Below are positions 1-55,407 of a stretch of DNA of 55,407 nt, piece by piece. The notes beneath the pieces were generated by a model. The model was not told where the DNA came from. It saw nothing but the letters and a program-made list of their open reading frames with translations, and made no database searches. Each line of letters begins with the position of its first letter. The first letter of the stretch is position 1. This stretch comes from Bdellovibrionales bacterium. GTDB lineage: Bacteria; Bdellovibrionota_C; UBA2361; RFPC01. The position numbers and the translations under genes were made by a program. The DNA lies in the NCBI GenBank assembly GCA_020434565.1, contig JAGRAO010000002.1, positions 1 through 55,407 on the forward strand. Direction: 5' to 3'.

Positions 1-22
1 ACAATCGCAGAGTGAATCCGAG

Positions 23-1564
23 GTGACCCCTTCGAGGTTTTCGCTCTCCGTCCTTCCAAAGTGGCGATCGTACCCGGTGTCGGTATCTCGAGATGAGATG
101 AATCTCGCCGAGTTCCCGCTAACGGTCCTTTCAACTCGGGCAAACCCTAAAGTTAAGACCCTTGAGTTTTCCGACACTGTTCATGACCGCACAGGGAAAC
201 CTGTACAGAGAAGTTGGATCATAACCGCTGCAGACAAATTTGGTCTTCCTACCTCTAGTGATGACGAGGTTTTGCTTGGGCTTCTAAAGCTCAGCGTGGA
301 CCAAGGTCTCTCTTCTCAGAAGGTGTTTTTTACGCGCTATGAACTTTTGAAAATACTTCGGTGGACCACCGAGGGGAGGAGTTACACCCGACTCTCAAAC
401 GCTCTTGATCGCCTTAGTGGGGTGCGAATCAAAGCCACCAATGCCTTCTATGACAACGATTCAAAACGATACAGCACAAAGAACTTCGGTATTATCGACG
501 CCTATGAACTTCACAGCGGTCGAGATGTCGCGAAACCGAGCTACTTCATCTGGAGCGAAGATCTTTTTCAATCATTTCAGGCTGGTTTTATCAAGAAACT
601 CGATCTTGAATTCTTCCTTCAGCTCGAAAGTGCAGTTTCCAAGCGCTTATATCGCTTTCTCGACAAACATTTTTGGTACCGTACTCGAGTTCAGATGAAT
701 CTCTTTGAGCTCGCCCACGAAAAGATTGGCGTATCCCGCAACTATCGCTACCCGAGTTCTTTGAGACAGCAGCTTGACCCAGCGCTCGACGAGTTGGTCT
801 CAAACGGGTTTATCTCGCGTTATGAGTATCAGGGGAGAGGGCAGGGAACAGAGATTGCTATCTATGCTGCAAGCAAAAAGCCGAGAGCAGCCGGTGTCTC
901 TCGTGATCGCTCGCCATTTCCAAAAGAGTCGGACTCACAACTTTCTTTCCAGCTGCAGGAAGCATCGACGAAGAGAGAACCTCGGATAGAGTCCGCACCT
1001 TCAAAGCCAGCATCTCAGGACGATCTTCTGTCTCAGATTCGGTCTAAGCTCGTATCCCGCGGTTTGCAGTCGCCGCAAGCCCTCAAACTTTTGGTAAACC
1101 GCAAGACAAGCCTCGCTCGAATTGATCAGATTATTGATCACTTTGACGGGCTTGTGAGAGACAAGAGCCACCTCATAAGTAGAAATCCAGCTGGATTTCT
1201 CTATCGGGCGGTCGAACGATCAGATGAATTTGTTCTTCCTGAAGATCGAGAGCGTGAGGAACTTCGGCAGCAAACGGTTGAGAGAGATAACAGAGAACTT
1301 CGGGCAAAGTTAGAACGCGAACAGCGAGCACAGAGGGAAGGGGAGTATCTCGCTCATCGAAAGAACTTTCTCCGTGACGCTCGAGTTGGAACAGACCCCC
1401 AAGTGCTTCGGGATCTCGAACGTGAAGTAACGCAGGCCCTTGAAAATGTCCGAGGATTAATATCGGATGATAATTTCACCGATGCTATTCGCCACGGAGT
1501 CGATGAAAAGCTTTTGCGTCTCCTTGCTTTTCCCTCGTACGATGAGTGGTGCGCCGATCTCTAA
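23..1564 (+). CDS. RPA-family replication initiator protein
   Basis: Plasmid-type replication initiator of the RPA (replication initiator protein A) family, expected to bind origin repeats and help open the duplex. Seen: the family opening RDEMNLAEFPLTVL near residue 24, then GLPTSSDDEVLLGLL, FTRYELLKILRW and YTRLSNALDRLSGVRI, which match the conserved blocks of the N-terminal winged-helix region. After about residue 290 comes a linker, then a second helical region (LLSQIRSKLVSRGL to NPAGFLYRAVE) and a charged coiled-coil tail. The listed start is a GTG with no clear ribosome site, and the frame stays open to the window edge, so the true 5' end may lie outside. No iterons are visible just downstream. 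Family is fairly sure; whether it drives a chromid or an integrated replicon is unknown. Confidence 0.85.
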   Translation: MTPSRFSLSVLPKWRSYPVSVSRDEMNLAEFPLTVLSTRANPKVKTLEFSDTVHDRTGKPVQRSWIITAADKFGLPTSSDDEVLLGLLKLSVDQGLSSQKVFFTRYELLKILRWTTEGRSYTRLSNALDRLSGVRIKATNAFYDNDSKRYSTKNFGIIDAYELHSGRDVAKPSYFIWSEDLFQSFQAGFIKKLDLEFFLQLESAVSKRLYRFLDKHFWYRTRVQMNLFELAHEKIGVSRNYRYPSSLRQQLDPALDELVSNGFISRYEYQGRGQGTEIAIYAASKKPRAAGVSRDRSPFPKESDSQLSFQLQEASTKREPRIESAPSKPASQDDLLSQIRSKLVSRGLQSPQALKLLVNRKTSLARIDQIIDHFDGLVRDKSHLISRNPAGFLYRAVERSDEFVLPEDREREELRQQTVERDNRELRAKLEREQRAQREGEYLAHRKNFLRDARVGTDPQVLRDLEREVTQALENVRGLISDDNFTDAIRHGVDEKLLRLLAFPSYDEWCADL

Positions 1565-1619
1565 CTAATCCTCCCGTTCGACTCGGCCAACAGAGGAATC
1601 GGATGGAGCCGCTCATACA

Positions 1620-2120
1620 ATGGTGAAGATAGAATACGTTCAAAATGTCCCTCTCCTCACTTGCTTTTCTGCGTTGGGTATTTTCATAGGTGTGTCCTTT
1701 TTTACTGGTTGTGGCCCGGTATTGTCCGAGCGAACCGAACCGGCTCCACATGAGGAAGTTCCAATCGCTCAATCTGAGGCGGAAGGGGTATTTGTGCTAG
1801 AGGAGACTGGAAAGAACATCCTCTATGGTGAGGATCTTGGAGATTTAGGGGCTGCAATTCTGTTTTTTCCATACGGGATATACAAGCTGGGGCAGACAGC
1901 GGCTGGATTTGCGGGATACGAACTCGATGCCAAGCGAGCTTTTTCGCCCGAAGTTCAAGATGGCCTCTCTGAAGTGTACGACTCGACCATAGCACTTCCG
2001 GGAAAGGCGGCCGCAGCCGTGGCTGGCGAGGAATATCGGGGGAAGGGCAGCAAAATCGATCTCGAAAAGTTTCGCCGGGAGAATCAACAAGAACCAAGAC
2101 TCAAGCCCTCGGGGGAGTAA
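1620..2120 (+). CDS. Predicted lipoprotein of unknown function
   Basis: 166-aa protein with a hydrophobic N-terminal segment (about residues 10-30) ending in FFTGC, a lipobox-like site with Cys31 as the probable lipidated residue. The mature part is acidic at first, then has a short hydrophobic stretch (GAAILFFPYGIYKLG) that could touch or cross a membrane, and ends in a charged tail. I do not recognise a family. It lies 55 bp after the replication initiator gene on the same strand and may share its transcript. Lipoprotein nature is inferred from the signal only. Confidence 0.6.
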   Translation: MVKIEYVQNVPLLTCFSALGIFIGVSFFTGCGPVLSERTEPAPHEEVPIAQSEAEGVFVLEETGKNILYGEDLGDLGAAILFFPYGIYKLGQTAAGFAGYELDAKRAFSPEVQDGLSEVYDSTIALPGKAAAAVAGEEYRGKGSKIDLEKFRRENQQEPRLKPSGE

Positions 2121-2256
2121 AAAAGCTCGTCCAGACACTGGTTCTTTGCTCCAGGACCCCGAAAAGTCTCTCTTTCCGTGAGAGGGATGTGTCCTTTGTT
2201 TCGTTCTTCCCCATAACCCAATTAAGGCGGTCAGGCATATAGAAAAAGGGGAATAC

Positions 2257-3189
2257 ATGAGTTCGATAGGGGGCCCTCGCTTTCAGCAATTTTCAATTCC
2301 ACCAAGTAGTAGTAGTGATGGTCGGGCGAATCGAGACCATACCCGGCGCCCAGAGAAGCCCGCAGAAGGATTTCAAGATGCCCTAAAGGCGAGCCCTGTG
2401 CGGGCCCCTGATACTGTCCAGGTTTCCCAAGCCTCCGCCTCTCGCAGTGCTTTTCAAAATGCACTTTTCGGTGGTGGAAATGGAGATACGATTTCGAGAG
2501 AAACCTTGCCCTCCACGGTCATCGAATCTGCCCAACTCGCAGTGATTGCAGCAGTCGTCTGGGCCCATGTGTACCAACCAGCGCTTGTAAAACGTCCAGA
2601 CTCAGCGGTTGACGATGGACCTCTCGTTTCCCCCATATCGTCGGCGAGTGGAGGCGGGCAAGAATCTGAACATGCGAGAGACGATCGTCGGCGAAAGGAG
2701 CGAGTGCTAAAGTTTGGCGAAGAAGCAACCGCTCGGGCAGCACGCGCTCTCGGAGTCTCACATTCGGCAAATCGAGATGAGGTAGTCCAATCCTTTCTGG
2801 ACCGTATGACCTCTCAAACGGAAGAGTCAGGCGTGCGGTACTCTCTGAGGGCTAAGGAAAGAGAGGCGAGAGAATTACTCGACGCCCTCTCTGATAACCC
2901 TGCTTGTGCCCAAATGGTTCTCCTTGACCGAGCCTTTGATCAACTCGGTGCAAAGCTCTCAGTGAAAGAGAATTTTCCGATAACAGCCATGAAACTTTCT
3001 CACCAACTTGGCTTGAGCTCTGAGGATGCAGCGTATCTCGTCACTCGCCAAACGCTTCGCGCAGAGTTTCGCCATCTTGGCGCGGCGACTGCTGACAAAG
3101 TCGCTCGTGAAGTTACCGAGCAGATAACTTCTGATCCTTCCCTTTCTCGAGTACTTTTTCGCTTGTGGCTTTCGGCAAAACAACCGTAA
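2257..3189 (+). CDS. Hypothetical protein with disordered N-terminus and helical C-terminus
   Basis: 310 aa, not recognised. The first 145 residues are rich in Ser, Pro, Arg and Gly and look disordered, except for one hydrophobic stretch (TVIESAQLAVIAAVVWAHVY, about residues 88-107) that could be a membrane helix. The rest is amphipathic helix, with charged segments such as RRRKERVLKFGEEATARAARALGV and repeated Leu/Ala heptads. An AAGGGG ribosome site 5-10 bases before the ATG supports the start. It ends 3 bp from the stop of the convergent DUF6502 gene. It may be a coiled-coil or membrane-linked scaffold, but this is a guess. Confidence 0.6.
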   Translation: MSSIGGPRFQQFSIPPSSSSDGRANRDHTRRPEKPAEGFQDALKASPVRAPDTVQVSQASASRSAFQNALFGGGNGDTISRETLPSTVIESAQLAVIAAVVWAHVYQPALVKRPDSAVDDGPLVSPISSASGGGQESEHARDDRRRKERVLKFGEEATARAARALGVSHSANRDEVVQSFLDRMTSQTEESGVRYSLRAKEREARELLDALSDNPACAQMVLLDRAFDQLGAKLSVKENFPITAMKLSHQLGLSSEDAAYLVTRQTLRAEFRHLGAATADKVAREVTEQITSDPSLSRVLFRLWLSAKQP

Positions 3190-3192
3190 TTG

Positions 3193-4026
3193 TCAGGCAG
3201 AAGACTTCTCGGAGGGAGGGGAGCTTGGATTGACGTGCGAAAAGCTGGTGACCATGACCTTAACTCCCGCTTCATCTTTGAGGCTCTTTCCCCGAGCAAC
3301 GGAGAGATCCTTATCGAACCGAGCGAGTTCCTTCGCGAGGCGCGCGTGGAACCGTTTGACCTCTTTGATAATCAATCGTTTTACCGCGGGAATGCTCTCA
3401 CGATAAATATTATCAAAATAAGTTCGCAAATGCGCATTTGAGACCTCTTGTTCTGAGAGAATATTTTCCGCGCTCCCTTCCAGTAACCCTTCAATATCGT
3501 TTGAAACCGTGGCAAACCCAGCGAGAACATCTTGTCGAACACTCGCAAAGCGCCTCTTGAGCCGCACCTTTCCATCGTCATACTCAACCATTTCGAGTCG
3601 TTCGAGTTCAGAGAGGACTGTTCCCGGGTGAAAATCTGTAGAAACCTCTCGAACGAGCCGTTCAAAAGAGTTATCTGCGGTGAGATAGGTTAAAACCCTA
3701 GGAGAACCCGAGCGGGTAATGTATTGATCTTCAACTCTCCATCGAAGCAAAACCTTTGAGAGGACACCTGGATCAAATCGATCGAGTTCGTTCTCAGTTC
3801 GTATGAGCCGCTTAACGTCTCTCCTGTCGATACCGGTAATGAGACTTATTTTCGATACAACAGACTTCTTTCCTTCAGCTGTAGAAGTCTCCACGGCAGC
3901 TTCCACTAAAAGCTCTCGAACGGTCTCCTGGAGCACGCTCCACCGAAGACCCTGCCGAAGCGCGAAACGGATCATCGGTCTTAAAAGATTCTTTACAACT
4001 GTTGCGGATTGTTGGGGTTCAAGCAT
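3193..4026 (-). CDS. DUF6502 family protein, probable DNA-binding regulator
   Basis: 277 aa matching the DUF6502 pattern: LLRPMIRFALRQGLRW at the N-terminus, then VVSKISLITGIDRRDVKRLI (a helix-turn-helix-like block), then VLSKVLLRWRVEDQYI with the GSPRVLTY segment, then SFERLVREVSTDFHPGTVLSELERLEMVEYDDGKVRL, and a C-terminal helical part. Function of the family is not established; the wHTH-like blocks suggest a transcriptional role. There is no ribosome site: a TATAAT box at 4048-4053 (minus strand) lies only about 22 bases before the ATG, so the leader would be about 15 nt. A palindrome between box and ATG suggests autoregulation, and the same motif recurs at 4904-4922. Confidence 0.75.
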   Translation of the reverse strand: MLEPQQSATVVKNLLRPMIRFALRQGLRWSVLQETVRELLVEAAVETSTAEGKKSVVSKISLITGIDRRDVKRLIRTENELDRFDPGVLSKVLLRWRVEDQYITRSGSPRVLTYLTADNSFERLVREVSTDFHPGTVLSELERLEMVEYDDGKVRLKRRFASVRQDVLAGFATVSNDIEGLLEGSAENILSEQEVSNAHLRTYFDNIYRESIPAVKRLIIKEVKRFHARLAKELARFDKDLSVARGKSLKDEAGVKVMVTSFSHVNPSSPPSEKSSA

Positions 4027-4033
4027 GTCAAAA

Positions 4034-4053
4034 TTGGCATTTTGCCCATTATA
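4034..4053 (-). promoter_or_regulatory. Promoter -10 box with overlapping palindromic operator for the DUF6502 gene
   Basis: Read on the minus strand: TATAATGGGCAAAATGCCA. A perfect -10 hexamer is followed at once by an imperfect palindrome TGGGCA-AAA-TGCCA. A repressor bound here would cover the -10 box and start point. A near-identical copy (17 of 19 bases) stands at 4904-4922. No convincing -35 box is visible. The operator role is inferred from position and symmetry. Confidence 0.55.
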
Positions 4054-4184
4054 CCATGCTACGGAAAGATGTGCGATGAACGATTTTCGCTGATTACCGT
4101 AGACCTGCCACTTTTTCTGAAAGATTCACTGACTGTGCAAAATTCATGACGAAAGGGATTAGCGAGCAGCGGTTCTGCTGCTTT

Positions 4185-4544
4185 CTATCCGCTCAAAGGA
4201 CTTGGTACATAGGGGTCTTGCTGCGATGACCCAGCTCCGCTTGTTGGATCTGGCTTCTCAGTATCTTTTGAATCCATAGTGCTGACCTGTCCACCACCGA
4301 GCATCTGATCGTCTTTCGGGCAAACAGAAGAAGTCGGCCCGCCGTGAGAACCGGAACTGCAAGAAGAGGGATTCAAAAGTGGTTGCGGCGAGCCGCCGAG
4401 CAGGAGAGCGTAGCTCGCATCTTCTAAGCTTCTCTGGGAAGCATGCCCCACCCCTTCAAGCGAGATAACTGCTACCCCTATCAGGAGAAATACTCCAATT
4501 GAGTACTCGAAGAGAGCTCCTCCCGCCTGACCTTTTCCCCACAT
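4185..4544 (-). CDS. Flp-type pilin-like (TadE/Flp-like) small protein
   Basis: 119 aa. The N-terminus GQAG-GALFEYSIGVFLLIGVAVISL has the class IVb prepilin pattern: a short basic leader, probable cleavage after Gly8, Glu at mature position 5 followed by Tyr, then a hydrophobic helix. The C-terminal 75 residues are Ser/Pro/Gly-rich with two Cys pairs and look exported and disordered. Length suits a minor pilin or pseudopilin. No tad assembly genes (tadA, rcpA, prepilin peptidase) are near, so it is an orphan. A second protein of the same design is encoded at 24163-24567. Known for the family: assembly by a Tad or type II-like machine; inferred here. Confidence 0.55.
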   Translation of the reverse strand: MWGKGQAGGALFEYSIGVFLLIGVAVISLEGVGHASQRSLEDASYALLLGGSPQPLLNPSSCSSGSHGGPTSSVCPKDDQMLGGGQVSTMDSKDTEKPDPTSGAGSSQQDPYVPSPLSG

Positions 4545-4666
4545 ATTTACGCCCAGTTGTTTGGCCTTACCTCTCTAGTCTTGCCTTCTATCTAAATTGC
4601 TTCGAAATAATATGAGTCGTAGTAGTTTTTCGTAGCGATTCCCTTCTTGAACAACCTCTCTCGAGG

Positions 4667-4707
4667 AAAAAAGTGCGGTTCTGTAGTCTAATGCTACAGA
4701 ACCGCAC
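4667..4707 (-). terminator. Strong intrinsic terminator reading leftward
   Basis: Perfect 14-bp inverted repeat GTGCGGTTCTGTAG (4673-4686) and CTACAGAACCGCAC (4694-4707) with a 7-nt loop. On the minus strand the stem is followed directly by six T residues (4672-4667). An outer CTCGAGG pair flanks it (4660-4666 and 4708-4714). The T tract is on one side only, so it terminates leftward transcription, although no protein gene lies upstream on that strand. Confidence 0.75.
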
Positions 4708-4912
4708 CTCGAGGGTGTTGGCGGTTGTGGCTTTAGAAGCCATGGTCGTTTGTTCAAAGATGAATAGGGACCCTTGCCCCATCACCCAGTTCAAACGGAG
4801 CGGTGAATCACTGCCTGATTCTCCCCGCTTTTTTTTTCAGATCCTCATTGCCGACCTGATAGAATTCTTATTGTCGAGTCCGCCTCTCGTGTTGCCTAAA
4901 AAATGGCAATTT
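4667..4912 (-). ncRNA. Candidate small RNA transcribed leftward
   Basis: The 669-bp gap 4545-5213 has no convincing protein gene. On the minus strand it holds a promoter-like site (TAAAAT plus palindrome, 4904-4922) and, about 200 bp downstream, a textbook intrinsic terminator (4667-4707). Together they define a transcript of about 245 nt. A minus-strand open frame across the 3' half runs through the terminator stem and is not a credible gene. The RNA would share the control element of the DUF6502 gene. Start point and existence are inferred. Confidence 0.35.
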
Positions 4913-4922
4913 GCCCATTTTA
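4904..4922 (-). promoter_or_regulatory. Second copy of the DUF6502-type promoter/operator motif
   Basis: Minus-strand TAAAATGGGCAAATTGCCA differs at two positions from the element at 4034-4053. It lies inside a longer imperfect palindrome reaching AGG/CCT at both ends (about 4897-4927). It points toward the terminator at 4667-4707, hence the small-RNA proposal. Confidence 0.45.
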
Positions 4923-5213
4923 AAGGAGACGAGTCCTTTCCGTCGTTACGCGTATACTCTTGCTCGAGAATTGAGTCTGGGAGCTGAGCTAAATCAAGAG
5001 GTGCCGAAAACGTCCTCGGCAAGCTCTGAACAAGTCACGATCTCCTTCGGATAAAGAATCAGGGAAGACTTTCTCACTTTCTTTCTCCTCGATACGACAG
5101 TATTTACTCAGAGCCTCCCTAACCATTTCCAAATATTCTCTTACCGAGAAAATGGGGAAGAGAACGAAAAGGACCGATGCTTTCTCAGCCGGATCTCGGT
5201 ACGGTGTATAGCC

Positions 5214-6809
5214 ATGAAACGAACGAGTCTCCTTTTCGTGCTTTTGGGAATGAGCATTTGTGTGTCGTTCGGCTGCTCAAAACAAGCGCCGATATCCACA
5301 GCTCGACTCCTTCTCGTCATAGCCGCTGACCAGTTTCCGTACGAATATGGAGAACGTTATCGCCCGTTATTCCGTGGAGGATTGAAGCGACTGTACGACG
5401 AAGGTGCTGTCTTTCAGAATGCCCACTATCAACATGCAATCACTGAGACATGCCCAGGTCACGCATCTATTGTGACAGGCGTTCATCCGAGTCGCTCCGG
5501 AATCGTTGCAAACAGCTGGTTTGATCGGAAAGCAAAAGAAGAGGTCTACTGTGTTGGAGATAGCTTTTACGAGCGCTCGCCGAAGAACCTCCTCGTATCT
5601 TCTCTTCCTGATTGGGTCGACAAGGCTTCTTCGTGGAATAAGATCTTTTCAGTCAGTGGCAAGGATCGTGCGTCGATTGTGCTCGGAGGCAAACGAGCTG
5701 ATGCCGCTTATTGGTTCGATAACGAGACCGGAGAATTTCGAACGAGTTGGTATTATCAAATTTTCTCTCCCAATTGGGTAAGTCGCTTTAATGACCAAGC
5801 CCATTGGAAAAAGTATTTTGGCCAGCTTTGGACTCCTATGAGCGAGGACTCGCTTGACGTGAGTCAGTATGGCGTAGTGAATCTTTACCCCGATCCTTTT
5901 GCGAAAAAATTTCCTCACTCAGTGGGCAAGGCAACAGTTCTTCCGACCGAAGACTTCTTTTCAGATATCTATTCTTCACCCTTTGTAGATGAATTGGTAA
6001 ACGATTTTACAATTGAACTCATCCGAAGTGAGAGACTCGGAAAAAACTCCGCTTTTGATTATCTCGCAATTGGATACTCGGCTCTAGATACGGTCGGTCA
6101 CGGCTACGGTCCGAACAGTCCTGAAGTTCTCGATACACTCCTTCGCCTTGATATGAACTTAGAAAAGCTCTTTTCCTTTCTTGACGTTTATCTTGGAAAG
6201 GAGCGCTATCTCGTAGCGTTTACCTCAGATCACGGTGTGCAAGCTCTTCCGGAGTACGAAGCACTTCTCGGTCGCAAGGCTCACAGAATGAACGCATCTG
6301 ATGTGAGCTGCCCGCAAAAAGTCGGAATGGTGTTGGCCGAAGAATTTGGAAGTGCGGATCTGTTCTTGGCGGATCTTTACCTCAATCGATCAGAGATAAA
6401 GAGGAAGCACATAGATGAAAATCTCCTCGATCAGCGAGTGGTCGAAGAGCTCCAAAAATGTGAGATAGTAGAGAAGGTTTGGAGCAAGCGAGAGCTTCTC
6501 GAAACGAGCGCGTCATCGGATACAATGCTTGCGATGTTTAAAAGGGGATTTCTCTCATCTCGCAGTCCCGATTTCTTTGTCCAGCTCAAAAAGCACTCTC
6601 TTGGAATGACTCGCGAAGGAACAGGTCACGGCACACCATATGACTACGATACCCATGTCCCGATAATCTTTCTTGGCCCCGGAATTACGCCTCAAGCTAA
6701 CAACACCCCGGTTTCACCAGTTGATATTGCTCCAACACTTGCGAGTTTGTTCGGAGTAAAGGTCCCTCGAGCGATAGATGGAGAGGATCTCTCTCCTCTT
6801 CTCCAGTAA
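5214..6809 (+). CDS. PafA-like alkaline phosphatase / phosphodiesterase
   Basis: 531-aa exported phosphomonoesterase or diesterase of the alkaline phosphatase superfamily (type I phosphodiesterase / nucleotide pyrophosphatase fold). Seen: an N-terminal hydrophobic signal ending in SFGC (Cys21, a non-ideal lipobox); VIAADQF with the first metal-ligand Asp; ITETCPGHASIVTG with the nucleophilic Thr; SALDTVGHGYGP and FTSDHG with metal-binding Asp and His; GTGHGTPYDYDTHVPI with the last metal His. All metal-site motifs are intact, so activity in the periplasm or on the outer membrane is likely. Length is normal for PafA. It stands alone, with 404 bp of non-coding DNA before it up to 4810 and a decayed gene after it. 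Phosphate scavenging is inferred. Confidence 0.85.
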   Translation: MKRTSLLFVLLGMSICVSFGCSKQAPISTARLLLVIAADQFPYEYGERYRPLFRGGLKRLYDEGAVFQNAHYQHAITETCPGHASIVTGVHPSRSGIVANSWFDRKAKEEVYCVGDSFYERSPKNLLVSSLPDWVDKASSWNKIFSVSGKDRASIVLGGKRADAAYWFDNETGEFRTSWYYQIFSPNWVSRFNDQAHWKKYFGQLWTPMSEDSLDVSQYGVVNLYPDPFAKKFPHSVGKATVLPTEDFFSDIYSSPFVDELVNDFTIELIRSERLGKNSAFDYLAIGYSALDTVGHGYGPNSPEVLDTLLRLDMNLEKLFSFLDVYLGKERYLVAFTSDHGVQALPEYEALLGRKAHRMNASDVSCPQKVGMVLAEEFGSADLFLADLYLNRSEIKRKHIDENLLDQRVVEELQKCEIVEKVWSKRELLETSASSDTMLAMFKRGFLSSRSPDFFVQLKKHSLGMTREGTGHGTPYDYDTHVPIIFLGPGITPQANNTPVSPVDIAPTLASLFGVKVPRAIDGEDLSPLLQ

Positions 6810-6882
6810 GATAGCTCTAGAAATATTGGTTCTATGGGCGAGACCTCTAGTGAGGTGGGACGCGCGAGGAACGATCGATTTT

Positions 6883-7011
6883 ATGTTTCAGTTAGATGAT
6901 CTCGAGCAACGCTATGAGAAGCATTTCAAAGTGGTATTTGACGCAATTCGAGAAATCATGACCGAAAAACCTCCTGCTAAGAAAAGACAAATAGGGCATT
7001 GGCAGACCTGA
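6883..7011 (+). pseudogene. C-terminal remnant of an ORF6N-domain gene
   Basis: The frame encodes FQLDDLEQRYEKHFKVVFDAI followed by REIMTEKPPAKKRQIGHW. This is the usual tail of ORF6N proteins: a coiled helix, then an AIRxLM segment, a proline-rich spacer and a basic KxxIGF-like end. The intact neighbour at 7746-8297 ends in AIQQLMEPPEPKPKKPLGFG. No N-terminal ORF6N domain precedes the fragment; only about 70 bp separate it from the phosphatase gene. It is best read as what remains of a second copy after deletion. Confidence 0.55.
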
Positions 7012-7055
7012 CGAGACATAACGGCCTGAGCCACTGGGACGAATCCGCGAGGCGG

Positions 7056-7574
7056 TTAGTCTCCAGTGGGCTCGATTGTTATACTCGCCCGAAAATCTTC
7101 AATTTTCCGAGCAAGTCTCGCTCGAAGCACTTTAACATCCCCAAAGACCACCTTCCAATCGTCCTTATCGGTAAATCCAAGCTGGGTGTACCATGACGAA
7201 GGAAACTCGAGCCCTTTGAATGTGATCGATTCCATGTAGGTGGCTTTATATTTTTGGTCGGCAGCGCTTAGGAAGTGATAGAGCAGGGCAGACCCAACGC
7301 CCTTTCGCTGTCCCGATGGAGTGAGGAAAATCTCGGTTTGTACCAAGTGGTATCCGTCCCACCACGGTTTCGCCATTCCACAAATTCCACCAACAATTTT
7401 ACCTTCGAGCTCAGCAACGAATGCGAGGTCAGGCTGCGCAAGCAAGAAGAAATGTAGGAGATCCGCCGCCGCCTCCGATGTCCAAATCTCTGTAGGATCG
7501 ACATCCTTGAAGGCGGAGATGTAAGCATCTGCCATAGCCGGAATGTCAGTTACTGTGGCGCAGCGAATCTTCAT
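7056..7574 (-). CDS. GNAT-family N-acetyltransferase
   Basis: 172 aa, one GNAT domain, transferring an acyl group from acyl-CoA to an unknown amine. Seen: N-terminal MKIRCATVTDIPAMADAYISAF (beta1-alpha1), FVAELEGKIVGGICGM (beta strands 2-3), VQTEIFLTPSGQRKGVGSALL holding the acetyl-CoA pyrophosphate-binding motif QRKGVGSA, and SSWYTQLGF near the end, the usual beta6-alpha4 element. Size is typical for stand-alone enzymes. Nothing nearby gives its substrate. Confidence 0.85.
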   Translation of the reverse strand: MKIRCATVTDIPAMADAYISAFKDVDPTEIWTSEAAADLLHFFLLAQPDLAFVAELEGKIVGGICGMAKPWWDGYHLVQTEIFLTPSGQRKGVGSALLYHFLSAADQKYKATYMESITFKGLEFPSSWYTQLGFTDKDDWKVVFGDVKVLRARLARKIEDFRASITIEPTGD

Positions 7575-7745
7575 TCAGGTTAACCGAAAGTCTGGCGAGT
7601 ATAACGTTTAAGCCAGCTGACGAAGCTCAGCAGAGTTTTTTTGATACTTCTCGAACATACTACCAAAAGATTTCAAGAAACATCTCCACCAAATTCTCGA
7701 TTATAAGAGTGAGAGTTCTCCTTTCCTCAAGTTATCAGGAGTAGA

Positions 7746-8297
7746 ATGGCTAAGACAAAGGAATCTAGAGAGGTATCGAATCGCCTAGAGGTTCATCAAC
7801 GAATAATCAATGTCCGTGGACAACGAGTAATCATTGATGCTGACCTGGCGAAACTCTATGGGACGAGTACGAAAAGGTTAAAGGAGCAGCTCAAAAGAAA
7901 TTCCGATCGATTTCCAGAGGATTTCGTCTTTGAGTTAACGTCTGAAGAGAAAACCGAGGTGGTCGCAAATTGCGACCACCTCAGAAATCTTAAGTATTCC
8001 AGTGTGTTGCCACGAGCCTTTACCGAGCATGGGGCTGTTATGGCGGCCAATGTCTTGAATAGTCAGATTGCCATAGAGACCAGTATCATGGTTGTGCGTG
8101 CCTTTATCAGAGCTCGTGAAATCTTGGCTGAACATTTGGAATTGAAGAGACGCTTAGACAGACGGGAACAAAGAGTCGCCAAGGGGTTTCAGGACAATGA
8201 AGAGGAGTTGCAAGCGATAAGATTCGCGATTCAGCAGCTTATGGAACCTCCCGAACCAAAACCCAAAAAACCATTAGGATTCGGCCGAGAGAAGTAA
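7746..8297 (+). CDS. ORF6N-domain protein
   Basis: 183 aa. Residues about 15-105 form an ORF6N domain, seen as QRIINVRGQRVIIDADLAKLYG, KRLKEQLKRNSDRFPEDFVFELT and LPRAFTEHGAVMAANVLNS. ORF6N is a DNA-binding module first known from phages and large DNA viruses (KilA-N relative), also scattered in bacterial chromosomes. The C-terminus is a charged coiled coil ending in a proline-rich basic tail. TCAGGAG 5-11 bases ahead of the ATG supports the start. The gene is isolated, beside a decayed relative, and carries a perfect 27-bp palindrome in its coding sequence. Likely horizontally acquired; cellular role unknown. Confidence 0.85.
   Translation: MAKTKESREVSNRLEVHQRIINVRGQRVIIDADLAKLYGTSTKRLKEQLKRNSDRFPEDFVFELTSEEKTEVVANCDHLRNLKYSSVLPRAFTEHGAVMAANVLNSQIAIETSIMVVRAFIRAREILAEHLELKRRLDRREQRVAKGFQDNEEELQAIRFAIQQLMEPPEPKPKKPLGFGREK
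7956..7982. repeat. Perfect 13-bp inverted repeat inside the ORF6N gene
   Basis: Arms GAGGTGGTCGCAA (7956-7968) and TTGCGACCACCTC (7970-7982) around a single A. It encodes EVVANCDHL in the conserved part of the ORF6N domain. The symmetry exceeds what the protein sequence requires. Confidence 0.8.
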
Positions 8298-8364
8298 CGT
8301 TGAGTTTAACAGTTTTCGAGCCAAGGGCGAGAAAATCTCTTAAAGCGCATTGTTATCTTTCATT

Positions 8365-8907
8365 TTATAGTGCTTTCTCAAAAATTACCCCTGCAGCAAG
8401 CTCCGCTCTCTGCTCAAAACCGAGCTCCCTATAGTAGTCTCCTAGCCATGGAATTCCCGGATTTATGTCCAACCTCATATAGGTCGCACCTTGTTTTCGA
8501 GAAATCCTCTCGGCCTCTTGCAGTAGGCCTTTTCCAATTCCATTGCCATGAAAATTTGGAAGAACCGCTAACTTCTTGAAGAAACGTGCCGTTGCGTCCG
8601 GGACTTCCCAGTGATCCTCGAAAATCCCCTTAGCATAGGGTGGGGACTCGTGAGCTATTGTGAAGGTGGCGATTAAAGTTCTATCAGCTCCGAAAGCACA
8701 ATACACCTTGCCGTTTGCTACATCCTCCTCACATTTAGGGCCACTTTGGTAAACCTTCCAATGTGTATAGCCTTCGCCTTCCAACCAATCTGCGCAGGAT
8801 TTCATCACGTGTGCAATTGCCGGAATATCAGAATCCCTCGCCAATCTCACGGAGAGCTGCATGTCAGCTGAAATGTTTACGATTTGTTCGTTAGCACTTA
8901 TATCCAT
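8365..8907 (-). CDS. GNAT-family N-acetyltransferase
   Basis: 180-aa GNAT enzyme. Seen: VRLARDSDIPAIAHVMKSCADWL at the N-terminus, a middle strand VYCAFGADRTLIATFTIA, FKKLAVLPNFHGNGIGKGLLQ with the acetyl-CoA-binding motif NFHGNGIGKG, MRLDINPG, and WLGDYYRELGF, the C-terminal element. It differs clearly from the GNAT at 7056-7574. An internal Met at residue 16, just before QLSVRLARDSD, could be the true start (8862). Substrate unknown; often such enzymes act on small amines or antibiotics. Confidence 0.85.
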   Translation of the reverse strand: MDISANEQIVNISADMQLSVRLARDSDIPAIAHVMKSCADWLEGEGYTHWKVYQSGPKCEEDVANGKVYCAFGADRTLIATFTIAHESPPYAKGIFEDHWEVPDATARFFKKLAVLPNFHGNGIGKGLLQEAERISRKQGATYMRLDINPGIPWLGDYYRELGFEQRAELAAGVIFEKAL

Positions 8908-8931
8908 GATTCAAGATGAAAGATAATATAT

Positions 8932-9116
8932 AGATCAATAGATCCTTACCACAAACTCTCCCTCTATTGAATGTTCCAGGAGAAATCCTGGCCAGAGCTA
9001 CCATTACTCAATGACAAACGTGTTTCTCAATTCTGACTCGACTCTCCGTCTATTGTTCTGCCCAGCTTCGTCTATTGATTTGCACGCCGTCTTGTTATTG
9101 CGGATCAATAGACGGG
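8932..9116. repeat. Cluster of five TCTATTG(A) motifs in a 362-bp gene-free region
   Basis: The gap 8908-9269 has no credible gene. It holds five copies of TCTATTG(A): 8934-8941 (minus), 8963-8970 (plus), 9049-9055 (plus, without the final A), 9071-9078 (plus) and 9105-9112 (minus). The last two form a perfect 11-bp inverted repeat, CGTCTATTGAT (9069-9079) and ATCAATAGACG (9104-9114), with a 24-nt spacer. The cluster could be an iteron set, a regulator-binding array or the end of a lost mobile element. Confidence 0.55.
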
Positions 9117-9269
9117 GACGAAAAACTACAGATGGGCGTAGTCCCAAAGATGACTGTCCTGAATTGCTTTACGGTTGACAAATTTCGGAAATGAGCGGTT
9201 TTCATTGCATGTTTTACGAACGCATTCTTGGCTCTAAAGAGTGTTTCAAAAAAAGATCTCTGCTTCTGC

Positions 9270-10340
9270 TCAGCTTCCACCGAACGGAGTTCTCGTCTCA
9301 GGTTGTTTTGCGCCTCTCCTGAGAAGACGTGAGAGCAAAAACGGAGCACGTTCTTCGACTACAGGAGTCAAAGGCAGTGGTGCTTTGAGCGGGGCTAGAG
9401 GAATCTCATCGTCGGGTGCAAGCCTGATAGGCTCACTCTGACGATAGCGCAAGAACTCTTCGAACATTGAGACAGCACTTCGAAAAGCGTCTCTATTGAG
9501 GCAGAGCCCATCACTGAACATATAGTTCCGGTAGCCCAAGTCCCAAAGCGTTTGAAGGTCTTTTAGGTCGCTGAGTGAGACCTCATTTCGAGGCGACTTC
9601 TCTGTTGAAGTCAGTATTCGTGATGCAACGATAGCTGAGGGATCACTTTTGATAATCAACTTTTCAGCTTCGAGCATATCAAGTTTATTTCCTCCGATGT
9701 TCGTATAGAGGTCATCTCTTGCAGCCATGAGACGGATCTTTCCGGCGTACTTTGGATAGACATGACGTACAAAATCGAGCCCCTTTGGAGATTCAATCTT
9801 GCAGATGATTTCCGCTTTCGGATCAAGCGCCAAGAGTTCTTTGATATCGTCTTCCTCTTCGACAAAGGACAGCAGATACCGATGGAGTCCCCGTTTCTTT
9901 GCTGCGGCGACGAATTCTCGATCTCTCTCAGTGAGGAATCCCTCGATAATGAGTGATGGATCTTGGATATTAATTGATTGTCCTGCACCGAGAGCGTACT
10001 TCGGTGCTTCATCAAGTACGAGCTTATTTCCATCAACGACATCTACGATAGTCGCCACCTCATCCCGGAAGATAATGCTGCAAGGGGTGTCGACCGCGAT
10101 GTTATGGTTGAGTGTTACGTGTTCCCAGCCTGGATCAACCCATTTTGTGATCCTGAGCTGTCGAGCTTTCAGATCTATCAACAGAGGTGTTTCTCCTGAT
10201 GTAAACATTGCTGAGTCAAGCATTTCGTCGGGAGATCTCCCAGTATCGACTCCGGTATTGAGTCGAACCTCATCTACTGACGGATGTTCTGCGATCTCTC
10301 TTCCGTGTCGGGCTTGGGGGGGTAGTGTGGCAATCAGCAT
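9270..10340 (-). CDS. Pyruvate-kinase-like TIM-barrel protein
   Basis: 356 aa, homologous to the catalytic core of pyruvate kinase but without its C-terminal regulatory domain. Seen in order: MLIATLPPQARHGREIAEHPSVDEVRLNTG; a small beta insert resembling the B domain (SIIFRDEVATIVDVVDGN, YALGAGQSINIQ); LTERDREFVAAAKKRGLHRYLLSFV, matching the pyruvate kinase segment before the active site; AEIICKIESPKGLDF with the catalytic Lys and metal-ligand Glu kept; RLMAARDDLYTNIG in place of MVARGDLG, metal Asp kept; and a later VASRILTS block. The last 60 residues are proline-rich. It probably binds an enolate or PEP-like substrate with Mg2+, but the reaction is unlikely to be glycolytic. TAGGAGA supports the start. 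It lies 8 bp after the vWA gene. Confidence 0.7.
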   Translation of the reverse strand: MLIATLPPQARHGREIAEHPSVDEVRLNTGVDTGRSPDEMLDSAMFTSGETPLLIDLKARQLRITKWVDPGWEHVTLNHNIAVDTPCSIIFRDEVATIVDVVDGNKLVLDEAPKYALGAGQSINIQDPSLIIEGFLTERDREFVAAAKKRGLHRYLLSFVEEEDDIKELLALDPKAEIICKIESPKGLDFVRHVYPKYAGKIRLMAARDDLYTNIGGNKLDMLEAEKLIIKSDPSAIVASRILTSTEKSPRNEVSLSDLKDLQTLWDLGYRNYMFSDGLCLNRDAFRSAVSMFEEFLRYRQSEPIRLAPDDEIPLAPLKAPLPLTPVVEERAPFLLSRLLRRGAKQPETRTPFGGS

Positions 10341-10348
10341 AACTTCTC

Positions 10349-11329
10349 CTAGAGTCGTTGACCTTTTCCTCGGCCCTTCTTTGTCCCTTGTGATTTTTTC
10401 GATTGCGTATTGGAGGCCTTCGATTTCTTCTTTACCTCTGGAACAATGCCTTTTAGAGCCGCCGTCACGTTCTTAATTCTCGTCTCGGTTTGTCCGCGAT
10501 CTCGCATATCTTGTTGGTACTGCTCAAGTGTTCGCGCGCCACTTGTGATGGCGACTACTCCGAGGATCACATCGACTACTGCTTTTGGTTCTTTGACTCG
10601 GATAAAGTCATCTCCTATGCTTCTTTTCCATTCGCTCTCCACTTGAGCATCGACATCCGAGTCTTTGTACGGAACGTGGATGTGCTTAAATGCATATTTG
10701 TCCCTCACCTGCTCAAATACTTTTTTGGTCGGAATGTCTGATTGCATGTGGCCGCCAAAATTTCTCGAAGCGTTGTCGGCGTCAACATTTGGGTAGGGGG
10801 CCTCATCACCGATAATGAAGAAGAATGGTTTTGATTCCTTTGCTTTCGGATGTGTGAATCGGGCGTTTTTTTCGTAAAAATGCGCAAGCATCTCGTAACT
10901 CTCGCATGCTTGTCCTCCGCCACCTCCTTCGAGATAGAGCTTTTCAATCCAATCATCGATCGTTTTGCCTTCGGCAAAATCACACACTTGAAACGGAGCG
11001 CCATCACAAGTGCAATCACCAACTGCAGCGAAACTGATAGAGAAATCTTTCAGGTATCCCTGCTGTTCAAGTTGTCCCCAAAGCATCGGGAGCTTGTCGT
11101 ACAGCAGCTTGGCGCTGTCTCCCATCGAGCCTGTCACGTCAAGTGCTATGACGATTGCATTCTTCGTTGTGCACTCGAGATGGCGGTTGAGCGGTAACAA
11201 TTTGGGGTCAAGCGCTCGAACATCAGAGGTCTTGAATGCGTGATCTGCGAGAGAACTCGAGTGAAAGCCGCTGCTCGAATAGTTGCTTCCAGAGCTATAG
11301 ACGTCTCTGTCGTACGAAAGTCCTCCCAT
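10349..11329 (-). CDS. vWA-domain protein with intact MIDAS
   Basis: 326 aa when started at the ATG at 11329, preceded by a strong AGAAGGAGA ribosome site; the open frame continues upstream but looks non-coding. A Ser/Tyr/Gly-rich leader is followed by IVIALDVTGSMGDSAK, a DxTxS metal-ion-dependent adhesion site (Asp64, Thr66, Ser68), then DFSISFAAVGDCTCDGAPF, a Gly-rich loop LEGGGGGQACESYE with the MIDAS-completing region, and FFFIIGDEAPYP. The final 40 residues are strongly basic (Lys/Arg/Ser), possibly for nucleic acid or membrane binding. No signal peptide, so cytoplasmic. It is the first gene of the leftward pair and faces the metallopeptidase-vWA gene across a 214-bp spacer, suggesting shared control. 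Confidence 0.85.
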   Translation of the reverse strand: MGGLSYDRDVYSSGSNYSSSGFHSSSLADHAFKTSDVRALDPKLLPLNRHLECTTKNAIVIALDVTGSMGDSAKLLYDKLPMLWGQLEQQGYLKDFSISFAAVGDCTCDGAPFQVCDFAEGKTIDDWIEKLYLEGGGGGQACESYEMLAHFYEKNARFTHPKAKESKPFFFIIGDEAPYPNVDADNASRNFGGHMQSDIPTKKVFEQVRDKYAFKHIHVPYKDSDVDAQVESEWKRSIGDDFIRVKEPKAVVDVILGVVAITSGARTLEQYQQDMRDRGQTETRIKNVTAALKGIVPEVKKKSKASNTQSKKSQGTKKGRGKGQRL

Positions 11330-11543
11330 GATCTTCTCCTTCTGATTTGGAGCGAAAGAAAAACCCTTTTCACTCCGCTTTAGTACTTTGAGCAGTACCA
11401 GGAATCCCTTTTGGCACCAAACAAGTGTGAAAAACGACGAAAGCCGATTTGAGAAGTAGGTGTTTTTGAGAACTGTTTGGTTCCAACAACAATTCGCTGC
11501 AAGTTTTAGAGAACAGAAACCAGTCATCAACGAATGAAAAAAC
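11330..11543. promoter_or_regulatory. Divergent promoter region between the two arms of the vWA/MoxR locus
   Basis: 214 bp between two start codons facing away from each other, so it should hold promoters for both arms. It includes a moderate inverted repeat, GGTTCC/AACAAC-type, near 11480-11495. I see no perfect -10/-35 pair and no strong ribosome site before the rightward ATG. Shared control is inferred from geometry. Confidence 0.4.
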
Positions 11544-13952
11544 ATGAGCGCTGAGATAATTGATTTTCAAGAGAGACGGTTCCTCGAAAGGCAAGCGGAG
11601 AGAGCCAGAAGTGTTTTCTCTCTCTCAGAGGAATCATTTTCATTTGGAAATGGGAGAAGCTCCGAAAATCCAGCCGATCTCATAGAGCCCGGATTTCTGT
11701 TGGAACTGCAAATAGTCGCACAGCAGATAGCTGGTGACTTGGGTCTTGAGGTTACAGTCGGTGAACCAGGACAGGGGAGCTTCTTCTCCTTTGATCCTCC
11801 TCTGATAACCCTCGATCCACTGCAAATTCTTGCAGATCCAGAGCGAGCGAAGTTCGTAGCCGGACATGAAGGAGCCCACCGGAGATTCTCTCCTTCACCA
11901 TACGATGTGTTCGAGTCTCGGGGTGAAGTCGATGAGCTCTATAGCCAGCCTGGCTTTCACGCAACGTTGAATACGATCGAAGACTGCGCGGTCAACGACG
12001 GAATGTCTCGTGAAGTTGTAGGGATGCGGGATTACACGACCCAGAATTATGCCAAGGCCGACCACGAGGGACTCACGATCCGAACACCTGAAATAGAAGC
12101 CATCGTTGACGCAATTGGACGAGAGCCTCTGTTTGCCAGAGCGCTTGCAGAGACAATGCGAGACTGGCACCGATGGCGAAAGGAGGTCGGGTACGATGAA
12201 CCGCTCGATAGGGTCGCTCGAGAAGGAAGGTACGGTGATGGACTTCCTCCATCAGTGGTAAAGGCTCTCCGCAACATGAAAACCGCTTGCCGCAAAGCGA
12301 TCGCGTGTATGCCAAAGACGGGAGAGAGAAATAGGGACACGATCCATGCTCTTGGTCGAAGGCGGATCGAGCAAGTGCGGCAGACCGTCTATCCAACGAT
12401 CAGGCGGCTCGTCACAGAAGATATCTCTCTTGAAGCGCTTCGTCAGGCTCTCCAGGAACGAAGCGCTCCGGGAGATTCAAATGGTAAACCTGGAACTTCA
12501 GCGCTTGACGGAAAGCTCTCACAACGCACTCAAGATGAAATAGAGAAAGCACGAAGTGAATTTCTCGCCGATCGGGCTCAGGCAAAATCAAAGAGCGCAC
12601 TGGAGTTGATCGATAGACTCCAGCAGGAAAAGGCTCTTCAAGAAGAGATAGAGGAGCAACAGCAGGCTGGTGGCGGGAGTGGAGCTTTTGATCATGAGCT
12701 TCGAGCGCAAAAAGCTGCTTCGTGTGCAAGAACAACTGAGTTTAAAAGTCAACTGGAACAGATCAGTGAGGGGCTTTCAGAGCGTGTCGAGCAAGGAGAG
12801 ACACCCTCTGAGGAAGAGCTTGCCGAGCAACTGAAGAATGAATTGGAAAACAATCTTCAAGAGCGGGGAGAGAGCCCCCTCCCGGTAGACAAACTTTCCA
12901 AAGCGGCACTTAAAGAGATTGAGGCTGCATTTGATTCTCTCGACGAAGCGCTAAAGGCAGAGTTCACGAAGCAAGCCGAGGAACAACTTGCGGAATTTGA
13001 GCACGAAATAGTTGAAGCGCTCCGTTCCAAACTTGACCCAGACCCTGTCCCGACTCTTCACGAGAATCTCGAAGACGAACGGAAAGCTCAAGAGCGGGCA
13101 GAAGAGTTTGCTCAGCGATGCGGGGCGATGGCGAACCTTCAAAGGCGACTTGAAAAGGACCGACGATCCTCTCTCGACGCCTTCGAGAGGGCTTTTGAAA
13201 GAGTTGCGAGCGCTGTCGTAGAGGCCACGAATCGTCTCCAGCGAGTGCTCATTCCCCAATCCTTTTTTACGTGGAAGAGAGATCAACTCTCGGGCGCGCG
13301 ACTTAATCTCCAGAGAGCTCTTCAGGCAGAAGCTGATCCTCGCTATCTCACGAAGCTCTTTGAGCAGCGCCTGAAGCCAACGAGACGCACGCATGCGTTT
13401 GAAGTTCTCGTTGATACCTCTGGCTCGATGAAAGGGGAAAAGATCAAAAGCACATTTGACGGTGTTGTTTTCGTTGCCGGGCTGCTTGAGAACCTGGGAG
13501 TACCTTTTGAAATACATGAGTTTAATGACACTCGAACGTGCCGTAAAAATTGGGACGACAGTGTCAAAGAGGTGTCAACTCGAAGGAGTCTCTCAACGAT
13601 AGTCTCTGCGAGTGATAACGGAACCCAGGATGCTCCGGCGGTATCGCATGTCTTTTCACAGCTTCAAGCTCGAGATGCAAACTTCAAGTTCATTTTTGTT
13701 CTCACCGATGCTCAATCAGGTGTTGGCACTGATCTTCAAAGGGTTGTGAAAAAAATCCAGAAGAGTGGAGAAGCTATTCTCATTCATTTTGGAATTGGTA
13801 ACGGGACATCGGATTCAAACGGATACTACGAGCACACGCACGGTGACCTATCGCCCGAAAAATTTTTTTCAAAACTGTGTGAGGTTGTTGAGGAGGCAAT
13901 ATTGACTCCTGAAAAGTACCTTTCAGAGAACAAATCAGTGACGAAGAAGTAA
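11544..13952 (+). CDS. HExxH metallopeptidase-like domain fused to a CobT-type vWA domain
   Basis: 802 aa in three parts. Residues about 40-280: LGLEVTVGEPG, then FVAGHEGAHRRFSP with a zinc-peptidase HExxH motif (His108, Glu109, His112) and a possible third ligand Glu146 in TLNTIEDCAVNDGM. Residues about 290-590: acidic, Glu/Gln-rich coiled coil. Residues about 600-802: a vWA domain of the CobT/NorD kind with EVLVDTSGSMKGEKI (MIDAS Asp624, Ser626, Ser628) and FIFVLTDAQSGVGTD. CobT-like vWA proteins partner MoxR-family AAA+ ATPases, here encoded 15 bp downstream. The peptidase-like part is the unusual element; catalysis is inferred from the motif alone. First gene of the rightward operon. Confidence 0.75.
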   Translation: MSAEIIDFQERRFLERQAERARSVFSLSEESFSFGNGRSSENPADLIEPGFLLELQIVAQQIAGDLGLEVTVGEPGQGSFFSFDPPLITLDPLQILADPERAKFVAGHEGAHRRFSPSPYDVFESRGEVDELYSQPGFHATLNTIEDCAVNDGMSREVVGMRDYTTQNYAKADHEGLTIRTPEIEAIVDAIGREPLFARALAETMRDWHRWRKEVGYDEPLDRVAREGRYGDGLPPSVVKALRNMKTACRKAIACMPKTGERNRDTIHALGRRRIEQVRQTVYPTIRRLVTEDISLEALRQALQERSAPGDSNGKPGTSALDGKLSQRTQDEIEKARSEFLADRAQAKSKSALELIDRLQQEKALQEEIEEQQQAGGGSGAFDHELRAQKAASCARTTEFKSQLEQISEGLSERVEQGETPSEEELAEQLKNELENNLQERGESPLPVDKLSKAALKEIEAAFDSLDEALKAEFTKQAEEQLAEFEHEIVEALRSKLDPDPVPTLHENLEDERKAQERAEEFAQRCGAMANLQRRLEKDRRSSLDAFERAFERVASAVVEATNRLQRVLIPQSFFTWKRDQLSGARLNLQRALQAEADPRYLTKLFEQRLKPTRRTHAFEVLVDTSGSMKGEKIKSTFDGVVFVAGLLENLGVPFEIHEFNDTRTCRKNWDDSVKEVSTRRSLSTIVSASDNGTQDAPAVSHVFSQLQARDANFKFIFVLTDAQSGVGTDLQRVVKKIQKSGEAILIHFGIGNGTSDSNGYYEHTHGDLSPEKFFSKLCEVVEEAILTPEKYLSENKSVTKK

Positions 13953-13967
13953 AGAGTAGGAGGAAGT

Positions 13968-15851
13968 ATGGAAAACCAACCGATCGCGTCAACGAAGCCT
14001 GTGCAAGATCAACTTCCGAGTCTCTCAACCAACCTTCCTGATCTCGCTGTTCACGGGTTTTCCTCCAATCTGCGAAAAGCTGCAAAACTGCAACGAGATC
14101 TTCTTGCTCGTGGTCCCGATGGACATTTTCTCGGAGGTATTGTTCACGAGCAGGTTCGAGGAGCAAAGGGAAAAATCGTTGGAAATGTGGTTCACATAGC
14201 GAATCCATTTCAGGGTGAACCACTTGATATTGTCACCCTTCCGACTCGATGTACGAGAGAAGAAATTGAGCAGATCCGCAGCAAAATTATCCCGATGCGC
14301 GAGACCTATGAAATCCTCGTATCACTCGCAAAGGCTTACGAACAACGCCACCCGATTCTCATTGAGGGAGATACGTCGATCGGGAAAACCTTTGTCGTGA
14401 ATCGGTTCATGGAAATTCTCTATGGAAAAGGAGCCCGTCCAATTGACTTCTATTGCTCCGGCCAGACCGATGTGTCAGAGCTCCTCGGAAAGTGGGCTCC
14501 CCGTTCATCCGGTTTGAGTGAAAGTGACAAAAAACTTTTGGATGAATTCCTCAACTCGACATACGGCAAGAATAAGCTGCAGCGAATTGATCAAGAGGTC
14601 GGTGAAGCAAAAGATCTTTCAAGTGAGGCACAGCAGGCACTCTTAAAATCGAAGCTCTCGGCCCTCATGAGTGAAATTGGCCTCAATAGCTCAGTTCAAT
14701 GGGAATTCTCATACGGAGCTGTTCCGAAAGCGATGATGTGTTCAGTGCAAGAAGATGGCTCTCCCGCGTTGTTAGGGACAAAGGGATCGGGAACGATTCT
14801 CAAAGTCGACGAGGTGGGGCTCGCTGAACCTGCGGTAGTCATGGCGCTCTTAAGAATCCGGGGTGAAGCTGGAAAACTCGCTGAGTCACTCCAGCTGTGG
14901 GAGGCCGGAGGCGAAGTCATTGATGCTGGCCCAGATTTCTTTGTCGTGTATACGACCAATCCAAGCGACAAAGACTATATTGAGCGAAAGGAGATCGATC
15001 CGGCTCTCGCTCGATCTGTCATTTGGCTCAGAAAAGGTTCGCTCTCAGACGAGTCGCTCTCGGTGGCTGCACAGAAGTACATGTCATTTTCGGTTGGAAA
15101 CGACCCCGGTCACAGGCCGCTCCGCACTGCGATAGATCTTCGGGAAGAAGAGGAGATCACAACAGAGATAGCAGAGATCGCTGCAGTCGTGCATAGACGA
15201 TACCTTGAGCTCATGAAAAATGGCGAAGCCGGGAGAAGGCAAAAGCTCCCCGGCTCACTTGACCACTTGGCCCGTCTTGCGAGTTATATGATCAGCAGTC
15301 AGGTTCAAGACACTTCTACCGGACAAGTCGATCTCTCAGTCACCCTTCAGCGTGGAGTGGAGTTTGTCTATCTCTCAGGTCTTGTGGATCCAAAGATAGG
15401 AGAAACAATCCGCAAAGAGGTCACAATGCTTCTTTCAGATAAAGGCATTGGGCTCAAAAACTTTCGCGGTCAGGATATGCTGCGAAAAGACATTCTCTCT
15501 CTTCTTGGTGAAGAGGCGATCAAACGCAAAAAAGCATCTCCTGCCAAGCGCTCACCACAGAGCATCCTCTCTGATCATGAGCGACAGATGTGTGTCGATA
15601 TCCAAGAGAGTATCCAGGCTCAAATTGCGATCCCTACTCTTTCCCTCGAAAACTCCCTTCTTCCTCAGATAGGAGATGCGCTCGAGATAATTACAACCCG
15701 TGAACTTCAAGAGGAGCTCCTCGACGAGATCGGTAGCTCGGCGAAGCCTGATTCAAGGACTACTGAAGAGTGGGAGAGGTTTGTAGGAGCGCTCGACGAG
15801 CTCAAGTGTCGCATCAACGGCACCAGTGAAGAAGTGGATCTCGTTGCGTAG
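13968..15851 (+). CDS. MoxR/CobS-like AAA+ ATPase
   Basis: 627-aa ATPase of the AAA_5 (dynein-related/MoxR) type. Seen: ILIEGDTSIGKTFVVNRFME with Walker A G134-T141; TILKVDEVGLAEPAVVMALL with Walker B Asp281-Glu282; FFVVYTTNPSDKDYIE as sensor 1; IDPALARSVIWLRKG with a probable arginine finger. About 130 residues precede the P-loop, and a helical insert (residues about 180-235) separates Walker A from Walker B. The C-terminal 250 residues are helical lid and tail. GGAGG stands 7 bases ahead of the ATG. Known for the family: MoxR ATPases act with vWA proteins to remodel or metallate targets. Gene order here (vWA 15 bp before, pseudokinase 17 bp after) argues for a single complex. Confidence 0.85.
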   Translation: MENQPIASTKPVQDQLPSLSTNLPDLAVHGFSSNLRKAAKLQRDLLARGPDGHFLGGIVHEQVRGAKGKIVGNVVHIANPFQGEPLDIVTLPTRCTREEIEQIRSKIIPMRETYEILVSLAKAYEQRHPILIEGDTSIGKTFVVNRFMEILYGKGARPIDFYCSGQTDVSELLGKWAPRSSGLSESDKKLLDEFLNSTYGKNKLQRIDQEVGEAKDLSSEAQQALLKSKLSALMSEIGLNSSVQWEFSYGAVPKAMMCSVQEDGSPALLGTKGSGTILKVDEVGLAEPAVVMALLRIRGEAGKLAESLQLWEAGGEVIDAGPDFFVVYTTNPSDKDYIERKEIDPALARSVIWLRKGSLSDESLSVAAQKYMSFSVGNDPGHRPLRTAIDLREEEEITTEIAEIAAVVHRRYLELMKNGEAGRRQKLPGSLDHLARLASYMISSQVQDTSTGQVDLSVTLQRGVEFVYLSGLVDPKIGETIRKEVTMLLSDKGIGLKNFRGQDMLRKDILSLLGEEAIKRKKASPAKRSPQSILSDHERQMCVDIQESIQAQIAIPTLSLENSLLPQIGDALEIITTRELQEELLDEIGSSAKPDSRTTEEWERFVGALDELKCRINGTSEEVDLVA

Positions 15852-15868
15852 TTGAAGTGGAGGAACTC

Positions 15869-17062
15869 ATGATGACGACGGATCAACAAAGAGAACCGGG
15901 TCCTGAACCTTCAGATTTTGCTCTGCGAGATATACAGATTCTCCGCGATCTCGTTCTCTCGGCGACAACCTCCGAAATGCTTTTCGGAGAGCTCGAGGGA
16001 GCGGACGCTGAAAAGCTCGCTGCACTCAACTCCAAGTATTTTGTTCTGGCGAAAAGGTGCAAAGAGGCGACAAAGTCGCCTGATCCAAAAGCAGTAGAGT
16101 TAGGTCAAGATACCTTTGAAGCACTCTCGGAAATCTATCGGGCGGCCCAAGAAAGTATTCGAAGTGGCTCGTATGGCCAAGGCGCGAAATGGAAAGTCAC
16201 GTCGGGTTCTCAATCGCTCGGTACTATCGCTGGAGCTCTTCATACGTATTCTCTCGTTGAGTTGATAGCAGACGGAGATGTCGCGCTTGTTTATCGAGCA
16301 GAATACCAAAACGAGAAGGGAGAAGTCGCCAACGCGTGTATTAAAGTAGCGAAAGACTGCGTTGATAACCCACTTGTCGAGAATGAACAGGAGATTCTCG
16401 CCACGTTGAATCATATCTCTCTGCCAAAGTTTCTTGAAGGATTTGAACTTCCCGATGGGCGATCAGTTTCGGTGACCGAGTTTGCGAAGGGGCTCACTTT
16501 TCACGATCTCCGAGAGAGCAATCTGCACGGCGACGGGCTTCAGGAGCCCAACTATCACATCGGATGGGTGCTTGAGCGAACTCTCGCTGTTCTCGGCTAT
16601 CTCCATTCTCAGGGGATCGTTCACGGGAGCGTCGAGCCGGCTCACCTCATCGTTCAACCTGATACGCACAATGTCGTCCTTGTTGATTTTTGCTGGGCTA
16701 CTCGCGATCCCAAAGAGGGAGACCACGTACAGATTGCTCAGGAGTACTATTCCCCTCCTGAAGTGTACGAAAAAGAGACACCCCATCCCGCGATCGATAT
16801 TTACGGCCTCGGAAAATCTGCTGTCTATCTGCTTGGAGGGGATCCGGAGTACGTCCAAATGCCTGACACTCTTGATCTTCTGTACGTTCAATTCCTTGAG
16901 CGAATGACAGCCGAAGATCCTCAGCTCCGCTCGCACGATGCTTTTCAGCTCGCCCATCACTTACTCGTTATTCGCGCTGAAGTATGCGGGGCAAAGAGGC
17001 CCTTTCTCGCTCTCGTAACAGACAGAGGGGTCGAAGAACAGAATTTAGGAAAACCGGAATGA
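15869..17062 (+). CDS. Pseudokinase with protein-kinase fold
   Basis: 397 aa from the ATG at 15869, chosen because GGAGG lies 5 bases before it. Residues about 130-390 follow the protein kinase pattern: a degenerate glycine loop (LIADGDVALVYRAEY), NACIKVAKDC with the ATP-site Lys159, an alpha-C-like NEQEILATLNHISLPKFLE, VTEFAKGLTFHDL at the hinge, and AVLGYLHSQGIVHGSVEPAHL where HRDxKxxN has become HGSxExxH (His252-His259). DFG reads DFC (Asp273-Cys275), and YYSPPEVY replaces the APE region. Loss of the catalytic Asp and Asn means phosphotransfer is unlikely; it may bind nucleotide and act as a switch. The N-terminal 125 residues are helical and unassigned. Confidence 0.75.
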   Translation: MMTTDQQREPGPEPSDFALRDIQILRDLVLSATTSEMLFGELEGADAEKLAALNSKYFVLAKRCKEATKSPDPKAVELGQDTFEALSEIYRAAQESIRSGSYGQGAKWKVTSGSQSLGTIAGALHTYSLVELIADGDVALVYRAEYQNEKGEVANACIKVAKDCVDNPLVENEQEILATLNHISLPKFLEGFELPDGRSVSVTEFAKGLTFHDLRESNLHGDGLQEPNYHIGWVLERTLAVLGYLHSQGIVHGSVEPAHLIVQPDTHNVVLVDFCWATRDPKEGDHVQIAQEYYSPPEVYEKETPHPAIDIYGLGKSAVYLLGGDPEYVQMPDTLDLLYVQFLERMTAEDPQLRSHDAFQLAHHLLVIRAEVCGAKRPFLALVTDRGVEEQNLGKPE

Positions 17063-17083
17063 GAAGAATAGGAGAATGTACAT

Positions 17084-17602
17084 ATGATGATGCACACACC
17101 TAAAGAAAATGGCGAAACAATGGCTTCTGTGGAAGGTCCTGACCCAGTTCCATGGCCGGGCGCGCGCTATGAACTCATAGCCGACACACAGGGATTCGTC
17201 GAACCAGAACGTGCTGCTCAAATTGTTACTGAGAGGCTCGGAACTGCTTCGTCGTGGACCGTTGATCGACCAGAACGTTCAAATGTTGAAAATATTTTCT
17301 CATTGGAGTGTGACGGGTCACCACTTGAGATTCGTGCGAGACTTGCAGGTATGGGAGTTCACGCAGAAGCGGAGAGAATTGAATATGTTCTTGAGTGCAA
17401 TTTCCTTTTGGGGAAGCAAAATGACGGTTCCTATCAAACCAGAGAAGTTGCGAGAGGCAGTATAGACGATGTGGCAGACGCGGTGGCATCTTTACACCCT
17501 CTTCTTAAGTCGAGCTTTGATACCTACTGCAAATTTGAAACAAACCGACCGATAGTCTCGTCGATTGAAGAGATCGAAAGAGTACTTCGCACGATCCGCT
17601 AG
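17084..17602 (+). CDS. Hypothetical protein of the vWA/MoxR operon
   Basis: 172 aa, not recognised. The sequence alternates strands and helices (RYELIADTQGFVEPERAAQIVTERL, FSLECDGSPLEIRARLAG, ERIEYVLECNFLL), suggesting a small alpha/beta fold. No signal peptide or membrane segment. TAGGAGA stands about 7 bases before the ATG. It begins 21 bp after the pseudokinase gene and is followed by two hairpins, so it is probably the last gene of the first transcription unit. Its placement suggests an accessory subunit of the ATPase complex. Confidence 0.7.
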   Translation: MMMHTPKENGETMASVEGPDPVPWPGARYELIADTQGFVEPERAAQIVTERLGTASSWTVDRPERSNVENIFSLECDGSPLEIRARLAGMGVHAEAERIEYVLECNFLLGKQNDGSYQTREVARGSIDDVADAVASLHPLLKSSFDTYCKFETNRPIVSSIEEIERVLRTIR

Positions 17603-17628
17603 GAGGGGATGGAATAGTTGCACTCAGT

Positions 17629-17689
17629 CTTCGGAACAGTCGTAACTCCGAAGGAATTTTTGGGCCAGGGATTCGTTCCTGGCCCAAAA
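17629..17689 (+). terminator. Two tandem hairpins, possible attenuator or partial terminator
   Basis: First stem CTTCGGA/TCCGAAG (17629-17635, 17647-17653), 11-nt loop. Second stem TTTTGGGCCAGG/CCTGGCCCAAAA (17658-17669, 17678-17689), a perfect 12 bp with an 8-nt loop. A pyrimidine-rich TCCTCCCTCTT follows, not a clean T run. They sit between the 172-aa gene and the TIM-barrel/PurA-like pair and may reduce readthrough. Confidence 0.5.
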
Positions 17690-17731
17690 TCCTCCCTCTT
17701 GAAAGATTCATCTTCGTGTTGAAGAGAGGGA

Positions 17732-18409
17732 ATGACACGGACAAAACAAATTATGATTATCGCTTCTCTCATACCTTTTTCAGATGCAAGTAGAGCGATC
17801 GCGTGTCACCCCGCGGTGGACCACCTTGCACTCTCTGTTTCGTCTACGCCGAGTTTTGGAGAAGAGGATTGTCTCTCATGGGCTTTCGATGTGTGTGGCT
17901 TGAGACCTCTCCATGTAATAATTGACCGGAGGCTTCTCTCCCAGTTGACAGCATTCTCTTTCCTCAAAAAGGCGCGACAAGAAGGCATCCGAAGATTTAT
18001 TGTAGCCGCTGACATACACTATGAAGAAGCTCGACGGATTCGTGAGATCCTTCCAGATGGAGAGTTTATTGTTCGAGCGAAATCATTTCGTGAGCTCTAT
18101 CACCTGAGAAGAAGCGTTGAATGCCTCGGAGATTCAATTCGCCATATAGCACTCAATACGGCGTATGAGGCGCCTGAGTGTCTGAACCTTTTTGAAGGGG
18201 AGCGTATTCTTTGGGGAAGTCCCGATAGATTCCTTCAGTCTTTCGAAAAAATAATCTTTGACTCATTCCCCCCAGGGCTGTTGCTTACAGAAGAGAAGTG
18301 TCGGAACTTCGCCTCTCTCTGTATCGAACTACGCAAGCGAGTATACTGGGATCGAGAACGTGAAAAAAATTTAAGGTACCTTCGATGGCCAACGCCTCGA
18401 TTTGGATAG
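17732..18409 (+). CDS. TIM-barrel-like protein, short relative of the pyruvate-kinase-like gene
   Basis: 225 aa. The N-terminus MIIASLIPFSDASRAIACHP followed by AVDHLALSVSST parallels MLIATLPPQARHGREIAEHP then SVDEVRLNTG of the protein encoded at 9270-10340. Later strand-helix units (PLHVIIDRRLL, RRFIVAADIHYEEARRIREIL, EFIVRAKSFRELYHLRRSV, RHIALNTAYEAPE, ERILWGSPDRFLQSFEKIIFD) have the rhythm of a TIM barrel. The KIE and ARGD metal-site motifs are not visible, so it may be a binding or non-classical member. An AGAGGG ribosome site precedes the ATG. Its last 25 bases overlap the PurA-like gene, so the two are translationally coupled. Confidence 0.55.
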   Translation: MTRTKQIMIIASLIPFSDASRAIACHPAVDHLALSVSSTPSFGEEDCLSWAFDVCGLRPLHVIIDRRLLSQLTAFSFLKKARQEGIRRFIVAADIHYEEARRIREILPDGEFIVRAKSFRELYHLRRSVECLGDSIRHIALNTAYEAPECLNLFEGERILWGSPDRFLQSFEKIIFDSFPPGLLLTEEKCRNFASLCIELRKRVYWDREREKNLRYLRWPTPRFG

Positions 18410-19830
18410 TATGTGGACTCGGATTTGGGGATGAGGGAAAGGGAACCATATCAGAGTTCCTCGCTTCGTACTCAGGCGCGGAAGGTGTCGTTCGGTACAA
18501 TGGAGGCCCCCAAGCAGCTCACCATGTTGTTCGCGAAGATGGAACGGTGCACTGCTTTAGTCAATTCGGGTCAGGCTCTTTTCTCAAGCGCGTTCGGAGT
18601 CACCTTGCTCATACAGTTTTGGTGAAGCCCACCAACCTTCTTGTCGAACGTGACGCCTTGATCGAAAAAGGTGTGGATGATTTAGGGAAGCGCTTTTCGC
18701 TCGACCCTAACGCCAACGTGGTGACTCCTTGGCACGCTATGCTTGGAAGAATGGAAGAGGTTTCCCGCGGTGCCGACGCGCATGGAAGTGTCGGAATGGG
18801 GGTCGGAAAAGCTGCCAAAGAGAGAAGTGTGCTCGGAGAAAAGGCTCTTTCAATTTCTGATCTTACATCGCCGAGTTCTCTCCGCGATAAACTCGTAGCT
18901 CATTGGGATCGGACCATATCTGAGGCTGAGCTCCTGCTCTCCCGATCTCCTTCACATAGTGAACTCAATTCCCTTTTTCATTCGTATGGTGAAAGAGCGA
19001 GTCTTGAGACGATGTACGAGGAATATCAAAAACTAGGCGAAATTCTCTCTCCGCATTTCTCAAGTGATACTTCATTCGGTGAACTCATTTCGTCAAAGCA
19101 CCTTATTCTTGAGGGAGCTCAAGGTGTACTGCTCGATTACGTGTTTGGCTTCTTTCCGCACGTTACCAAAACCGATACGACATTTGCATCGGCTGAGCCT
19201 TTTATAAGAGCATCCGGCCTGAAAGATGCGCAGATTGCTCGAGTCGGAGTCCTTCGAGCCTATGCAACTCGACACGGGGCTGGTCCGTTTGTCTCCGAGG
19301 AGCGTTCATTGGAATCTGTTTTTCATGAGCCTCACAACGGAGCTCACCGGTGGCAAGGGCGATTTCGCGTTGGGCACTTTGATCTCGTAGCTTCTCGTTA
19401 TGCGGTGGCTGCGAGTGGGAAGCCAGACATTCTCGCCTTTACTCACCTCGATACCGTCGGTCGCCAGCCAAGTCTAAAAGTTGTTGAAACGTATTCTTAC
19501 AAAGGTAAAGCACCTCCCGATGAGCTTGAATGCTATTTCGAGATGAAATCAAATCGTGAGCTCTCTTCAATTCGATTGCGAGAAGATTCAGATCAAAAAC
19601 ATCAATCCCGATTGACAGAGTTACTGAGAGAGTGCGTTCCGGGCCGTGTGAAGAACTTTGAAGGGTGGGGAGCGTTTCATCCAACTCAAGCAGTGGAACT
19701 CCCTTTAGCACTCTCTCGTTTCCTTGAATTTCTCGAGTCAGAGAACGGACTCGGCTTACCCGTTTCGGTTCTCTCGTTCGGTCCGACTTCACAAGACAAG
19801 ATGGTTCGCTCTTCTCTCCTTCCGGCCTAA
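18385..19830 (+). CDS. Divergent adenylosuccinate-synthetase (PurA) paralogue
   Basis: 481 aa, longer than PurA (about 430). PurA joins IMP and aspartate using GTP. Kept: GFGDEGKG (Asp16, the catalytic base position), His46 in QAAHHVV (PurA NAGHT), and LILEGAQGVLLDYVFGFFPHVT, the second PurA signature. Changed: QWGDEGKG has lost QW; HNAGHT reads PQAAHH; the aspartate loop TTGRPRR reads WQGRFRV; KLD reads HLD in AFTHLDTV. An insert of about 60 residues lies around 160-225. The GTP/phosphate machinery looks usable, but the amino-acid pocket is altered, so a related ligation on another substrate is likely. It overlaps the TIM-barrel gene by 25 bp. It should not be annotated as the housekeeping purA. 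Confidence 0.75.
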   Translation: MANASIWIVCGLGFGDEGKGTISEFLASYSGAEGVVRYNGGPQAAHHVVREDGTVHCFSQFGSGSFLKRVRSHLAHTVLVKPTNLLVERDALIEKGVDDLGKRFSLDPNANVVTPWHAMLGRMEEVSRGADAHGSVGMGVGKAAKERSVLGEKALSISDLTSPSSLRDKLVAHWDRTISEAELLLSRSPSHSELNSLFHSYGERASLETMYEEYQKLGEILSPHFSSDTSFGELISSKHLILEGAQGVLLDYVFGFFPHVTKTDTTFASAEPFIRASGLKDAQIARVGVLRAYATRHGAGPFVSEERSLESVFHEPHNGAHRWQGRFRVGHFDLVASRYAVAASGKPDILAFTHLDTVGRQPSLKVVETYSYKGKAPPDELECYFEMKSNRELSSIRLREDSDQKHQSRLTELLRECVPGRVKNFEGWGAFHPTQAVELPLALSRFLEFLESENGLGLPVSVLSFGPTSQDKMVRSSLLPA

Positions 19831-19992
19831 AAAAGGTCAGCAGCTCTGAAAATTTCTCTTGGTATTAATGCGATTCAGTAGTATTCATAAGAATAAGACA
19901 TAAACACATATATCTTCCGGAAGGCATAAATCTAGTAAATCTAGAATGTTATGTAGCAAATGAGCCGGACAAGACACTCAGGGGATAGCAGA

Positions 19993-20988
19993 ATGAGACT
20001 TAGTACGAAGGAAGCGGATGTTTTGGCAGCGGTTGAGTTAAGGGCTTCTATGCGAGTCGATGAGATCCGAGAGGAGCTCGGCTATCGCGCGCACACTGTT
20101 CGATATGCGCTCAGTAGCTTGCGGCAACGGCAAATTATCTGGAGGCTTCCCTTTATCAACGTCCGTGCGCTCGGGTACACCATCCACAATCTCTATATCT
20201 CGGTTGGCTCGGAGAAGAAATCTCATCGGCAATCGTTTCTTGCAGCACTCCTCAATGAGCCCGAAGTGCTCCGTATCTCAGAACTTGGGTCGGAATACCA
20301 GTATGGGCTCGAAGTGTGTGCAAAGAATCTCTCTGATGTCGGTTTGTTGGTCCGGCGCATCGCATCGCAGTTTGAGCACTTCCATTTTGAAAAAGCGGTT
20401 GCCAGTCAACTCGCAACAACGTACCTCCCAAGACGATATCTTTCATCGAAGATGGTTCGGTCTAAGCCCTTGCAGATTGCCCGAACAGATAGGATCTTTG
20501 ATGTAGATGAGATTGACGAAAAGATCCTTCGAGTGCTCGCTCGAGGAGGTGAAATGACCCGCGCTGGCCTCGCACGGGAAGTCGCAGTCCCAGTAACTAC
20601 ACTTGATGCTCGCCTCAAGCGGCTGGAATCAAGAGGTATCGTCGGAGGGTATATCTACCACGTCGTCCCAGCAGCCTATCAGATGCAATCTCACACCCTC
20701 CTTCTACAGATGAGGAACCTCAATCGTGAGACCCTCAACAAGCTCTTTGTTTTTGCTGAACAACATCCAGCAGTGGTAAGAATTACTGAGTGTTTCGGGA
20801 GTTGGGACTTTGAGTTGGGGATTGAGGTGCGTCTCCCGAGTGAAGTAGCAGAAGTCCAGGAATCTCTGTATGAAGCGATAGGCGATCATGTTCACCTCGT
20901 TAAATCGCTCTGCAAGTATCGTGATCTGAAAGTTCAATTTTATCCGGTAAAGCAGGAGCGGCAAAATCGAATGTCTGCTGCCGCGTAG
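19993..20988 (+). CDS. Tandem Lrp/AsnC-type transcriptional regulator
   Basis: 331 aa from the ATG at 19993, favoured over 19960 because AGGGGAT lies about 7 bases upstream. It holds two Lrp-like units. Unit 1: helix-turn-helix TKEADVLAAVELRASMRVDE then TVRYALSSLRQRQIIWR, plus a ligand-binding part. Unit 2: the clearer Lrp pattern IDEKILRVLARGGEMTRAGL, TTLDARLKRLESRGIVGGYI, and a RAM-like domain. Normal Lrp proteins are about 150 aa, so this is a duplication-fusion. The AT-rich leader contains the perfect palindrome CTTCCGGAAG (19914-19923) and a doubled TCTAG, possible operator sites. It lies 162 bp after the PurA-like gene and heads a three-gene set. Confidence 0.75.
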   Translation: MRLSTKEADVLAAVELRASMRVDEIREELGYRAHTVRYALSSLRQRQIIWRLPFINVRALGYTIHNLYISVGSEKKSHRQSFLAALLNEPEVLRISELGSEYQYGLEVCAKNLSDVGLLVRRIASQFEHFHFEKAVASQLATTYLPRRYLSSKMVRSKPLQIARTDRIFDVDEIDEKILRVLARGGEMTRAGLAREVAVPVTTLDARLKRLESRGIVGGYIYHVVPAAYQMQSHTLLLQMRNLNRETLNKLFVFAEQHPAVVRITECFGSWDFELGIEVRLPSEVAEVQESLYEAIGDHVHLVKSLCKYRDLKVQFYPVKQERQNRMSAAA

Positions 20989-20996
20989 GGAATTCT

Positions 20997-22301
20997 ATGA
21001 TTCGAGTTGGCGAAGTGGATCGGGTGCAGGGGGAGCGAGAAGTCGAGCTTCGCTCTCTCCACCGCCTTTTCCGCAAAGCGCAGCAAAATAATAGATCGGT
21101 GGCCGAATTCACACTGGCTGAGCAACTTGCATTGATTGAAATTCAGACCGCTTCAGAGCGTGGTGTTGAAGAAGATCTGCTCACCCCAAAAGATGTCGCA
21201 GCGTCCCTTTCACTTGAACAAAGTATAGTCTCTCGACTTCTCGCGCGCTTAGAACAGCGTCGAGCAATCGAGAGTAGAGTTTCCTCAATAGACGCTCGAC
21301 GCCGTTTGCTCCGCCCTACTCGTGAGGGGAGTGACTATCTGCGCCAGGTCGACCAGCGGGCAAACGAGATTCTCTCATCTCGCCTTGAAGGACTCTCGTT
21401 AAAGGAACAAAAGGCAGTTCATCAGCTCTATAGAAAGCTCGCTGACGGTTTGGGAGTAGAAAGGAGTATCCAAAGGAAAAGCGATCATCCGCTTCGTCCA
21501 GATCAGAGGCGACTCACCCGCGCCTTTGGGTTAATTGGAAAATCGTACGGTGGGTTTCCGCTTGCTCCGTCTGAGTGGCATATCTTGGCGGAGCTTCTCG
21601 AGCAGGAGATGAATAGTACTGAACTCTCAACCCGAATCGGACTGCCACTTACGACAGTAGGTCAAATTGTATCTCGCCTTGAACTCCGTGGACTCCTCAC
21701 TCGCAAACGCTCGAAATTTGATCGAAGAAAGCAGAGCCTTTCTCTCACCAAAAATGGCCGAGCGCTCGTTGAAGAAGTTGAGTGTTCATTTGTGAATCGA
21801 TTTGATGGCGCTCTCCTGGATAGCTCAAACATACAGCTCAAGAAGTTCCGTGAGGCGTTTGAAAAATTCACTGGCGTTGAGACCGTCACCCTCATCGAAG
21901 GAAGGACTCTTAAGGTTTCGACTGAAGCTGGTGAGCGAGCTCAAGCGAGAACGTTTCTCCTTGAAGAGCTCGTTCGTTCTGGAAATCACCCATTTGCTGG
22001 CGAGCGACTCCTTCCAAAGGACTCCATCTGCGTACTTTCACTCTCTGCGGGGGTTTTGGATGGTGTTTTCCAGTTTGAGCTGGAAAACACCACACTCCGC
22101 CTTTCTCTCGCGGCGTGGGGGAGAGAGATGAATGAAAAGGCTCTCCTGGAAGTGCTTAACAAACTTGGAGATCTTCTCGAATCTTCGATTGGACGAGCAG
22201 AATGGGAACTCGCTTTCCCACCTCTTGAAAGGGTGTACTACAGTGGGGCGGAGTCTTTGAATTCAGATTGTCCTTTGAACACAGGCGCTTCCGACCTATA
22301 A
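20997..22301 (+). CDS. Tandem MarR-type regulator with extra C-terminal domain
   Basis: 434 aa with two MarR-like winged helices. Unit 1 (about 35-130): LALIEIQTASER, LTPKDVAASLSLEQSIVSRL and LARLEQRRAIESRVSS then DARRRLLRPT. Unit 2 (about 165-270): FPLAPSEWHILAELL, NSTELSTRIGLPLTTVGQIV, SRLELRGLLTRKRSKFDRRK and LSLTKNGRALVEE. One chain may thus mimic the usual MarR dimer. The last 150 residues form an alpha/beta domain (ICVLSLSAGVLDGVFQFELE) that I cannot assign. The gene starts 8 bp after the tandem Lrp gene and ends 9 bp before the next, so the three are probably one transcript. A perfect 12-bp hairpin lies in its coding sequence. Confidence 0.7.
   Translation: MIRVGEVDRVQGEREVELRSLHRLFRKAQQNNRSVAEFTLAEQLALIEIQTASERGVEEDLLTPKDVAASLSLEQSIVSRLLARLEQRRAIESRVSSIDARRRLLRPTREGSDYLRQVDQRANEILSSRLEGLSLKEQKAVHQLYRKLADGLGVERSIQRKSDHPLRPDQRRLTRAFGLIGKSYGGFPLAPSEWHILAELLEQEMNSTELSTRIGLPLTTVGQIVSRLELRGLLTRKRSKFDRRKQSLSLTKNGRALVEEVECSFVNRFDGALLDSSNIQLKKFREAFEKFTGVETVTLIEGRTLKVSTEAGERAQARTFLLEELVRSGNHPFAGERLLPKDSICVLSLSAGVLDGVFQFELENTTLRLSLAAWGREMNEKALLEVLNKLGDLLESSIGRAEWELAFPPLERVYYSGAESLNSDCPLNTGASDL
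22062..22091. repeat. Perfect 12-bp inverted repeat inside the tandem MarR gene
   Basis: Arms GGTGTTTTCCAG (22062-22073) and CTGGAAAACACC (22080-22091), loop TTTGAG. It encodes GVFQFELENTT. It may be an internal operator or an mRNA hairpin. Confidence 0.8.
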
Positions 22302-22310
22302 TCCTCCCTT

Positions 22311-23921
22311 ATGGGGAGTGTCGTAGAGTCCGTACCGCTCAAAAATCGAAATACTCATACCGATCTATCCGAAGAGTCTTTCTCTGAGGGAGAGATTTTC
22401 GAGAGTCTCAGTTTTTCTTCACTTCCCGATACTGAATCCGACGAGCAAGACTTTGAAACTGGTTCTGGCGATAATGGAGATCTATCAGATCGTCTCCCGC
22501 CAGACAGACACGATCCAAACTTTGATCCAACACTCCACCAATCGATAGCATGTGCTTGTGAGGCCTTGCGTTATTTTCATCCGAGCCACGGTCGAGATGG
22601 AGTCACGCAGAGCCTGGAGAACGCGCTCGCAAAAGTGCAGCAGCATCTCTTTTCAGTCGAATACGATCTCTTCCCCCTCCACGAGGCGTTTGATTCGATT
22701 CGCTCCTTCTTAGAAGACTACACACTCCGTTCCGAAGAGCTCGATCCTCGAATTGAATTTGAAAGACGGGTAGGGTGGATTCAGGATGAGGTCGCGCTCT
22801 TTTTTGATACCTATCTTGAACACTGTACACTTGACAGCGACGAGCATGAGCAAGCAGCAGAGCGAGTTGTGGCAGCGCGCCGCTATTTCAAGGAAGACCT
22901 TCGGGGGCGTCCACATGGATGGCGTGAAGAAGTAGATCCGCAAGGGCTTGTCTCAGGTCATATCGCGCACAAGAACCTCATCCGACAACTAGGGGCTGAA
23001 CTCTTCCGATTTGGTTCTGAACTTGCGCGAGATGATCTGCAAGAGGCTTCCGTACTTCGATCTTGCCGCATCTTTCAAAAGCAGCTTGACCGTTTGAAGT
23101 CTGAAATTCAACTGAAGGGTTCAGCGTTATCCGGTCTGATAGACATATTTTCCGAGAGCATGGTGCGTATTCATCGTGCCACAGGTCCATTTCTGCCAAG
23201 TCTTGCGAGAGAGGTCTTTCGACAGATGGACAGCAATTACCAAAAAATCGCTACTCAGTGTTTGCCCGAAGTTCGTTACATTAAAGATGCAATTGGGCTG
23301 GGCGAATCGAGTGACCTCCGAATGCTTTATTTCTCTTCCGAGCAAAATTTTCCACCAATCCACCTCCTCGAAAAAATTGAAGATCTCGAGAAGGGGCTCC
23401 TCATAGATCTTGATCGAAAAGCTCCTCAGGAGGGCTACGGTCGGGTGCTCCCCGTCTCCGAATTGAAAGAAGTTTTGAGTTGTTCGGGGGCGCATCTCAT
23501 TTGTTTGACCGTCAATGGAGAAGTGAACGGCTTTTTTATAGCGCTCAGTGACCCATCTTCTATGCCTTTAGATGTTGTGAATTCACTTGAAAAGATCTCA
23601 GAAGCTGGACTTGATAAACATACTCAGTTTGGATGGGGCGAAATTGTCGGTATCTCGAAACGAGCAAGAGCGTTTTGCCGCTCGGTTGGGGTGAATGCCT
23701 ATGAAGCGCTTACGAATGTAGTCCGCGAAACTGCTTTTCAACTCCGAATGGATCAACTTTTTGGAGAGGTACGAGAGGGAATACAAGCGAATACGGCGAA
23801 AGCGAAGCATCTTGCTCAAGGTTGGGAGGAGACCGGACTGTTCCGATTCCACGGCAATATTCCGTATCAGATACTTCGACTTCCACTTTATTCAGTGCTT
23901 CCCTCCGCACAAAAATCTTGA
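22311..23921 (+). CDS. Large protein with possible GNAT-like C-terminal domain
   Basis: 536 aa. The first 70 residues are acidic and disordered (SEESFSEGEIFESLSF). Residues about 75-330 are helical. The C-terminal 200 residues resemble a GNAT fold: RMLYFSSEQNFPPIHLLEKI, HLICLTVNGEVNGFFIALSD (paired strands), GWGEIVGISKRARAFCRSVG (strand plus helix at the CoA position, but without a clear QxxGxG/A), then QILRLPLYSV. A catalytically odd or non-CoA GNAT is possible. It is the third gene after the two tandem regulators (9 bp gap), so its product or substrate may be linked to their ligand. Family assignment is tentative. Confidence 0.5.
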   Translation: MGSVVESVPLKNRNTHTDLSEESFSEGEIFESLSFSSLPDTESDEQDFETGSGDNGDLSDRLPPDRHDPNFDPTLHQSIACACEALRYFHPSHGRDGVTQSLENALAKVQQHLFSVEYDLFPLHEAFDSIRSFLEDYTLRSEELDPRIEFERRVGWIQDEVALFFDTYLEHCTLDSDEHEQAAERVVAARRYFKEDLRGRPHGWREEVDPQGLVSGHIAHKNLIRQLGAELFRFGSELARDDLQEASVLRSCRIFQKQLDRLKSEIQLKGSALSGLIDIFSESMVRIHRATGPFLPSLAREVFRQMDSNYQKIATQCLPEVRYIKDAIGLGESSDLRMLYFSSEQNFPPIHLLEKIEDLEKGLLIDLDRKAPQEGYGRVLPVSELKEVLSCSGAHLICLTVNGEVNGFFIALSDPSSMPLDVVNSLEKISEAGLDKHTQFGWGEIVGISKRARAFCRSVGVNAYEALTNVVRETAFQLRMDQLFGEVREGIQANTAKAKHLAQGWEETGLFRFHGNIPYQILRLPLYSVLPSAQKS

Positions 23922-24059
23922 GGAATTCGCTCTTCTTGCTGCGCAGTTAAACATGTAATCCATTGAAAATTCCAAGGAAAGAGACACGAGATGCGCCACC
24001 CGCTCTCTTGATCGAACACCTGAAGCAAAACCTGTCGAAGTAGCGATCCGTTAATGAGA

Positions 24060-24089
24060 GTGGAAATTCCACTTTAGGAAAATTTCCTA
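24060..24089. promoter_or_regulatory. Paired palindromes upstream of the Flp-like pilin gene
   Basis: GTGGAAATTCCAC (24060-24072) and TAGGAAAATTTCCTA (24075-24089) are adjacent palindromes with a common GGAAA-TTTCC core, centred about 80-100 bp before the ATG at 24163. Spacing and shared core suggest two binding sites for one dimeric regulator. The gap 23922-24162 shows nothing else clear. Confidence 0.45.
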
Positions 24090-24162
24090 GAATAGTTCTC
24101 TCTCGTGTTCCCGAGCACCCTCAATGCTCGGAAGGGCGCTGTTAGAGAGAAAGGGCTTTACA

Positions 24163-24567
24163 ATGGGTGGGAAGAACCACATTTCAAATCAAGTCGGAGC
24201 GAGCAAGGTCGAATATGTCCTGCTTGTTGTTCTCATTTCAGTCATCTCTGTCAGCGCACTGAGTTTTTTCGGAACAGAAGTCAAATGGAGAATGGCGGGG
24301 GGAGGTACACACGGCTCAATCGATCCGTATTTTAGTGGCTCTCCGTGTTTTGAAACTCCGCACTGTAGGCGCAGTGGCTCAAATGGTCCGCAATATGACG
24401 AACGAGGCACTGGATCAGACGTTGGCGTAACGTCCGAAACTTCTCAGACTGCAATCAATCCAACCGGAGGGCTCAACGGAGGAGAAACTTCAGGCTTCGA
24501 TCTCAATAAGCGGCCGTCAAAAATCTTTCCGTTTCGCAGCCCGATAGGAGAGCCAAGCGGCAATTAG
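24163..24567 (+). CDS. Flp-type pilin-like protein
   Basis: 134 aa from the ATG at 24163, preceded by AAAGGG. The leader MGGKNHISNQVG is followed by ASKVEYVLLVVLISVISVSA: probable prepilin cleavage after Gly12, Glu at mature +5 and Tyr at +6, then a hydrophobic helix, as in Flp/class IVb pilins. The remaining 90 residues are Gly/Ser/Thr-rich with one Cys pair (SPCFETPHC). Same design as the product of 4185-4544 but little identity. No assembly genes are nearby. It probably supplies a minor subunit to a machine encoded elsewhere. Confidence 0.6.
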   Translation: MGGKNHISNQVGASKVEYVLLVVLISVISVSALSFFGTEVKWRMAGGGTHGSIDPYFSGSPCFETPHCRRSGSNGPQYDERGTGSDVGVTSETSQTAINPTGGLNGGETSGFDLNKRPSKIFPFRSPIGEPSGN

Positions 24568-24715
24568 TTCGAAGCATGTGCGAGGAAGCTCGAGCGATCT
24601 CCATTTTTCGTTAGGGACTGCGTTCTTCCAGTAAGAGGTGCAAGCAACGAAGGGAAGCTTGAAAAGGTAATAGCGAGCACGTGCTTAACCGCGACTTATT
24701 CCGTAGGAACTTGCT

Positions 24716-27700
24716 CTACGATTGGCTTTCCCTGTCGAGATCTCTCACGAAGCCAGCGACAGTTGTCGGCCAGTTCATGACAGTGCCGAGGTCATCGTAG
24801 TTCCCCTGCATCGGTGAACCGTCTATATCGGCAAGGGCTCTGAGACGTGTCACCTCGCGAGATTCTCTTTTGAAATTCGCAAACGAACTCGGAAGTGCGC
24901 CACCGTGAGAGCCTCCGAGGATTATAGCTTCTGCTCTCAGAGGTTCGGCTTGGAGTTTTTCAATAGCCTGAAGAATATTGGCAGCACCTTTCTCTTCGTT
25001 TCCTGTTGTGAGGTAAATGCCATTCAAATTGAGCGTGAGTCCACCATCATTTGTTGCGCCATAATCCCCCATTACAAAACCAAGATTGTTCCTGATGACA
25101 GTCGATTCGTCCTTTGCGGATGGTTGGTCCTCTTCGATTACCCAAACAAACGACATAGGATCTCTCATTCGAGCAGCCAGCCACTCCTTATTCGGCCTTC
25201 CAAAGACCTTCATCTCATAGTTCGTGCTCGAGTAACAACACAACCTTGAGTCAGCAAACCGAGCAAAGGTGGTAAGGTCTCCGCACTTGTCCAAAAGCCT
25301 CAAACGAACTGTTTTCTCTTTCTCCGATTGTTTTTTCACTTGAGAGAGATCAACGATACTGAGAATTGTTTCAAAAGGGTGATCAAGGTGCGAGGCAAGC
25401 TCTTTGAGAAGCTCGGCGTCGCCCTCAGTTATAGTTTTCTCATCAAGAACTTCCACAAGAGATGAGAGAAACAGACGCGAAGCAGACTTCTCTACAACAG
25501 CTTTGAGATACTTCTCTTCTGATTCGATCTGTTCTTTTCGCTCTCTTGGCGTGAGGTGCCTATACCGGTCGACTACAGGAGAGAGAGTGAGAGCACGAAC
25601 CTCCTCTCGCAGTCGCACAAGGTCCTCTTCAATCTTTGTTACCTTTTCCTGGAGAATCTGATCCTCTGGGCGCATCTCAACACCGGCCTGCACTCCACGA
25701 AGAGCCTTTTCCTTTCTCCGAATCTCCTTTTGTCGTGCTGCGATCTGTGGATTGGTGCCTTTGAGTGCTTGTAGCACGGCAAGTTTCGACTCCTTTCGAG
25801 ATCGTCTAAGAAGCTCGATTCCGGCGAGAAGTTGATCTCCTTCGACTTTTGGTGAGCTGTGGAGGACTTCCTCAAGAGGGAGTGAAATCTGCAGAAGGCC
25901 TTCTATCGATTCCCACCCGGGTAAGAGTAACTCCTTCGCCTGCCTGTACAAAACAGGATGGTCCGCTTCAATCTGATTTGCAACTCGTTCTCTCTCTATA
26001 AGTGTATCAGCCTGGTTGATTGAACGCAGGAGACTACTTGTTTCCTGCGAGTGATCTCCATCGTCAATCTGCTGTTGCAGAATGGGTCGTGACGCCATTG
26101 TCAGGAGTACCCCGCCGAGCTGATCTGAACCAAGAACCTGAGAGAGCTCGGCGCAGGCAATACGGATGCGATTACTTTCAGAGATATCAATTCGAACTTC
26201 TTGTTCCAATGTTGGAGAGTATGCTGTGTGAAACGGATGCCTTCCACGAATAAGATTGCTCACGATCCGCTCTGTATGTTCACGCTGTATTCCGCTTTTC
26301 TCGAGCAAACCTCGGAACTGCTCAAGTGGGGCCGGATGGAGCCGAAAAGACTGGGCAAGCTCAACAATTTCCTGAAATCGTTCGAATGGATAGTTATTGA
26401 TCAATTGAAACCGAGAACTCGGAGATCGAAGGACAAAAAATGCGATTTGACCATCGACGTCAGAAGAGAGAAGCGAGAGGAGTGTGCTGAGGTCTTCGAC
26501 TTCGTCAAAGGTCTGCCTATAGCTCTCGAGCTTCGCAAATCTTTGACGGATGCTCTCGGGTGAACTCCCATCGCGAGTGAAGTATTCGAGGAGTGTTTTT
26601 GAGGGAACCACTCCATATTGTCGCAACATACGGATACATCCTGCGCGAGCAGGAAAATCCGAACTAGTCTCGCTTTGCTCGAGCCACGTAAGAATTTCAG
26701 GATCGAGATATTTCAACTCAGTAAGGCGGCGGAGTAACACTCTCGTAAAACGGCCCTCAACCCGAGGATCGGTGGCAACATCGAGAATGAGTTCACACTC
26801 TCGAATCCCACTCCTTCTTTGGTGGTGAGGGTTGAAGTCGGGAAAGTCATCCTCAAACGGTACGAAATCACCTCCCGCAAGATCAAACACTTGATCTCCC
26901 CCGGTTCCCCGCGCCCGACGAAGGTTTAAGAGACAGAGGTTCAGAATAGGATCGTTGGGTCCGCTCCTATGATATCGATCACGAACGTAACTCAGGAGAG
27001 AATCCTGGTCGCTCTTTGAGCCAAACTGAGAGAGTACCGAAACGCAAGCCTGTCGGAGTGCAGGTGGTGTGGTTTCTTCGAACACCATTCCTCGGCATCG
27101 GTCGAGAATCGCCTTTTGCAATTGACCATCTTGCAACGTAACTCCAAGCGTCATCGCCCTTGCGAGAGACGCTGGAGCGATATCGTTGCTTGGCCTGTCG
27201 AGAAAGCGTTGGACGACTTCGCCCATGTAGCTTCGGAACTTTCTTTGTTCTGAGTTGTCGGTCTCCCCAAATTGGAGGAAGTCCGGAAGGGCTCGTTCAA
27301 GCCGAGAGCGCCGATCTGTGAGCCAGTCAAAAACGGTTCGCACGAGCGCACTTGGCATTCGAGGAAATTCTGAATGAGAGCACAGACTGAGGCTCGCTCT
27401 GTCAAGCACAACTTTGATTACGGGGGATTCGTGCTTGCGCAAGGAATGGAAGGCCCCGACAATCAGTGCTGAGTTATTCAACGGATCTTGATTTAAGACG
27501 TAGGACCCTACATCGTACACTGGCTGTGAACACCGTTTACTTGGCTGCTCACTAAACGCCTTTGTGAAGGGGACGAGAAATTGAAGAACCCGAGAGCGTT
27601 GTTCCTTATTCTCACTTTCAATACTCTCTCGAACGATGTCTTCGAGGCGCCTGAAGTCAACATCTGTTCCGAGTGACGCTAAACTTACAAGCGATGAGGC

Positions 27701-29266
27701 GAGATCCTTCGGTGAAGTAGTGTTCTGAACAAGATAGTCCTGTATCGCAGAGAGAGAGGAGTTGATGATACCGGGGCTATAGTGCATGAGGATTGGAGGC
27801 TTCCACGTCGCAAGACCCTCAAAGACTTCGGCTCGTGAAACCTCCCCGTCCTCAAACATTCGCTCAATTTCTGAAATACATTCTTCGTTCCCGATTCCAT
27901 AAAAAATTCGTAAGTAGTCAGCTGAGGACAGTTCGCCGTTGCGAAGGGCTTGGTTCAGGGGTTCAAATGGGACGGAATCGCCCCCGATCTCTTGAAAAGT
28001 TTTTAAGGCAGAGTCTACGAGGTCAAAATACGCGAATGTCACGTCATCAAGGCCTCCTCGTTGAACCTTTAAAAATTTTCTAGAGGCGATAAAACTAGCC
28101 GTTGGGAGCTCTGCGCGAGCGCAAGCTCGAGCGGTCTTGCTTAATTCTGACTCAGGTACGAGAGGAGTGGTGTGTTCATTGCCTGTCCCGCTGAACTTTT
28201 CGAACAGGGCGATACCCAGCCCGGGTTCGCCGATTCGGCTATACGCTCTGGCAACTGCAACGACCGGTGCCGAATCTCTCTCATAGTACTCAAGAAAAGG
28301 GCCCAATTCTCCAGAGACTGAGTCTAAGATGGCATGCGCTATTGACCGAAATCCAAGTCTTCCGGCTGCCTCTGCTATCAGACATTTCCCGCGATATATA
28401 TCTTCCGTGGTATGGATTCCGTCGGTTTCCGTCAGAGCAAGAAAGAGGATATCCTTGGCGCCTTCACTGTCTCCGTGTGCCTCTAAACCAAAGGCGACAT
28501 CTGCAAGAAGCTCGAGTCGCGGGAGATAGGTTCCAATCGCTTCGGTAGCCGCTTTGACGCACATCGTGCGGACTGGTTGCGAAGCTGTCTCAGCAATCAT
28601 TCCACCCAGGTGTGGAACGATTCCTTCTCGTAGTGCTTCGCACAGTACCCCGTTGAGAACGGGACCGTCTCGCGACTGAATGGCTTGGCTGAGGAGATGA
28701 TTCAATTCGAATACTCGAGCACTTCGCGCTTTTGCTTCGGGAGAGCGTCTACTCTCAAGAGAACTGTACCCATCTCGCTTTTGCTGCTCCAGAATTCCTT
28801 TGGCAAGATCGGTTGCGTGGCAGTAGTCGATACTTTCTGAGAGATCTTTTGTGCTTGCGGATGAGAGCTGAGAGAGGAGCCCGAGAGCAAGCTGCGGTCG
28901 ACCTGCTACAGCGATTCCTGAGATACAGTGACAGAGTGAAGAGACCTGGTTCTCTGAAAGTATGCTCGAAAACTGACTCTGACAAACAGCAGAGGCCATT
29001 CGAATCACTTCGGGGTGGTCTTTCCCCCGACGTTCGAGAATTTGGGTCAGTACACGATAGTCAAGATCTCTCCAAGACGATGATTCGTGGAGTCCAATTT
29101 GCAATCCAGCCTCGACAGCTCGAAGAGCTTTGTGAGCGTTCGCCAACCTGCGAGCATCCGCTATGTGCTTCTGGGCCTCATAGCGTTCAATTGGTTCCTG
29201 ATCGGGTAGCTCGGGAAGCCGTGGGGAGGAGTCCGGAGAGTGGTGAACTGGATGATGGTGTTCCAT
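24716..29266 (-). CDS. 1516-aa helical-repeat protein with unassigned C-terminal domain
   Basis: Very long cytoplasmic-looking protein without signal peptide or membrane segment. A His/Pro-rich start is followed by about 1100 residues of paired helices of TPR/HEAT style (for instance VAGRPQLALGLLSQLSSA, VAVARAYSRIGEPGLGIALF, RQACVSVLSQFGSKSDQDSL), an alpha-solenoid. A charged coiled coil covers about 1145-1255 (AARQKEIRRKEKALRGVQAG). The C-terminal 200 residues are alpha/beta: SFVWVIEEDQ, NNLGFVMGDYG, LTLNLNGIYLTTGNEEKGAA, AEAIILGGSHGGALPSSF. This order resembles the end of the 1070-aa protein encoded at 49957-53169 and may be a GNAT-like fold. The divergent neighbour starts 235 bp away. Function unknown; a scaffold with an enzymatic tail is plausible. 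Confidence 0.6.
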   Translation of the reverse strand: MEHHHPVHHSPDSSPRLPELPDQEPIERYEAQKHIADARRLANAHKALRAVEAGLQIGLHESSSWRDLDYRVLTQILERRGKDHPEVIRMASAVCQSQFSSILSENQVSSLCHCISGIAVAGRPQLALGLLSQLSSASTKDLSESIDYCHATDLAKGILEQQKRDGYSSLESRRSPEAKARSARVFELNHLLSQAIQSRDGPVLNGVLCEALREGIVPHLGGMIAETASQPVRTMCVKAATEAIGTYLPRLELLADVAFGLEAHGDSEGAKDILFLALTETDGIHTTEDIYRGKCLIAEAAGRLGFRSIAHAILDSVSGELGPFLEYYERDSAPVVAVARAYSRIGEPGLGIALFEKFSGTGNEHTTPLVPESELSKTARACARAELPTASFIASRKFLKVQRGGLDDVTFAYFDLVDSALKTFQEIGGDSVPFEPLNQALRNGELSSADYLRIFYGIGNEECISEIERMFEDGEVSRAEVFEGLATWKPPILMHYSPGIINSSLSAIQDYLVQNTTSPKDLASSLVSLASLGTDVDFRRLEDIVRESIESENKEQRSRVLQFLVPFTKAFSEQPSKRCSQPVYDVGSYVLNQDPLNNSALIVGAFHSLRKHESPVIKVVLDRASLSLCSHSEFPRMPSALVRTVFDWLTDRRSRLERALPDFLQFGETDNSEQRKFRSYMGEVVQRFLDRPSNDIAPASLARAMTLGVTLQDGQLQKAILDRCRGMVFEETTPPALRQACVSVLSQFGSKSDQDSLLSYVRDRYHRSGPNDPILNLCLLNLRRARGTGGDQVFDLAGGDFVPFEDDFPDFNPHHQRRSGIRECELILDVATDPRVEGRFTRVLLRRLTELKYLDPEILTWLEQSETSSDFPARAGCIRMLRQYGVVPSKTLLEYFTRDGSSPESIRQRFAKLESYRQTFDEVEDLSTLLSLLSSDVDGQIAFFVLRSPSSRFQLINNYPFERFQEIVELAQSFRLHPAPLEQFRGLLEKSGIQREHTERIVSNLIRGRHPFHTAYSPTLEQEVRIDISESNRIRIACAELSQVLGSDQLGGVLLTMASRPILQQQIDDGDHSQETSSLLRSINQADTLIERERVANQIEADHPVLYRQAKELLLPGWESIEGLLQISLPLEEVLHSSPKVEGDQLLAGIELLRRSRKESKLAVLQALKGTNPQIAARQKEIRRKEKALRGVQAGVEMRPEDQILQEKVTKIEEDLVRLREEVRALTLSPVVDRYRHLTPRERKEQIESEEKYLKAVVEKSASRLFLSSLVEVLDEKTITEGDAELLKELASHLDHPFETILSIVDLSQVKKQSEKEKTVRLRLLDKCGDLTTFARFADSRLCCYSSTNYEMKVFGRPNKEWLAARMRDPMSFVWVIEEDQPSAKDESTVIRNNLGFVMGDYGATNDGGLTLNLNGIYLTTGNEEKGAANILQAIEKLQAEPLRAEAIILGGSHGGALPSSFANFKRESREVTRLRALADIDGSPMQGNYDDLGTVMNWPTTVAGFVRDLDRESQS

Positions 29267-29413
29267 GGAGTCAAACTACTTCGAGAGCCAAAACTAACAC
29301 GAGATGCTCCCTCTTCCTAAGTATTCTCAGGAGGAAATCTCTCTTGGCGAGGTCGCAGGGAACATCACCCCGCTTGAGGGAGGGTATTGAGGCCCATTAT
29401 GGGTTCTAGAACA

Positions 29414-29428
29414 TGTAAAAAAATTACA
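29414..29428. promoter_or_regulatory. TGTAA-N5-TTACA operator upstream of the coiled-coil membrane gene
   Basis: TGTAA-AAAAA-TTACA, 72 bp ahead of the ATG at 29501. The same palindrome, with matching flanks (ATGTAAAAA and TTACAA), occurs at 30698-30712 before the LysM lipoprotein gene. Confidence 0.55.
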
Positions 29429-29500
29429 ATTATGAGACGGAGGGAGATATTAGCCGCATAATTACAAGAGGTTGGAAAAGACCTTGAGGAGCACGATCCA

Positions 29501-30346
29501 ATGAATCCCACGCAGGAAACAACCGACAAGAGAAGCGATCTTCTTCGGCAAGACACACTAAGCGAGGCGCTCGATCGGGTGTTGGATGCTGTAAAGCGAG
29601 GTGTGCGAATTCTGCTTCTCAACGGCCAGGAATTGTTCGGTGTTTTGCTGACGAGGATCAATTCGATTGCAATTCTAAGAAGGAAGGAGAGCCCTCCCTC
29701 CCACTTGAGGCAGAGAAAAATTCGAACGCTGGAGGGCGATATCTTCTTTTTGCGAATAGGGACCCTCTTTCTTGTCGTTTGGACTACTCTCATGACCTTC
29801 ACTGCTCTTGTCGCGGCTTTTGGTACGCAAGACCTCGCCGAGGAAATGAGCGCTTTGAAAGTCCTCGTTCGGAAGCAGGCACTTGTGGGCAAAGCACCAG
29901 AAACATCTCTTTCCCCACCTCTAGAAAAGCAGCATGAGAATGAGGAGCAGATTCGTCTTGTCACCTATGCGATGCTACGAACGCAAGCTGAGATTAGAAT
30001 TGTTCGAAAACATCAACTGAGTATTTTGTCATATCTCGCTGGCCAAAATGTGAATGGTCTCCTCAAGGACATCCGCATGGAAGAGTCGCTTCGATACAGG
30101 CAGGAAGCAGATTCACTGTCTCATGTACTCTCCACAACAGAAAAAGACTTCCTCGTAGCCCTCGATAAACTACGAGATCAACTCGGTGTGCCGGAACTCA
30201 CTTTTGAGGAAGGATCTCTTGCCAGAGGGAATCTCGAGAAGGAAACCTCTCAGGTTCAAGCGGATGAGATTCAGTTTCAAGAAGCTCGAGTTTCATCTCA
30301 GGACCATCAAATTGCTCTGGAGCAGCTGCTGCTGGAACAAGAGTAG
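29501..30346 (+). CDS. Single-span membrane protein with coiled coil
   Basis: 281 aa. Residues about 1-78 are charged and likely cytoplasmic; one membrane helix is visible at about 84-106 (FFLRIGTLFLVVWTTLMTFT); the rest is Glu/Gln/Leu-rich coiled coil, probably periplasmic. There is no known family in the sequence I can name. The start is supported by TTGAGGAG about 9 bases upstream. Its 3' end overlaps the convergent LysM lipoprotein gene by 149 bp, and both genes have the same TGTAA-N5-TTACA site in front, suggesting a joint envelope role. Confidence 0.6.
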   Translation: MNPTQETTDKRSDLLRQDTLSEALDRVLDAVKRGVRILLLNGQELFGVLLTRINSIAILRRKESPPSHLRQRKIRTLEGDIFFLRIGTLFLVVWTTLMTFTALVAAFGTQDLAEEMSALKVLVRKQALVGKAPETSLSPPLEKQHENEEQIRLVTYAMLRTQAEIRIVRKHQLSILSYLAGQNVNGLLKDIRMEESLRYRQEADSLSHVLSTTEKDFLVALDKLRDQLGVPELTFEEGSLARGNLEKETSQVQADEIQFQEARVSSQDHQIALEQLLLEQE

Positions 30347-30662
30347 CGTGTCGAGTTTGCTCGAATTGGTGCCGAGGCTTTGGAAATGGATCGGTTCGAA
30401 TGAGGAGCTCATTTGGAATAACAACCAGATCACCAAGTCGTAGGGCTTTCGGATTGATTTCCTTGTTTTTCTCTGAGAGTCGGGTCCAGAGATTTCCCTT
30501 CCCCGTGTACCACTTTGCAATATCCCAGAGAGATTCTCCGCTATAGCGCACAGTATGCTGAAACTCAGAAGCTTCTGAGACTGGTGAAGGTACCTCCCGA
30601 TGGAAGTGAGCGCAGTGACTGAGAGAAAGCGTACAGAAGAGAAGAAGTGCATGCTTATACAT
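30198..30662 (-). CDS. LysM-domain lipoprotein
   Basis: 154 aa. Signal peptide ends at LSLSHC (Cys17 lipobox). Residues about 36-85 form one LysM domain: HTVRYSGESLWDIAKWYTGK, LWTRLSEKNKEINPKALRLG, DLVVIP, a peptidoglycan-binding module. The tail is Pro/Glu-rich. It likely sits on the outer membrane or inner membrane facing the wall. The last 50 codons lie antisense to the 3' end of the coiled-coil membrane gene. The TGTAA-N5-TTACA palindrome lies 36 bp before the ATG. Confidence 0.8.
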   Translation of the reverse strand: MYKHALLLFCTLSLSHCAHFHREVPSPVSEASEFQHTVRYSGESLWDIAKWYTGKGNLWTRLSEKNKEINPKALRLGDLVVIPNELLIRTDPFPKPRHQFEQTRHATLVPAAAAPEQFDGPEMKLELLETESHPLEPERFPSRDSLWQEILPQK

Positions 30663-30697
30663 GGTGATTGCTCGTTAAAAGAACTCTCTCTATGTTA

Positions 30698-30712
30698 TGT
30701 AAAAATATTACA
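30698..30712. promoter_or_regulatory. TGTAA-N5-TTACA operator upstream of the LysM lipoprotein gene
   Basis: TGTAA-AAATA-TTACA in the region between the LysM gene and feoA (266 bp in all). It lies close enough to the LysM gene to cover its promoter. feoA starts 216 bp away on the other side. I see no Fur-box match in this region. Confidence 0.55.
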
Positions 30713-30928
30713 AATATTGACTTCGCTCTTGAGATTCTCTTGAGAACTCTCGGGTCCCGGCTCCCAATTGCCTCCCAAGAAAAGATAGTTATTACAGATA
30801 TTTATGCGCCGTCATCCATTCTTCCGCTCCTTGAATTGTAGGTTAAATATGACATATTGGGTGTGAGTTACTTCAGATTCTGAGAAATCTAGGATAGGAT
30901 TGCTCGGTATATGAAGGAGAAATGACAC

Positions 30929-31195
30929 TTGCCAAACCACAAAGGACCTCAAGCATGCTCTCTAGCGGTTCGATTGACCGAACTCTCACTTGGTGAGGGA
31001 GGAGTACTTGATCGTATCGAGCTGTCTCCTGAGGAGGCAAAAAGGCTTATGAGACTTGGCCTGTCGCCTGGCCGGAGACTTTCGCTTCTTCAAGCGGGTG
31101 ACAAGTGTTTAATTGCCACTGCCGGAGCAAGGTTAGCGCTCGATTCAGCGCTTGCAGCGAAAATCTACGTAGTACCTCAACAGGAATTTGTGTGA
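30929..31195 (+). CDS. feoA: FeoA-like SH3-type iron transport accessory protein
   Basis: 88 aa. FeoA proteins are small cytoplasmic SH3-like partners of FeoB. Seen: AVRLTELSLGEGGVLDRIE, EEAKRLMRLGLSPGRRLSLL with the family pattern LxxLGLxPG, then AGDKCLIATAGARLALDSAL and AAKIYV. The start is TTG at 30929, with AAGGAG 9 bases ahead; an ATG at 30922 is in another frame that stops after 24 codons. Its last four bases (GTGA) include the feoB start, so the pair is coupled. Confidence 0.85.
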   Translation: MPNHKGPQACSLAVRLTELSLGEGGVLDRIELSPEEAKRLMRLGLSPGRRLSLLQAGDKCLIATAGARLALDSALAAKIYVVPQQEFV

Positions 31196-33198
31196 CCACG
31201 CTCTCTATCCTTGCCGATTCGCATACCAGCTCTCACGTTGTCGGAATGTCTGGCGACATGAAACCGTGCGTTATTCTCGCTGGTCAACCGAATGCAGGAA
31301 AGACCTCGCTCTTTAATCGACTGACCGGATTGAGGGGGCATACGGCCAATTTTCCTGGGACAACTGTTGAGGTTCGAAGCGGGAATCTGAAGATTGGGAA
31401 AACTGAGATCAATGTGCTTGATCTTCCAGGGTTATATGGGCTTGATGGCGGCTCGCTTGATCAGGAAGCCGCAAGAGCTGCGCTTCGGGGTGAGGCTCCT
31501 GGAATTCCGAAGCCCTCACTCCTCGTTATAGTCCTTGATGCGACGAGACTACCACATCAGCTTCCTCTCGCTGGCGAGCTTCGTGAACAGGGAATCCCTA
31601 CTATCGTTGCTGTAAACATGATCGACGAAGCCCTTCGGAAGAGAGTAGATATTGATTTCACTCGACTCTCGAGAGAACTCGGGGCTCGGGTTGTGCCGAT
31701 CTCGGCGCGGAAGGGTACCGGACTCGATGTGCTGCTTCGCACTCTTGAAGAAGAAGTTCTCGGCTTCCCCGTTCAAATTGAAACTCCTGCTCGGCTTAGC
31801 TCGTGTGCAACGTGTGGTTCGTGTCCGATAACGGCGCGCTGTCGTTGGGCTGATGAAGTTGCTCAAGACGTTTCCCCTCTCAATGCGTTCGCTCGCCGGG
31901 GCCGTTCGGACCGGCTCGATAGGATGCTCACCTCGCCGTCGGTAGGGCTCCCAATCTTTCTTATAATAATGGCAGCACTCTTTTTTTCGGTCTTCAGTCT
32001 GGCTGCAAAACCAATGGAGTGGATCGAGTCCGGTATTTCCCTTCTTACCTCAGTAGTACATGGACTTTTCCCGGCTGGACTTTTCTCAAGTTTTCTCACC
32101 GATGGAGTCCTCGCTGGATTTGGAGGCGTGGTCGTATTTCTTCCGCAAATTTGTATCTTATTCTTTGGCATCCGGTTGCTTGAGGATTCCGGTTATCTTG
32201 CAAGAGCCGTTGTTGTAATGGATAGCATCATGCGGAAATTTGGCCTTCCCGGCCAAGCGTTTGTTCCCATGTTGGCCGCGCATGCGTGCGCTGTGCCGGC
32301 GATCATGTCGACCCGACTTATTGAAAATCCTCGCGACCGTTTGCGAGCTATCCTGGTACTTCCACTTCTCACCTGCTCAGCCCGTCTCCCGGTGTATCTT
32401 ATGGTGGCAGTCTTGCTCTTCGGGAACGATCCAATAGCTGGATCGCTCGTTTTTGTGGGTGGCTACGCTCTCGGTGCGTTGGCAGCAATCGGGGCGTCGC
32501 TCGTGCTCCAACGATCACTTGTCCCTGGAGTGCCGGCCCCGCTTGCGCTTGAACTTCCTCCCTATCGGCTCCCGAGTTTGAGGGACGCTGCTCAAGTTGC
32601 TCTCGATCGCGGATGGATCTTCCTCCGTCAGGCCGGGACCATCATCCTCCTGATTTCTGTTGTTCTTTGGGCTCTTTCAACGTTCCCTCAGCTTCCCTCA
32701 GAGAGTGCGTCTTTTCATGACGTTCAGGTGTACGAGGCGCATGAAAGCCAGGCGGTTGGGAATGAAGACCAAAGGGCACTCGAGTACTCAGCTGCTGGAA
32801 GGATCGGAAGGTTTATTGAACCTGTATTTGCGCCCCTTGGTTTTGATTGGAGAATTAGTGTTGGCGTATTGAGTTCGTTTGCAGCGCGAGAGGTTGTTGT
32901 CTCAGCCTTAGCCGTTATGGCGGGAGTCGGAAATGATGTCAGCGAGGACGATCCAGGTCTTATTCAATCTCTTCGATCAATGCGTCGAGCGGATGGCTCT
33001 ATTCTCTTTGATTTTCCTACAGCCTTGAGCCTCTTGGTTTTCTTTGTCTTGGCGATGCAATGCCTCCCGACTCAAGCGATTACATATCGTGAAACGAGAC
33101 AAATAAGATGGCCCCTTTTTCAGTTGGGCTATATGTCAGCTCTTGCGTATGGGGCTTCATTCTTGACCTATCAAATAGCAAGTTACCTTGTTCGATAG
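31192..33198 (+). CDS. feoB: Ferrous iron transporter FeoB
   Basis: 668 aa from the GTG at 31192, which overlaps the feoA stop (GTGA). Inner-membrane Fe(II) permease with a GTPase head. Seen: G1 GQPNAGKTS (residues 31-39), G2 region FPGTTVEVRSG, G3 DLPGLYG, G4 NMID, G5-like SARKGTG; a Cys cluster SCATCGSCPITARC just after the G domain; then the membrane core with the Gate motifs GVVVFLPQICILFFGIRLLE and PAIMSTRLIENPRDR. At least eight membrane helices follow. Length is slightly short but complete. The Cys-rich linker may bind a metal or cluster, an inference. Confidence 0.95.
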   Translation: MTTLSILADSHTSSHVVGMSGDMKPCVILAGQPNAGKTSLFNRLTGLRGHTANFPGTTVEVRSGNLKIGKTEINVLDLPGLYGLDGGSLDQEAARAALRGEAPGIPKPSLLVIVLDATRLPHQLPLAGELREQGIPTIVAVNMIDEALRKRVDIDFTRLSRELGARVVPISARKGTGLDVLLRTLEEEVLGFPVQIETPARLSSCATCGSCPITARCRWADEVAQDVSPLNAFARRGRSDRLDRMLTSPSVGLPIFLIIMAALFFSVFSLAAKPMEWIESGISLLTSVVHGLFPAGLFSSFLTDGVLAGFGGVVVFLPQICILFFGIRLLEDSGYLARAVVVMDSIMRKFGLPGQAFVPMLAAHACAVPAIMSTRLIENPRDRLRAILVLPLLTCSARLPVYLMVAVLLFGNDPIAGSLVFVGGYALGALAAIGASLVLQRSLVPGVPAPLALELPPYRLPSLRDAAQVALDRGWIFLRQAGTIILLISVVLWALSTFPQLPSESASFHDVQVYEAHESQAVGNEDQRALEYSAAGRIGRFIEPVFAPLGFDWRISVGVLSSFAAREVVVSALAVMAGVGNDVSEDDPGLIQSLRSMRRADGSILFDFPTALSLLVFFVLAMQCLPTQAITYRETRQIRWPLFQLGYMSALAYGASFLTYQIASYLVR

Positions 33199-33250
33199 CC
33201 CGAATTTTTCCAGTTGAGAATAATTTGAGGACGCAGTCGTATTTTTCCGT

Positions 33251-33973
33251 TTACCAGATTGCTTGTGCGTTGCCGGAACCTGATCCAGAGCCAGTGATTT
33301 TACCAGAGCCAGAAGGCGTTGGCGTTGGCGTTGGAGCTGGATCGTCGCAAGTACCATCGGGATTGCTCGTTGAGTTACATCTCGCTCTCCATTTGTCCCG
33401 CTCCGACTCGCAGGTCGTTTGATCTCCGCGGCAAGATGCAGCCTGAGATGCGGTAAACGAGGCACATCCGCACTTTGAATCTGCTTTACTTTGGAGATCA
33501 TTACACAGAGCCATCAGTCGAGCACACGTTCCCCACCAAGGCCACTGAACTCCTGACTCGCAGTCGCACTGATTGCAAAAGTCAATGTCACACTGTTCCT
33601 CTTGGGCTCGAAGAACTTCGCATCGGGCCTGCTCTTGAGCTGCTCTTTGTTCAAGATCGTCACAATTGTTGTCTACGGCATCGCAAACGTCATCCAGCTC
33701 ATCTGCTTTGTCACAAGCGAGGCGACATTTTTCGGCACGGTCGCTCAACGCATAGTTAAGTTCGTCGAGAAGGTCGATTATCTCACTCAGATCAATTCGA
33801 GGTGCGTTGACACAGATCCTATCAGCAATCGACTGTCCAATATGATCGAGTCCGAGACCGTACGTTCCGGACGATTGAGCAAAAAGGGACCGCTGAAAGA
33901 GCATAGGAAGGGCTATCGTTACCAGTAAGCCAACCACCAATTGTTGAAGTAATGAAAGTACCCCAGTTCTCAT
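33251..33973 (-). CDS. Cys-rich secreted protein of unknown function
   Basis: 240 aa from the ATG at 33973, preceded by GAGAGGG; an in-frame TTG 18 bases earlier is the alternative. The signal peptide (LVVGLLVTIALPMLFQRSLFAQS) probably ends at AQS. The mature chain has about 18 Cys, many as CxxxC or CxC (CRLACDKADELDDVC, CDIDFCNQCDC, CGCASF), suggesting a disulfide-braced or metal-binding helical protein. The C-terminus is PTPTPTPSGSG-type low complexity. The nearby feoB could hint at metal handling, but the genes converge and this is weak. Confidence 0.65.
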   Translation of the reverse strand: MRTGVLSLLQQLVVGLLVTIALPMLFQRSLFAQSSGTYGLGLDHIGQSIADRICVNAPRIDLSEIIDLLDELNYALSDRAEKCRLACDKADELDDVCDAVDNNCDDLEQRAAQEQARCEVLRAQEEQCDIDFCNQCDCESGVQWPWWGTCARLMALCNDLQSKADSKCGCASFTASQAASCRGDQTTCESERDKWRARCNSTSNPDGTCDDPAPTPTPTPSGSGKITGSGSGSGNAQAIW

Positions 33974-34075
33974 TGGATCCCTCTCTCTCAAATCTCACCC
34001 GACCAAGAAGTCGACCAAATATTGCTAAGACTTGACCCTTGCTACTGTCCAACGAGTCTTTACAAGGAGTTAATC

Positions 34076-34987
34076 CTAAAGCTTTGAAGATGCAACCTGC
34101 CTTGACGGGATTTGGCTGTGGATAAATTTTTCGATTGCTCGACCGAAAAAGAAGAGAAGGATACCAGACCAAACTCCCGCGATAGTCAGCATCTCGGATA
34201 GGGTAGGAGATTTTACTCCCATGATTAATGAGACAGCGATCATAAGTGTTGGAGTAATGTACTGCATTATTCCCACATATTTTAAGGGTACTCCTTTGAC
34301 ACCGGTCACCAACGCAAGCTGTGGCATAACTGTAAAAGCTCCTGCCATGACAAAGAGAAGCCAGTTCGAAAACGATGAATTGAGATGGAGCCCAAAATCT
34401 CCCGTCTGCAAAAGTTGGAGCGAGAGCAACGGAAGAATGACTAACGTTTCACCGAATACCGACTCAAGAGATGGTATGTCTGATCGCTTTTTCACCGCAG
34501 TATAGCTCGCCCAAGAGAAAGCGAGTCCCAGAGCGAACCACGGAATTTCGTGAAAGTAGAATATCGGAGCTAGAACACCCACAAGAACAACACTAAGAGC
34601 GATTTTCTGCCAGCGAGTGAGGGATTCCTGAAAGAAGAGTGCTCCAAAGCCAATTGTAATCAGCGGACAAATGAAATATCCGAGTCCTGCCGAAACAAAT
34701 TTTCCTTCGCCGAGAGCCCACACGTAGAGGTACCAATTCAATCCGAGAAAGAGCGAGGAAAAGCTCAAAGAGCGAATCACGGATAATCGCAGAAGTCTTC
34801 GGAAGACGGCGTGCAAATCACCACGGACAAAGAACAGTGCAGCGAGAAGAATCATTGACCAAAGCACTCGGTGAAAGAGAACGACACGGGGAGCAATACC
34901 TGAAAAGAGCGCCCAAAACATTGGCAAGAGTCCCCAAGCGACGTATGCACTCATTACGAGAATAAAATCTCTCTTTTTCGATTTCAT
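34076..34987 (-). CDS. EamA/RarD-type transporter
   Basis: 303-aa inner-membrane protein with about ten predicted helices in two five-helix halves, the DMT/EamA plan. Family marks of RarD are visible: YVAWGLLPMFWALFSGI, LFHRVLWSMILLA, LGLNWYLYVWAL, and ALVTGVKGVPLKYVGIMQYI. RarD proteins are poorly defined exporters or chloramphenicol-sensitivity proteins; substrate unknown. GAGGTG seven bases before the ATG supports the start. It is divergent from the tandem Lrp gene at 35342, which is a common layout for Lrp-type control of an amino-acid or metabolite exporter. Confidence 0.85.
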   Translation of the reverse strand: MKSKKRDFILVMSAYVAWGLLPMFWALFSGIAPRVVLFHRVLWSMILLAALFFVRGDLHAVFRRLLRLSVIRSLSFSSLFLGLNWYLYVWALGEGKFVSAGLGYFICPLITIGFGALFFQESLTRWQKIALSVVLVGVLAPIFYFHEIPWFALGLAFSWASYTAVKKRSDIPSLESVFGETLVILPLLSLQLLQTGDFGLHLNSSFSNWLLFVMAGAFTVMPQLALVTGVKGVPLKYVGIMQYITPTLMIAVSLIMGVKSPTLSEMLTIAGVWSGILLFFFGRAIEKFIHSQIPSRQVASSKL

Positions 34988-35237
34988 AGTGGTTCACCTC
35001 AGAAGAAGGTGTAGCCATTCGAAAAGACGCTCTTCAAGGTGATCGCAAAATTGCCCAAAAGGTGAGAAAAACGATCGAATAGTTCGAGATCTTGTGCCTT
35101 GGATCGCATGAGGTTCCGTAGATGAGCTGTATAAATCGAACGAAGGGGTAGAGGTCTAACCCCGAGAAGGCAAGGAAAGTTGGGCTCTTCTGATCACATC
35201 TCTGAATCAATATGGACAAGACAGAATTTCAAGAAAT

Positions 35238-35256
35238 TTGAGGAATTTTGTCTCAA
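35238..35256. promoter_or_regulatory. Candidate Lrp-type operator between rarD-like and tandem Lrp genes
   Basis: TTGAG (35238-35242) and CTCAA (35252-35256), an inverted repeat with a 9-nt spacer inside an A/T-rich run. It lies in the 354-bp divergent gap 34988-35341, about 85 bp before the regulator start. The rest of the gap shows no gene; TAAGGAG lies 6 bases before the regulator ATG. Confidence 0.4.
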
Positions 35257-35341
35257 TTTTTGGGCAATAACGGAATGCTCTTTGAGGAGATCTTGTAAAA
35301 AGCTAGGTTCGTACTTAAGACACACCCTCTAAGGAGTCTCG

Positions 35342-36433
35342 ATGAGTTACGAACTTGACCTACTTGATCGCAAAATTCTATTTGAACTCGACTGTAATTC
35401 TCGAAGATCACTCTCAGAAATATCCCGAAAGGTGGGCTTGGGTCGTGACTTGGTTTCGTATCGGATTGAAAAACTTCAAGATCTTGGGGTTGTAAAGCGG
35501 TTTCATGCGATTATAAACCCCTACAAACTTGGCCTCACTGTTTTTAAGACCTACTTAAAACTGCACTCTCAAAAGGGAAAGTGGAGAGAGTTTGTGAGCC
35601 TCTTGGATGAACACCCTTCAACCGCATGGCTCGCTGAATGTTACGGAAAGTGGGATGTCGTCTGGTGTCTCTATGCTCATTCGCCTAAGGAAGTGTACGA
35701 CATTCACGATGCCCTTCTTTCTCAGCACCGCGACATTATCCTCGCTTCAAACGTGTGCACTACGGTGAACCATTGGTGGTTTCCGAAGAAGTACCTTCGA
35801 AGCACGTCCTCTGAAACTCCGAGCGAATGGAAGTTCGAGTTGCCCGAGTTTACGACCGGTACTACTCCCGCTCTGGAAGAGCTGGATCATATTGAACGTG
35901 GAATCTTGCGTGTGCTTTCTAGTAACGCTCGGACAAACATCAAAGAAATGGCTGAAGAACTCTCGACGACACCAGCGGTGATTAAGTACCGAACCGAGCG
36001 GCTGGAACAACGGGGGATTATTACCGGGTACAGGCTCGATATAGATCGAGCCCTCCTCGGAATGACGCTCTTTAAAGTGCAGATACAACAGGGAAACTAT
36101 GATTCTGAGATCGAAAGAGAGTTTCACGAATACTGTAAGTTTCATCCCCAGATTGCTGAGTACATTCAGCAGCTCGGAGACTGTCGCATCGAATGTGTTA
36201 TAGAAGCTGTAGACTATTCTCAGTTCAATTCAATTGTTGATGAGCTCAGAGATAGATTTGGAGGATTTATTCGAAATCTTGAGTATATGATGATCCGTAA
36301 AGACTATTTCCATCGGACACCTCCGGTTCTTTACGAGGTACCGGTCGATCAGTTATCGGGCAAGAGGTCGAAAACGAATGGGAACTTCGAATCAGCGGCT
36401 CTGTATTCGCAAGAAGTTGTCCCGTTTCAGTGA
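35342..36433 (+). CDS. Tandem Lrp/AsnC-type transcriptional regulator
   Basis: 363 aa with two complete Lrp/AsnC units. Unit 1: LDRKILFELDCNSRRSLSEI, DLVSYRIEKLQDLGVVKRFH, then a RAM-like domain (WLAECYGKWDVVWCLYA). Unit 2: LDHIERGILRVLSSNARTNI, AVIKYRTERLEQRGIITGYR, then a second effector part. Same plan as the protein from 19993-20988, with low identity, so the two are paralogues or convergent fusions. AAGGAG six bases before the ATG supports the start. It is divergent from the RarD-like gene and probably controls it and itself in response to a small molecule. Confidence 0.85.
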   Translation: MSYELDLLDRKILFELDCNSRRSLSEISRKVGLGRDLVSYRIEKLQDLGVVKRFHAIINPYKLGLTVFKTYLKLHSQKGKWREFVSLLDEHPSTAWLAECYGKWDVVWCLYAHSPKEVYDIHDALLSQHRDIILASNVCTTVNHWWFPKKYLRSTSSETPSEWKFELPEFTTGTTPALEELDHIERGILRVLSSNARTNIKEMAEELSTTPAVIKYRTERLEQRGIITGYRLDIDRALLGMTLFKVQIQQGNYDSEIEREFHEYCKFHPQIAEYIQQLGDCRIECVIEAVDYSQFNSIVDELRDRFGGFIRNLEYMMIRKDYFHRTPPVLYEVPVDQLSGKRSKTNGNFESAALYSQEVVPFQ

Positions 36434-36435
36434 GA

Positions 36436-36479
36436 GCTGGCTAGGAAAGGCCAGCCGGGAAGAGTCTCCCTTCGGGAGA
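36436..36479 (+). terminator. Two short hairpins after the tandem Lrp gene
   Basis: GCTGGC/GCCAGC (36436-36441, 36450-36455), then TCTCCC-TTC-GGGAGA (36465-36479). No strong T run follows, so this is a weak terminator or insulating structure before the flagellar block. Confidence 0.4.
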
Positions 36480-36555
36480 GTCCGATTGAATTGGGACTCA
36501 CTGCCAGATTCCCGTCAGTGCCGATTGTTATACCTTTGAAATAACTGAGATTTGG

Positions 36556-36574
36556 TTGGCATATCCCGTGCAAT
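36556..36574 (+). promoter_or_regulatory. Sigma-54 promoter before the SLT transglycosylase gene
   Basis: TTGGCATATCCCGTGCAAT carries the -24 GG (36558-36559) and -12 GC (36570-36571) ten bases apart, as sigma-54 requires. Transcription would begin near 36582, which excludes the ATG at 36581 and supports 36608 as the start codon. Confidence 0.65.
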
Positions 36575-36607
36575 CTTCCAATGAGAAAGAGAGCAACGGA
36601 TTTGCCA

Positions 36608-37507
36608 ATGAAGATTGATTTTTTCGAAAGATACGGGGAGGTACGAACTCACGTTCAAGCTCCGGCATCGCCGGTTGAACCTGCAAAGATACGTGATACG
36701 TTCTCACGGCTCTTAGGTGATATTTCTCCTAACCCTTCGAAATCTCCAAATATTGCAACTGCTGAGACAGAGCTTCTCGCTCCTCTTGCAGACGACGCCT
36801 TTGATATCCGGGCGAGCTATAAGTTTCCGACTCCTGGTCTTCTTACACCGGAACTTCCAAGAATCGGCGTCCCAGAACCAGAGCTTCAACCCGAGCAGGA
36901 AAGTGTCAAAACTCCGACGATAGTTGAAGTCTCGCGGCACGCTCAGCAGTCAACAGAACTCTTCGTGAAGCCACTCGCGGAGAGAGAAGCGCAGGTAAAA
37001 GACATCGTTTCAGCGGCTGGAGCTGAGCACGGCCTTGACCCGGCGCTAGGAGTAGCAGTTGCTCGGGCTGAATCATCTTTCAATCCCAACGCTATCAGCA
37101 CAGACGGCCACTTTAGTAAGGGCCTCTTTCAGCTGCTTGATACGACAGCTCAGTCAGTCATTTCTCGCGATAAGCTCGATGTAGACTATTCGCCGTTTGA
37201 ACCAGAACAGAACGTTGACCTCGGGATGAGATATCTTCGTTACCTCCACGATATCTTCGGAAAGGACTCAAAGCTTCCCAACGATCTCTCGACTCGAGGG
37301 GCGGCAAATTCGGCCTCTTTGGAAAAACTTGCCGTGGCTGCTTTCAATGCAGGTGAGGGAAGAGTGGCCTCTGCTCAAGCTCGTGCTGAGCAACGGGGAG
37401 CTGATGCAAGTGAATACGAGCAAATAGCGCAGTATCTTCCCAAAAGTACACAGGAATACGTTCAGCGTGTGATGCAGTATCGGGGTGAATACGGTGAGGA
37501 AGAGTGA
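36608..37507 (+). CDS. SLT-family lytic transglycosylase, probably flagellar
   Basis: 299 aa from the ATG at 36608, chosen because the sigma-54 promoter places the transcript start after 36581. The first 135 residues are Pro-rich and disordered with no signal peptide. The C-terminus is an SLT (lysozyme-like) domain: HGLDPALGVAVARAESSFNP with the catalytic Glu, SKGLFQLLDTTAQ, NVDLGMRYLRYLHDIFG and LAVAAFNAGEGRV. It cleaves the glycan strand of peptidoglycan to a 1,6-anhydro end. Export without a Sec signal and the flagellin neighbours suggest secretion through the flagellar apparatus to open the wall for the rod, as FlgJ or SltF do. Confidence 0.85.
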   Translation: MKIDFFERYGEVRTHVQAPASPVEPAKIRDTFSRLLGDISPNPSKSPNIATAETELLAPLADDAFDIRASYKFPTPGLLTPELPRIGVPEPELQPEQESVKTPTIVEVSRHAQQSTELFVKPLAEREAQVKDIVSAAGAEHGLDPALGVAVARAESSFNPNAISTDGHFSKGLFQLLDTTAQSVISRDKLDVDYSPFEPEQNVDLGMRYLRYLHDIFGKDSKLPNDLSTRGAANSASLEKLAVAAFNAGEGRVASAQARAEQRGADASEYEQIAQYLPKSTQEYVQRVMQYRGEYGEEE

Positions 37508-37542
37508 CATCCCTTAGCGTGGTGTGTGGACTCGCAAACAAT

Positions 37543-37560
37543 TTGGCAAGCCTCTTGCAC
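37543..37560 (+). promoter_or_regulatory. Sigma-54 promoter of the first flagellin gene
   Basis: TTGGCAAGCCTCTTGCAC is close to the sigma-54 consensus, with GG and GC ten bases apart. The transcript would start near 37571, giving a 5' leader of about 114 nt that contains GGAG/CTCC and other short stems. Confidence 0.75.
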
Positions 37561-37684
37561 TTTGCCCTTGCATGACGAAGCTGCGGAGAGTTTTTCCTCC
37601 TGCATGTTGTCTCTTTGGAGAGAGCATCCGTAGCAACAAAGGTTTTTAAAAGGGTGGTTCTTTTTTAGCCATGGAGAATAGGCG

Positions 37685-38545
37685 ATGCCGATCAATATAG
37701 CGACAAACTTAAGCTCTCTCACTGCACAGCGACACCTCGGTCAAGCTTCGGCTCGATTGAGTACTGCGTTCGAACGACTCTCATCTGGATTGCGAATCAA
37801 CCGAGCCCGAGATGACGCTGCCGGACTCGCTATTGCTGAGAGTTTGAAAGCCGACGCAAGTGTTGCCAACGTTGGTATTCGAAACGCGAACGACGGTATC
37901 TCGATTATCTCGATTGCTGACCAAGCGATTGGACAGATTTCAAACGTTCTCAGTCGACTTTCGGAACTCGCAGAACAATCGGCGAACGGTGTATACGGAA
38001 ACGTCCAACGTTCAGCTCTTCAGAACGAATTCTCCGCTCTTACAAACGAAATGGAGCGGATCGCATTAACCACCAAGTTTAACGGTCTCAATCTCTTGAG
38101 TTCCAATGACCAAGTGGTTTTCCAGGTCGGATTTGACGGCTCATCTCTGTCGCAAGTGACCTACTCAGGCGTTCAAGCAACCTTGCAAGCTCTCGGACTT
38201 GCGGCGAGTGGTACCTCTACACCGATTTACTCTATCAATGCTTCAACCACCCTTGAGTCTCAGTCAGCAGCACGCTTGGCGCTTGATGCGATCAACAACG
38301 CCATTGCTTCAGTAACGAGAAACAGAGGTACCTTGGGAGCAGCTGAGAGCCGACTTGAGGTGACCGTATCGAACCTCCAAGTGGCACGGGAAAACTTCCA
38401 AGCTGCAGAGAGCCGGATTCGCGACGTAGATGTAGCATCCGAAGCTGCAGAACTCACTCGCTTGAACATTCTCCAGCAGGCTGGAGCCGCGGTACTTGCT
38501 CAAGCGAACCAACAGCCACAGCTTGCACTACAGTTGATTCAGTAG
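37685..38545 (+). CDS. fliC: Flagellin
   Basis: 286 aa, short flagellin with D0/D1 domains and almost no D2/D3. N-terminus: PINIATNLSSLTAQRHLGQA, STAFERLSSGLRINRARDDA, AGLAIAESL. C-terminus: LEVTVSNLQVARENFQAAES, DVASEAAELTRLNILQQAGA, ALLQ-type tail LALQLIQ. Both coiled-coil ends needed for filament packing are present. It has no signal peptide and is exported by the flagellar type III system. About 80 percent like the next gene. A sigma-54 promoter lies 125 bp upstream. Confidence 0.95.
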   Translation: MPINIATNLSSLTAQRHLGQASARLSTAFERLSSGLRINRARDDAAGLAIAESLKADASVANVGIRNANDGISIISIADQAIGQISNVLSRLSELAEQSANGVYGNVQRSALQNEFSALTNEMERIALTTKFNGLNLLSSNDQVVFQVGFDGSSLSQVTYSGVQATLQALGLAASGTSTPIYSINASTTLESQSAARLALDAINNAIASVTRNRGTLGAAESRLEVTVSNLQVARENFQAAESRIRDVDVASEAAELTRLNILQQAGAAVLAQANQQPQLALQLIQ

Positions 38546-38610
38546 CGGTAGCTCAATAGGGATTAGGTTGAGAAGACCATAGGATATAGACGTTCACAAA
38601 GGATTGAGAA

Positions 38611-39471
38611 ATGACTCTCAACATTAGAACAAACGTAGCTTCACTGAATGCCCAACGGGCACTCAGTCAATCGACACGGGGTTTACAAACGGCTTTCGAA
38701 CGATTGTCGTCTGGACTTCGAATTAACCGAGCTGCTGATGATGCCGCTGGTCTTGCGATTGCTGAGAACCTTAAGGCAGATGCGAGAATTGCATCAGTTG
38801 CGATTCGAAACGCGAGTGACGGTATATCGATTGTGGCTATCACAGACGGAGCGATCGCGTCTATCACCAACGTCTTGAGCCGACTTGCGGAACTCGCCGA
38901 ACAGTCAGCAAACGGTGTATACGATAACGGTCAACGTTCTGCCCTCGACTTAGAATTCCGTGCGCTCACCAGTGAAATTGAGCGTATCGCGATGACCACA
39001 GAGTTTAACGGTCTGAAGCTCTTAAGTGGTGGTGGTGGAGTAACTTTTCAGGTTGGATTTGATGGTTCTTCCGTATCTCAGGTGACGTACTCAGGAGTTC
39101 AGGCCACCCTCCAAGCACTGGGCCTTGCGGCTGCCGGTACCTCTACGCCAAGCTATTCAATCGTCGGGGCCACCAATGCTGAGTCACAATCTGCAGCTCG
39201 ACTCGCTCTCGATGCTATTAACTTGGCAATTACCTCTGTAACAAGAAACCGAGGTACTCTCGGAGCTGCTGAAAGCCGACTTGATCTCACGATCCGAAAT
39301 CTCCAAACAGCTCGGGAGAATTTCCAATCCGCAGAAAGCCGGATTCGAGATGCGGACGTGGCGGCGGAAGCAGCGGAGCTCACTCGACTCTCGATTCTGC
39401 AGCAAGCTGGAACAGCGATTCTGGCCCAAGCGAACCAGCAGCCACAGCTCGCGCTCCAGCTGCTCGGATAA
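38611..39471 (+). CDS. fliC2: Flagellin, second copy
   Basis: 286 aa, same length as the first flagellin and closely similar throughout. Shared middle QVTYSGVQATLQALGLAA; N-terminus TLNIRTNVASLNAQRALSQS; C-terminus LTRLSILQQAGTAILAQANQ. It starts 65 bp after the first copy with AAAGGATTGAGAA as ribosome site. No sigma-54 site is seen in the gap, so it is probably read from the upstream promoter, and a strong terminator ends the unit. Differences cluster in exposed loops, consistent with a mixed filament or antigenic duplicate. Confidence 0.95.
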   Translation: MTLNIRTNVASLNAQRALSQSTRGLQTAFERLSSGLRINRAADDAAGLAIAENLKADARIASVAIRNASDGISIVAITDGAIASITNVLSRLAELAEQSANGVYDNGQRSALDLEFRALTSEIERIAMTTEFNGLKLLSGGGGVTFQVGFDGSSVSQVTYSGVQATLQALGLAAAGTSTPSYSIVGATNAESQSAARLALDAINLAITSVTRNRGTLGAAESRLDLTIRNLQTARENFQSAESRIRDADVAAEAAELTRLSILQQAGTAILAQANQQPQLALQLLG

Positions 39472-39501
39472 TTAAGTCTCAGCAAAAAGTTCATGCCAGA
39501 G

Positions 39502-39545
39502 ATCGCCTCCTTACTTGGGTTCAGGAGGCGATTTCCTTTTCTCTT
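39502..39545 (+). terminator. Intrinsic terminator after the flagellin pair
   Basis: Perfect 10-bp stem ATCGCCTCCT (39502-39511) and AGGAGGCGAT (39523-39532), 11-nt loop, followed by a T-rich run TTCCTTTTCTCTTT. Confidence 0.85.
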
Positions 39546-39619
39546 TCCGCCGAATCGATTCGGATGTTTTTCCATCATAAGACTCACCTATCTCTTCCTC
39601 TCCGACATATTCGGATTCC

Positions 39620-40357
39620 ATGCGAGGTTTTGCGGTGTTTCAGGCTTCTTCTTCATTTCACTCTTCTCTTTCGCAGGACGCCTTCAGTCCCCTATTGAGG
39701 CATTTAAGCCATCGTCTGCGAGAGCCCTCAGGATCTGGGGAAAATCGGGAAGCCCTTTTCGAGAAGCTTTCTCAACAGGTTGCCCGCTCAAATAATGGGA
39801 CGATTCACCACAACAATTTGCGGTACGACTCGCGTTCGGAGGTAGCAATTGGCCGTTTGCTTGAGCGATTTGTCGAGGGTTTCCGAGTTGACCTTGGGCG
39901 GACGTTTCAGGTGCCGATCGGCCAAAGTTCAAAAGGACATGTCCTTACTGCGGATTTCTGTATTGGGAACCTCCTCCTAGAGTTTCACCCTCCGCGGTTG
40001 CGGGCGTCTCGTGGAAGGCCGGGTGACTTTGAAAACTGGCGTGAGCTAAAACACTACGAGCGTCTTCTTGAAGAAACAGACGCCGAGGGCCGAATCCCTA
40101 TTCGTGAGCTTTTCCGGGTAAAATGTCTTAAAAGCTATGAGGAAAAGCGACAACATCAGATCGATCAGTCGGGGCTGCACCCCGGAAAAGAGCTTATCGT
40201 AGTTGGAAATGCTCTGGACTTCTACGACCGCGTTCTTTGTCGAATCGCAACGCAAACTCTTCCCCCGCGATCATCGTTCCAAGCTCTGTTCAACGAGGAA
40301 CTCAAGGTTGGAAAGGATGTGAAGCCCTCAAAGTACCAGAAATCGCGCCGACGCTAA
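39620..40357 (+). CDS. Putative PD-(D/E)xK-like nuclease, uncertain
   Basis: 245 aa. Residues about 68-85 (RYDSRSEVAIGRLLERFVEG) and 106-125 (HVLTADFCIGNLLLEFHPPR) resemble the SE...AD...LLLE pattern of restriction-endonuclease-fold proteins such as DUF559/Vsr-like enzymes, where a helix Glu is followed by Asp and a Glu-x-Lys/His pair. The rest is basic and helical, with a Lys/Arg-rich tail. No clear ribosome site, so the exact start is unsure. The stop overlaps the convergent YdcH-type gene by four bases. The nuclease call is inference; otherwise hypothetical. Confidence 0.5.
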   Translation: MRGFAVFQASSSFHSSLSQDAFSPLLRHLSHRLREPSGSGENREALFEKLSQQVARSNNGTIHHNNLRYDSRSEVAIGRLLERFVEGFRVDLGRTFQVPIGQSSKGHVLTADFCIGNLLLEFHPPRLRASRGRPGDFENWRELKHYERLLEETDAEGRIPIRELFRVKCLKSYEEKRQHQIDQSGLHPGKELIVVGNALDFYDRVLCRIATQTLPPRSSFQALFNEELKVGKDVKPSKYQKSRRR

Positions 40358-40593
40358 GAACTCTGCAAGATTTTGTACAGCTCATCCTTGAGAGACATTC
40401 GCTCTCTTCTCATCTTGTTCTCTTCTTCTTCAGAAACCGGTTGGGTTCGATGCTCGGCTGCCATCACGAGCTTGTTGACCTCATGGTATTTGTCAAAGAG
40501 TGACTTGAAATGGCCGTTGTTTGTTTTGAGTTCGTGAATCTTTTCCTTATACTCTGGGAATTCACTTACGAGATCGTGCTGCGAGTCACTCAT
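40354..40593 (-). CDS. YdcH/DUF465 family small protein
   Basis: 79 aa from the ATG at 40593, preceded by AGAGGAAGA. Matches DUF465 along its length: HDLVSEFPEYKEKIHELKTN, HFKSLFDKYHEVNKLVMAAE, KMRRERMSLKDELYKIL, the usual two-helix hairpin. The family is widespread in Proteobacteria and of unknown function. Upstream, 210 bp separate it from trpS on the same strand. Confidence 0.9.
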   Translation of the reverse strand: MSDSQHDLVSEFPEYKEKIHELKTNNGHFKSLFDKYHEVNKLVMAAEHRTQPVSEEEENKMRRERMSLKDELYKILQSS

Positions 40594-40803
40594 TATTCTT
40601 CCTCTTTTAAATAAACATCGGGCAAGGTATCCCAATGCTGCTATGCTCGTCAGTGGGACGTTAAACCCGACGCTGTGATGTTCAAAGAACCTGCCCGACA
40701 TTCGAACATACTACTCGAGAACATACCTGGAGAGTGATGGTTGAGCAACAAACTGAAAAGTTGAATACATCGCTCATCGTCACCGCGACTGAGGGCTACG
40801 CCC

Positions 40804-41799
40804 TTAGATTTTTTTGAAGGAGCATGTCTGAGGAGACATTCCAACAGCCTCACGCAGACGGTTGAGCACTGGAATTCCGATTTTCAGTGCTTTATCTCTT
40901 CCTTCCTCAAGAATTCCGTTCAACTGATCCTCATCTGAGCGAAGCGCCTGATACCGATCTCGAGCTTCTTTAATTTCGCGATTGATAGCCTGAAAGAGCT
41001 CTTCTTTGGCGTGTCCCCAGCCGAGGCCACCCTTCGAAAGTCTCTTATTGAGGTCCTCATACTCACCTTGAGAAGCAAAAAACGAAAAGAGTTGACCAAC
41101 AAGAGTGCCATCAAGGGTTTTCGGTGCTTCGAGCGCCGTTGAGTCGGTCGTGATTGACATAACTTTTTTTCGGAGTTCTTTCTCGGATGAAAAGAGAGGG
41201 ATTTCATTGTTATAGGACTTGGACATCTTTCGGCCGTCAAGCCCCGGGATGACCATGACTTTCTCATTTATAAGTGGCTCAGGAAGTTTGAGAACTCCCT
41301 CTCCATAGAGAGAATTTACCGAACCAGCCATATCACGAGACATCTCTACATGTTGTTTTTGATCTTTCCCAACTGGGACGACATCTGGATCGTACATCAA
41401 GATGTCGGCAGCCATCAAAACGGGATAGGCAAAGACACCGTGATTTACCTCTTTCTCATTGGCAATCGCATCTTTGTACGAATGAGCCTTCTGCAAGAGT
41501 CCCATCCCCGTGCAACAACTCAAATACCAAGCAAACTCAGCAACCACTGGTATATCACTCTGACGATAGAGTAGATGCTTTTGGGTGTCTAAACCGCAAG
41601 CAATCCAACTCGCTGCGATATCGAGTGACTGCATACGGAGTAAATTGGGATCTTTATTGGTCGTGAGCGAATGCATATCCGCGATGAAATAGAGACACTC
41701 GTACTCTTCCTGGAGGCGCACTCCTTCACGAATGGCGCCGAGATAGTTTCCAATGTGTAAATTTCCAGTCGCTCGAATGCCGGTAAGGGATCGTTTCAT
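40804..41799 (-). CDS. trpS: Tryptophanyl-tRNA synthetase
   Basis: 331 aa from the ATG at 41799; the family usually begins just before the HIGH box. Class Ic synthetase charging tRNA-Trp. Seen: GIRATGNLHIGNYLGAI with the HIGH-type motif (HIGN), YLSCCTGMGLLQKAHSYKD, VFAYPVLMAADILMYD, VPVGKDQKQHVEMSRD, and LDGRKMSKSYNN with KMSKS. Length is normal and all motifs are intact, so this is a working housekeeping gene. It is alone on its strand between YdcH and the H-box/receiver gene. Confidence 0.97.
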   Translation of the reverse strand: MKRSLTGIRATGNLHIGNYLGAIREGVRLQEEYECLYFIADMHSLTTNKDPNLLRMQSLDIAASWIACGLDTQKHLLYRQSDIPVVAEFAWYLSCCTGMGLLQKAHSYKDAIANEKEVNHGVFAYPVLMAADILMYDPDVVPVGKDQKQHVEMSRDMAGSVNSLYGEGVLKLPEPLINEKVMVIPGLDGRKMSKSYNNEIPLFSSEKELRKKVMSITTDSTALEAPKTLDGTLVGQLFSFFASQGEYEDLNKRLSKGGLGWGHAKEELFQAINREIKEARDRYQALRSDEDQLNGILEEGRDKALKIGIPVLNRLREAVGMSPQTCSFKKI

Positions 41800-41938
41800 A
41801 GGCCAGACTGTACGAAAACAGGTAGCCTGAGGCAACGGAACTAGCCTCTCTTGTTTGGTTTTTCACTTTCTAGAACCCGGAAGGCGAAATTTCTGCTACC
41901 CTCCTGCCCCAAGTTTGAACCGCAGACGAGAGGTCTCT

Positions 41939-42652
41939 ATGTCTGAAAGTGTGCAAGAGAAAGATGTGCAACAGCGAGGGGATGAAGAAGCGACAGCGAA
42001 GCAGTTGCGGCGAGTGTTACTCAAGTTTTCTCATGATCTTAACAATCTTCTTGTGGGCATAAATGGATATGCCAAGCTTCTGCTTGAGGAGGGCCATGTT
42101 CGCCCGGAAGGGGAGAAGCTTATCTTTGAACTTTTGAGCTCCTCTGATCGTGCAGCTCGAATGAGTCAGGTTCTTCAGGAGCGCTTTCTGAGCGAAGATA
42201 GCCTCGGGAAGGAGGATCCGATTCAGGCTTCTCAATGTTTCTCACGAATCGGGGAAAAAGGAGCAGTTTTGCTCGTTGATGATGAAGAGGTCGTTCGCTC
42301 TGTTCTCGATGCACTCCTGAGTCGAGCTGGTTACCAGGTATTGAGTGCTAGCTCTGGGCGCGAAGCAATATCTCTCTTTGAGCGGCATATGAACGAGATT
42401 CGCTGCGTACTTCTTGATCTTACCATGCCGTATATGAGTGGAAATTTGGTCTTCGCCCGCTTAAAAGCCCTCGATCCTGAGGTTCAGGTAATACTGATGA
42501 GTGGCTATTTCGATCGACATGCCATGCGACCATTTCGCCCTGGAGATTTTGTCAAATTTCTCAAGAAGCCTTTCGAGCCTGAAGAAATGCTCGCGACGGT
42601 AGCTCAGTGCCAGAGAAGACAAACGACTGTGACAGTCGCAAACGTTGGCTAG
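41939..42652 (+). CDS. Two-component protein: H-box helix pair plus receiver domain, no ATPase
   Basis: 237 aa from the ATG at 41939, preceded by GAGAGG. Residues about 20-75 look like the dimerisation/phosphoacceptor helices of a histidine kinase: LLKFSHDLNNLLVGINGYAK, with His about 34. Residues about 107-225 form a receiver: AVLLVDDEEVVRSVLDALLS, VLLDLTMPYMSG with the phosphoacceptor Asp, VILMSGY, FLKKPFEPEEML with the conserved Lys. The HATPase domain that should lie between is absent, so it cannot phosphorylate itself. It may relay phosphate from another kinase or be a trimmed hybrid kinase. No output domain. Confidence 0.8.
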   Translation: MSESVQEKDVQQRGDEEATAKQLRRVLLKFSHDLNNLLVGINGYAKLLLEEGHVRPEGEKLIFELLSSSDRAARMSQVLQERFLSEDSLGKEDPIQASQCFSRIGEKGAVLLVDDEEVVRSVLDALLSRAGYQVLSASSGREAISLFERHMNEIRCVLLDLTMPYMSGNLVFARLKALDPEVQVILMSGYFDRHAMRPFRPGDFVKFLKKPFEPEEMLATVAQCQRRQTTVTVANVG

Positions 42653-42855
42653 AAGTCATTGCAAAAACACATCCTGTTGCGAATCCGCAGGGCGGGACCC
42701 TCTCTTCCTCGAGCTTGTCACGAGTGCTCTCTAGCCTAGAAGCTGCTTGTGTGCTCGCTCTGGAACTCTCCTCGAGAACTCATGGCCTGTCGCCTCTCGT
42801 GATGGAGTATTTTTGAAATGGCTTCTGGATTGAACGCTGGAGAGGAATCATGCTT

Positions 42856-43581
42856 CTACTGAATCTGAAATCCTGCGTGAACCACGGCAGTAATCTCTTT
42901 CTCGATTGAACTCGTATCGTTCATTCCGTAATCAGAAATGATAGTGGAATTGAGCGGAGTGATCTGGAGTACTCCCATGCGAGCATATCGGATGGGCCCA
43001 AGGGTCGAATGAGTCGCTGCCGCGATACGAATTGCTCGCTCCCTTGCATCTGCCGCGGCAAGTTCTTGAACCTCGACTTTGATGTCTGCGAGTTTCGTAT
43101 AGAGGTACGAAGGGCTCTCAATCTCGACTGAAACTCCTTCATTCAGAAGATCCTTTAAACTCAGAGAAAGATCTTGAACTTTAGCAACCTCGTTTGACTC
43201 GATGTGAAACCGCTGCGAAAAACCGTAACGAATGACATTTCCGGTATAGCGACCGTTTTTATCGTATTCAAAGAGGTGCCTATCCATGATCGGCTCAAAT
43301 TGGACCTCTTTCTCTGGAAAGCTTTTTTGAGCCAAAAATCGCAAGAGCTTTGGTCGCTCTCCGTTGAGATTCTCCAATGCCACCTGGGTTGTGTTTCCGC
43401 TACTTGAAAGAGTCCCAGCGAGGCTAGCGAAATCTGACGAAAAGTTCTTTTTGGCAGACCCGATCGCCTTAATGATCTGATTTGAGTCTTTCGCATACCG
43501 AATCTCTTTCGCAATAATGTACGATGAGCAAACGAGGGCAAGGGCGAGTAGGAAAGAGGGCAGGATCAAAGAGTTCTTCAT
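42856..43581 (-). CDS. SIMPL (DUF541) domain protein
   Basis: 241 aa with an N-terminal signal or anchor (LILPSFLLALALVCSSYIIA). The SIMPL pattern is clear in the second half: VQELAAADARERAIRIAAAT, LGPIRYARMGVLQITPLNST, and SIEKEITAVVHAGFQIQ. SIMPL proteins assemble into periplasmic or surface oligomers; some resemble the BP26 channel protein. Function in this organism is not known. It is divergent from the methyltransferase gene across 114 bp. Confidence 0.85.
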   Translation of the reverse strand: MKNSLILPSFLLALALVCSSYIIAKEIRYAKDSNQIIKAIGSAKKNFSSDFASLAGTLSSSGNTTQVALENLNGERPKLLRFLAQKSFPEKEVQFEPIMDRHLFEYDKNGRYTGNVIRYGFSQRFHIESNEVAKVQDLSLSLKDLLNEGVSVEIESPSYLYTKLADIKVEVQELAAADARERAIRIAAATHSTLGPIRYARMGVLQITPLNSTIISDYGMNDTSSIEKEITAVVHAGFQIQ

Positions 43582-43695
43582 TTTCTAACCTATGTGGTAG
43601 CTCAATTTGCAGAGGATAGGGTGTTTCCTCTGAGAGCGAAAGGCCGCTGCCCAATCATTTTTTGCCCCTCAAAGCTTGAGTGCAGAGGTTATGAA

Positions 43696-45096
43696 ATGGC
43701 TTTTCATGTGGCGACCCGTGATCCGGCTTCCTTCAGAGACCCCGATGGCTTCGTGTATCGAAAGGGGGGGAGGATTCTTCGACAGCTTAATCCTGCTTAT
43801 CGAGAAAACTTCGCCGCACTTCAAACAAGCGGTCTGTGGGAAGAACTCAGCTCTGAAGGGTTGCTTATTAAGACTGAGCAAGTTGCTCTCAGCGAAGCCT
43901 TCTCTGAGGATGCGCTGGCTGTCTTTGCGCCGAGTGAAATTCCCTTCATCTCCTATCCATACGAGTGGTGCTACTCTCAGCTGAAGGAAGCAGCGCTTCT
44001 CACTCTGACAATTCAGAGACGTGCTCTCGAACGGGGGTTTACGCTAAAGGACTGTTCAGCCTTTAACGTGCAGTTTCAGGGAGGCGCTCCGGTTTTTATC
44101 GATTCACTCTCCTTTCAAATCTATCGTGAAGGAACTCCATGGCATGCGTATCGTCAGTTCTGCGAGCACTTTCTTCTCCCTCTCGCTCTCATGCGTTATA
44201 GAGGGCTTGAAGCGCATCGATTACTCGTCGGGCATGTGTCGGGGGTCCCACTTGATTTTGGAGTCCCACTTCTTCCGAAAGGGGCGTTTCTTCGTCCAGG
44301 GCTGTTGGCGCATCTCCTGCTCCATGCTCGGTTCCAACGAAAATCAAATTCCTCTCTTCTCTCTCCTTCCACTAAGAATTTTCCAAAGCGCTCTTTCTCT
44401 AATCTTCTCGACCATCTCGAAGGCACTCTCTCCGGATTGGCGCTGCCGAAATCTCAATCTTTTTGGGAAAGGTATTACGAGGATGAACTCAATTACTCTG
44501 GTGCCGCCTTTGAAGAGAAGAAAAGGTTTGTGGCGGAAGCGCTCGCTCGATTAAAGCCGAAAATGGTGTGGGACGTTGGAGCAAACACAGGAGTGTTCAG
44601 CCGGGTTGCAGCTGAGAAAGCCGACTATGTTGTCTCCGGCGATCTAGATAGCGTGTGCGTTGAGCGAAATTTTCAAGCGTTAAAAGGCGATTCCTCTTCG
44701 CGGGTGCTGCCACTGATCCTGGATCTCTGCAATCCCTCGCCAGCCATCGGTTGGTCGAACCGCGAGAGGGCGAGTCTTTCGGAACGTGGCCCAGCGGATA
44801 TGGTGTTGGCTCTTGCTCTTGTTCACCACCTGGCTATTGGTAACAATGTCCCGCTTCCGATGATTGCTGAATTTTTCTCAAAAATAGCTCGTTCTCTAAT
44901 TATTGAATTTGTTCCGAAAGACGATTCACAGGTTGAGAGAATGCTTTCTTCTCGAGCAGATATTTTTACTCACTACTGCGTTGACGCGTTCGAATTGAGC
45001 TTTGCCCAGTATTTTCGAATAACTGATCGTCAAAAGTTGGCAGGAAGTTCGAGGGAGCTTTTTGTCATGGAAAATATTGGGTTGAGTGAACAGTGA
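43696..45096 (+). CDS. NoeA-like SAM-dependent methyltransferase
   Basis: 466 aa from the ATG at 43696, nine bases after AGAGG. N-terminal half (RDPDGFVYRKGGRILRQLNP, SYPYEWCYSQLKEAALLTLT, FIDSLSFQIYREG) is the long conserved lead of NoeA-type methyltransferases; the C-terminal part holds the SAM domain: MVWDVGANTGVFSRVAAEKA (motif I), VVSGDLD, DMVLALALVHHLAIGNN, SLIIEFVPKDD. NoeA was named in rhizobial nodulation, but relatives are common beside sulfatase-like membrane proteins, as here. It overlaps the next gene by GTGA, so they are coupled. Likely modifies a cell-surface or exported glycan; the substrate is unknown. Confidence 0.75.
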   Translation: MAFHVATRDPASFRDPDGFVYRKGGRILRQLNPAYRENFAALQTSGLWEELSSEGLLIKTEQVALSEAFSEDALAVFAPSEIPFISYPYEWCYSQLKEAALLTLTIQRRALERGFTLKDCSAFNVQFQGGAPVFIDSLSFQIYREGTPWHAYRQFCEHFLLPLALMRYRGLEAHRLLVGHVSGVPLDFGVPLLPKGAFLRPGLLAHLLLHARFQRKSNSSLLSPSTKNFPKRSFSNLLDHLEGTLSGLALPKSQSFWERYYEDELNYSGAAFEEKKRFVAEALARLKPKMVWDVGANTGVFSRVAAEKADYVVSGDLDSVCVERNFQALKGDSSSRVLPLILDLCNPSPAIGWSNRERASLSERGPADMVLALALVHHLAIGNNVPLPMIAEFFSKIARSLIIEFVPKDDSQVERMLSSRADIFTHYCVDAFELSFAQYFRITDRQKLAGSSRELFVMENIGLSEQ

Positions 45097-46706
45097 AACG
45101 CTTTCCGCTCCACCTCTTTCTCTTTTGTGCTTTTCCAGCAGTCTTTCTCTATGCAAACAATCTTGACTACTCAGATTTTCATGAGTTTGTTGAACTAGCG
45201 CTCCTTTTGTTGGGAATAGCAGGAGCGACCTGGGGTGTCATACGGGTCACTCAGAGCTCTTCTGGTCGTCTGCAAAACCTATTGCTCGCATCATTTTTTT
45301 TCGGCTCTCTCTACCTCTATGGTCCACTCAATCTCGTTCTTGGTGGGATTGTTGTCTCTTTTGGAATCTCACTTCGAGTCTTTGACTATCTTTTGATCGT
45401 TATTTTAGTGGCGTTTCTGTTGTTTTTGTTTGGTTGGATAAAGCGAACTTCGGCGGGAGCTCTTGCTGGCCTCACCTTCTTCTTGAATATGACTGCTCTT
45501 GTCTTATGGGGAGCATCGTTGGCTCAAGTGGCGCAGTACTACTCTGAGAGTGTCCCCCAGTCCGCTAGGTCGAATCTTGAAAGTGAGCTCTCAAAGCAGA
45601 TTGCTTCAGGTAAAAAGGTCGAACCTTTGCCAGATATCTACTACATCATCCTCGACGGGTATGCGCGCGGAGATGTCTTAAAAACCATGTATGGATTCGA
45701 TAACGAGCCGTTTCTTTCGAGGCTAAGAGAGCTTGGTTTCTATGTAGCGGATAAGAGCACTCCGAACTATCCCCAGACAGCATTGTCTCTCGCAAGTTCT
45801 CTTAACATGGAGTATCTCGATCACCTCCTCCCCGGAGTTGCTCGGCACAACATTCAGCTCAAACCGTTTTTTACCCTCATTCATCAGAGTCTCATAGTCT
45901 CGCTTCTTCGCCGTGAGGGGTATTCCTTTCTGTGCTATGCGAATGGTTGGAATTCAACAGAAAATATGCCGGCCGATCGGCTGCTCGGACCACCGGATGA
46001 CAATAAGCTGCTCACTCTCTTTCTTGGAAATCTCAATTTCCCTGGATTGAGAGATTATATAGCTCGATTACAACACGACGAATTTCGAACGAAACAGAGA
46101 TACATACTCGAGAATCTGGGAAACGAAACCTCTGCCCACACTCCTCTCTTTGTCTTTGCACACGTTGTGAACCCGCATCCCCCATTTATCTTTCAGGCTG
46201 ATGGGGAGCCAAGATTTCCTGGAAAGTCTTTCTCTATGGAAGATGGTGAACCGTATGGTCCACTCCAAAATTATCGGGAAAACTATCTCGCGCAGGTTCA
46301 GTTTGTAAATCGGATGCTGTTGCGGCGAATTTCAATTCTTCTCGAAACGAGAAAAGATGCTATCGTTATCCTTCAGGGAGACCACGGTCCCGGTTCTCAT
46401 TTTCATATGGTGCGTAAGGAGGATGCCTATCTTCCAGAACGTTTCAGTATCTTCAATGCTTATCGGCTCCCTGCTTCGGGAAGAGAAAGGCTCTACAATT
46501 CAATCTCGCCGGTAAATTCCTTCCGGGTTGTCTTGAATGCTCTTTTTGGAACGAATATTCCGCTCCTTCCCGACAAAAGCTTCTACGCAAGCTATCTGAG
46601 ACCATTTTGGTATCGAGAACTCAATCAGAGCGAGATCGAGTTTCATTTGGAAGTTGAACCGCCGCACTTTGATCGCGAGAGGCTATTTCATAGCCTCTCT
46701 CAGTGA
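45093..46706 (+). CDS. Membrane-bound sulfatase/alkaline-phosphatase-superfamily protein
   Basis: 537 aa, starting with GTG in the overlap with the methyltransferase gene. Residues about 5-150 hold about five membrane helices. From about 180 there is a periplasmic sulfatase-like domain: PDIYYIILDGYARGDVLKTM with the first metal Asp, NYPQTALSLASSLNMEYL with the nucleophile Thr, VFAHVVNPHPPFIF, and VILQGDHGPGSHF with metal Asp and His. This resembles LtaS/EptA-type phosphotransferases. It probably adds or removes a phospho- or sulfo-group on a surface polymer, working with the coupled methyltransferase. The 3' end overlaps the convergent DUF3050 gene by 7 bp. Confidence 0.8.
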   Translation: MKRFPLHLFLFCAFPAVFLYANNLDYSDFHEFVELALLLLGIAGATWGVIRVTQSSSGRLQNLLLASFFFGSLYLYGPLNLVLGGIVVSFGISLRVFDYLLIVILVAFLLFLFGWIKRTSAGALAGLTFFLNMTALVLWGASLAQVAQYYSESVPQSARSNLESELSKQIASGKKVEPLPDIYYIILDGYARGDVLKTMYGFDNEPFLSRLRELGFYVADKSTPNYPQTALSLASSLNMEYLDHLLPGVARHNIQLKPFFTLIHQSLIVSLLRREGYSFLCYANGWNSTENMPADRLLGPPDDNKLLTLFLGNLNFPGLRDYIARLQHDEFRTKQRYILENLGNETSAHTPLFVFAHVVNPHPPFIFQADGEPRFPGKSFSMEDGEPYGPLQNYRENYLAQVQFVNRMLLRRISILLETRKDAIVILQGDHGPGSHFHMVRKEDAYLPERFSIFNAYRLPASGRERLYNSISPVNSFRVVLNALFGTNIPLLPDKSFYASYLRPFWYRELNQSEIEFHLEVEPPHFDRERLFHSLSQ

Positions 46707-47548
46707 ACTCGCGAGAAGCCTCTCTGAGATAGTTCCTGTTCAAACGTTTCAGCGAGCAAGGCAGGCTCCTCACAGTTTCTTGCAGATACAATAAGGGTTA
46801 AAATTGCGTCCCAGAGCTGGATTCGTTGCTGGAGTGCTGAAGTCGCCGCTAATTTCGCCTCATTCCAGAGCTTATCGTTTTCACCGCAAACTATTTCCAA
46901 AAGCTGCAATGCAGGAGAGAGAAGATCAGGATCGTCTTCCGATACTCCTCCGCAGTGCCGTTCGAGGTAGTATCGAAAGATTGAGGCATCAATTTCTTCC
47001 GTTTGCTCAAAGAGAGTTTGAAACATTTCAGGAATCAAATCCTCTCTCGCATACGCGAAGGCAGCGACGACTTCGTGAAGGCCGCCATCAGCCGCCAAAG
47101 AAAAAGTGTGTCGCGAATACTCTTCAGCAGCTACTGGAGCGAGGGAATCGCGAAATGCTTCTTCCAGGGACGTTCCTGAGGCGAGGTTCTCCAAAACGGT
47201 TCCAAGAGACTCAAAACTTGCGCCAACTTCCTCCATCGCTTTTGCGTAAAGCTGAAGATGGCTCACATAATCTCCATCAGGGGAAATATCGCTCTCCTCT
47301 TGAAGCACGAGCTCGTTAATATATCGAGCAAGAAGCGGATCGAGCATCGGAATCCATGGGAGAGACAGGCAGGTGAGATCCCTCTGAATTCTCTTTAGAA
47401 GAGACATGAAATCCCAAACAGCGAAGCAGTGTACCTCCATAAATCTCCGAAGGTCCTGCAGTGAGCGAAGCTCACTGTACAGAGGGTGTGAAAGGAGCTT
47501 CTCTCTCAGGGGTAAGAGCTCACCGTCGAGAAGTTCGATCTGTGACAT
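46700..47548 (-). CDS. DUF3050 heme-oxygenase-like protein
   Basis: 282 aa from the ATG at 47548, with GGAG about 5 bases upstream; the frame extends further but without coding character. Matches DUF3050: LLSHPLYSELRSLQDLRRFM, EVHCFAVWDFMSLLKRIQRD, ELVLQEESDISPDGDYVSHL, EVVAAFAYAREDLIPEMFQT, and IFRYYLERHCGG. The Glu/His pattern (EVH, EES, HL, ARE, ERH) suits the helical heme-oxygenase-like diiron oxygenase fold. Members are poorly studied; some relatives in this fold oxidise amino or fatty acids. Substrate unknown. Confidence 0.85.
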   Translation of the reverse strand: MSQIELLDGELLPLREKLLSHPLYSELRSLQDLRRFMEVHCFAVWDFMSLLKRIQRDLTCLSLPWIPMLDPLLARYINELVLQEESDISPDGDYVSHLQLYAKAMEEVGASFESLGTVLENLASGTSLEEAFRDSLAPVAAEEYSRHTFSLAADGGLHEVVAAFAYAREDLIPEMFQTLFEQTEEIDASIFRYYLERHCGGVSEDDPDLLSPALQLLEIVCGENDKLWNEAKLAATSALQQRIQLWDAILTLIVSARNCEEPALLAETFEQELSQRGFSRVH

Positions 47549-47712
47549 AGGTTCTCCACCAAATCTGTTAGGGAAGATCGGCACTCGTTTGGTTTGTGCG
47601 TAACACAATTGGTGCTGTGACGCGAGCACTCGATTGAGGCTCCTCTCGGTGTCCCCTTGAGGGGTTGTGGATTTCGTGCGCAACAAACTGAATTTATAGA
47701 AGGAGGGTGTCG

Positions 47713-49179
47713 TTATCTCCGATCAAAGGGCCTACGACCGAAAAGGAGTGCCGCGGCTCCAGCACAAACTCCAGCTAAGATCGCCGATCCACCCACTGAG
47801 CCGAAAGTAGAAAAAAGCTTTGGAACTTCCTCAATGAGAAGAAAGGCCACCGCCGGTACACCAAACACTGCCCCAAACATATCCCAGCGCTCGTCAAATC
47901 GAGAAGTTCTGAGACTGACGACATTATCTCTCGTCTGTTCTGTTAAAAGAATATCTTGCTCGAGGCTCTTGAGAGACGTGAGCAAATCTTCGTATCGCTT
48001 TGAGAGTATCGCCACCCGAGACTCGGAAAACTCTAGTCCATGCTCCTTCGCGAACGTTGCAAGAATTTGTGGAACTCCAGACTGCCTGCTAATGACTCCT
48101 TTGACCTTGTTCAAATCTCCTTTTGCATCGGTCAAACGAGCGTCGAACTGGTGCGGGTGGCTTCCAGCGCCATCGTGCAACGCCTTCTGAAGAGATTGGG
48201 CCTCTTCTCCGAGACTCGAGAGAATCTGGCGATTGTGCATTTGAGCCGAGTGCGACAGCTCATCAAAGAGGTCCATCAGCCCGACATCTGATTGACGTTT
48301 TTCAAGATTGGCGCGAGCTTCACGAACAATTCCTGAAATTCCAGAGTGCAGTGTCACGACATAACCCGGACCCATAAACGTTTGAATTTCGCACAATTTG
48401 ATACTGAGCGGGTCATCTCCATCTTGCACAATCACGGGAGTCGAAACGGAGATATGCTTACCATCCGTCCGCACAGCCTCGTCACTCTTGTGTCTCGAAC
48501 AATTATCAATCAGAGACTGAGGAATATTGAACTTTTTTTGAAGCTCTCGAATTTTTTCGGCGTCCGGATTTAAAACATCAATCCATGCTTCTTCGATGTC
48601 GTCCTCTTTTTCTCCTTCCTTCGTACGAATAAGACATCCATCTCTCAGCTTGGTCGCACTTTGAACAGGTCCGTTCGTTCTAGGTTCGAATCCCTCAGGA
48701 AGTTTTTTCGTTGAAACGTAGGTGTCGTAGCTTCTCACAATTTGATCAACGCTGTGCCCAAGGTTTGAGTCGATAGCTGCGTTGTGTGATCTTGCCATTT
48801 CAAGCAGGTTGCCTAGGTCAGAACTTTGAATTACCACCTGTCCCAAACGCTCTACCGTTACCGGCTCGATATCTGGAATCTCCTGTAGTATTTCTGCTGC
48901 AGTTGCATCGCATGCTGGCTGAATCGTGATATAGGCGACTTCTCTTCCAGACCGATCGCAGATTGCGATGTCGATAGCAGGTGGGGCTTCGCTCGAGGGT
49001 TCTACGAGCTGAACAGTTTTTACGAAAAGATTTTCCTTGCGTAGTGATATTTCGGCTCGTCCCGGGCGGTTTGAGGGGCTCAATGAGTACTCAGCGATTG
49101 GCTCTTGCAGCTCGATTGCGCCGGGGATTGGTTCTGGCGTTGATGGTGGTGCTACTTCGATAGCCGGAGTTTGGTTCAT
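47713..49179 (-). CDS. CorA-like divalent-metal channel protein lacking the GMN motif
   Basis: 488 aa, longer than CorA (about 320). The first 190 residues are extra and Pro/Glu-rich. From about 195 the CorA cytoplasmic domain appears (EEAWIDVLNPDAEKIRELQK, YVVTLHSGISGIVREARANL), then the long stalk helix (LSKRYEDLLTSLKSLEQDIL) and two membrane helices (FGVPAVAFLLIEEVP and ILAGVCAGAAALLFG). The GMN signature at the end of the first helix, essential for Mg2+ selection, is missing (IEEVPKLFSTFG instead). It may be a regulatory or different-ion member. Closest known: CorA/ZntB superfamily. Confidence 0.75.
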   Translation of the reverse strand: MNQTPAIEVAPPSTPEPIPGAIELQEPIAEYSLSPSNRPGRAEISLRKENLFVKTVQLVEPSSEAPPAIDIAICDRSGREVAYITIQPACDATAAEILQEIPDIEPVTVERLGQVVIQSSDLGNLLEMARSHNAAIDSNLGHSVDQIVRSYDTYVSTKKLPEGFEPRTNGPVQSATKLRDGCLIRTKEGEKEDDIEEAWIDVLNPDAEKIRELQKKFNIPQSLIDNCSRHKSDEAVRTDGKHISVSTPVIVQDGDDPLSIKLCEIQTFMGPGYVVTLHSGISGIVREARANLEKRQSDVGLMDLFDELSHSAQMHNRQILSSLGEEAQSLQKALHDGAGSHPHQFDARLTDAKGDLNKVKGVISRQSGVPQILATFAKEHGLEFSESRVAILSKRYEDLLTSLKSLEQDILLTEQTRDNVVSLRTSRFDERWDMFGAVFGVPAVAFLLIEEVPKLFSTFGSVGGSAILAGVCAGAAALLFGRRPFDRR

Positions 49180-49443
49180 ACTTCCTCTCTGATTATTCTA
49201 AGTCGCTTGAACCACTAAGCAAATCATTCTTCAACGCCACTGGGAGTGGAGGTCGAAGAGTCTGCTCGTGGCGGAGTTCGGATTCGGCGATTTCGAAAGT
49301 GTTTTTTGTGAGTTAGCAGCTAAGTGGCGGGAAAGGGGCTTTTAGGAAAGTCATTTGTGGTGCTTACGTATTTCCCCGGACCCCTTTAGCACTCGAATCT
49401 TAAGGATGAGGAGAGAGGGGACGACTCCATTGCTAGGGAGAGA

Positions 49444-49932
49444 ATGGACGGTGGTCAACAAGATAAGAGATCCTCTATGTCTGCACCGCTTGTCGATTCG
49501 TTCATGACCGCATGTCCATTTGCGATAGAAGCGGATCTCACTCTTGAAAGAGCGATTCGGTGGTTTGAAGTCAAACGGCTTCTGGTGGCTCCTGTTACCC
49601 AAAATGGGAAAATCATCGGGACTATCTCTAAAAGCTCGCTCGTTCGTGCTCAATCAGACCAGAAGAAGAGGCGCGATATTTCTCATCCGACGGTAGCAGA
49701 TTTTAGCTCACCAATAGTCGTGGCGGTGGAAGTTGACGCTCCGGCCTATGAAGTGATTGCTCAAATGGCGAAGCTCGAAGCTTCGTGCGCCGTGGTTATG
49801 CGGCATTCGAAAGTAATCGGACTTGTTTCAATGGCAAATGTTTTTGAATCATTTTCTGCGATGTTACGAGCCAGAGGACTGACTCACCAAACGAGTGAGG
49901 AACCAAGCTTGTCCGAACGAAAAATCCAGTAG
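49444..49932 (+). CDS. CBS-domain pair protein
   Basis: 162 aa, two CBS motifs and nothing else: VDSFMTACPFAIEADLTLER to GKIIGTISKSSLVR, and TVADFSSPIVVAVEVDAPAY to SKVIGLVSMANVFE. Such pairs bind adenine nucleotides and sense energy state, usually as partners of other proteins. GGGAGAG directly ahead of the ATG supports the start. The 264 bp before it show a short GTGCT/AGCAC repeat only. It converges on the 1070-aa repeat protein gene. Confidence 0.85.
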   Translation: MDGGQQDKRSSMSAPLVDSFMTACPFAIEADLTLERAIRWFEVKRLLVAPVTQNGKIIGTISKSSLVRAQSDQKKRRDISHPTVADFSSPIVVAVEVDAPAYEVIAQMAKLEASCAVVMRHSKVIGLVSMANVFESFSAMLRARGLTHQTSEEPSLSERKIQ

Positions 49933-49956
49933 CGTTTTTCTCAGCCTCCATCTCTG

Positions 49957-52900
49957 TTATTCAGGAAAGTCTTTTCCTTTCCAAAGGAGATCAAACTCTT
50001 GCTGAAGGTAGTGGGGACTAAAAGAGAAAGGTACCGATTCTTCCAAACGAAATTGGGTTTCGACGGCCTCAATCTGGCGATTCATGGCGACTTCAAACAC
50101 TCCCCCCGTTCTGTTCGTTCGAATGTGCTGCGAAGTTGAAACGCCCACAGCGTTAAAGTCATTCCTTTTCGCAAAGTCAATCAATGTATCGAGGAGTGCT
50201 CGGAAGAGCTCTCGTTCGTTTACCTTATAGAGATACGTACTCGAAGGATTGAAGGAGGCCGTAAGGAGTTTTACACCATTTTCCTGATAGTGGTGGAGTA
50301 AAACGAGGCCCTCACATCTCAGCGTCTCCGGATCTCGCATTACAAGTTGAAAGTAGTTCGGAAGATCCCACTGATTCGGCCGGACTTGGTTGAGATCCTG
50401 AGCGAGGTTCTGCTGACCAAGCATGCCAAAACCAAAGTTGCCTCGAAGGGGACCGTCATTTGCTACGCAAACACCACCAACTCGACGAGCAAAGTAGGAT
50501 GAGTGATTCTTTGAAAAGAACGCTTCTAGTTTGCGTACTCCCCGCTCCTCGCACTCCTCGGGCTGAAATTTCGCAATCTCTCGGTCGAGAAACTCGATAT
50601 CTGGAGCTACGAGCCGATCAAAGCACTGAACCAGAAATGGCCCATACATGGATTCAGAGATCTGATCTCTTTCACCTTCCTTTGCTGGTTCACGAGAAAT
50701 AAAGGAAGACTCCGAGTAGTCGCCAAGATGCAAACTCAAAGGATCGACTTGAACCCCGGAGATTTGATCCAAAACGTGCGCCACCTTGCGTTGCTCTGAC
50801 TCAATGATGCGAGCGACAATCTCGTACTTCTTGTCACGAGGAATATTTGGGTCCCGAAGTTTCTGCTCTATATTGATGAGGAGGCCATCTGTAATCCCTC
50901 TCTTTGACAATTGGCCCCGCGCTGCTGCTAGCCGTAGACGCTCTTCCTCGTCACGAAGCTGGCTCTCTGCTATTGCCGCTGGTAATTCCTGCCGTATCCG
51001 TCCATTTATGGCGGCATCCTTTGCTACCGCTTTCGCGGTGTCTCTGAGACGGTCTGCAAAAAATTCACGCAGGAGAAGGAGGTAAGCATAGTCACGGTTC
51101 CGTGCTTGCTCAGAGCGCTCACGGGTCCCTTGGTAGAAGTCCAATTCGTTTACCGTTATTCCAGTATGGTATAAGAGAAATGCCTGTATAAACTCGGCTC
51201 GGGGAGCCCTTCCAAGCGCAGCCTGTATTGCCATCTTGGCAATTCGCTCGGCAGGTTCTCCACTTTTCGGAACGGAAGAGATCTTGTTCAGGCCTTCGGT
51301 AACAATTGCTTTTCTCTCTTTCTCTTCTCGAAATCCCTTCTCAAGAATACCCCGCGCTGTCTCTATTGGTGCTTGCAGAGCGTCAATTTTGTCGTGAAAG
51401 GTTTCTTGATTCGGCTTCAAGCACATCGTAACCCCTTCCGAGAGATCAATTGGATACAACGGACGACAGGTAAAGTGCTCTAGGTGAACAGATCGGTCGA
51501 GATTTTCAAGCTGAGCCGGCGGATTGCCATGGACCAGTCCGGCAAAGTGACCAAAGCCAAATCCTCCTCCATTTGCTGGATACAATATTCTAACAAAGTC
51601 CTTGTAGAGCGGATCAAGGAGAAGCTCATCAGCCTGCCGACCACTCGAAACAACTCTGTCGGCGAGTGAGAGCACTCGCTCTACAAAAGCCTGCTTCTCC
51701 AGTTCTCGGCCTGCTCTCTTGAGTTCGCTGTACTGGTGATAGATTTCAACAGATGGGAGTTTGACCTCTTCAAGATATGAAAGGAGAAAATGACGAGAGT
51801 TTCCGCTTCGCAACATTCGGACTGGCATATTCGATAAGTTTTCAAGAACTACCTCTGGAGTCGATTCGAGTTGCTGACCCAAGAAATGATCAAAGCTTTC
51901 TTGCTCCCACTGAAATGAACTCATGTGCTGGAGTACCCGTTGGAATGAACCTTTACGAGCGAGGTCACTCGCTATATTCGGGGAGAGATGATGGAAAGAC
52001 CCGAGACAGTTCACGACGTCGTCGAAATTACCAGCATCGATCAATCTTCTCGCGATCTCGGGAGAGAGGCTCTCGAAGTGGTGAAGCTTTGTTTTCAGGG
52101 CTGCCATCCCAAGCTTTGGATGATCGAGAATCTTGAGAGCGAGTCCCTCGTGGTCAATCTTTCTCCAGGCGCCTCTCGGCACGAGATCAATCAGGGTGAT
52201 ACCCCCTGCAAGAATGTTTTCCTCAGCAATTCTTGGTATCTCCTCTTCTGAAAAGAGACTGAGGTGTTTCATCACGAGATGTTCAGCAGTCGGCTGTCGA
52301 TGTTTTGGAATCCGCTCAAGAATACCCCTCAAGGAATCATAGGGAAGACGTGCTTCGGGTGGTGTGTGCTGAAGAAAGGTAAAGAGAGATTTTGTATCAA
52401 CAATTCGGATTGCTTCCTCGCAAAATGTTTGGACAACTTTTCGTCGGCTATCTTCAGGAAACTGATTCAATGACTGAGCGAGCGCTTTTATTCCCTCTTC
52501 GAGGGCCGTTACTGTGAGATTGTCACGAAGAAAGCAGCTCTTTGCGAGTTCGATTCCGATCTCCGCTGTAAGAGGGAACGCGCCTAGGGAATCGGGTGTC
52601 TTCAGCGACCCTATAAGACGTTCAAGGAGGGCAGAGCGCTTCTCTCGCCGCATCCCTCGGATAAGCTCAGGCGCTGTCTCTCTGAAGTGGTAAATAGCAC
52701 CAACTACTGCAGCATCTTCTGCTTCACAGAGGAACCGTTCAAACACGACACGTTGCTGGTGCACAGGGACTCGCCCCTCAAAGCTCCCCGGAACACAAAG
52801 CAGCCGTACGGTTTGAGACTGAAGATCTGTGACTTCACTCCCGGACAGTGCATCCTTGAGATAGCCTCGCACCCTGTTTCTATCGACCTTTTGGTTGGGC

Positions 52901-53169
52901 TCCAGTGAATCGAGAGTTCGGATCAGCTGGCGGATCTTTCGCTGTTGATCAGGTTGTAAGTGCTGATGTAGACACCAGGAGCCAGACCCATCAACGACTT
53001 CCACTGAAAAGATCTCCTTCTTTTGGTGTTGAATTCGAATCTCGAAATCCTCGTTCGGACTGGGCAGACATTGCACGTGATGGGAGATACCCTTGAGAGC
53101 GGCCGCACTCGAAATCTGAATCGATTGGCTATCTGAGTTGGAAGAGGTGAGTGATGGATTCGAGGGCAT
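49957..53169 (-). CDS. 1070-aa helical-repeat protein with unassigned C-terminal domain
   Basis: Long soluble protein without signal peptide. A Ser-rich start leads to helical segments. Residues about 355-440 show a repeat of about 30 residues, SLSPEIARRLIDAGNFDDVV then HLSPNIASDLARKGSFQRVL, of the LxxEIAxxLIxxG kind seen in giant helical proteins of poorly studied bacteria. A charged helical region (640-830) follows. The last 200 residues are alpha/beta: YFQLVMRDPETLRCEGLVLL, KLLTASFNPSSTYLYKVNER, NAVGVSTSQHIRTNRTGGVF. The order of strands and helices parallels the C-terminus of the 1516-aa protein. Function unknown. It is divergent from the SecA-like gene (283 bp apart), which also has a long helical extension. 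Confidence 0.6.
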   Translation of the reverse strand: MPSNPSLTSSNSDSQSIQISSAAALKGISHHVQCLPSPNEDFEIRIQHQKKEIFSVEVVDGSGSWCLHQHLQPDQQRKIRQLIRTLDSLEPNQKVDRNRVRGYLKDALSGSEVTDLQSQTVRLLCVPGSFEGRVPVHQQRVVFERFLCEAEDAAVVGAIYHFRETAPELIRGMRREKRSALLERLIGSLKTPDSLGAFPLTAEIGIELAKSCFLRDNLTVTALEEGIKALAQSLNQFPEDSRRKVVQTFCEEAIRIVDTKSLFTFLQHTPPEARLPYDSLRGILERIPKHRQPTAEHLVMKHLSLFSEEEIPRIAEENILAGGITLIDLVPRGAWRKIDHEGLALKILDHPKLGMAALKTKLHHFESLSPEIARRLIDAGNFDDVVNCLGSFHHLSPNIASDLARKGSFQRVLQHMSSFQWEQESFDHFLGQQLESTPEVVLENLSNMPVRMLRSGNSRHFLLSYLEEVKLPSVEIYHQYSELKRAGRELEKQAFVERVLSLADRVVSSGRQADELLLDPLYKDFVRILYPANGGGFGFGHFAGLVHGNPPAQLENLDRSVHLEHFTCRPLYPIDLSEGVTMCLKPNQETFHDKIDALQAPIETARGILEKGFREEKERKAIVTEGLNKISSVPKSGEPAERIAKMAIQAALGRAPRAEFIQAFLLYHTGITVNELDFYQGTRERSEQARNRDYAYLLLLREFFADRLRDTAKAVAKDAAINGRIRQELPAAIAESQLRDEEERLRLAAARGQLSKRGITDGLLINIEQKLRDPNIPRDKKYEIVARIIESEQRKVAHVLDQISGVQVDPLSLHLGDYSESSFISREPAKEGERDQISESMYGPFLVQCFDRLVAPDIEFLDREIAKFQPEECEERGVRKLEAFFSKNHSSYFARRVGGVCVANDGPLRGNFGFGMLGQQNLAQDLNQVRPNQWDLPNYFQLVMRDPETLRCEGLVLLHHYQENGVKLLTASFNPSSTYLYKVNERELFRALLDTLIDFAKRNDFNAVGVSTSQHIRTNRTGGVFEVAMNRQIEAVETQFRLEESVPFSFSPHYLQQEFDLLWKGKDFPE

Positions 53170-53452
53170 ACTTCATCTCGAAAATTTGCAGAGAGTATAC
53201 GTCTGTACTTCACTACTGCCAAAAACCTCTTTGGGCTGAGGGATTCTAGTTAGGCCTTCGTTGAGGGAGACGAAAATAACTAAGTTCTTTCAGTACCCTA
53301 CCCAGAGCATGCTCAAGCGGTGATCGTTTCTTTCTCGTTGATGTGGTATCTCTTTCATCTCACTCTTCTCCGATTTCGTCTTCGTTAACATTAAAACTTC
53401 ACATACGATTTCAGCCTGAGGTTCTCTTCCACGCCTCAGTAGTAGTACACCC

Positions 53453-55407
53453 ATGCCGAGTCAACATCGCGACAACCGACAACGTATCGTGCTCGATAGC
53501 GAGGGGCTATCGCTCCATAGCGACGATATGCCAAAACTTGTTGAACTTCCGAAGCACACTGCCCAGCTCCTTTTGCAACGAGGACAGCTCGAAAAAAATG
53601 AGATTGTCGGTCTCATTGACCTCGTGAAAGACGATGAAGATGCCCTTCGCGCAGCGTATACTTTAGCTGTAAATAGCATAGATCTCGGGTTCACTTTCTC
53701 CAGTATCGTAAAACCTGGGTTCCTCAAGAAAGAGGAACAACTCGCTTTTCAGCGGTGCATCAAGGCGTGGGCCGGAATTACGCAGAGCGAACTTTTTGAA
53801 AATGTCTGGGTTACTTTTGAAGAGAGACCCAGCGCATACCTCCAAGATCTTCACCTCCCTTCAAAGATTCTCATCCTCTTAAGAGAGATGCAGAAGGTAA
53901 GTCCAACAACCACCCTCGTCTCTTCGGCGACTCCCGAACAATTCCTCGGAGAGTCGGCAATTCGAGTAAACGAGCTTCCAAAGATTGAGCTCATCCTCAA
54001 GCACTCAAAGTTTCCTGCGGCGGACATTTCGTTTCTGTGCGATTCCGAAACTCACCGTCCTACGAGAAAGGAGTTGCAGGCGTATTACGATGGAGGGCAC
54101 CGGGCTCTTTCACATCGGTTCCTTTTTCGAGAGCGTCAGGTAGTTGATATTCAGCCGAGTGCTGAGGAGCGACGGCTTCAGGCTATTGAACCACTCATTC
54201 GAGAGTTCGCTGACCTAGAAGACGATATCGATGTGGAAAAGTTTCTCCCATCCAGAGATCGATTTGCCTTTCTATCGCAGGGAGCGAAAAAAGCTTTTAC
54301 TCCGGAAGAAGACTTCATCTTGCAGGCTATTGAAGTGCTTTCGAAGCACGTTGAATCGCTCAATGAAGAACCTCGGAATGCTCTGTTAAATGACCTGTGT
54401 GATGTGAGTCCTGAACTCAGAGGAGCAGCGTTTGAGTTGCTGGAGAATCTCTGTATAGCGAGCGTCCCTCTTGCAAACTATTCCGGGATAGTTGCCACCC
54501 TTGCGTCTCATCGAGGAGACCTTCCGAATGGGTGCCTTGAGGTGCTCACGGCAACTTCACGCCTCAAGCCTCAGTTATTTGTTGAGGCTACGGCTGTTGT
54601 AGAAGACCTTCTACAGCATGAAACGGATCTCACGGAGTTTGTCCCTCTCTTTGAACAAGGTGAGATAGCGCCCCTTATCCGAGAAGTTTATATCAAGCGC
54701 CTCCGAGAGCATCAGCAGAGATTTCCAGAAAAAGCTCTGGAGGAAGTGAGAATTGCCTTTGAGTCTCCTGAGGTTGGCGGGATTACGGAACCAGCGAAAG
54801 TCGAAGCTCTCGAGATGGCCTTTTCTCTCTATGAACGGATACAGGCAGAAGGAGAAGTTCTTATCGGAACACCACGGCCAACTCTTCGAGAAGAAATTCA
54901 AAAACTCGTTTCAAAAATTGGAGCGAAACAAAAGCCAGAGGTAGAAGAGCAGGTCTCTGAGAAAGATGCGGTTGACCAGGAAGTAAACCTGGACGGAGAT
55001 CTCGTTCGCTACTTGGCCCTGTCACGAGAGCTCTTTCGAGCGCATTTTGGTGTCTATCCCTATAACACCCAGGTGATTGCGGCGATCCTCCTGATTCGAG
55101 CTGACTCGTTTGAGCAGTCCTCAAAGAGTGGTGTTTACGCCCAGGTGAAAACTGGGGAAGGGAAGTCACTGCTGACAACTCTTCTTGCTGGTTACTATGC
55201 GGCTCAGGGTCGAAAAGTTGATATTGTCACGAGCAATACGTATTTAGCAGAGCGAGATGCAAAGAAGTTTGCTGATTACTTCGCGGACCAAGGATTTTCT
55301 TGTATCTCCCATGAGCATGGAGAAGGGGTAGAGACCGTTTCAAGTGACCCAAGCATCATCTACTCCACAAATCACGATATGATTTTTACGTATCTTCGCT
55401 CGAGACT
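53453..55407 (+). CDS. SecA-like DEAD ATPase with long N-terminal extension (3' end outside window)
   Basis: At least 651 aa, open to the window end. Residues about 1-500 are mostly helical and unassigned. From about 520 the SecA motor begins: YPYNTQVIAAILLIRADSFE, VYAQVKTGEGKSLLTTLLAG with Walker A Gly568-Ser572, VDIVTSNTYLAERDAKKF (SecA motif Ia), IIYSTNHDMIFTYLRSR. In normal SecA the P-loop lies near residue 105, so this protein carries about 460 extra N-terminal residues. It is unlikely to be the housekeeping SecA; accessory SecA-like ATPases exist in some lineages. A CTGAGG/CCTCAG stem (53416-53439) sits just before the ATG, and no clear ribosome site is present. Confidence 0.75.
   Translation, partial: MPSQHRDNRQRIVLDSEGLSLHSDDMPKLVELPKHTAQLLLQRGQLEKNEIVGLIDLVKDDEDALRAAYTLAVNSIDLGFTFSSIVKPGFLKKEEQLAFQRCIKAWAGITQSELFENVWVTFEERPSAYLQDLHLPSKILILLREMQKVSPTTTLVSSATPEQFLGESAIRVNELPKIELILKHSKFPAADISFLCDSETHRPTRKELQAYYDGGHRALSHRFLFRERQVVDIQPSAEERRLQAIEPLIREFADLEDDIDVEKFLPSRDRFAFLSQGAKKAFTPEEDFILQAIEVLSKHVESLNEEPRNALLNDLCDVSPELRGAAFELLENLCIASVPLANYSGIVATLASHRGDLPNGCLEVLTATSRLKPQLFVEATAVVEDLLQHETDLTEFVPLFEQGEIAPLIREVYIKRLREHQQRFPEKALEEVRIAFESPEVGGITEPAKVEALEMAFSLYERIQAEGEVLIGTPRPTLREEIQKLVSKIGAKQKPEVEEQVSEKDAVDQEVNLDGDLVRYLALSRELFRAHFGVYPYNTQVIAAILLIRADSFEQSSKSGVYAQVKTGEGKSLLTTLLAGYYAAQGRKVDIVTSNTYLAERDAKKFADYFADQGFSCISHEHGEGVETVSSDPSIIYSTNHDMIFTYLRSR

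Follow-up and report, generated by a model that had tools for sequence, protein, structure and literature searches.

Architecture of the divergent locus

Do eight neighbouring genes on a Bdellovibrionales chromosome, read in two divergent arms, constitute one system? The initial annotation of the window, the whole stretch of 55,407 nucleotides analysed here, proposed that they do. We find instead two modules that have fused to make up most of the locus. All eight proposed open reading frames are present, and their family matches agree with the assignments first given:

9270..10340, minus strand: PK1, pyruvate-kinase-like enzyme with A and B domains and without the C domain (Pfam PK, E = 9e-7)
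10349..11329, minus strand: vWA1, hub of the core module, with a DxTGS MIDAS-type motif (start re-assigned, ~11329)
11330..11543, no strand: intergenic region of 214 bp between the divergent arms (sequence)
11544..13952, plus strand: HExxH metallopeptidase-like protein with a C-terminal vWA domain, CobT-like (VWA, E = 4e-8; CobT_C weak)
13968..15851, plus strand: MoxR/CobS-like AAA+ ATPase, partner of the HExxH-vWA protein (AAA_5, E = 2e-5; Walker A region conserved)
15857..17062, plus strand: pseudokinase with a degenerate N-terminal J-domain region (Pkinase, E = 2e-16)
17084..17602, plus strand: u172, orphan protein of 172 aa (no family match)
17732..18409, plus strand: bar2, decayed second PK-like copy (alignment; an iterated profile recovers the pyruvate kinase set)
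18385..19830, plus strand: PurA-like (adenylosuccinate-synthetase-like, AdSS-like) ligase of a distinct clade (Adenylsucc_synt, E = 1e-64; residue census; tree)

Gaps between same-strand genes are short: 8 bp between PK1 and vWA1, 15 bp between the HExxH-vWA and MoxR genes and 5 bp between MoxR and the kinase; the bar2 and PurA reading frames overlap by 25 bp. The vWA1 frame as called (10349-11545) is overlong. Its aligned relatives begin with MGxGxWDxxxY, in agreement with an ATG near 11329; as the HExxH-vWA gene starts at 11544, the gap between the arms measures 214 bp. The proposed 214-bp promoter region is therefore real as a gap with the corrected vWA1 start, and its promoter part falls away: promoter-like matches over the locus number 6 against 8.0 expected, at chance level, and we rejected the gap as a promoter.

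The surrounding trpS, FeoB and flagellin genes mark an ordinary chromosomal region and give no support to a phage remnant. GC content shows no contrast either (locus 49.4, window 49.1). The assembly comprises 434 contigs at an estimated completeness of 84%. The same genome encodes a standard pyruvate kinase and, divided between two contigs, a standard PurA, so the PurA-like and PK-like copies of the locus are extra. The orphan u172 has no family match in Pfam, NCBIfam, PADLOC and PHROGs scans; searches of the phylum's 46 genomes and of the viral contigs turned up no relative, and its AF2 model is unusable (pLDDT 41).

A kinase-vWA-PurA/PK unit in bacteria, archaea and phages

Module 1 combines a J-domain (pseudo)kinase and a vWA protein with an AdSS-like ligase and/or a pyruvate kinase devoid of the C domain; its genes occur tightly linked across bacteria, archaea and large phages. 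A profile scan with vWA1 picked up 547 relatives among genome contigs and 468 among viral contigs, from which the best 80 loci of each were used; the linkage fractions refer to these best relatives, ranked by similarity to the seed. Among 166 vWA-seeded loci, which come from many bacterial phyla, from DPANN archaea and from large phages, a PurA-like gene occurs in 146, a kinase in 130 and a PK-like gene in 16, usually in the order kinase-vWA-[PK]-PurA. Since the kinase-vWA-PurA linkage recurs in most related loci seen, the gene order of the locus is not due to chance. Neighbour clusters are contaminated by antisense frames, because GC-rich actinobacterial genes were called by a greedy script.

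Seeding with the other genes gives the same picture. With the PurA clade in viral contigs (best 80 loci), the vWA gene is present in 76; the remaining four loci run off the contig less than 1 kb upstream, where it would lie. Both of the two PK-seeded viral matches have vWA and kinase. Bxz1-group mycobacteriophages (L018) carry the kinase, then vWA, then one small gene, then the PurA-like gene; on Rhodococcus and Agrobacterium plasmids the vWA gene sits between a kinase-family gene annotated as "hypothetical" and an adenylosuccinate synthetase; a 485-kb phage has the order kinase-vWA-PK.

Three variants can be told apart. The most frequent is (a) kinase-vWA-PurA. Variant (b), kinase-vWA-PK with PurA not found, occurs in Woesearchaeota, Nanoarchaeota, Pacearchaeota, Spirochaetales and huge phages, two of its loci having no visible kinase gene. 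Variant (c), with PurA-like and PK-like genes together, is seen in the window and in loci L023, L069 and L079; its PK sequences form one clade (support 100/100).

vWA1 itself matches phrog_2971 (E = 4e-42) and is found in 5/46 genomes of the phylum. In the vWA tree the window groups with viral loci L103-L105 and with L023 (SH-aLRT 82-88), and in the PurA tree with L023 and L079 (support 99 and 96); neither protein groups with the copies from the same family (G001, G002), a pattern that may reflect horizontal movement. Module 1 is apparently undescribed, on the basis of failed membership in known families (below) and of a search of the open-licence literature, in which we found no description of a kinase-vWA-AdSS unit.

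A separable HExxH-vWA/MoxR pair

The second module pairs the HExxH-vWA protein with MoxR. The former bears HEGAH and DTSGSM in the window, and the HExxH and DxSGSM motifs are conserved across five aligned sequences. The original pairing of vWA and MoxR as remodelling partners gains support here. The pair recurs as a module of its own: three relatives at the order level (G010, G019, G028; loci L014-L016) carry it alone, with a gene of ~125 aa in between. Strong MoxR matches occur in 4/46 genomes of the phylum and overlap with the five vWA1 genomes in the window's own genome only. Conversely, genomes of the same family and class (L209-L212) contain kinase-vWA-PurA without module 2, one of these contigs beginning inside the vWA gene.

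Modules 1 and 2 are separate nearly everywhere, and their joint presence is secure in two loci only, the window and L069. The latter, from a Thermoanaerobaculia MAG (Acidobacteriota), has six collinear genes, kinase-vWA-PK-PurA followed by HExxH-vWA-MoxR; the PurA gene overlaps that of HExxH-vWA, and the MoxR is the sole strong match in its genome. Because the modules are adjacent there too, the composition of the locus is not private to one lineage. Another locus, L030, is a fragment with MoxR in which HExxH-vWA was not found. A Woesearchaeota locus (L025) was considered as a joined case, having an AAA and HExxH-vWA architecture near vWA-PK; it was not counted, since hhalign gives no support for the HExxH protein and confines the AAA match to Walker-A. 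The MoxR tree places the window with its own order and pairs L069 with L030; support is weak (77/83), and this placement would mean independent joinings of the modules.

The original proposal of one system of eight genes in two arms lacks support in that form. In place of two divergent arms we see a rearranged operon: vWA and PK on the left belong to the same coupled unit as kinase and PurA on the right; HExxH-vWA/MoxR and the core each occur alone; u172 is private and the second barrel decayed. The recurrence in distant taxa expected of a joint system does hold, for the core in many phyla and for the full composition, collinear, in L069.

Module 2 could also be independent of its neighbours: a MoxR chaperone and peptidase-vWA co-chaperone for large assemblies, beside module 1 by coincidence. 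The solitary pairs in the three order-level relatives fit this, as does a phage contig (L183) that has portal-like genes on one side of the pair and capsid-like genes on the other, read from sequence alone. Group 2.2 jumbo phages likewise carry a MoxR and metallopeptidase-vWA pair, for which a role in virion assembly was proposed (PMC7824862). The likeness to the window is one of architecture: in both, the HExxH domain is fused N-terminally to vWA and the MoxR AAA+ gene is adjacent, whereas the window pair is chromosomal, joined to kinase-vWA-PK-PurA and not near virion genes. A tblastn search of the phage collection with the window MoxR gave no match, and the viral-contig scans yielded one MoxR relative and no HExxH-vWA relative, which leaves the spread of module 2 under-sampled. 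Such independence is rather unlikely in our view, given L069, where the pair is joined to PurA on one strand, with overlapping genes.

Enzymes of module 1

The window PurA matches phrog_1211 (E = 5e-67). We took a residue census of 150 sequences of the clade in E. coli numbering. Catalytic D13 is kept in 150/150, as is K16, and catalytic H41 in 149/150; Q224 and T239 are likewise retained. On the other hand, N38 is replaced by Q in 148/150, T129 by C or V in 143/150, and V273 by H and T301 by Q in nearly all of the 150, while R143 is retained in just 8/150. In housekeeping PurA, N38, T129 and R143 are contacts of the IMP 5'-phosphate. The clade lacks this set, and the NCBIfam equivalog scores of the window protein are far below cut-off. 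Nor does the window protein classify as PurZ, with an NCBIfam score of 49.5 bits against a cut-off of 300 and with D13, the position that PurZ changes, retained. The PurZ arginine corresponding to R143 makes a cross-dimer ion pair with the α-phosphate (PMC8342488).

Altogether, the clade shares with PurA and PurZ the fold, the P-loop and catalytic Asp13 and His41; it differs from them as a separate clade with Q38, H273, Q301 and C/V129, R143 being absent in most members, and is almost always vWA-linked in the loci seen. Judging by its residues, it appears to keep the core chemistry within a rebuilt substrate pocket. The altered positions (N38Q, T129C/V, loss of R143) suggest a changed substrate, which is probably not bound through a free 5'-phosphate. 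Together with the tight linkage across bacteria, archaea and phages, the combination of kept chemistry and replaced pocket would imply an unrecognised purine-type reaction.

The AF2 model of PK1 has a pLDDT of 85, residues 306-356 falling below 50, and its best Foldseek matches are all pyruvate kinases (E = 1e-16), over the A and B domains only. These two domains, with the KIE and Asp metal site, are present, and the C (allosteric) domain is absent, PK1 ending after the barrel. The RxN, DxK, KIE and D residues are invariant in nine aligned sequences. Core catalytic residues are therefore retained in both the PK-like and the PurA-like protein, in line with their first description as enzymes. 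What had been noted as a second barrel-like protein, bar2, is indeed related to the barrel and is merely a decayed PK1 paralogue: its alignment shows no B domain and the loss of the KIE and Asp residues, and we rejected it as a second enzyme.

Such enzymes might produce a nucleotide-like metabolite for the kinase/vWA pair to sense, or a hypermodified nucleic-acid base, as in Ter-linked modules or with PurZ. Phrog_1211 carries the annotation "2-aminooxy adenylosuccinate synthetase", and PK-like or PurA-like proteins can each serve as the module 1 enzyme; the locus also shares with Ter systems the theme of vWA, a kinase-type switch and nucleotide-type or biosynthetic enzymes. It departs from them in its PurA-like and PK-like enzymes and in the J-domain region joined to its kinase; no TerD, TerB, TerC or TelA turned up when the eight locus proteins and two neighbouring ones were scanned with Pfam, NCBIfam, PADLOC and PHROGs. 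As the PurZ-specific changes are absent and no Z-cluster genes were noticed nearby, we regard this explanation as improbable.

A J-domain pseudokinase

The kinase of the window had been called a pseudokinase, and its motifs agree: HGS and DFC replace HxD and DFG, the VAIK lysine alone being retained. To this we add the N-terminal J-domain region. Pfam recognises DnaJ in relatives, and the HPD motif is retained in 110/130 of the kinases; the window protein has lost it, so that DnaK recruitment is a less likely role there. The intact HxD/DFG/Lys set occurs in 10/130 kinases, all from variant (b), where a PK-like gene is present and PurA was not found; as all fall in one clade, they count as one event. 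This pairing of active kinases with PK-like and pseudokinases with AdSS-like proteins offers a route to studying how kinase folds become adaptors.

A possible NAD/ADP-ribose setting

Genes beside the relatives of module 1 point to NAD/ADP-ribose metabolism. NrtR-type regulators (NUDIX and NrtR_WHD) accompany it in most bacterial loci, 61 in all, and usually sit immediately upstream of the kinase; since the majority of these loci are actinobacterial, they do not count as independent events. NrtR is also strongly matched in six phage loci. NAMPT-family genes occur in 10 viral loci, with a weak match in L079; NadV is common in jumbo phages in any case. ADP-ribosylglycohydrolase (ARG) is matched in nine loci, duplicate records among them, and NMNAT-like genes are found among the close neighbours. 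A huge phage (L238) has the order NrtR-NAMPT-vWA-PurA-kinase-nucleotidyltransferase, and the Parcubacteria locus L079 contains NrtR, a nucleotidyltransferase, ADP-ribosylglycohydrolase and an isochorismatase-family protein. A profile search of the window found no NrtR, ARG, NAMPT or Nudix. NrtR-type regulators sense ADP-ribose (PMC9503650). With such neighbours, a nucleotide-like substrate, in the vein of the metabolite suggested by the initial annotation, is plausible for the locus.

Our preferred reading, to which we give a probability of roughly 0.4, joins the two modules as follows. The J-pseudokinase and vWA would together serve as an adaptor with no catalysis of its own, bringing in a protein client (by way of DnaK in members with HPD) and controlling the module 1 enzymes. 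With GTP, the AdSS-like enzyme would activate a 6-oxopurine-type substrate other than ordinary IMP, to which an amino acid is then joined; the PK-like enzyme may supply or consume a phosphoenol group. The likely setting would be NAD+/ADP-ribose-linked purine-nucleotide repair or signalling in phage-host conflict, in which module 2 may act on the complex or on its client, by remodelling or by proteolytic processing. If this setting is true, module 1 is a new component of phage-host nucleotide warfare, with testable substrates.

A bolder and doubtful generalisation holds that kinase-vWA-PurA/PK is an undescribed NAD/ADP-ribose-linked conflict or repair class common to phages, bacteria and archaea. 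Its PurA-clade enzyme would join an amino acid to the hypoxanthine-type group of deaminated NAD, of ADP-ribose or of an immune nucleotide, substrates that have no free 5'-monophosphate, the MoxR-peptidase pair being added in some lineages.

A narrower role in counter-defence or nucleotide repair seems to us quite unlikely. PurA-like would here consume hypoxanthine nucleotides, be it (d)ITP, (d)IMP or deaminated NAD/ADP-ribose, arising from deaminase immunity (RADAR, Kongming), and the neighbouring NAD genes would rebuild NAD+. It accords with the frequency of module 1 in large phages, with NAMPT adjoining it in some of them and with the retention of residues acting on 6-oxopurine; Kongming, moreover, turns dAMP into dITP, which triggers an NADase (Namat paper, PMC12774641). 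Yet module 1 is also common in bacterial chromosomes, with no obvious counter-defence role, and no lyase (PurB) was noticed in the loci.

The locus and its relatives have partial counterparts in two described groups. ARG-centred NAD/ADPr host systems (PMC9503650) share with the relatives a neighbourhood type in which Nudix regulators, ADP-ribosylglycohydrolase and vWA come together; they differ in that ARG is found in only few module 1 loci, and the paper is silent on adenylosuccinate, PurA and AdSS. The NTP-dependent vWA-MoxR conflict systems (PMC7159879) also combine vWA and MoxR in one locus; ours differs in having no recognised VMAP-type effector, and CobS, CobT, adenylosuccinate and pyruvate kinase are unmentioned in the main text of that work. 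Many kinases in the vWA-MoxR systems, as in the window, lack catalytic residues (PMC7159879).

Neighbours in related loci

In relatives of the core unit (J-domain kinase or pseudokinase, vWA and PurA-like ligase), several other genes lie nearby. The Parcubacteria locus L079 holds, in a single run (1401-12919), NrtR, a nucleotidyltransferase, the kinase-vWA-PK-PurA genes, an ADP-ribosylglycohydrolase, an isochorismatase-family protein and a NAMPT-like gene. At L060, from a Myxococcota MAG, an 806-aa ORF (6004-8421) is placed between PurA on one side and divergent kinase-vWA genes on the other; it has zinc-ribbon-like CxxC motifs and, by eye, possibly an SPFH/band-7-like part. Among the viral loci within L017-L182, TROVE, Thg1-like, RtcB-like and RNA-ligase-like genes occur close to the core unit in several phages, for example at L020, L134, L144, L149, L162, L170 and L178. 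As for the HExxH-vWA/MoxR pair, the phage contig L183 carries close to it an ORF (11812-12846) that, read by eye, is reverse-transcriptase-like.

Other genes of the window

The left end of the window is occupied by a gene assigned to a Pfam family:

23-1564, replication initiator protein A gene (PF10134)

Two very long ORFs encode 1516 aa (24716-29266) and 1070 aa (49957-53169); a Pfam scan of the former returned no family. Downstream of PurA lie two consecutive regulator genes (19960-22301), Lrp/AsnC-like and MarR-like, in each of which the winged-helix domain is apparently doubled. A further doubled Lrp-like gene is found at 35342-36433.
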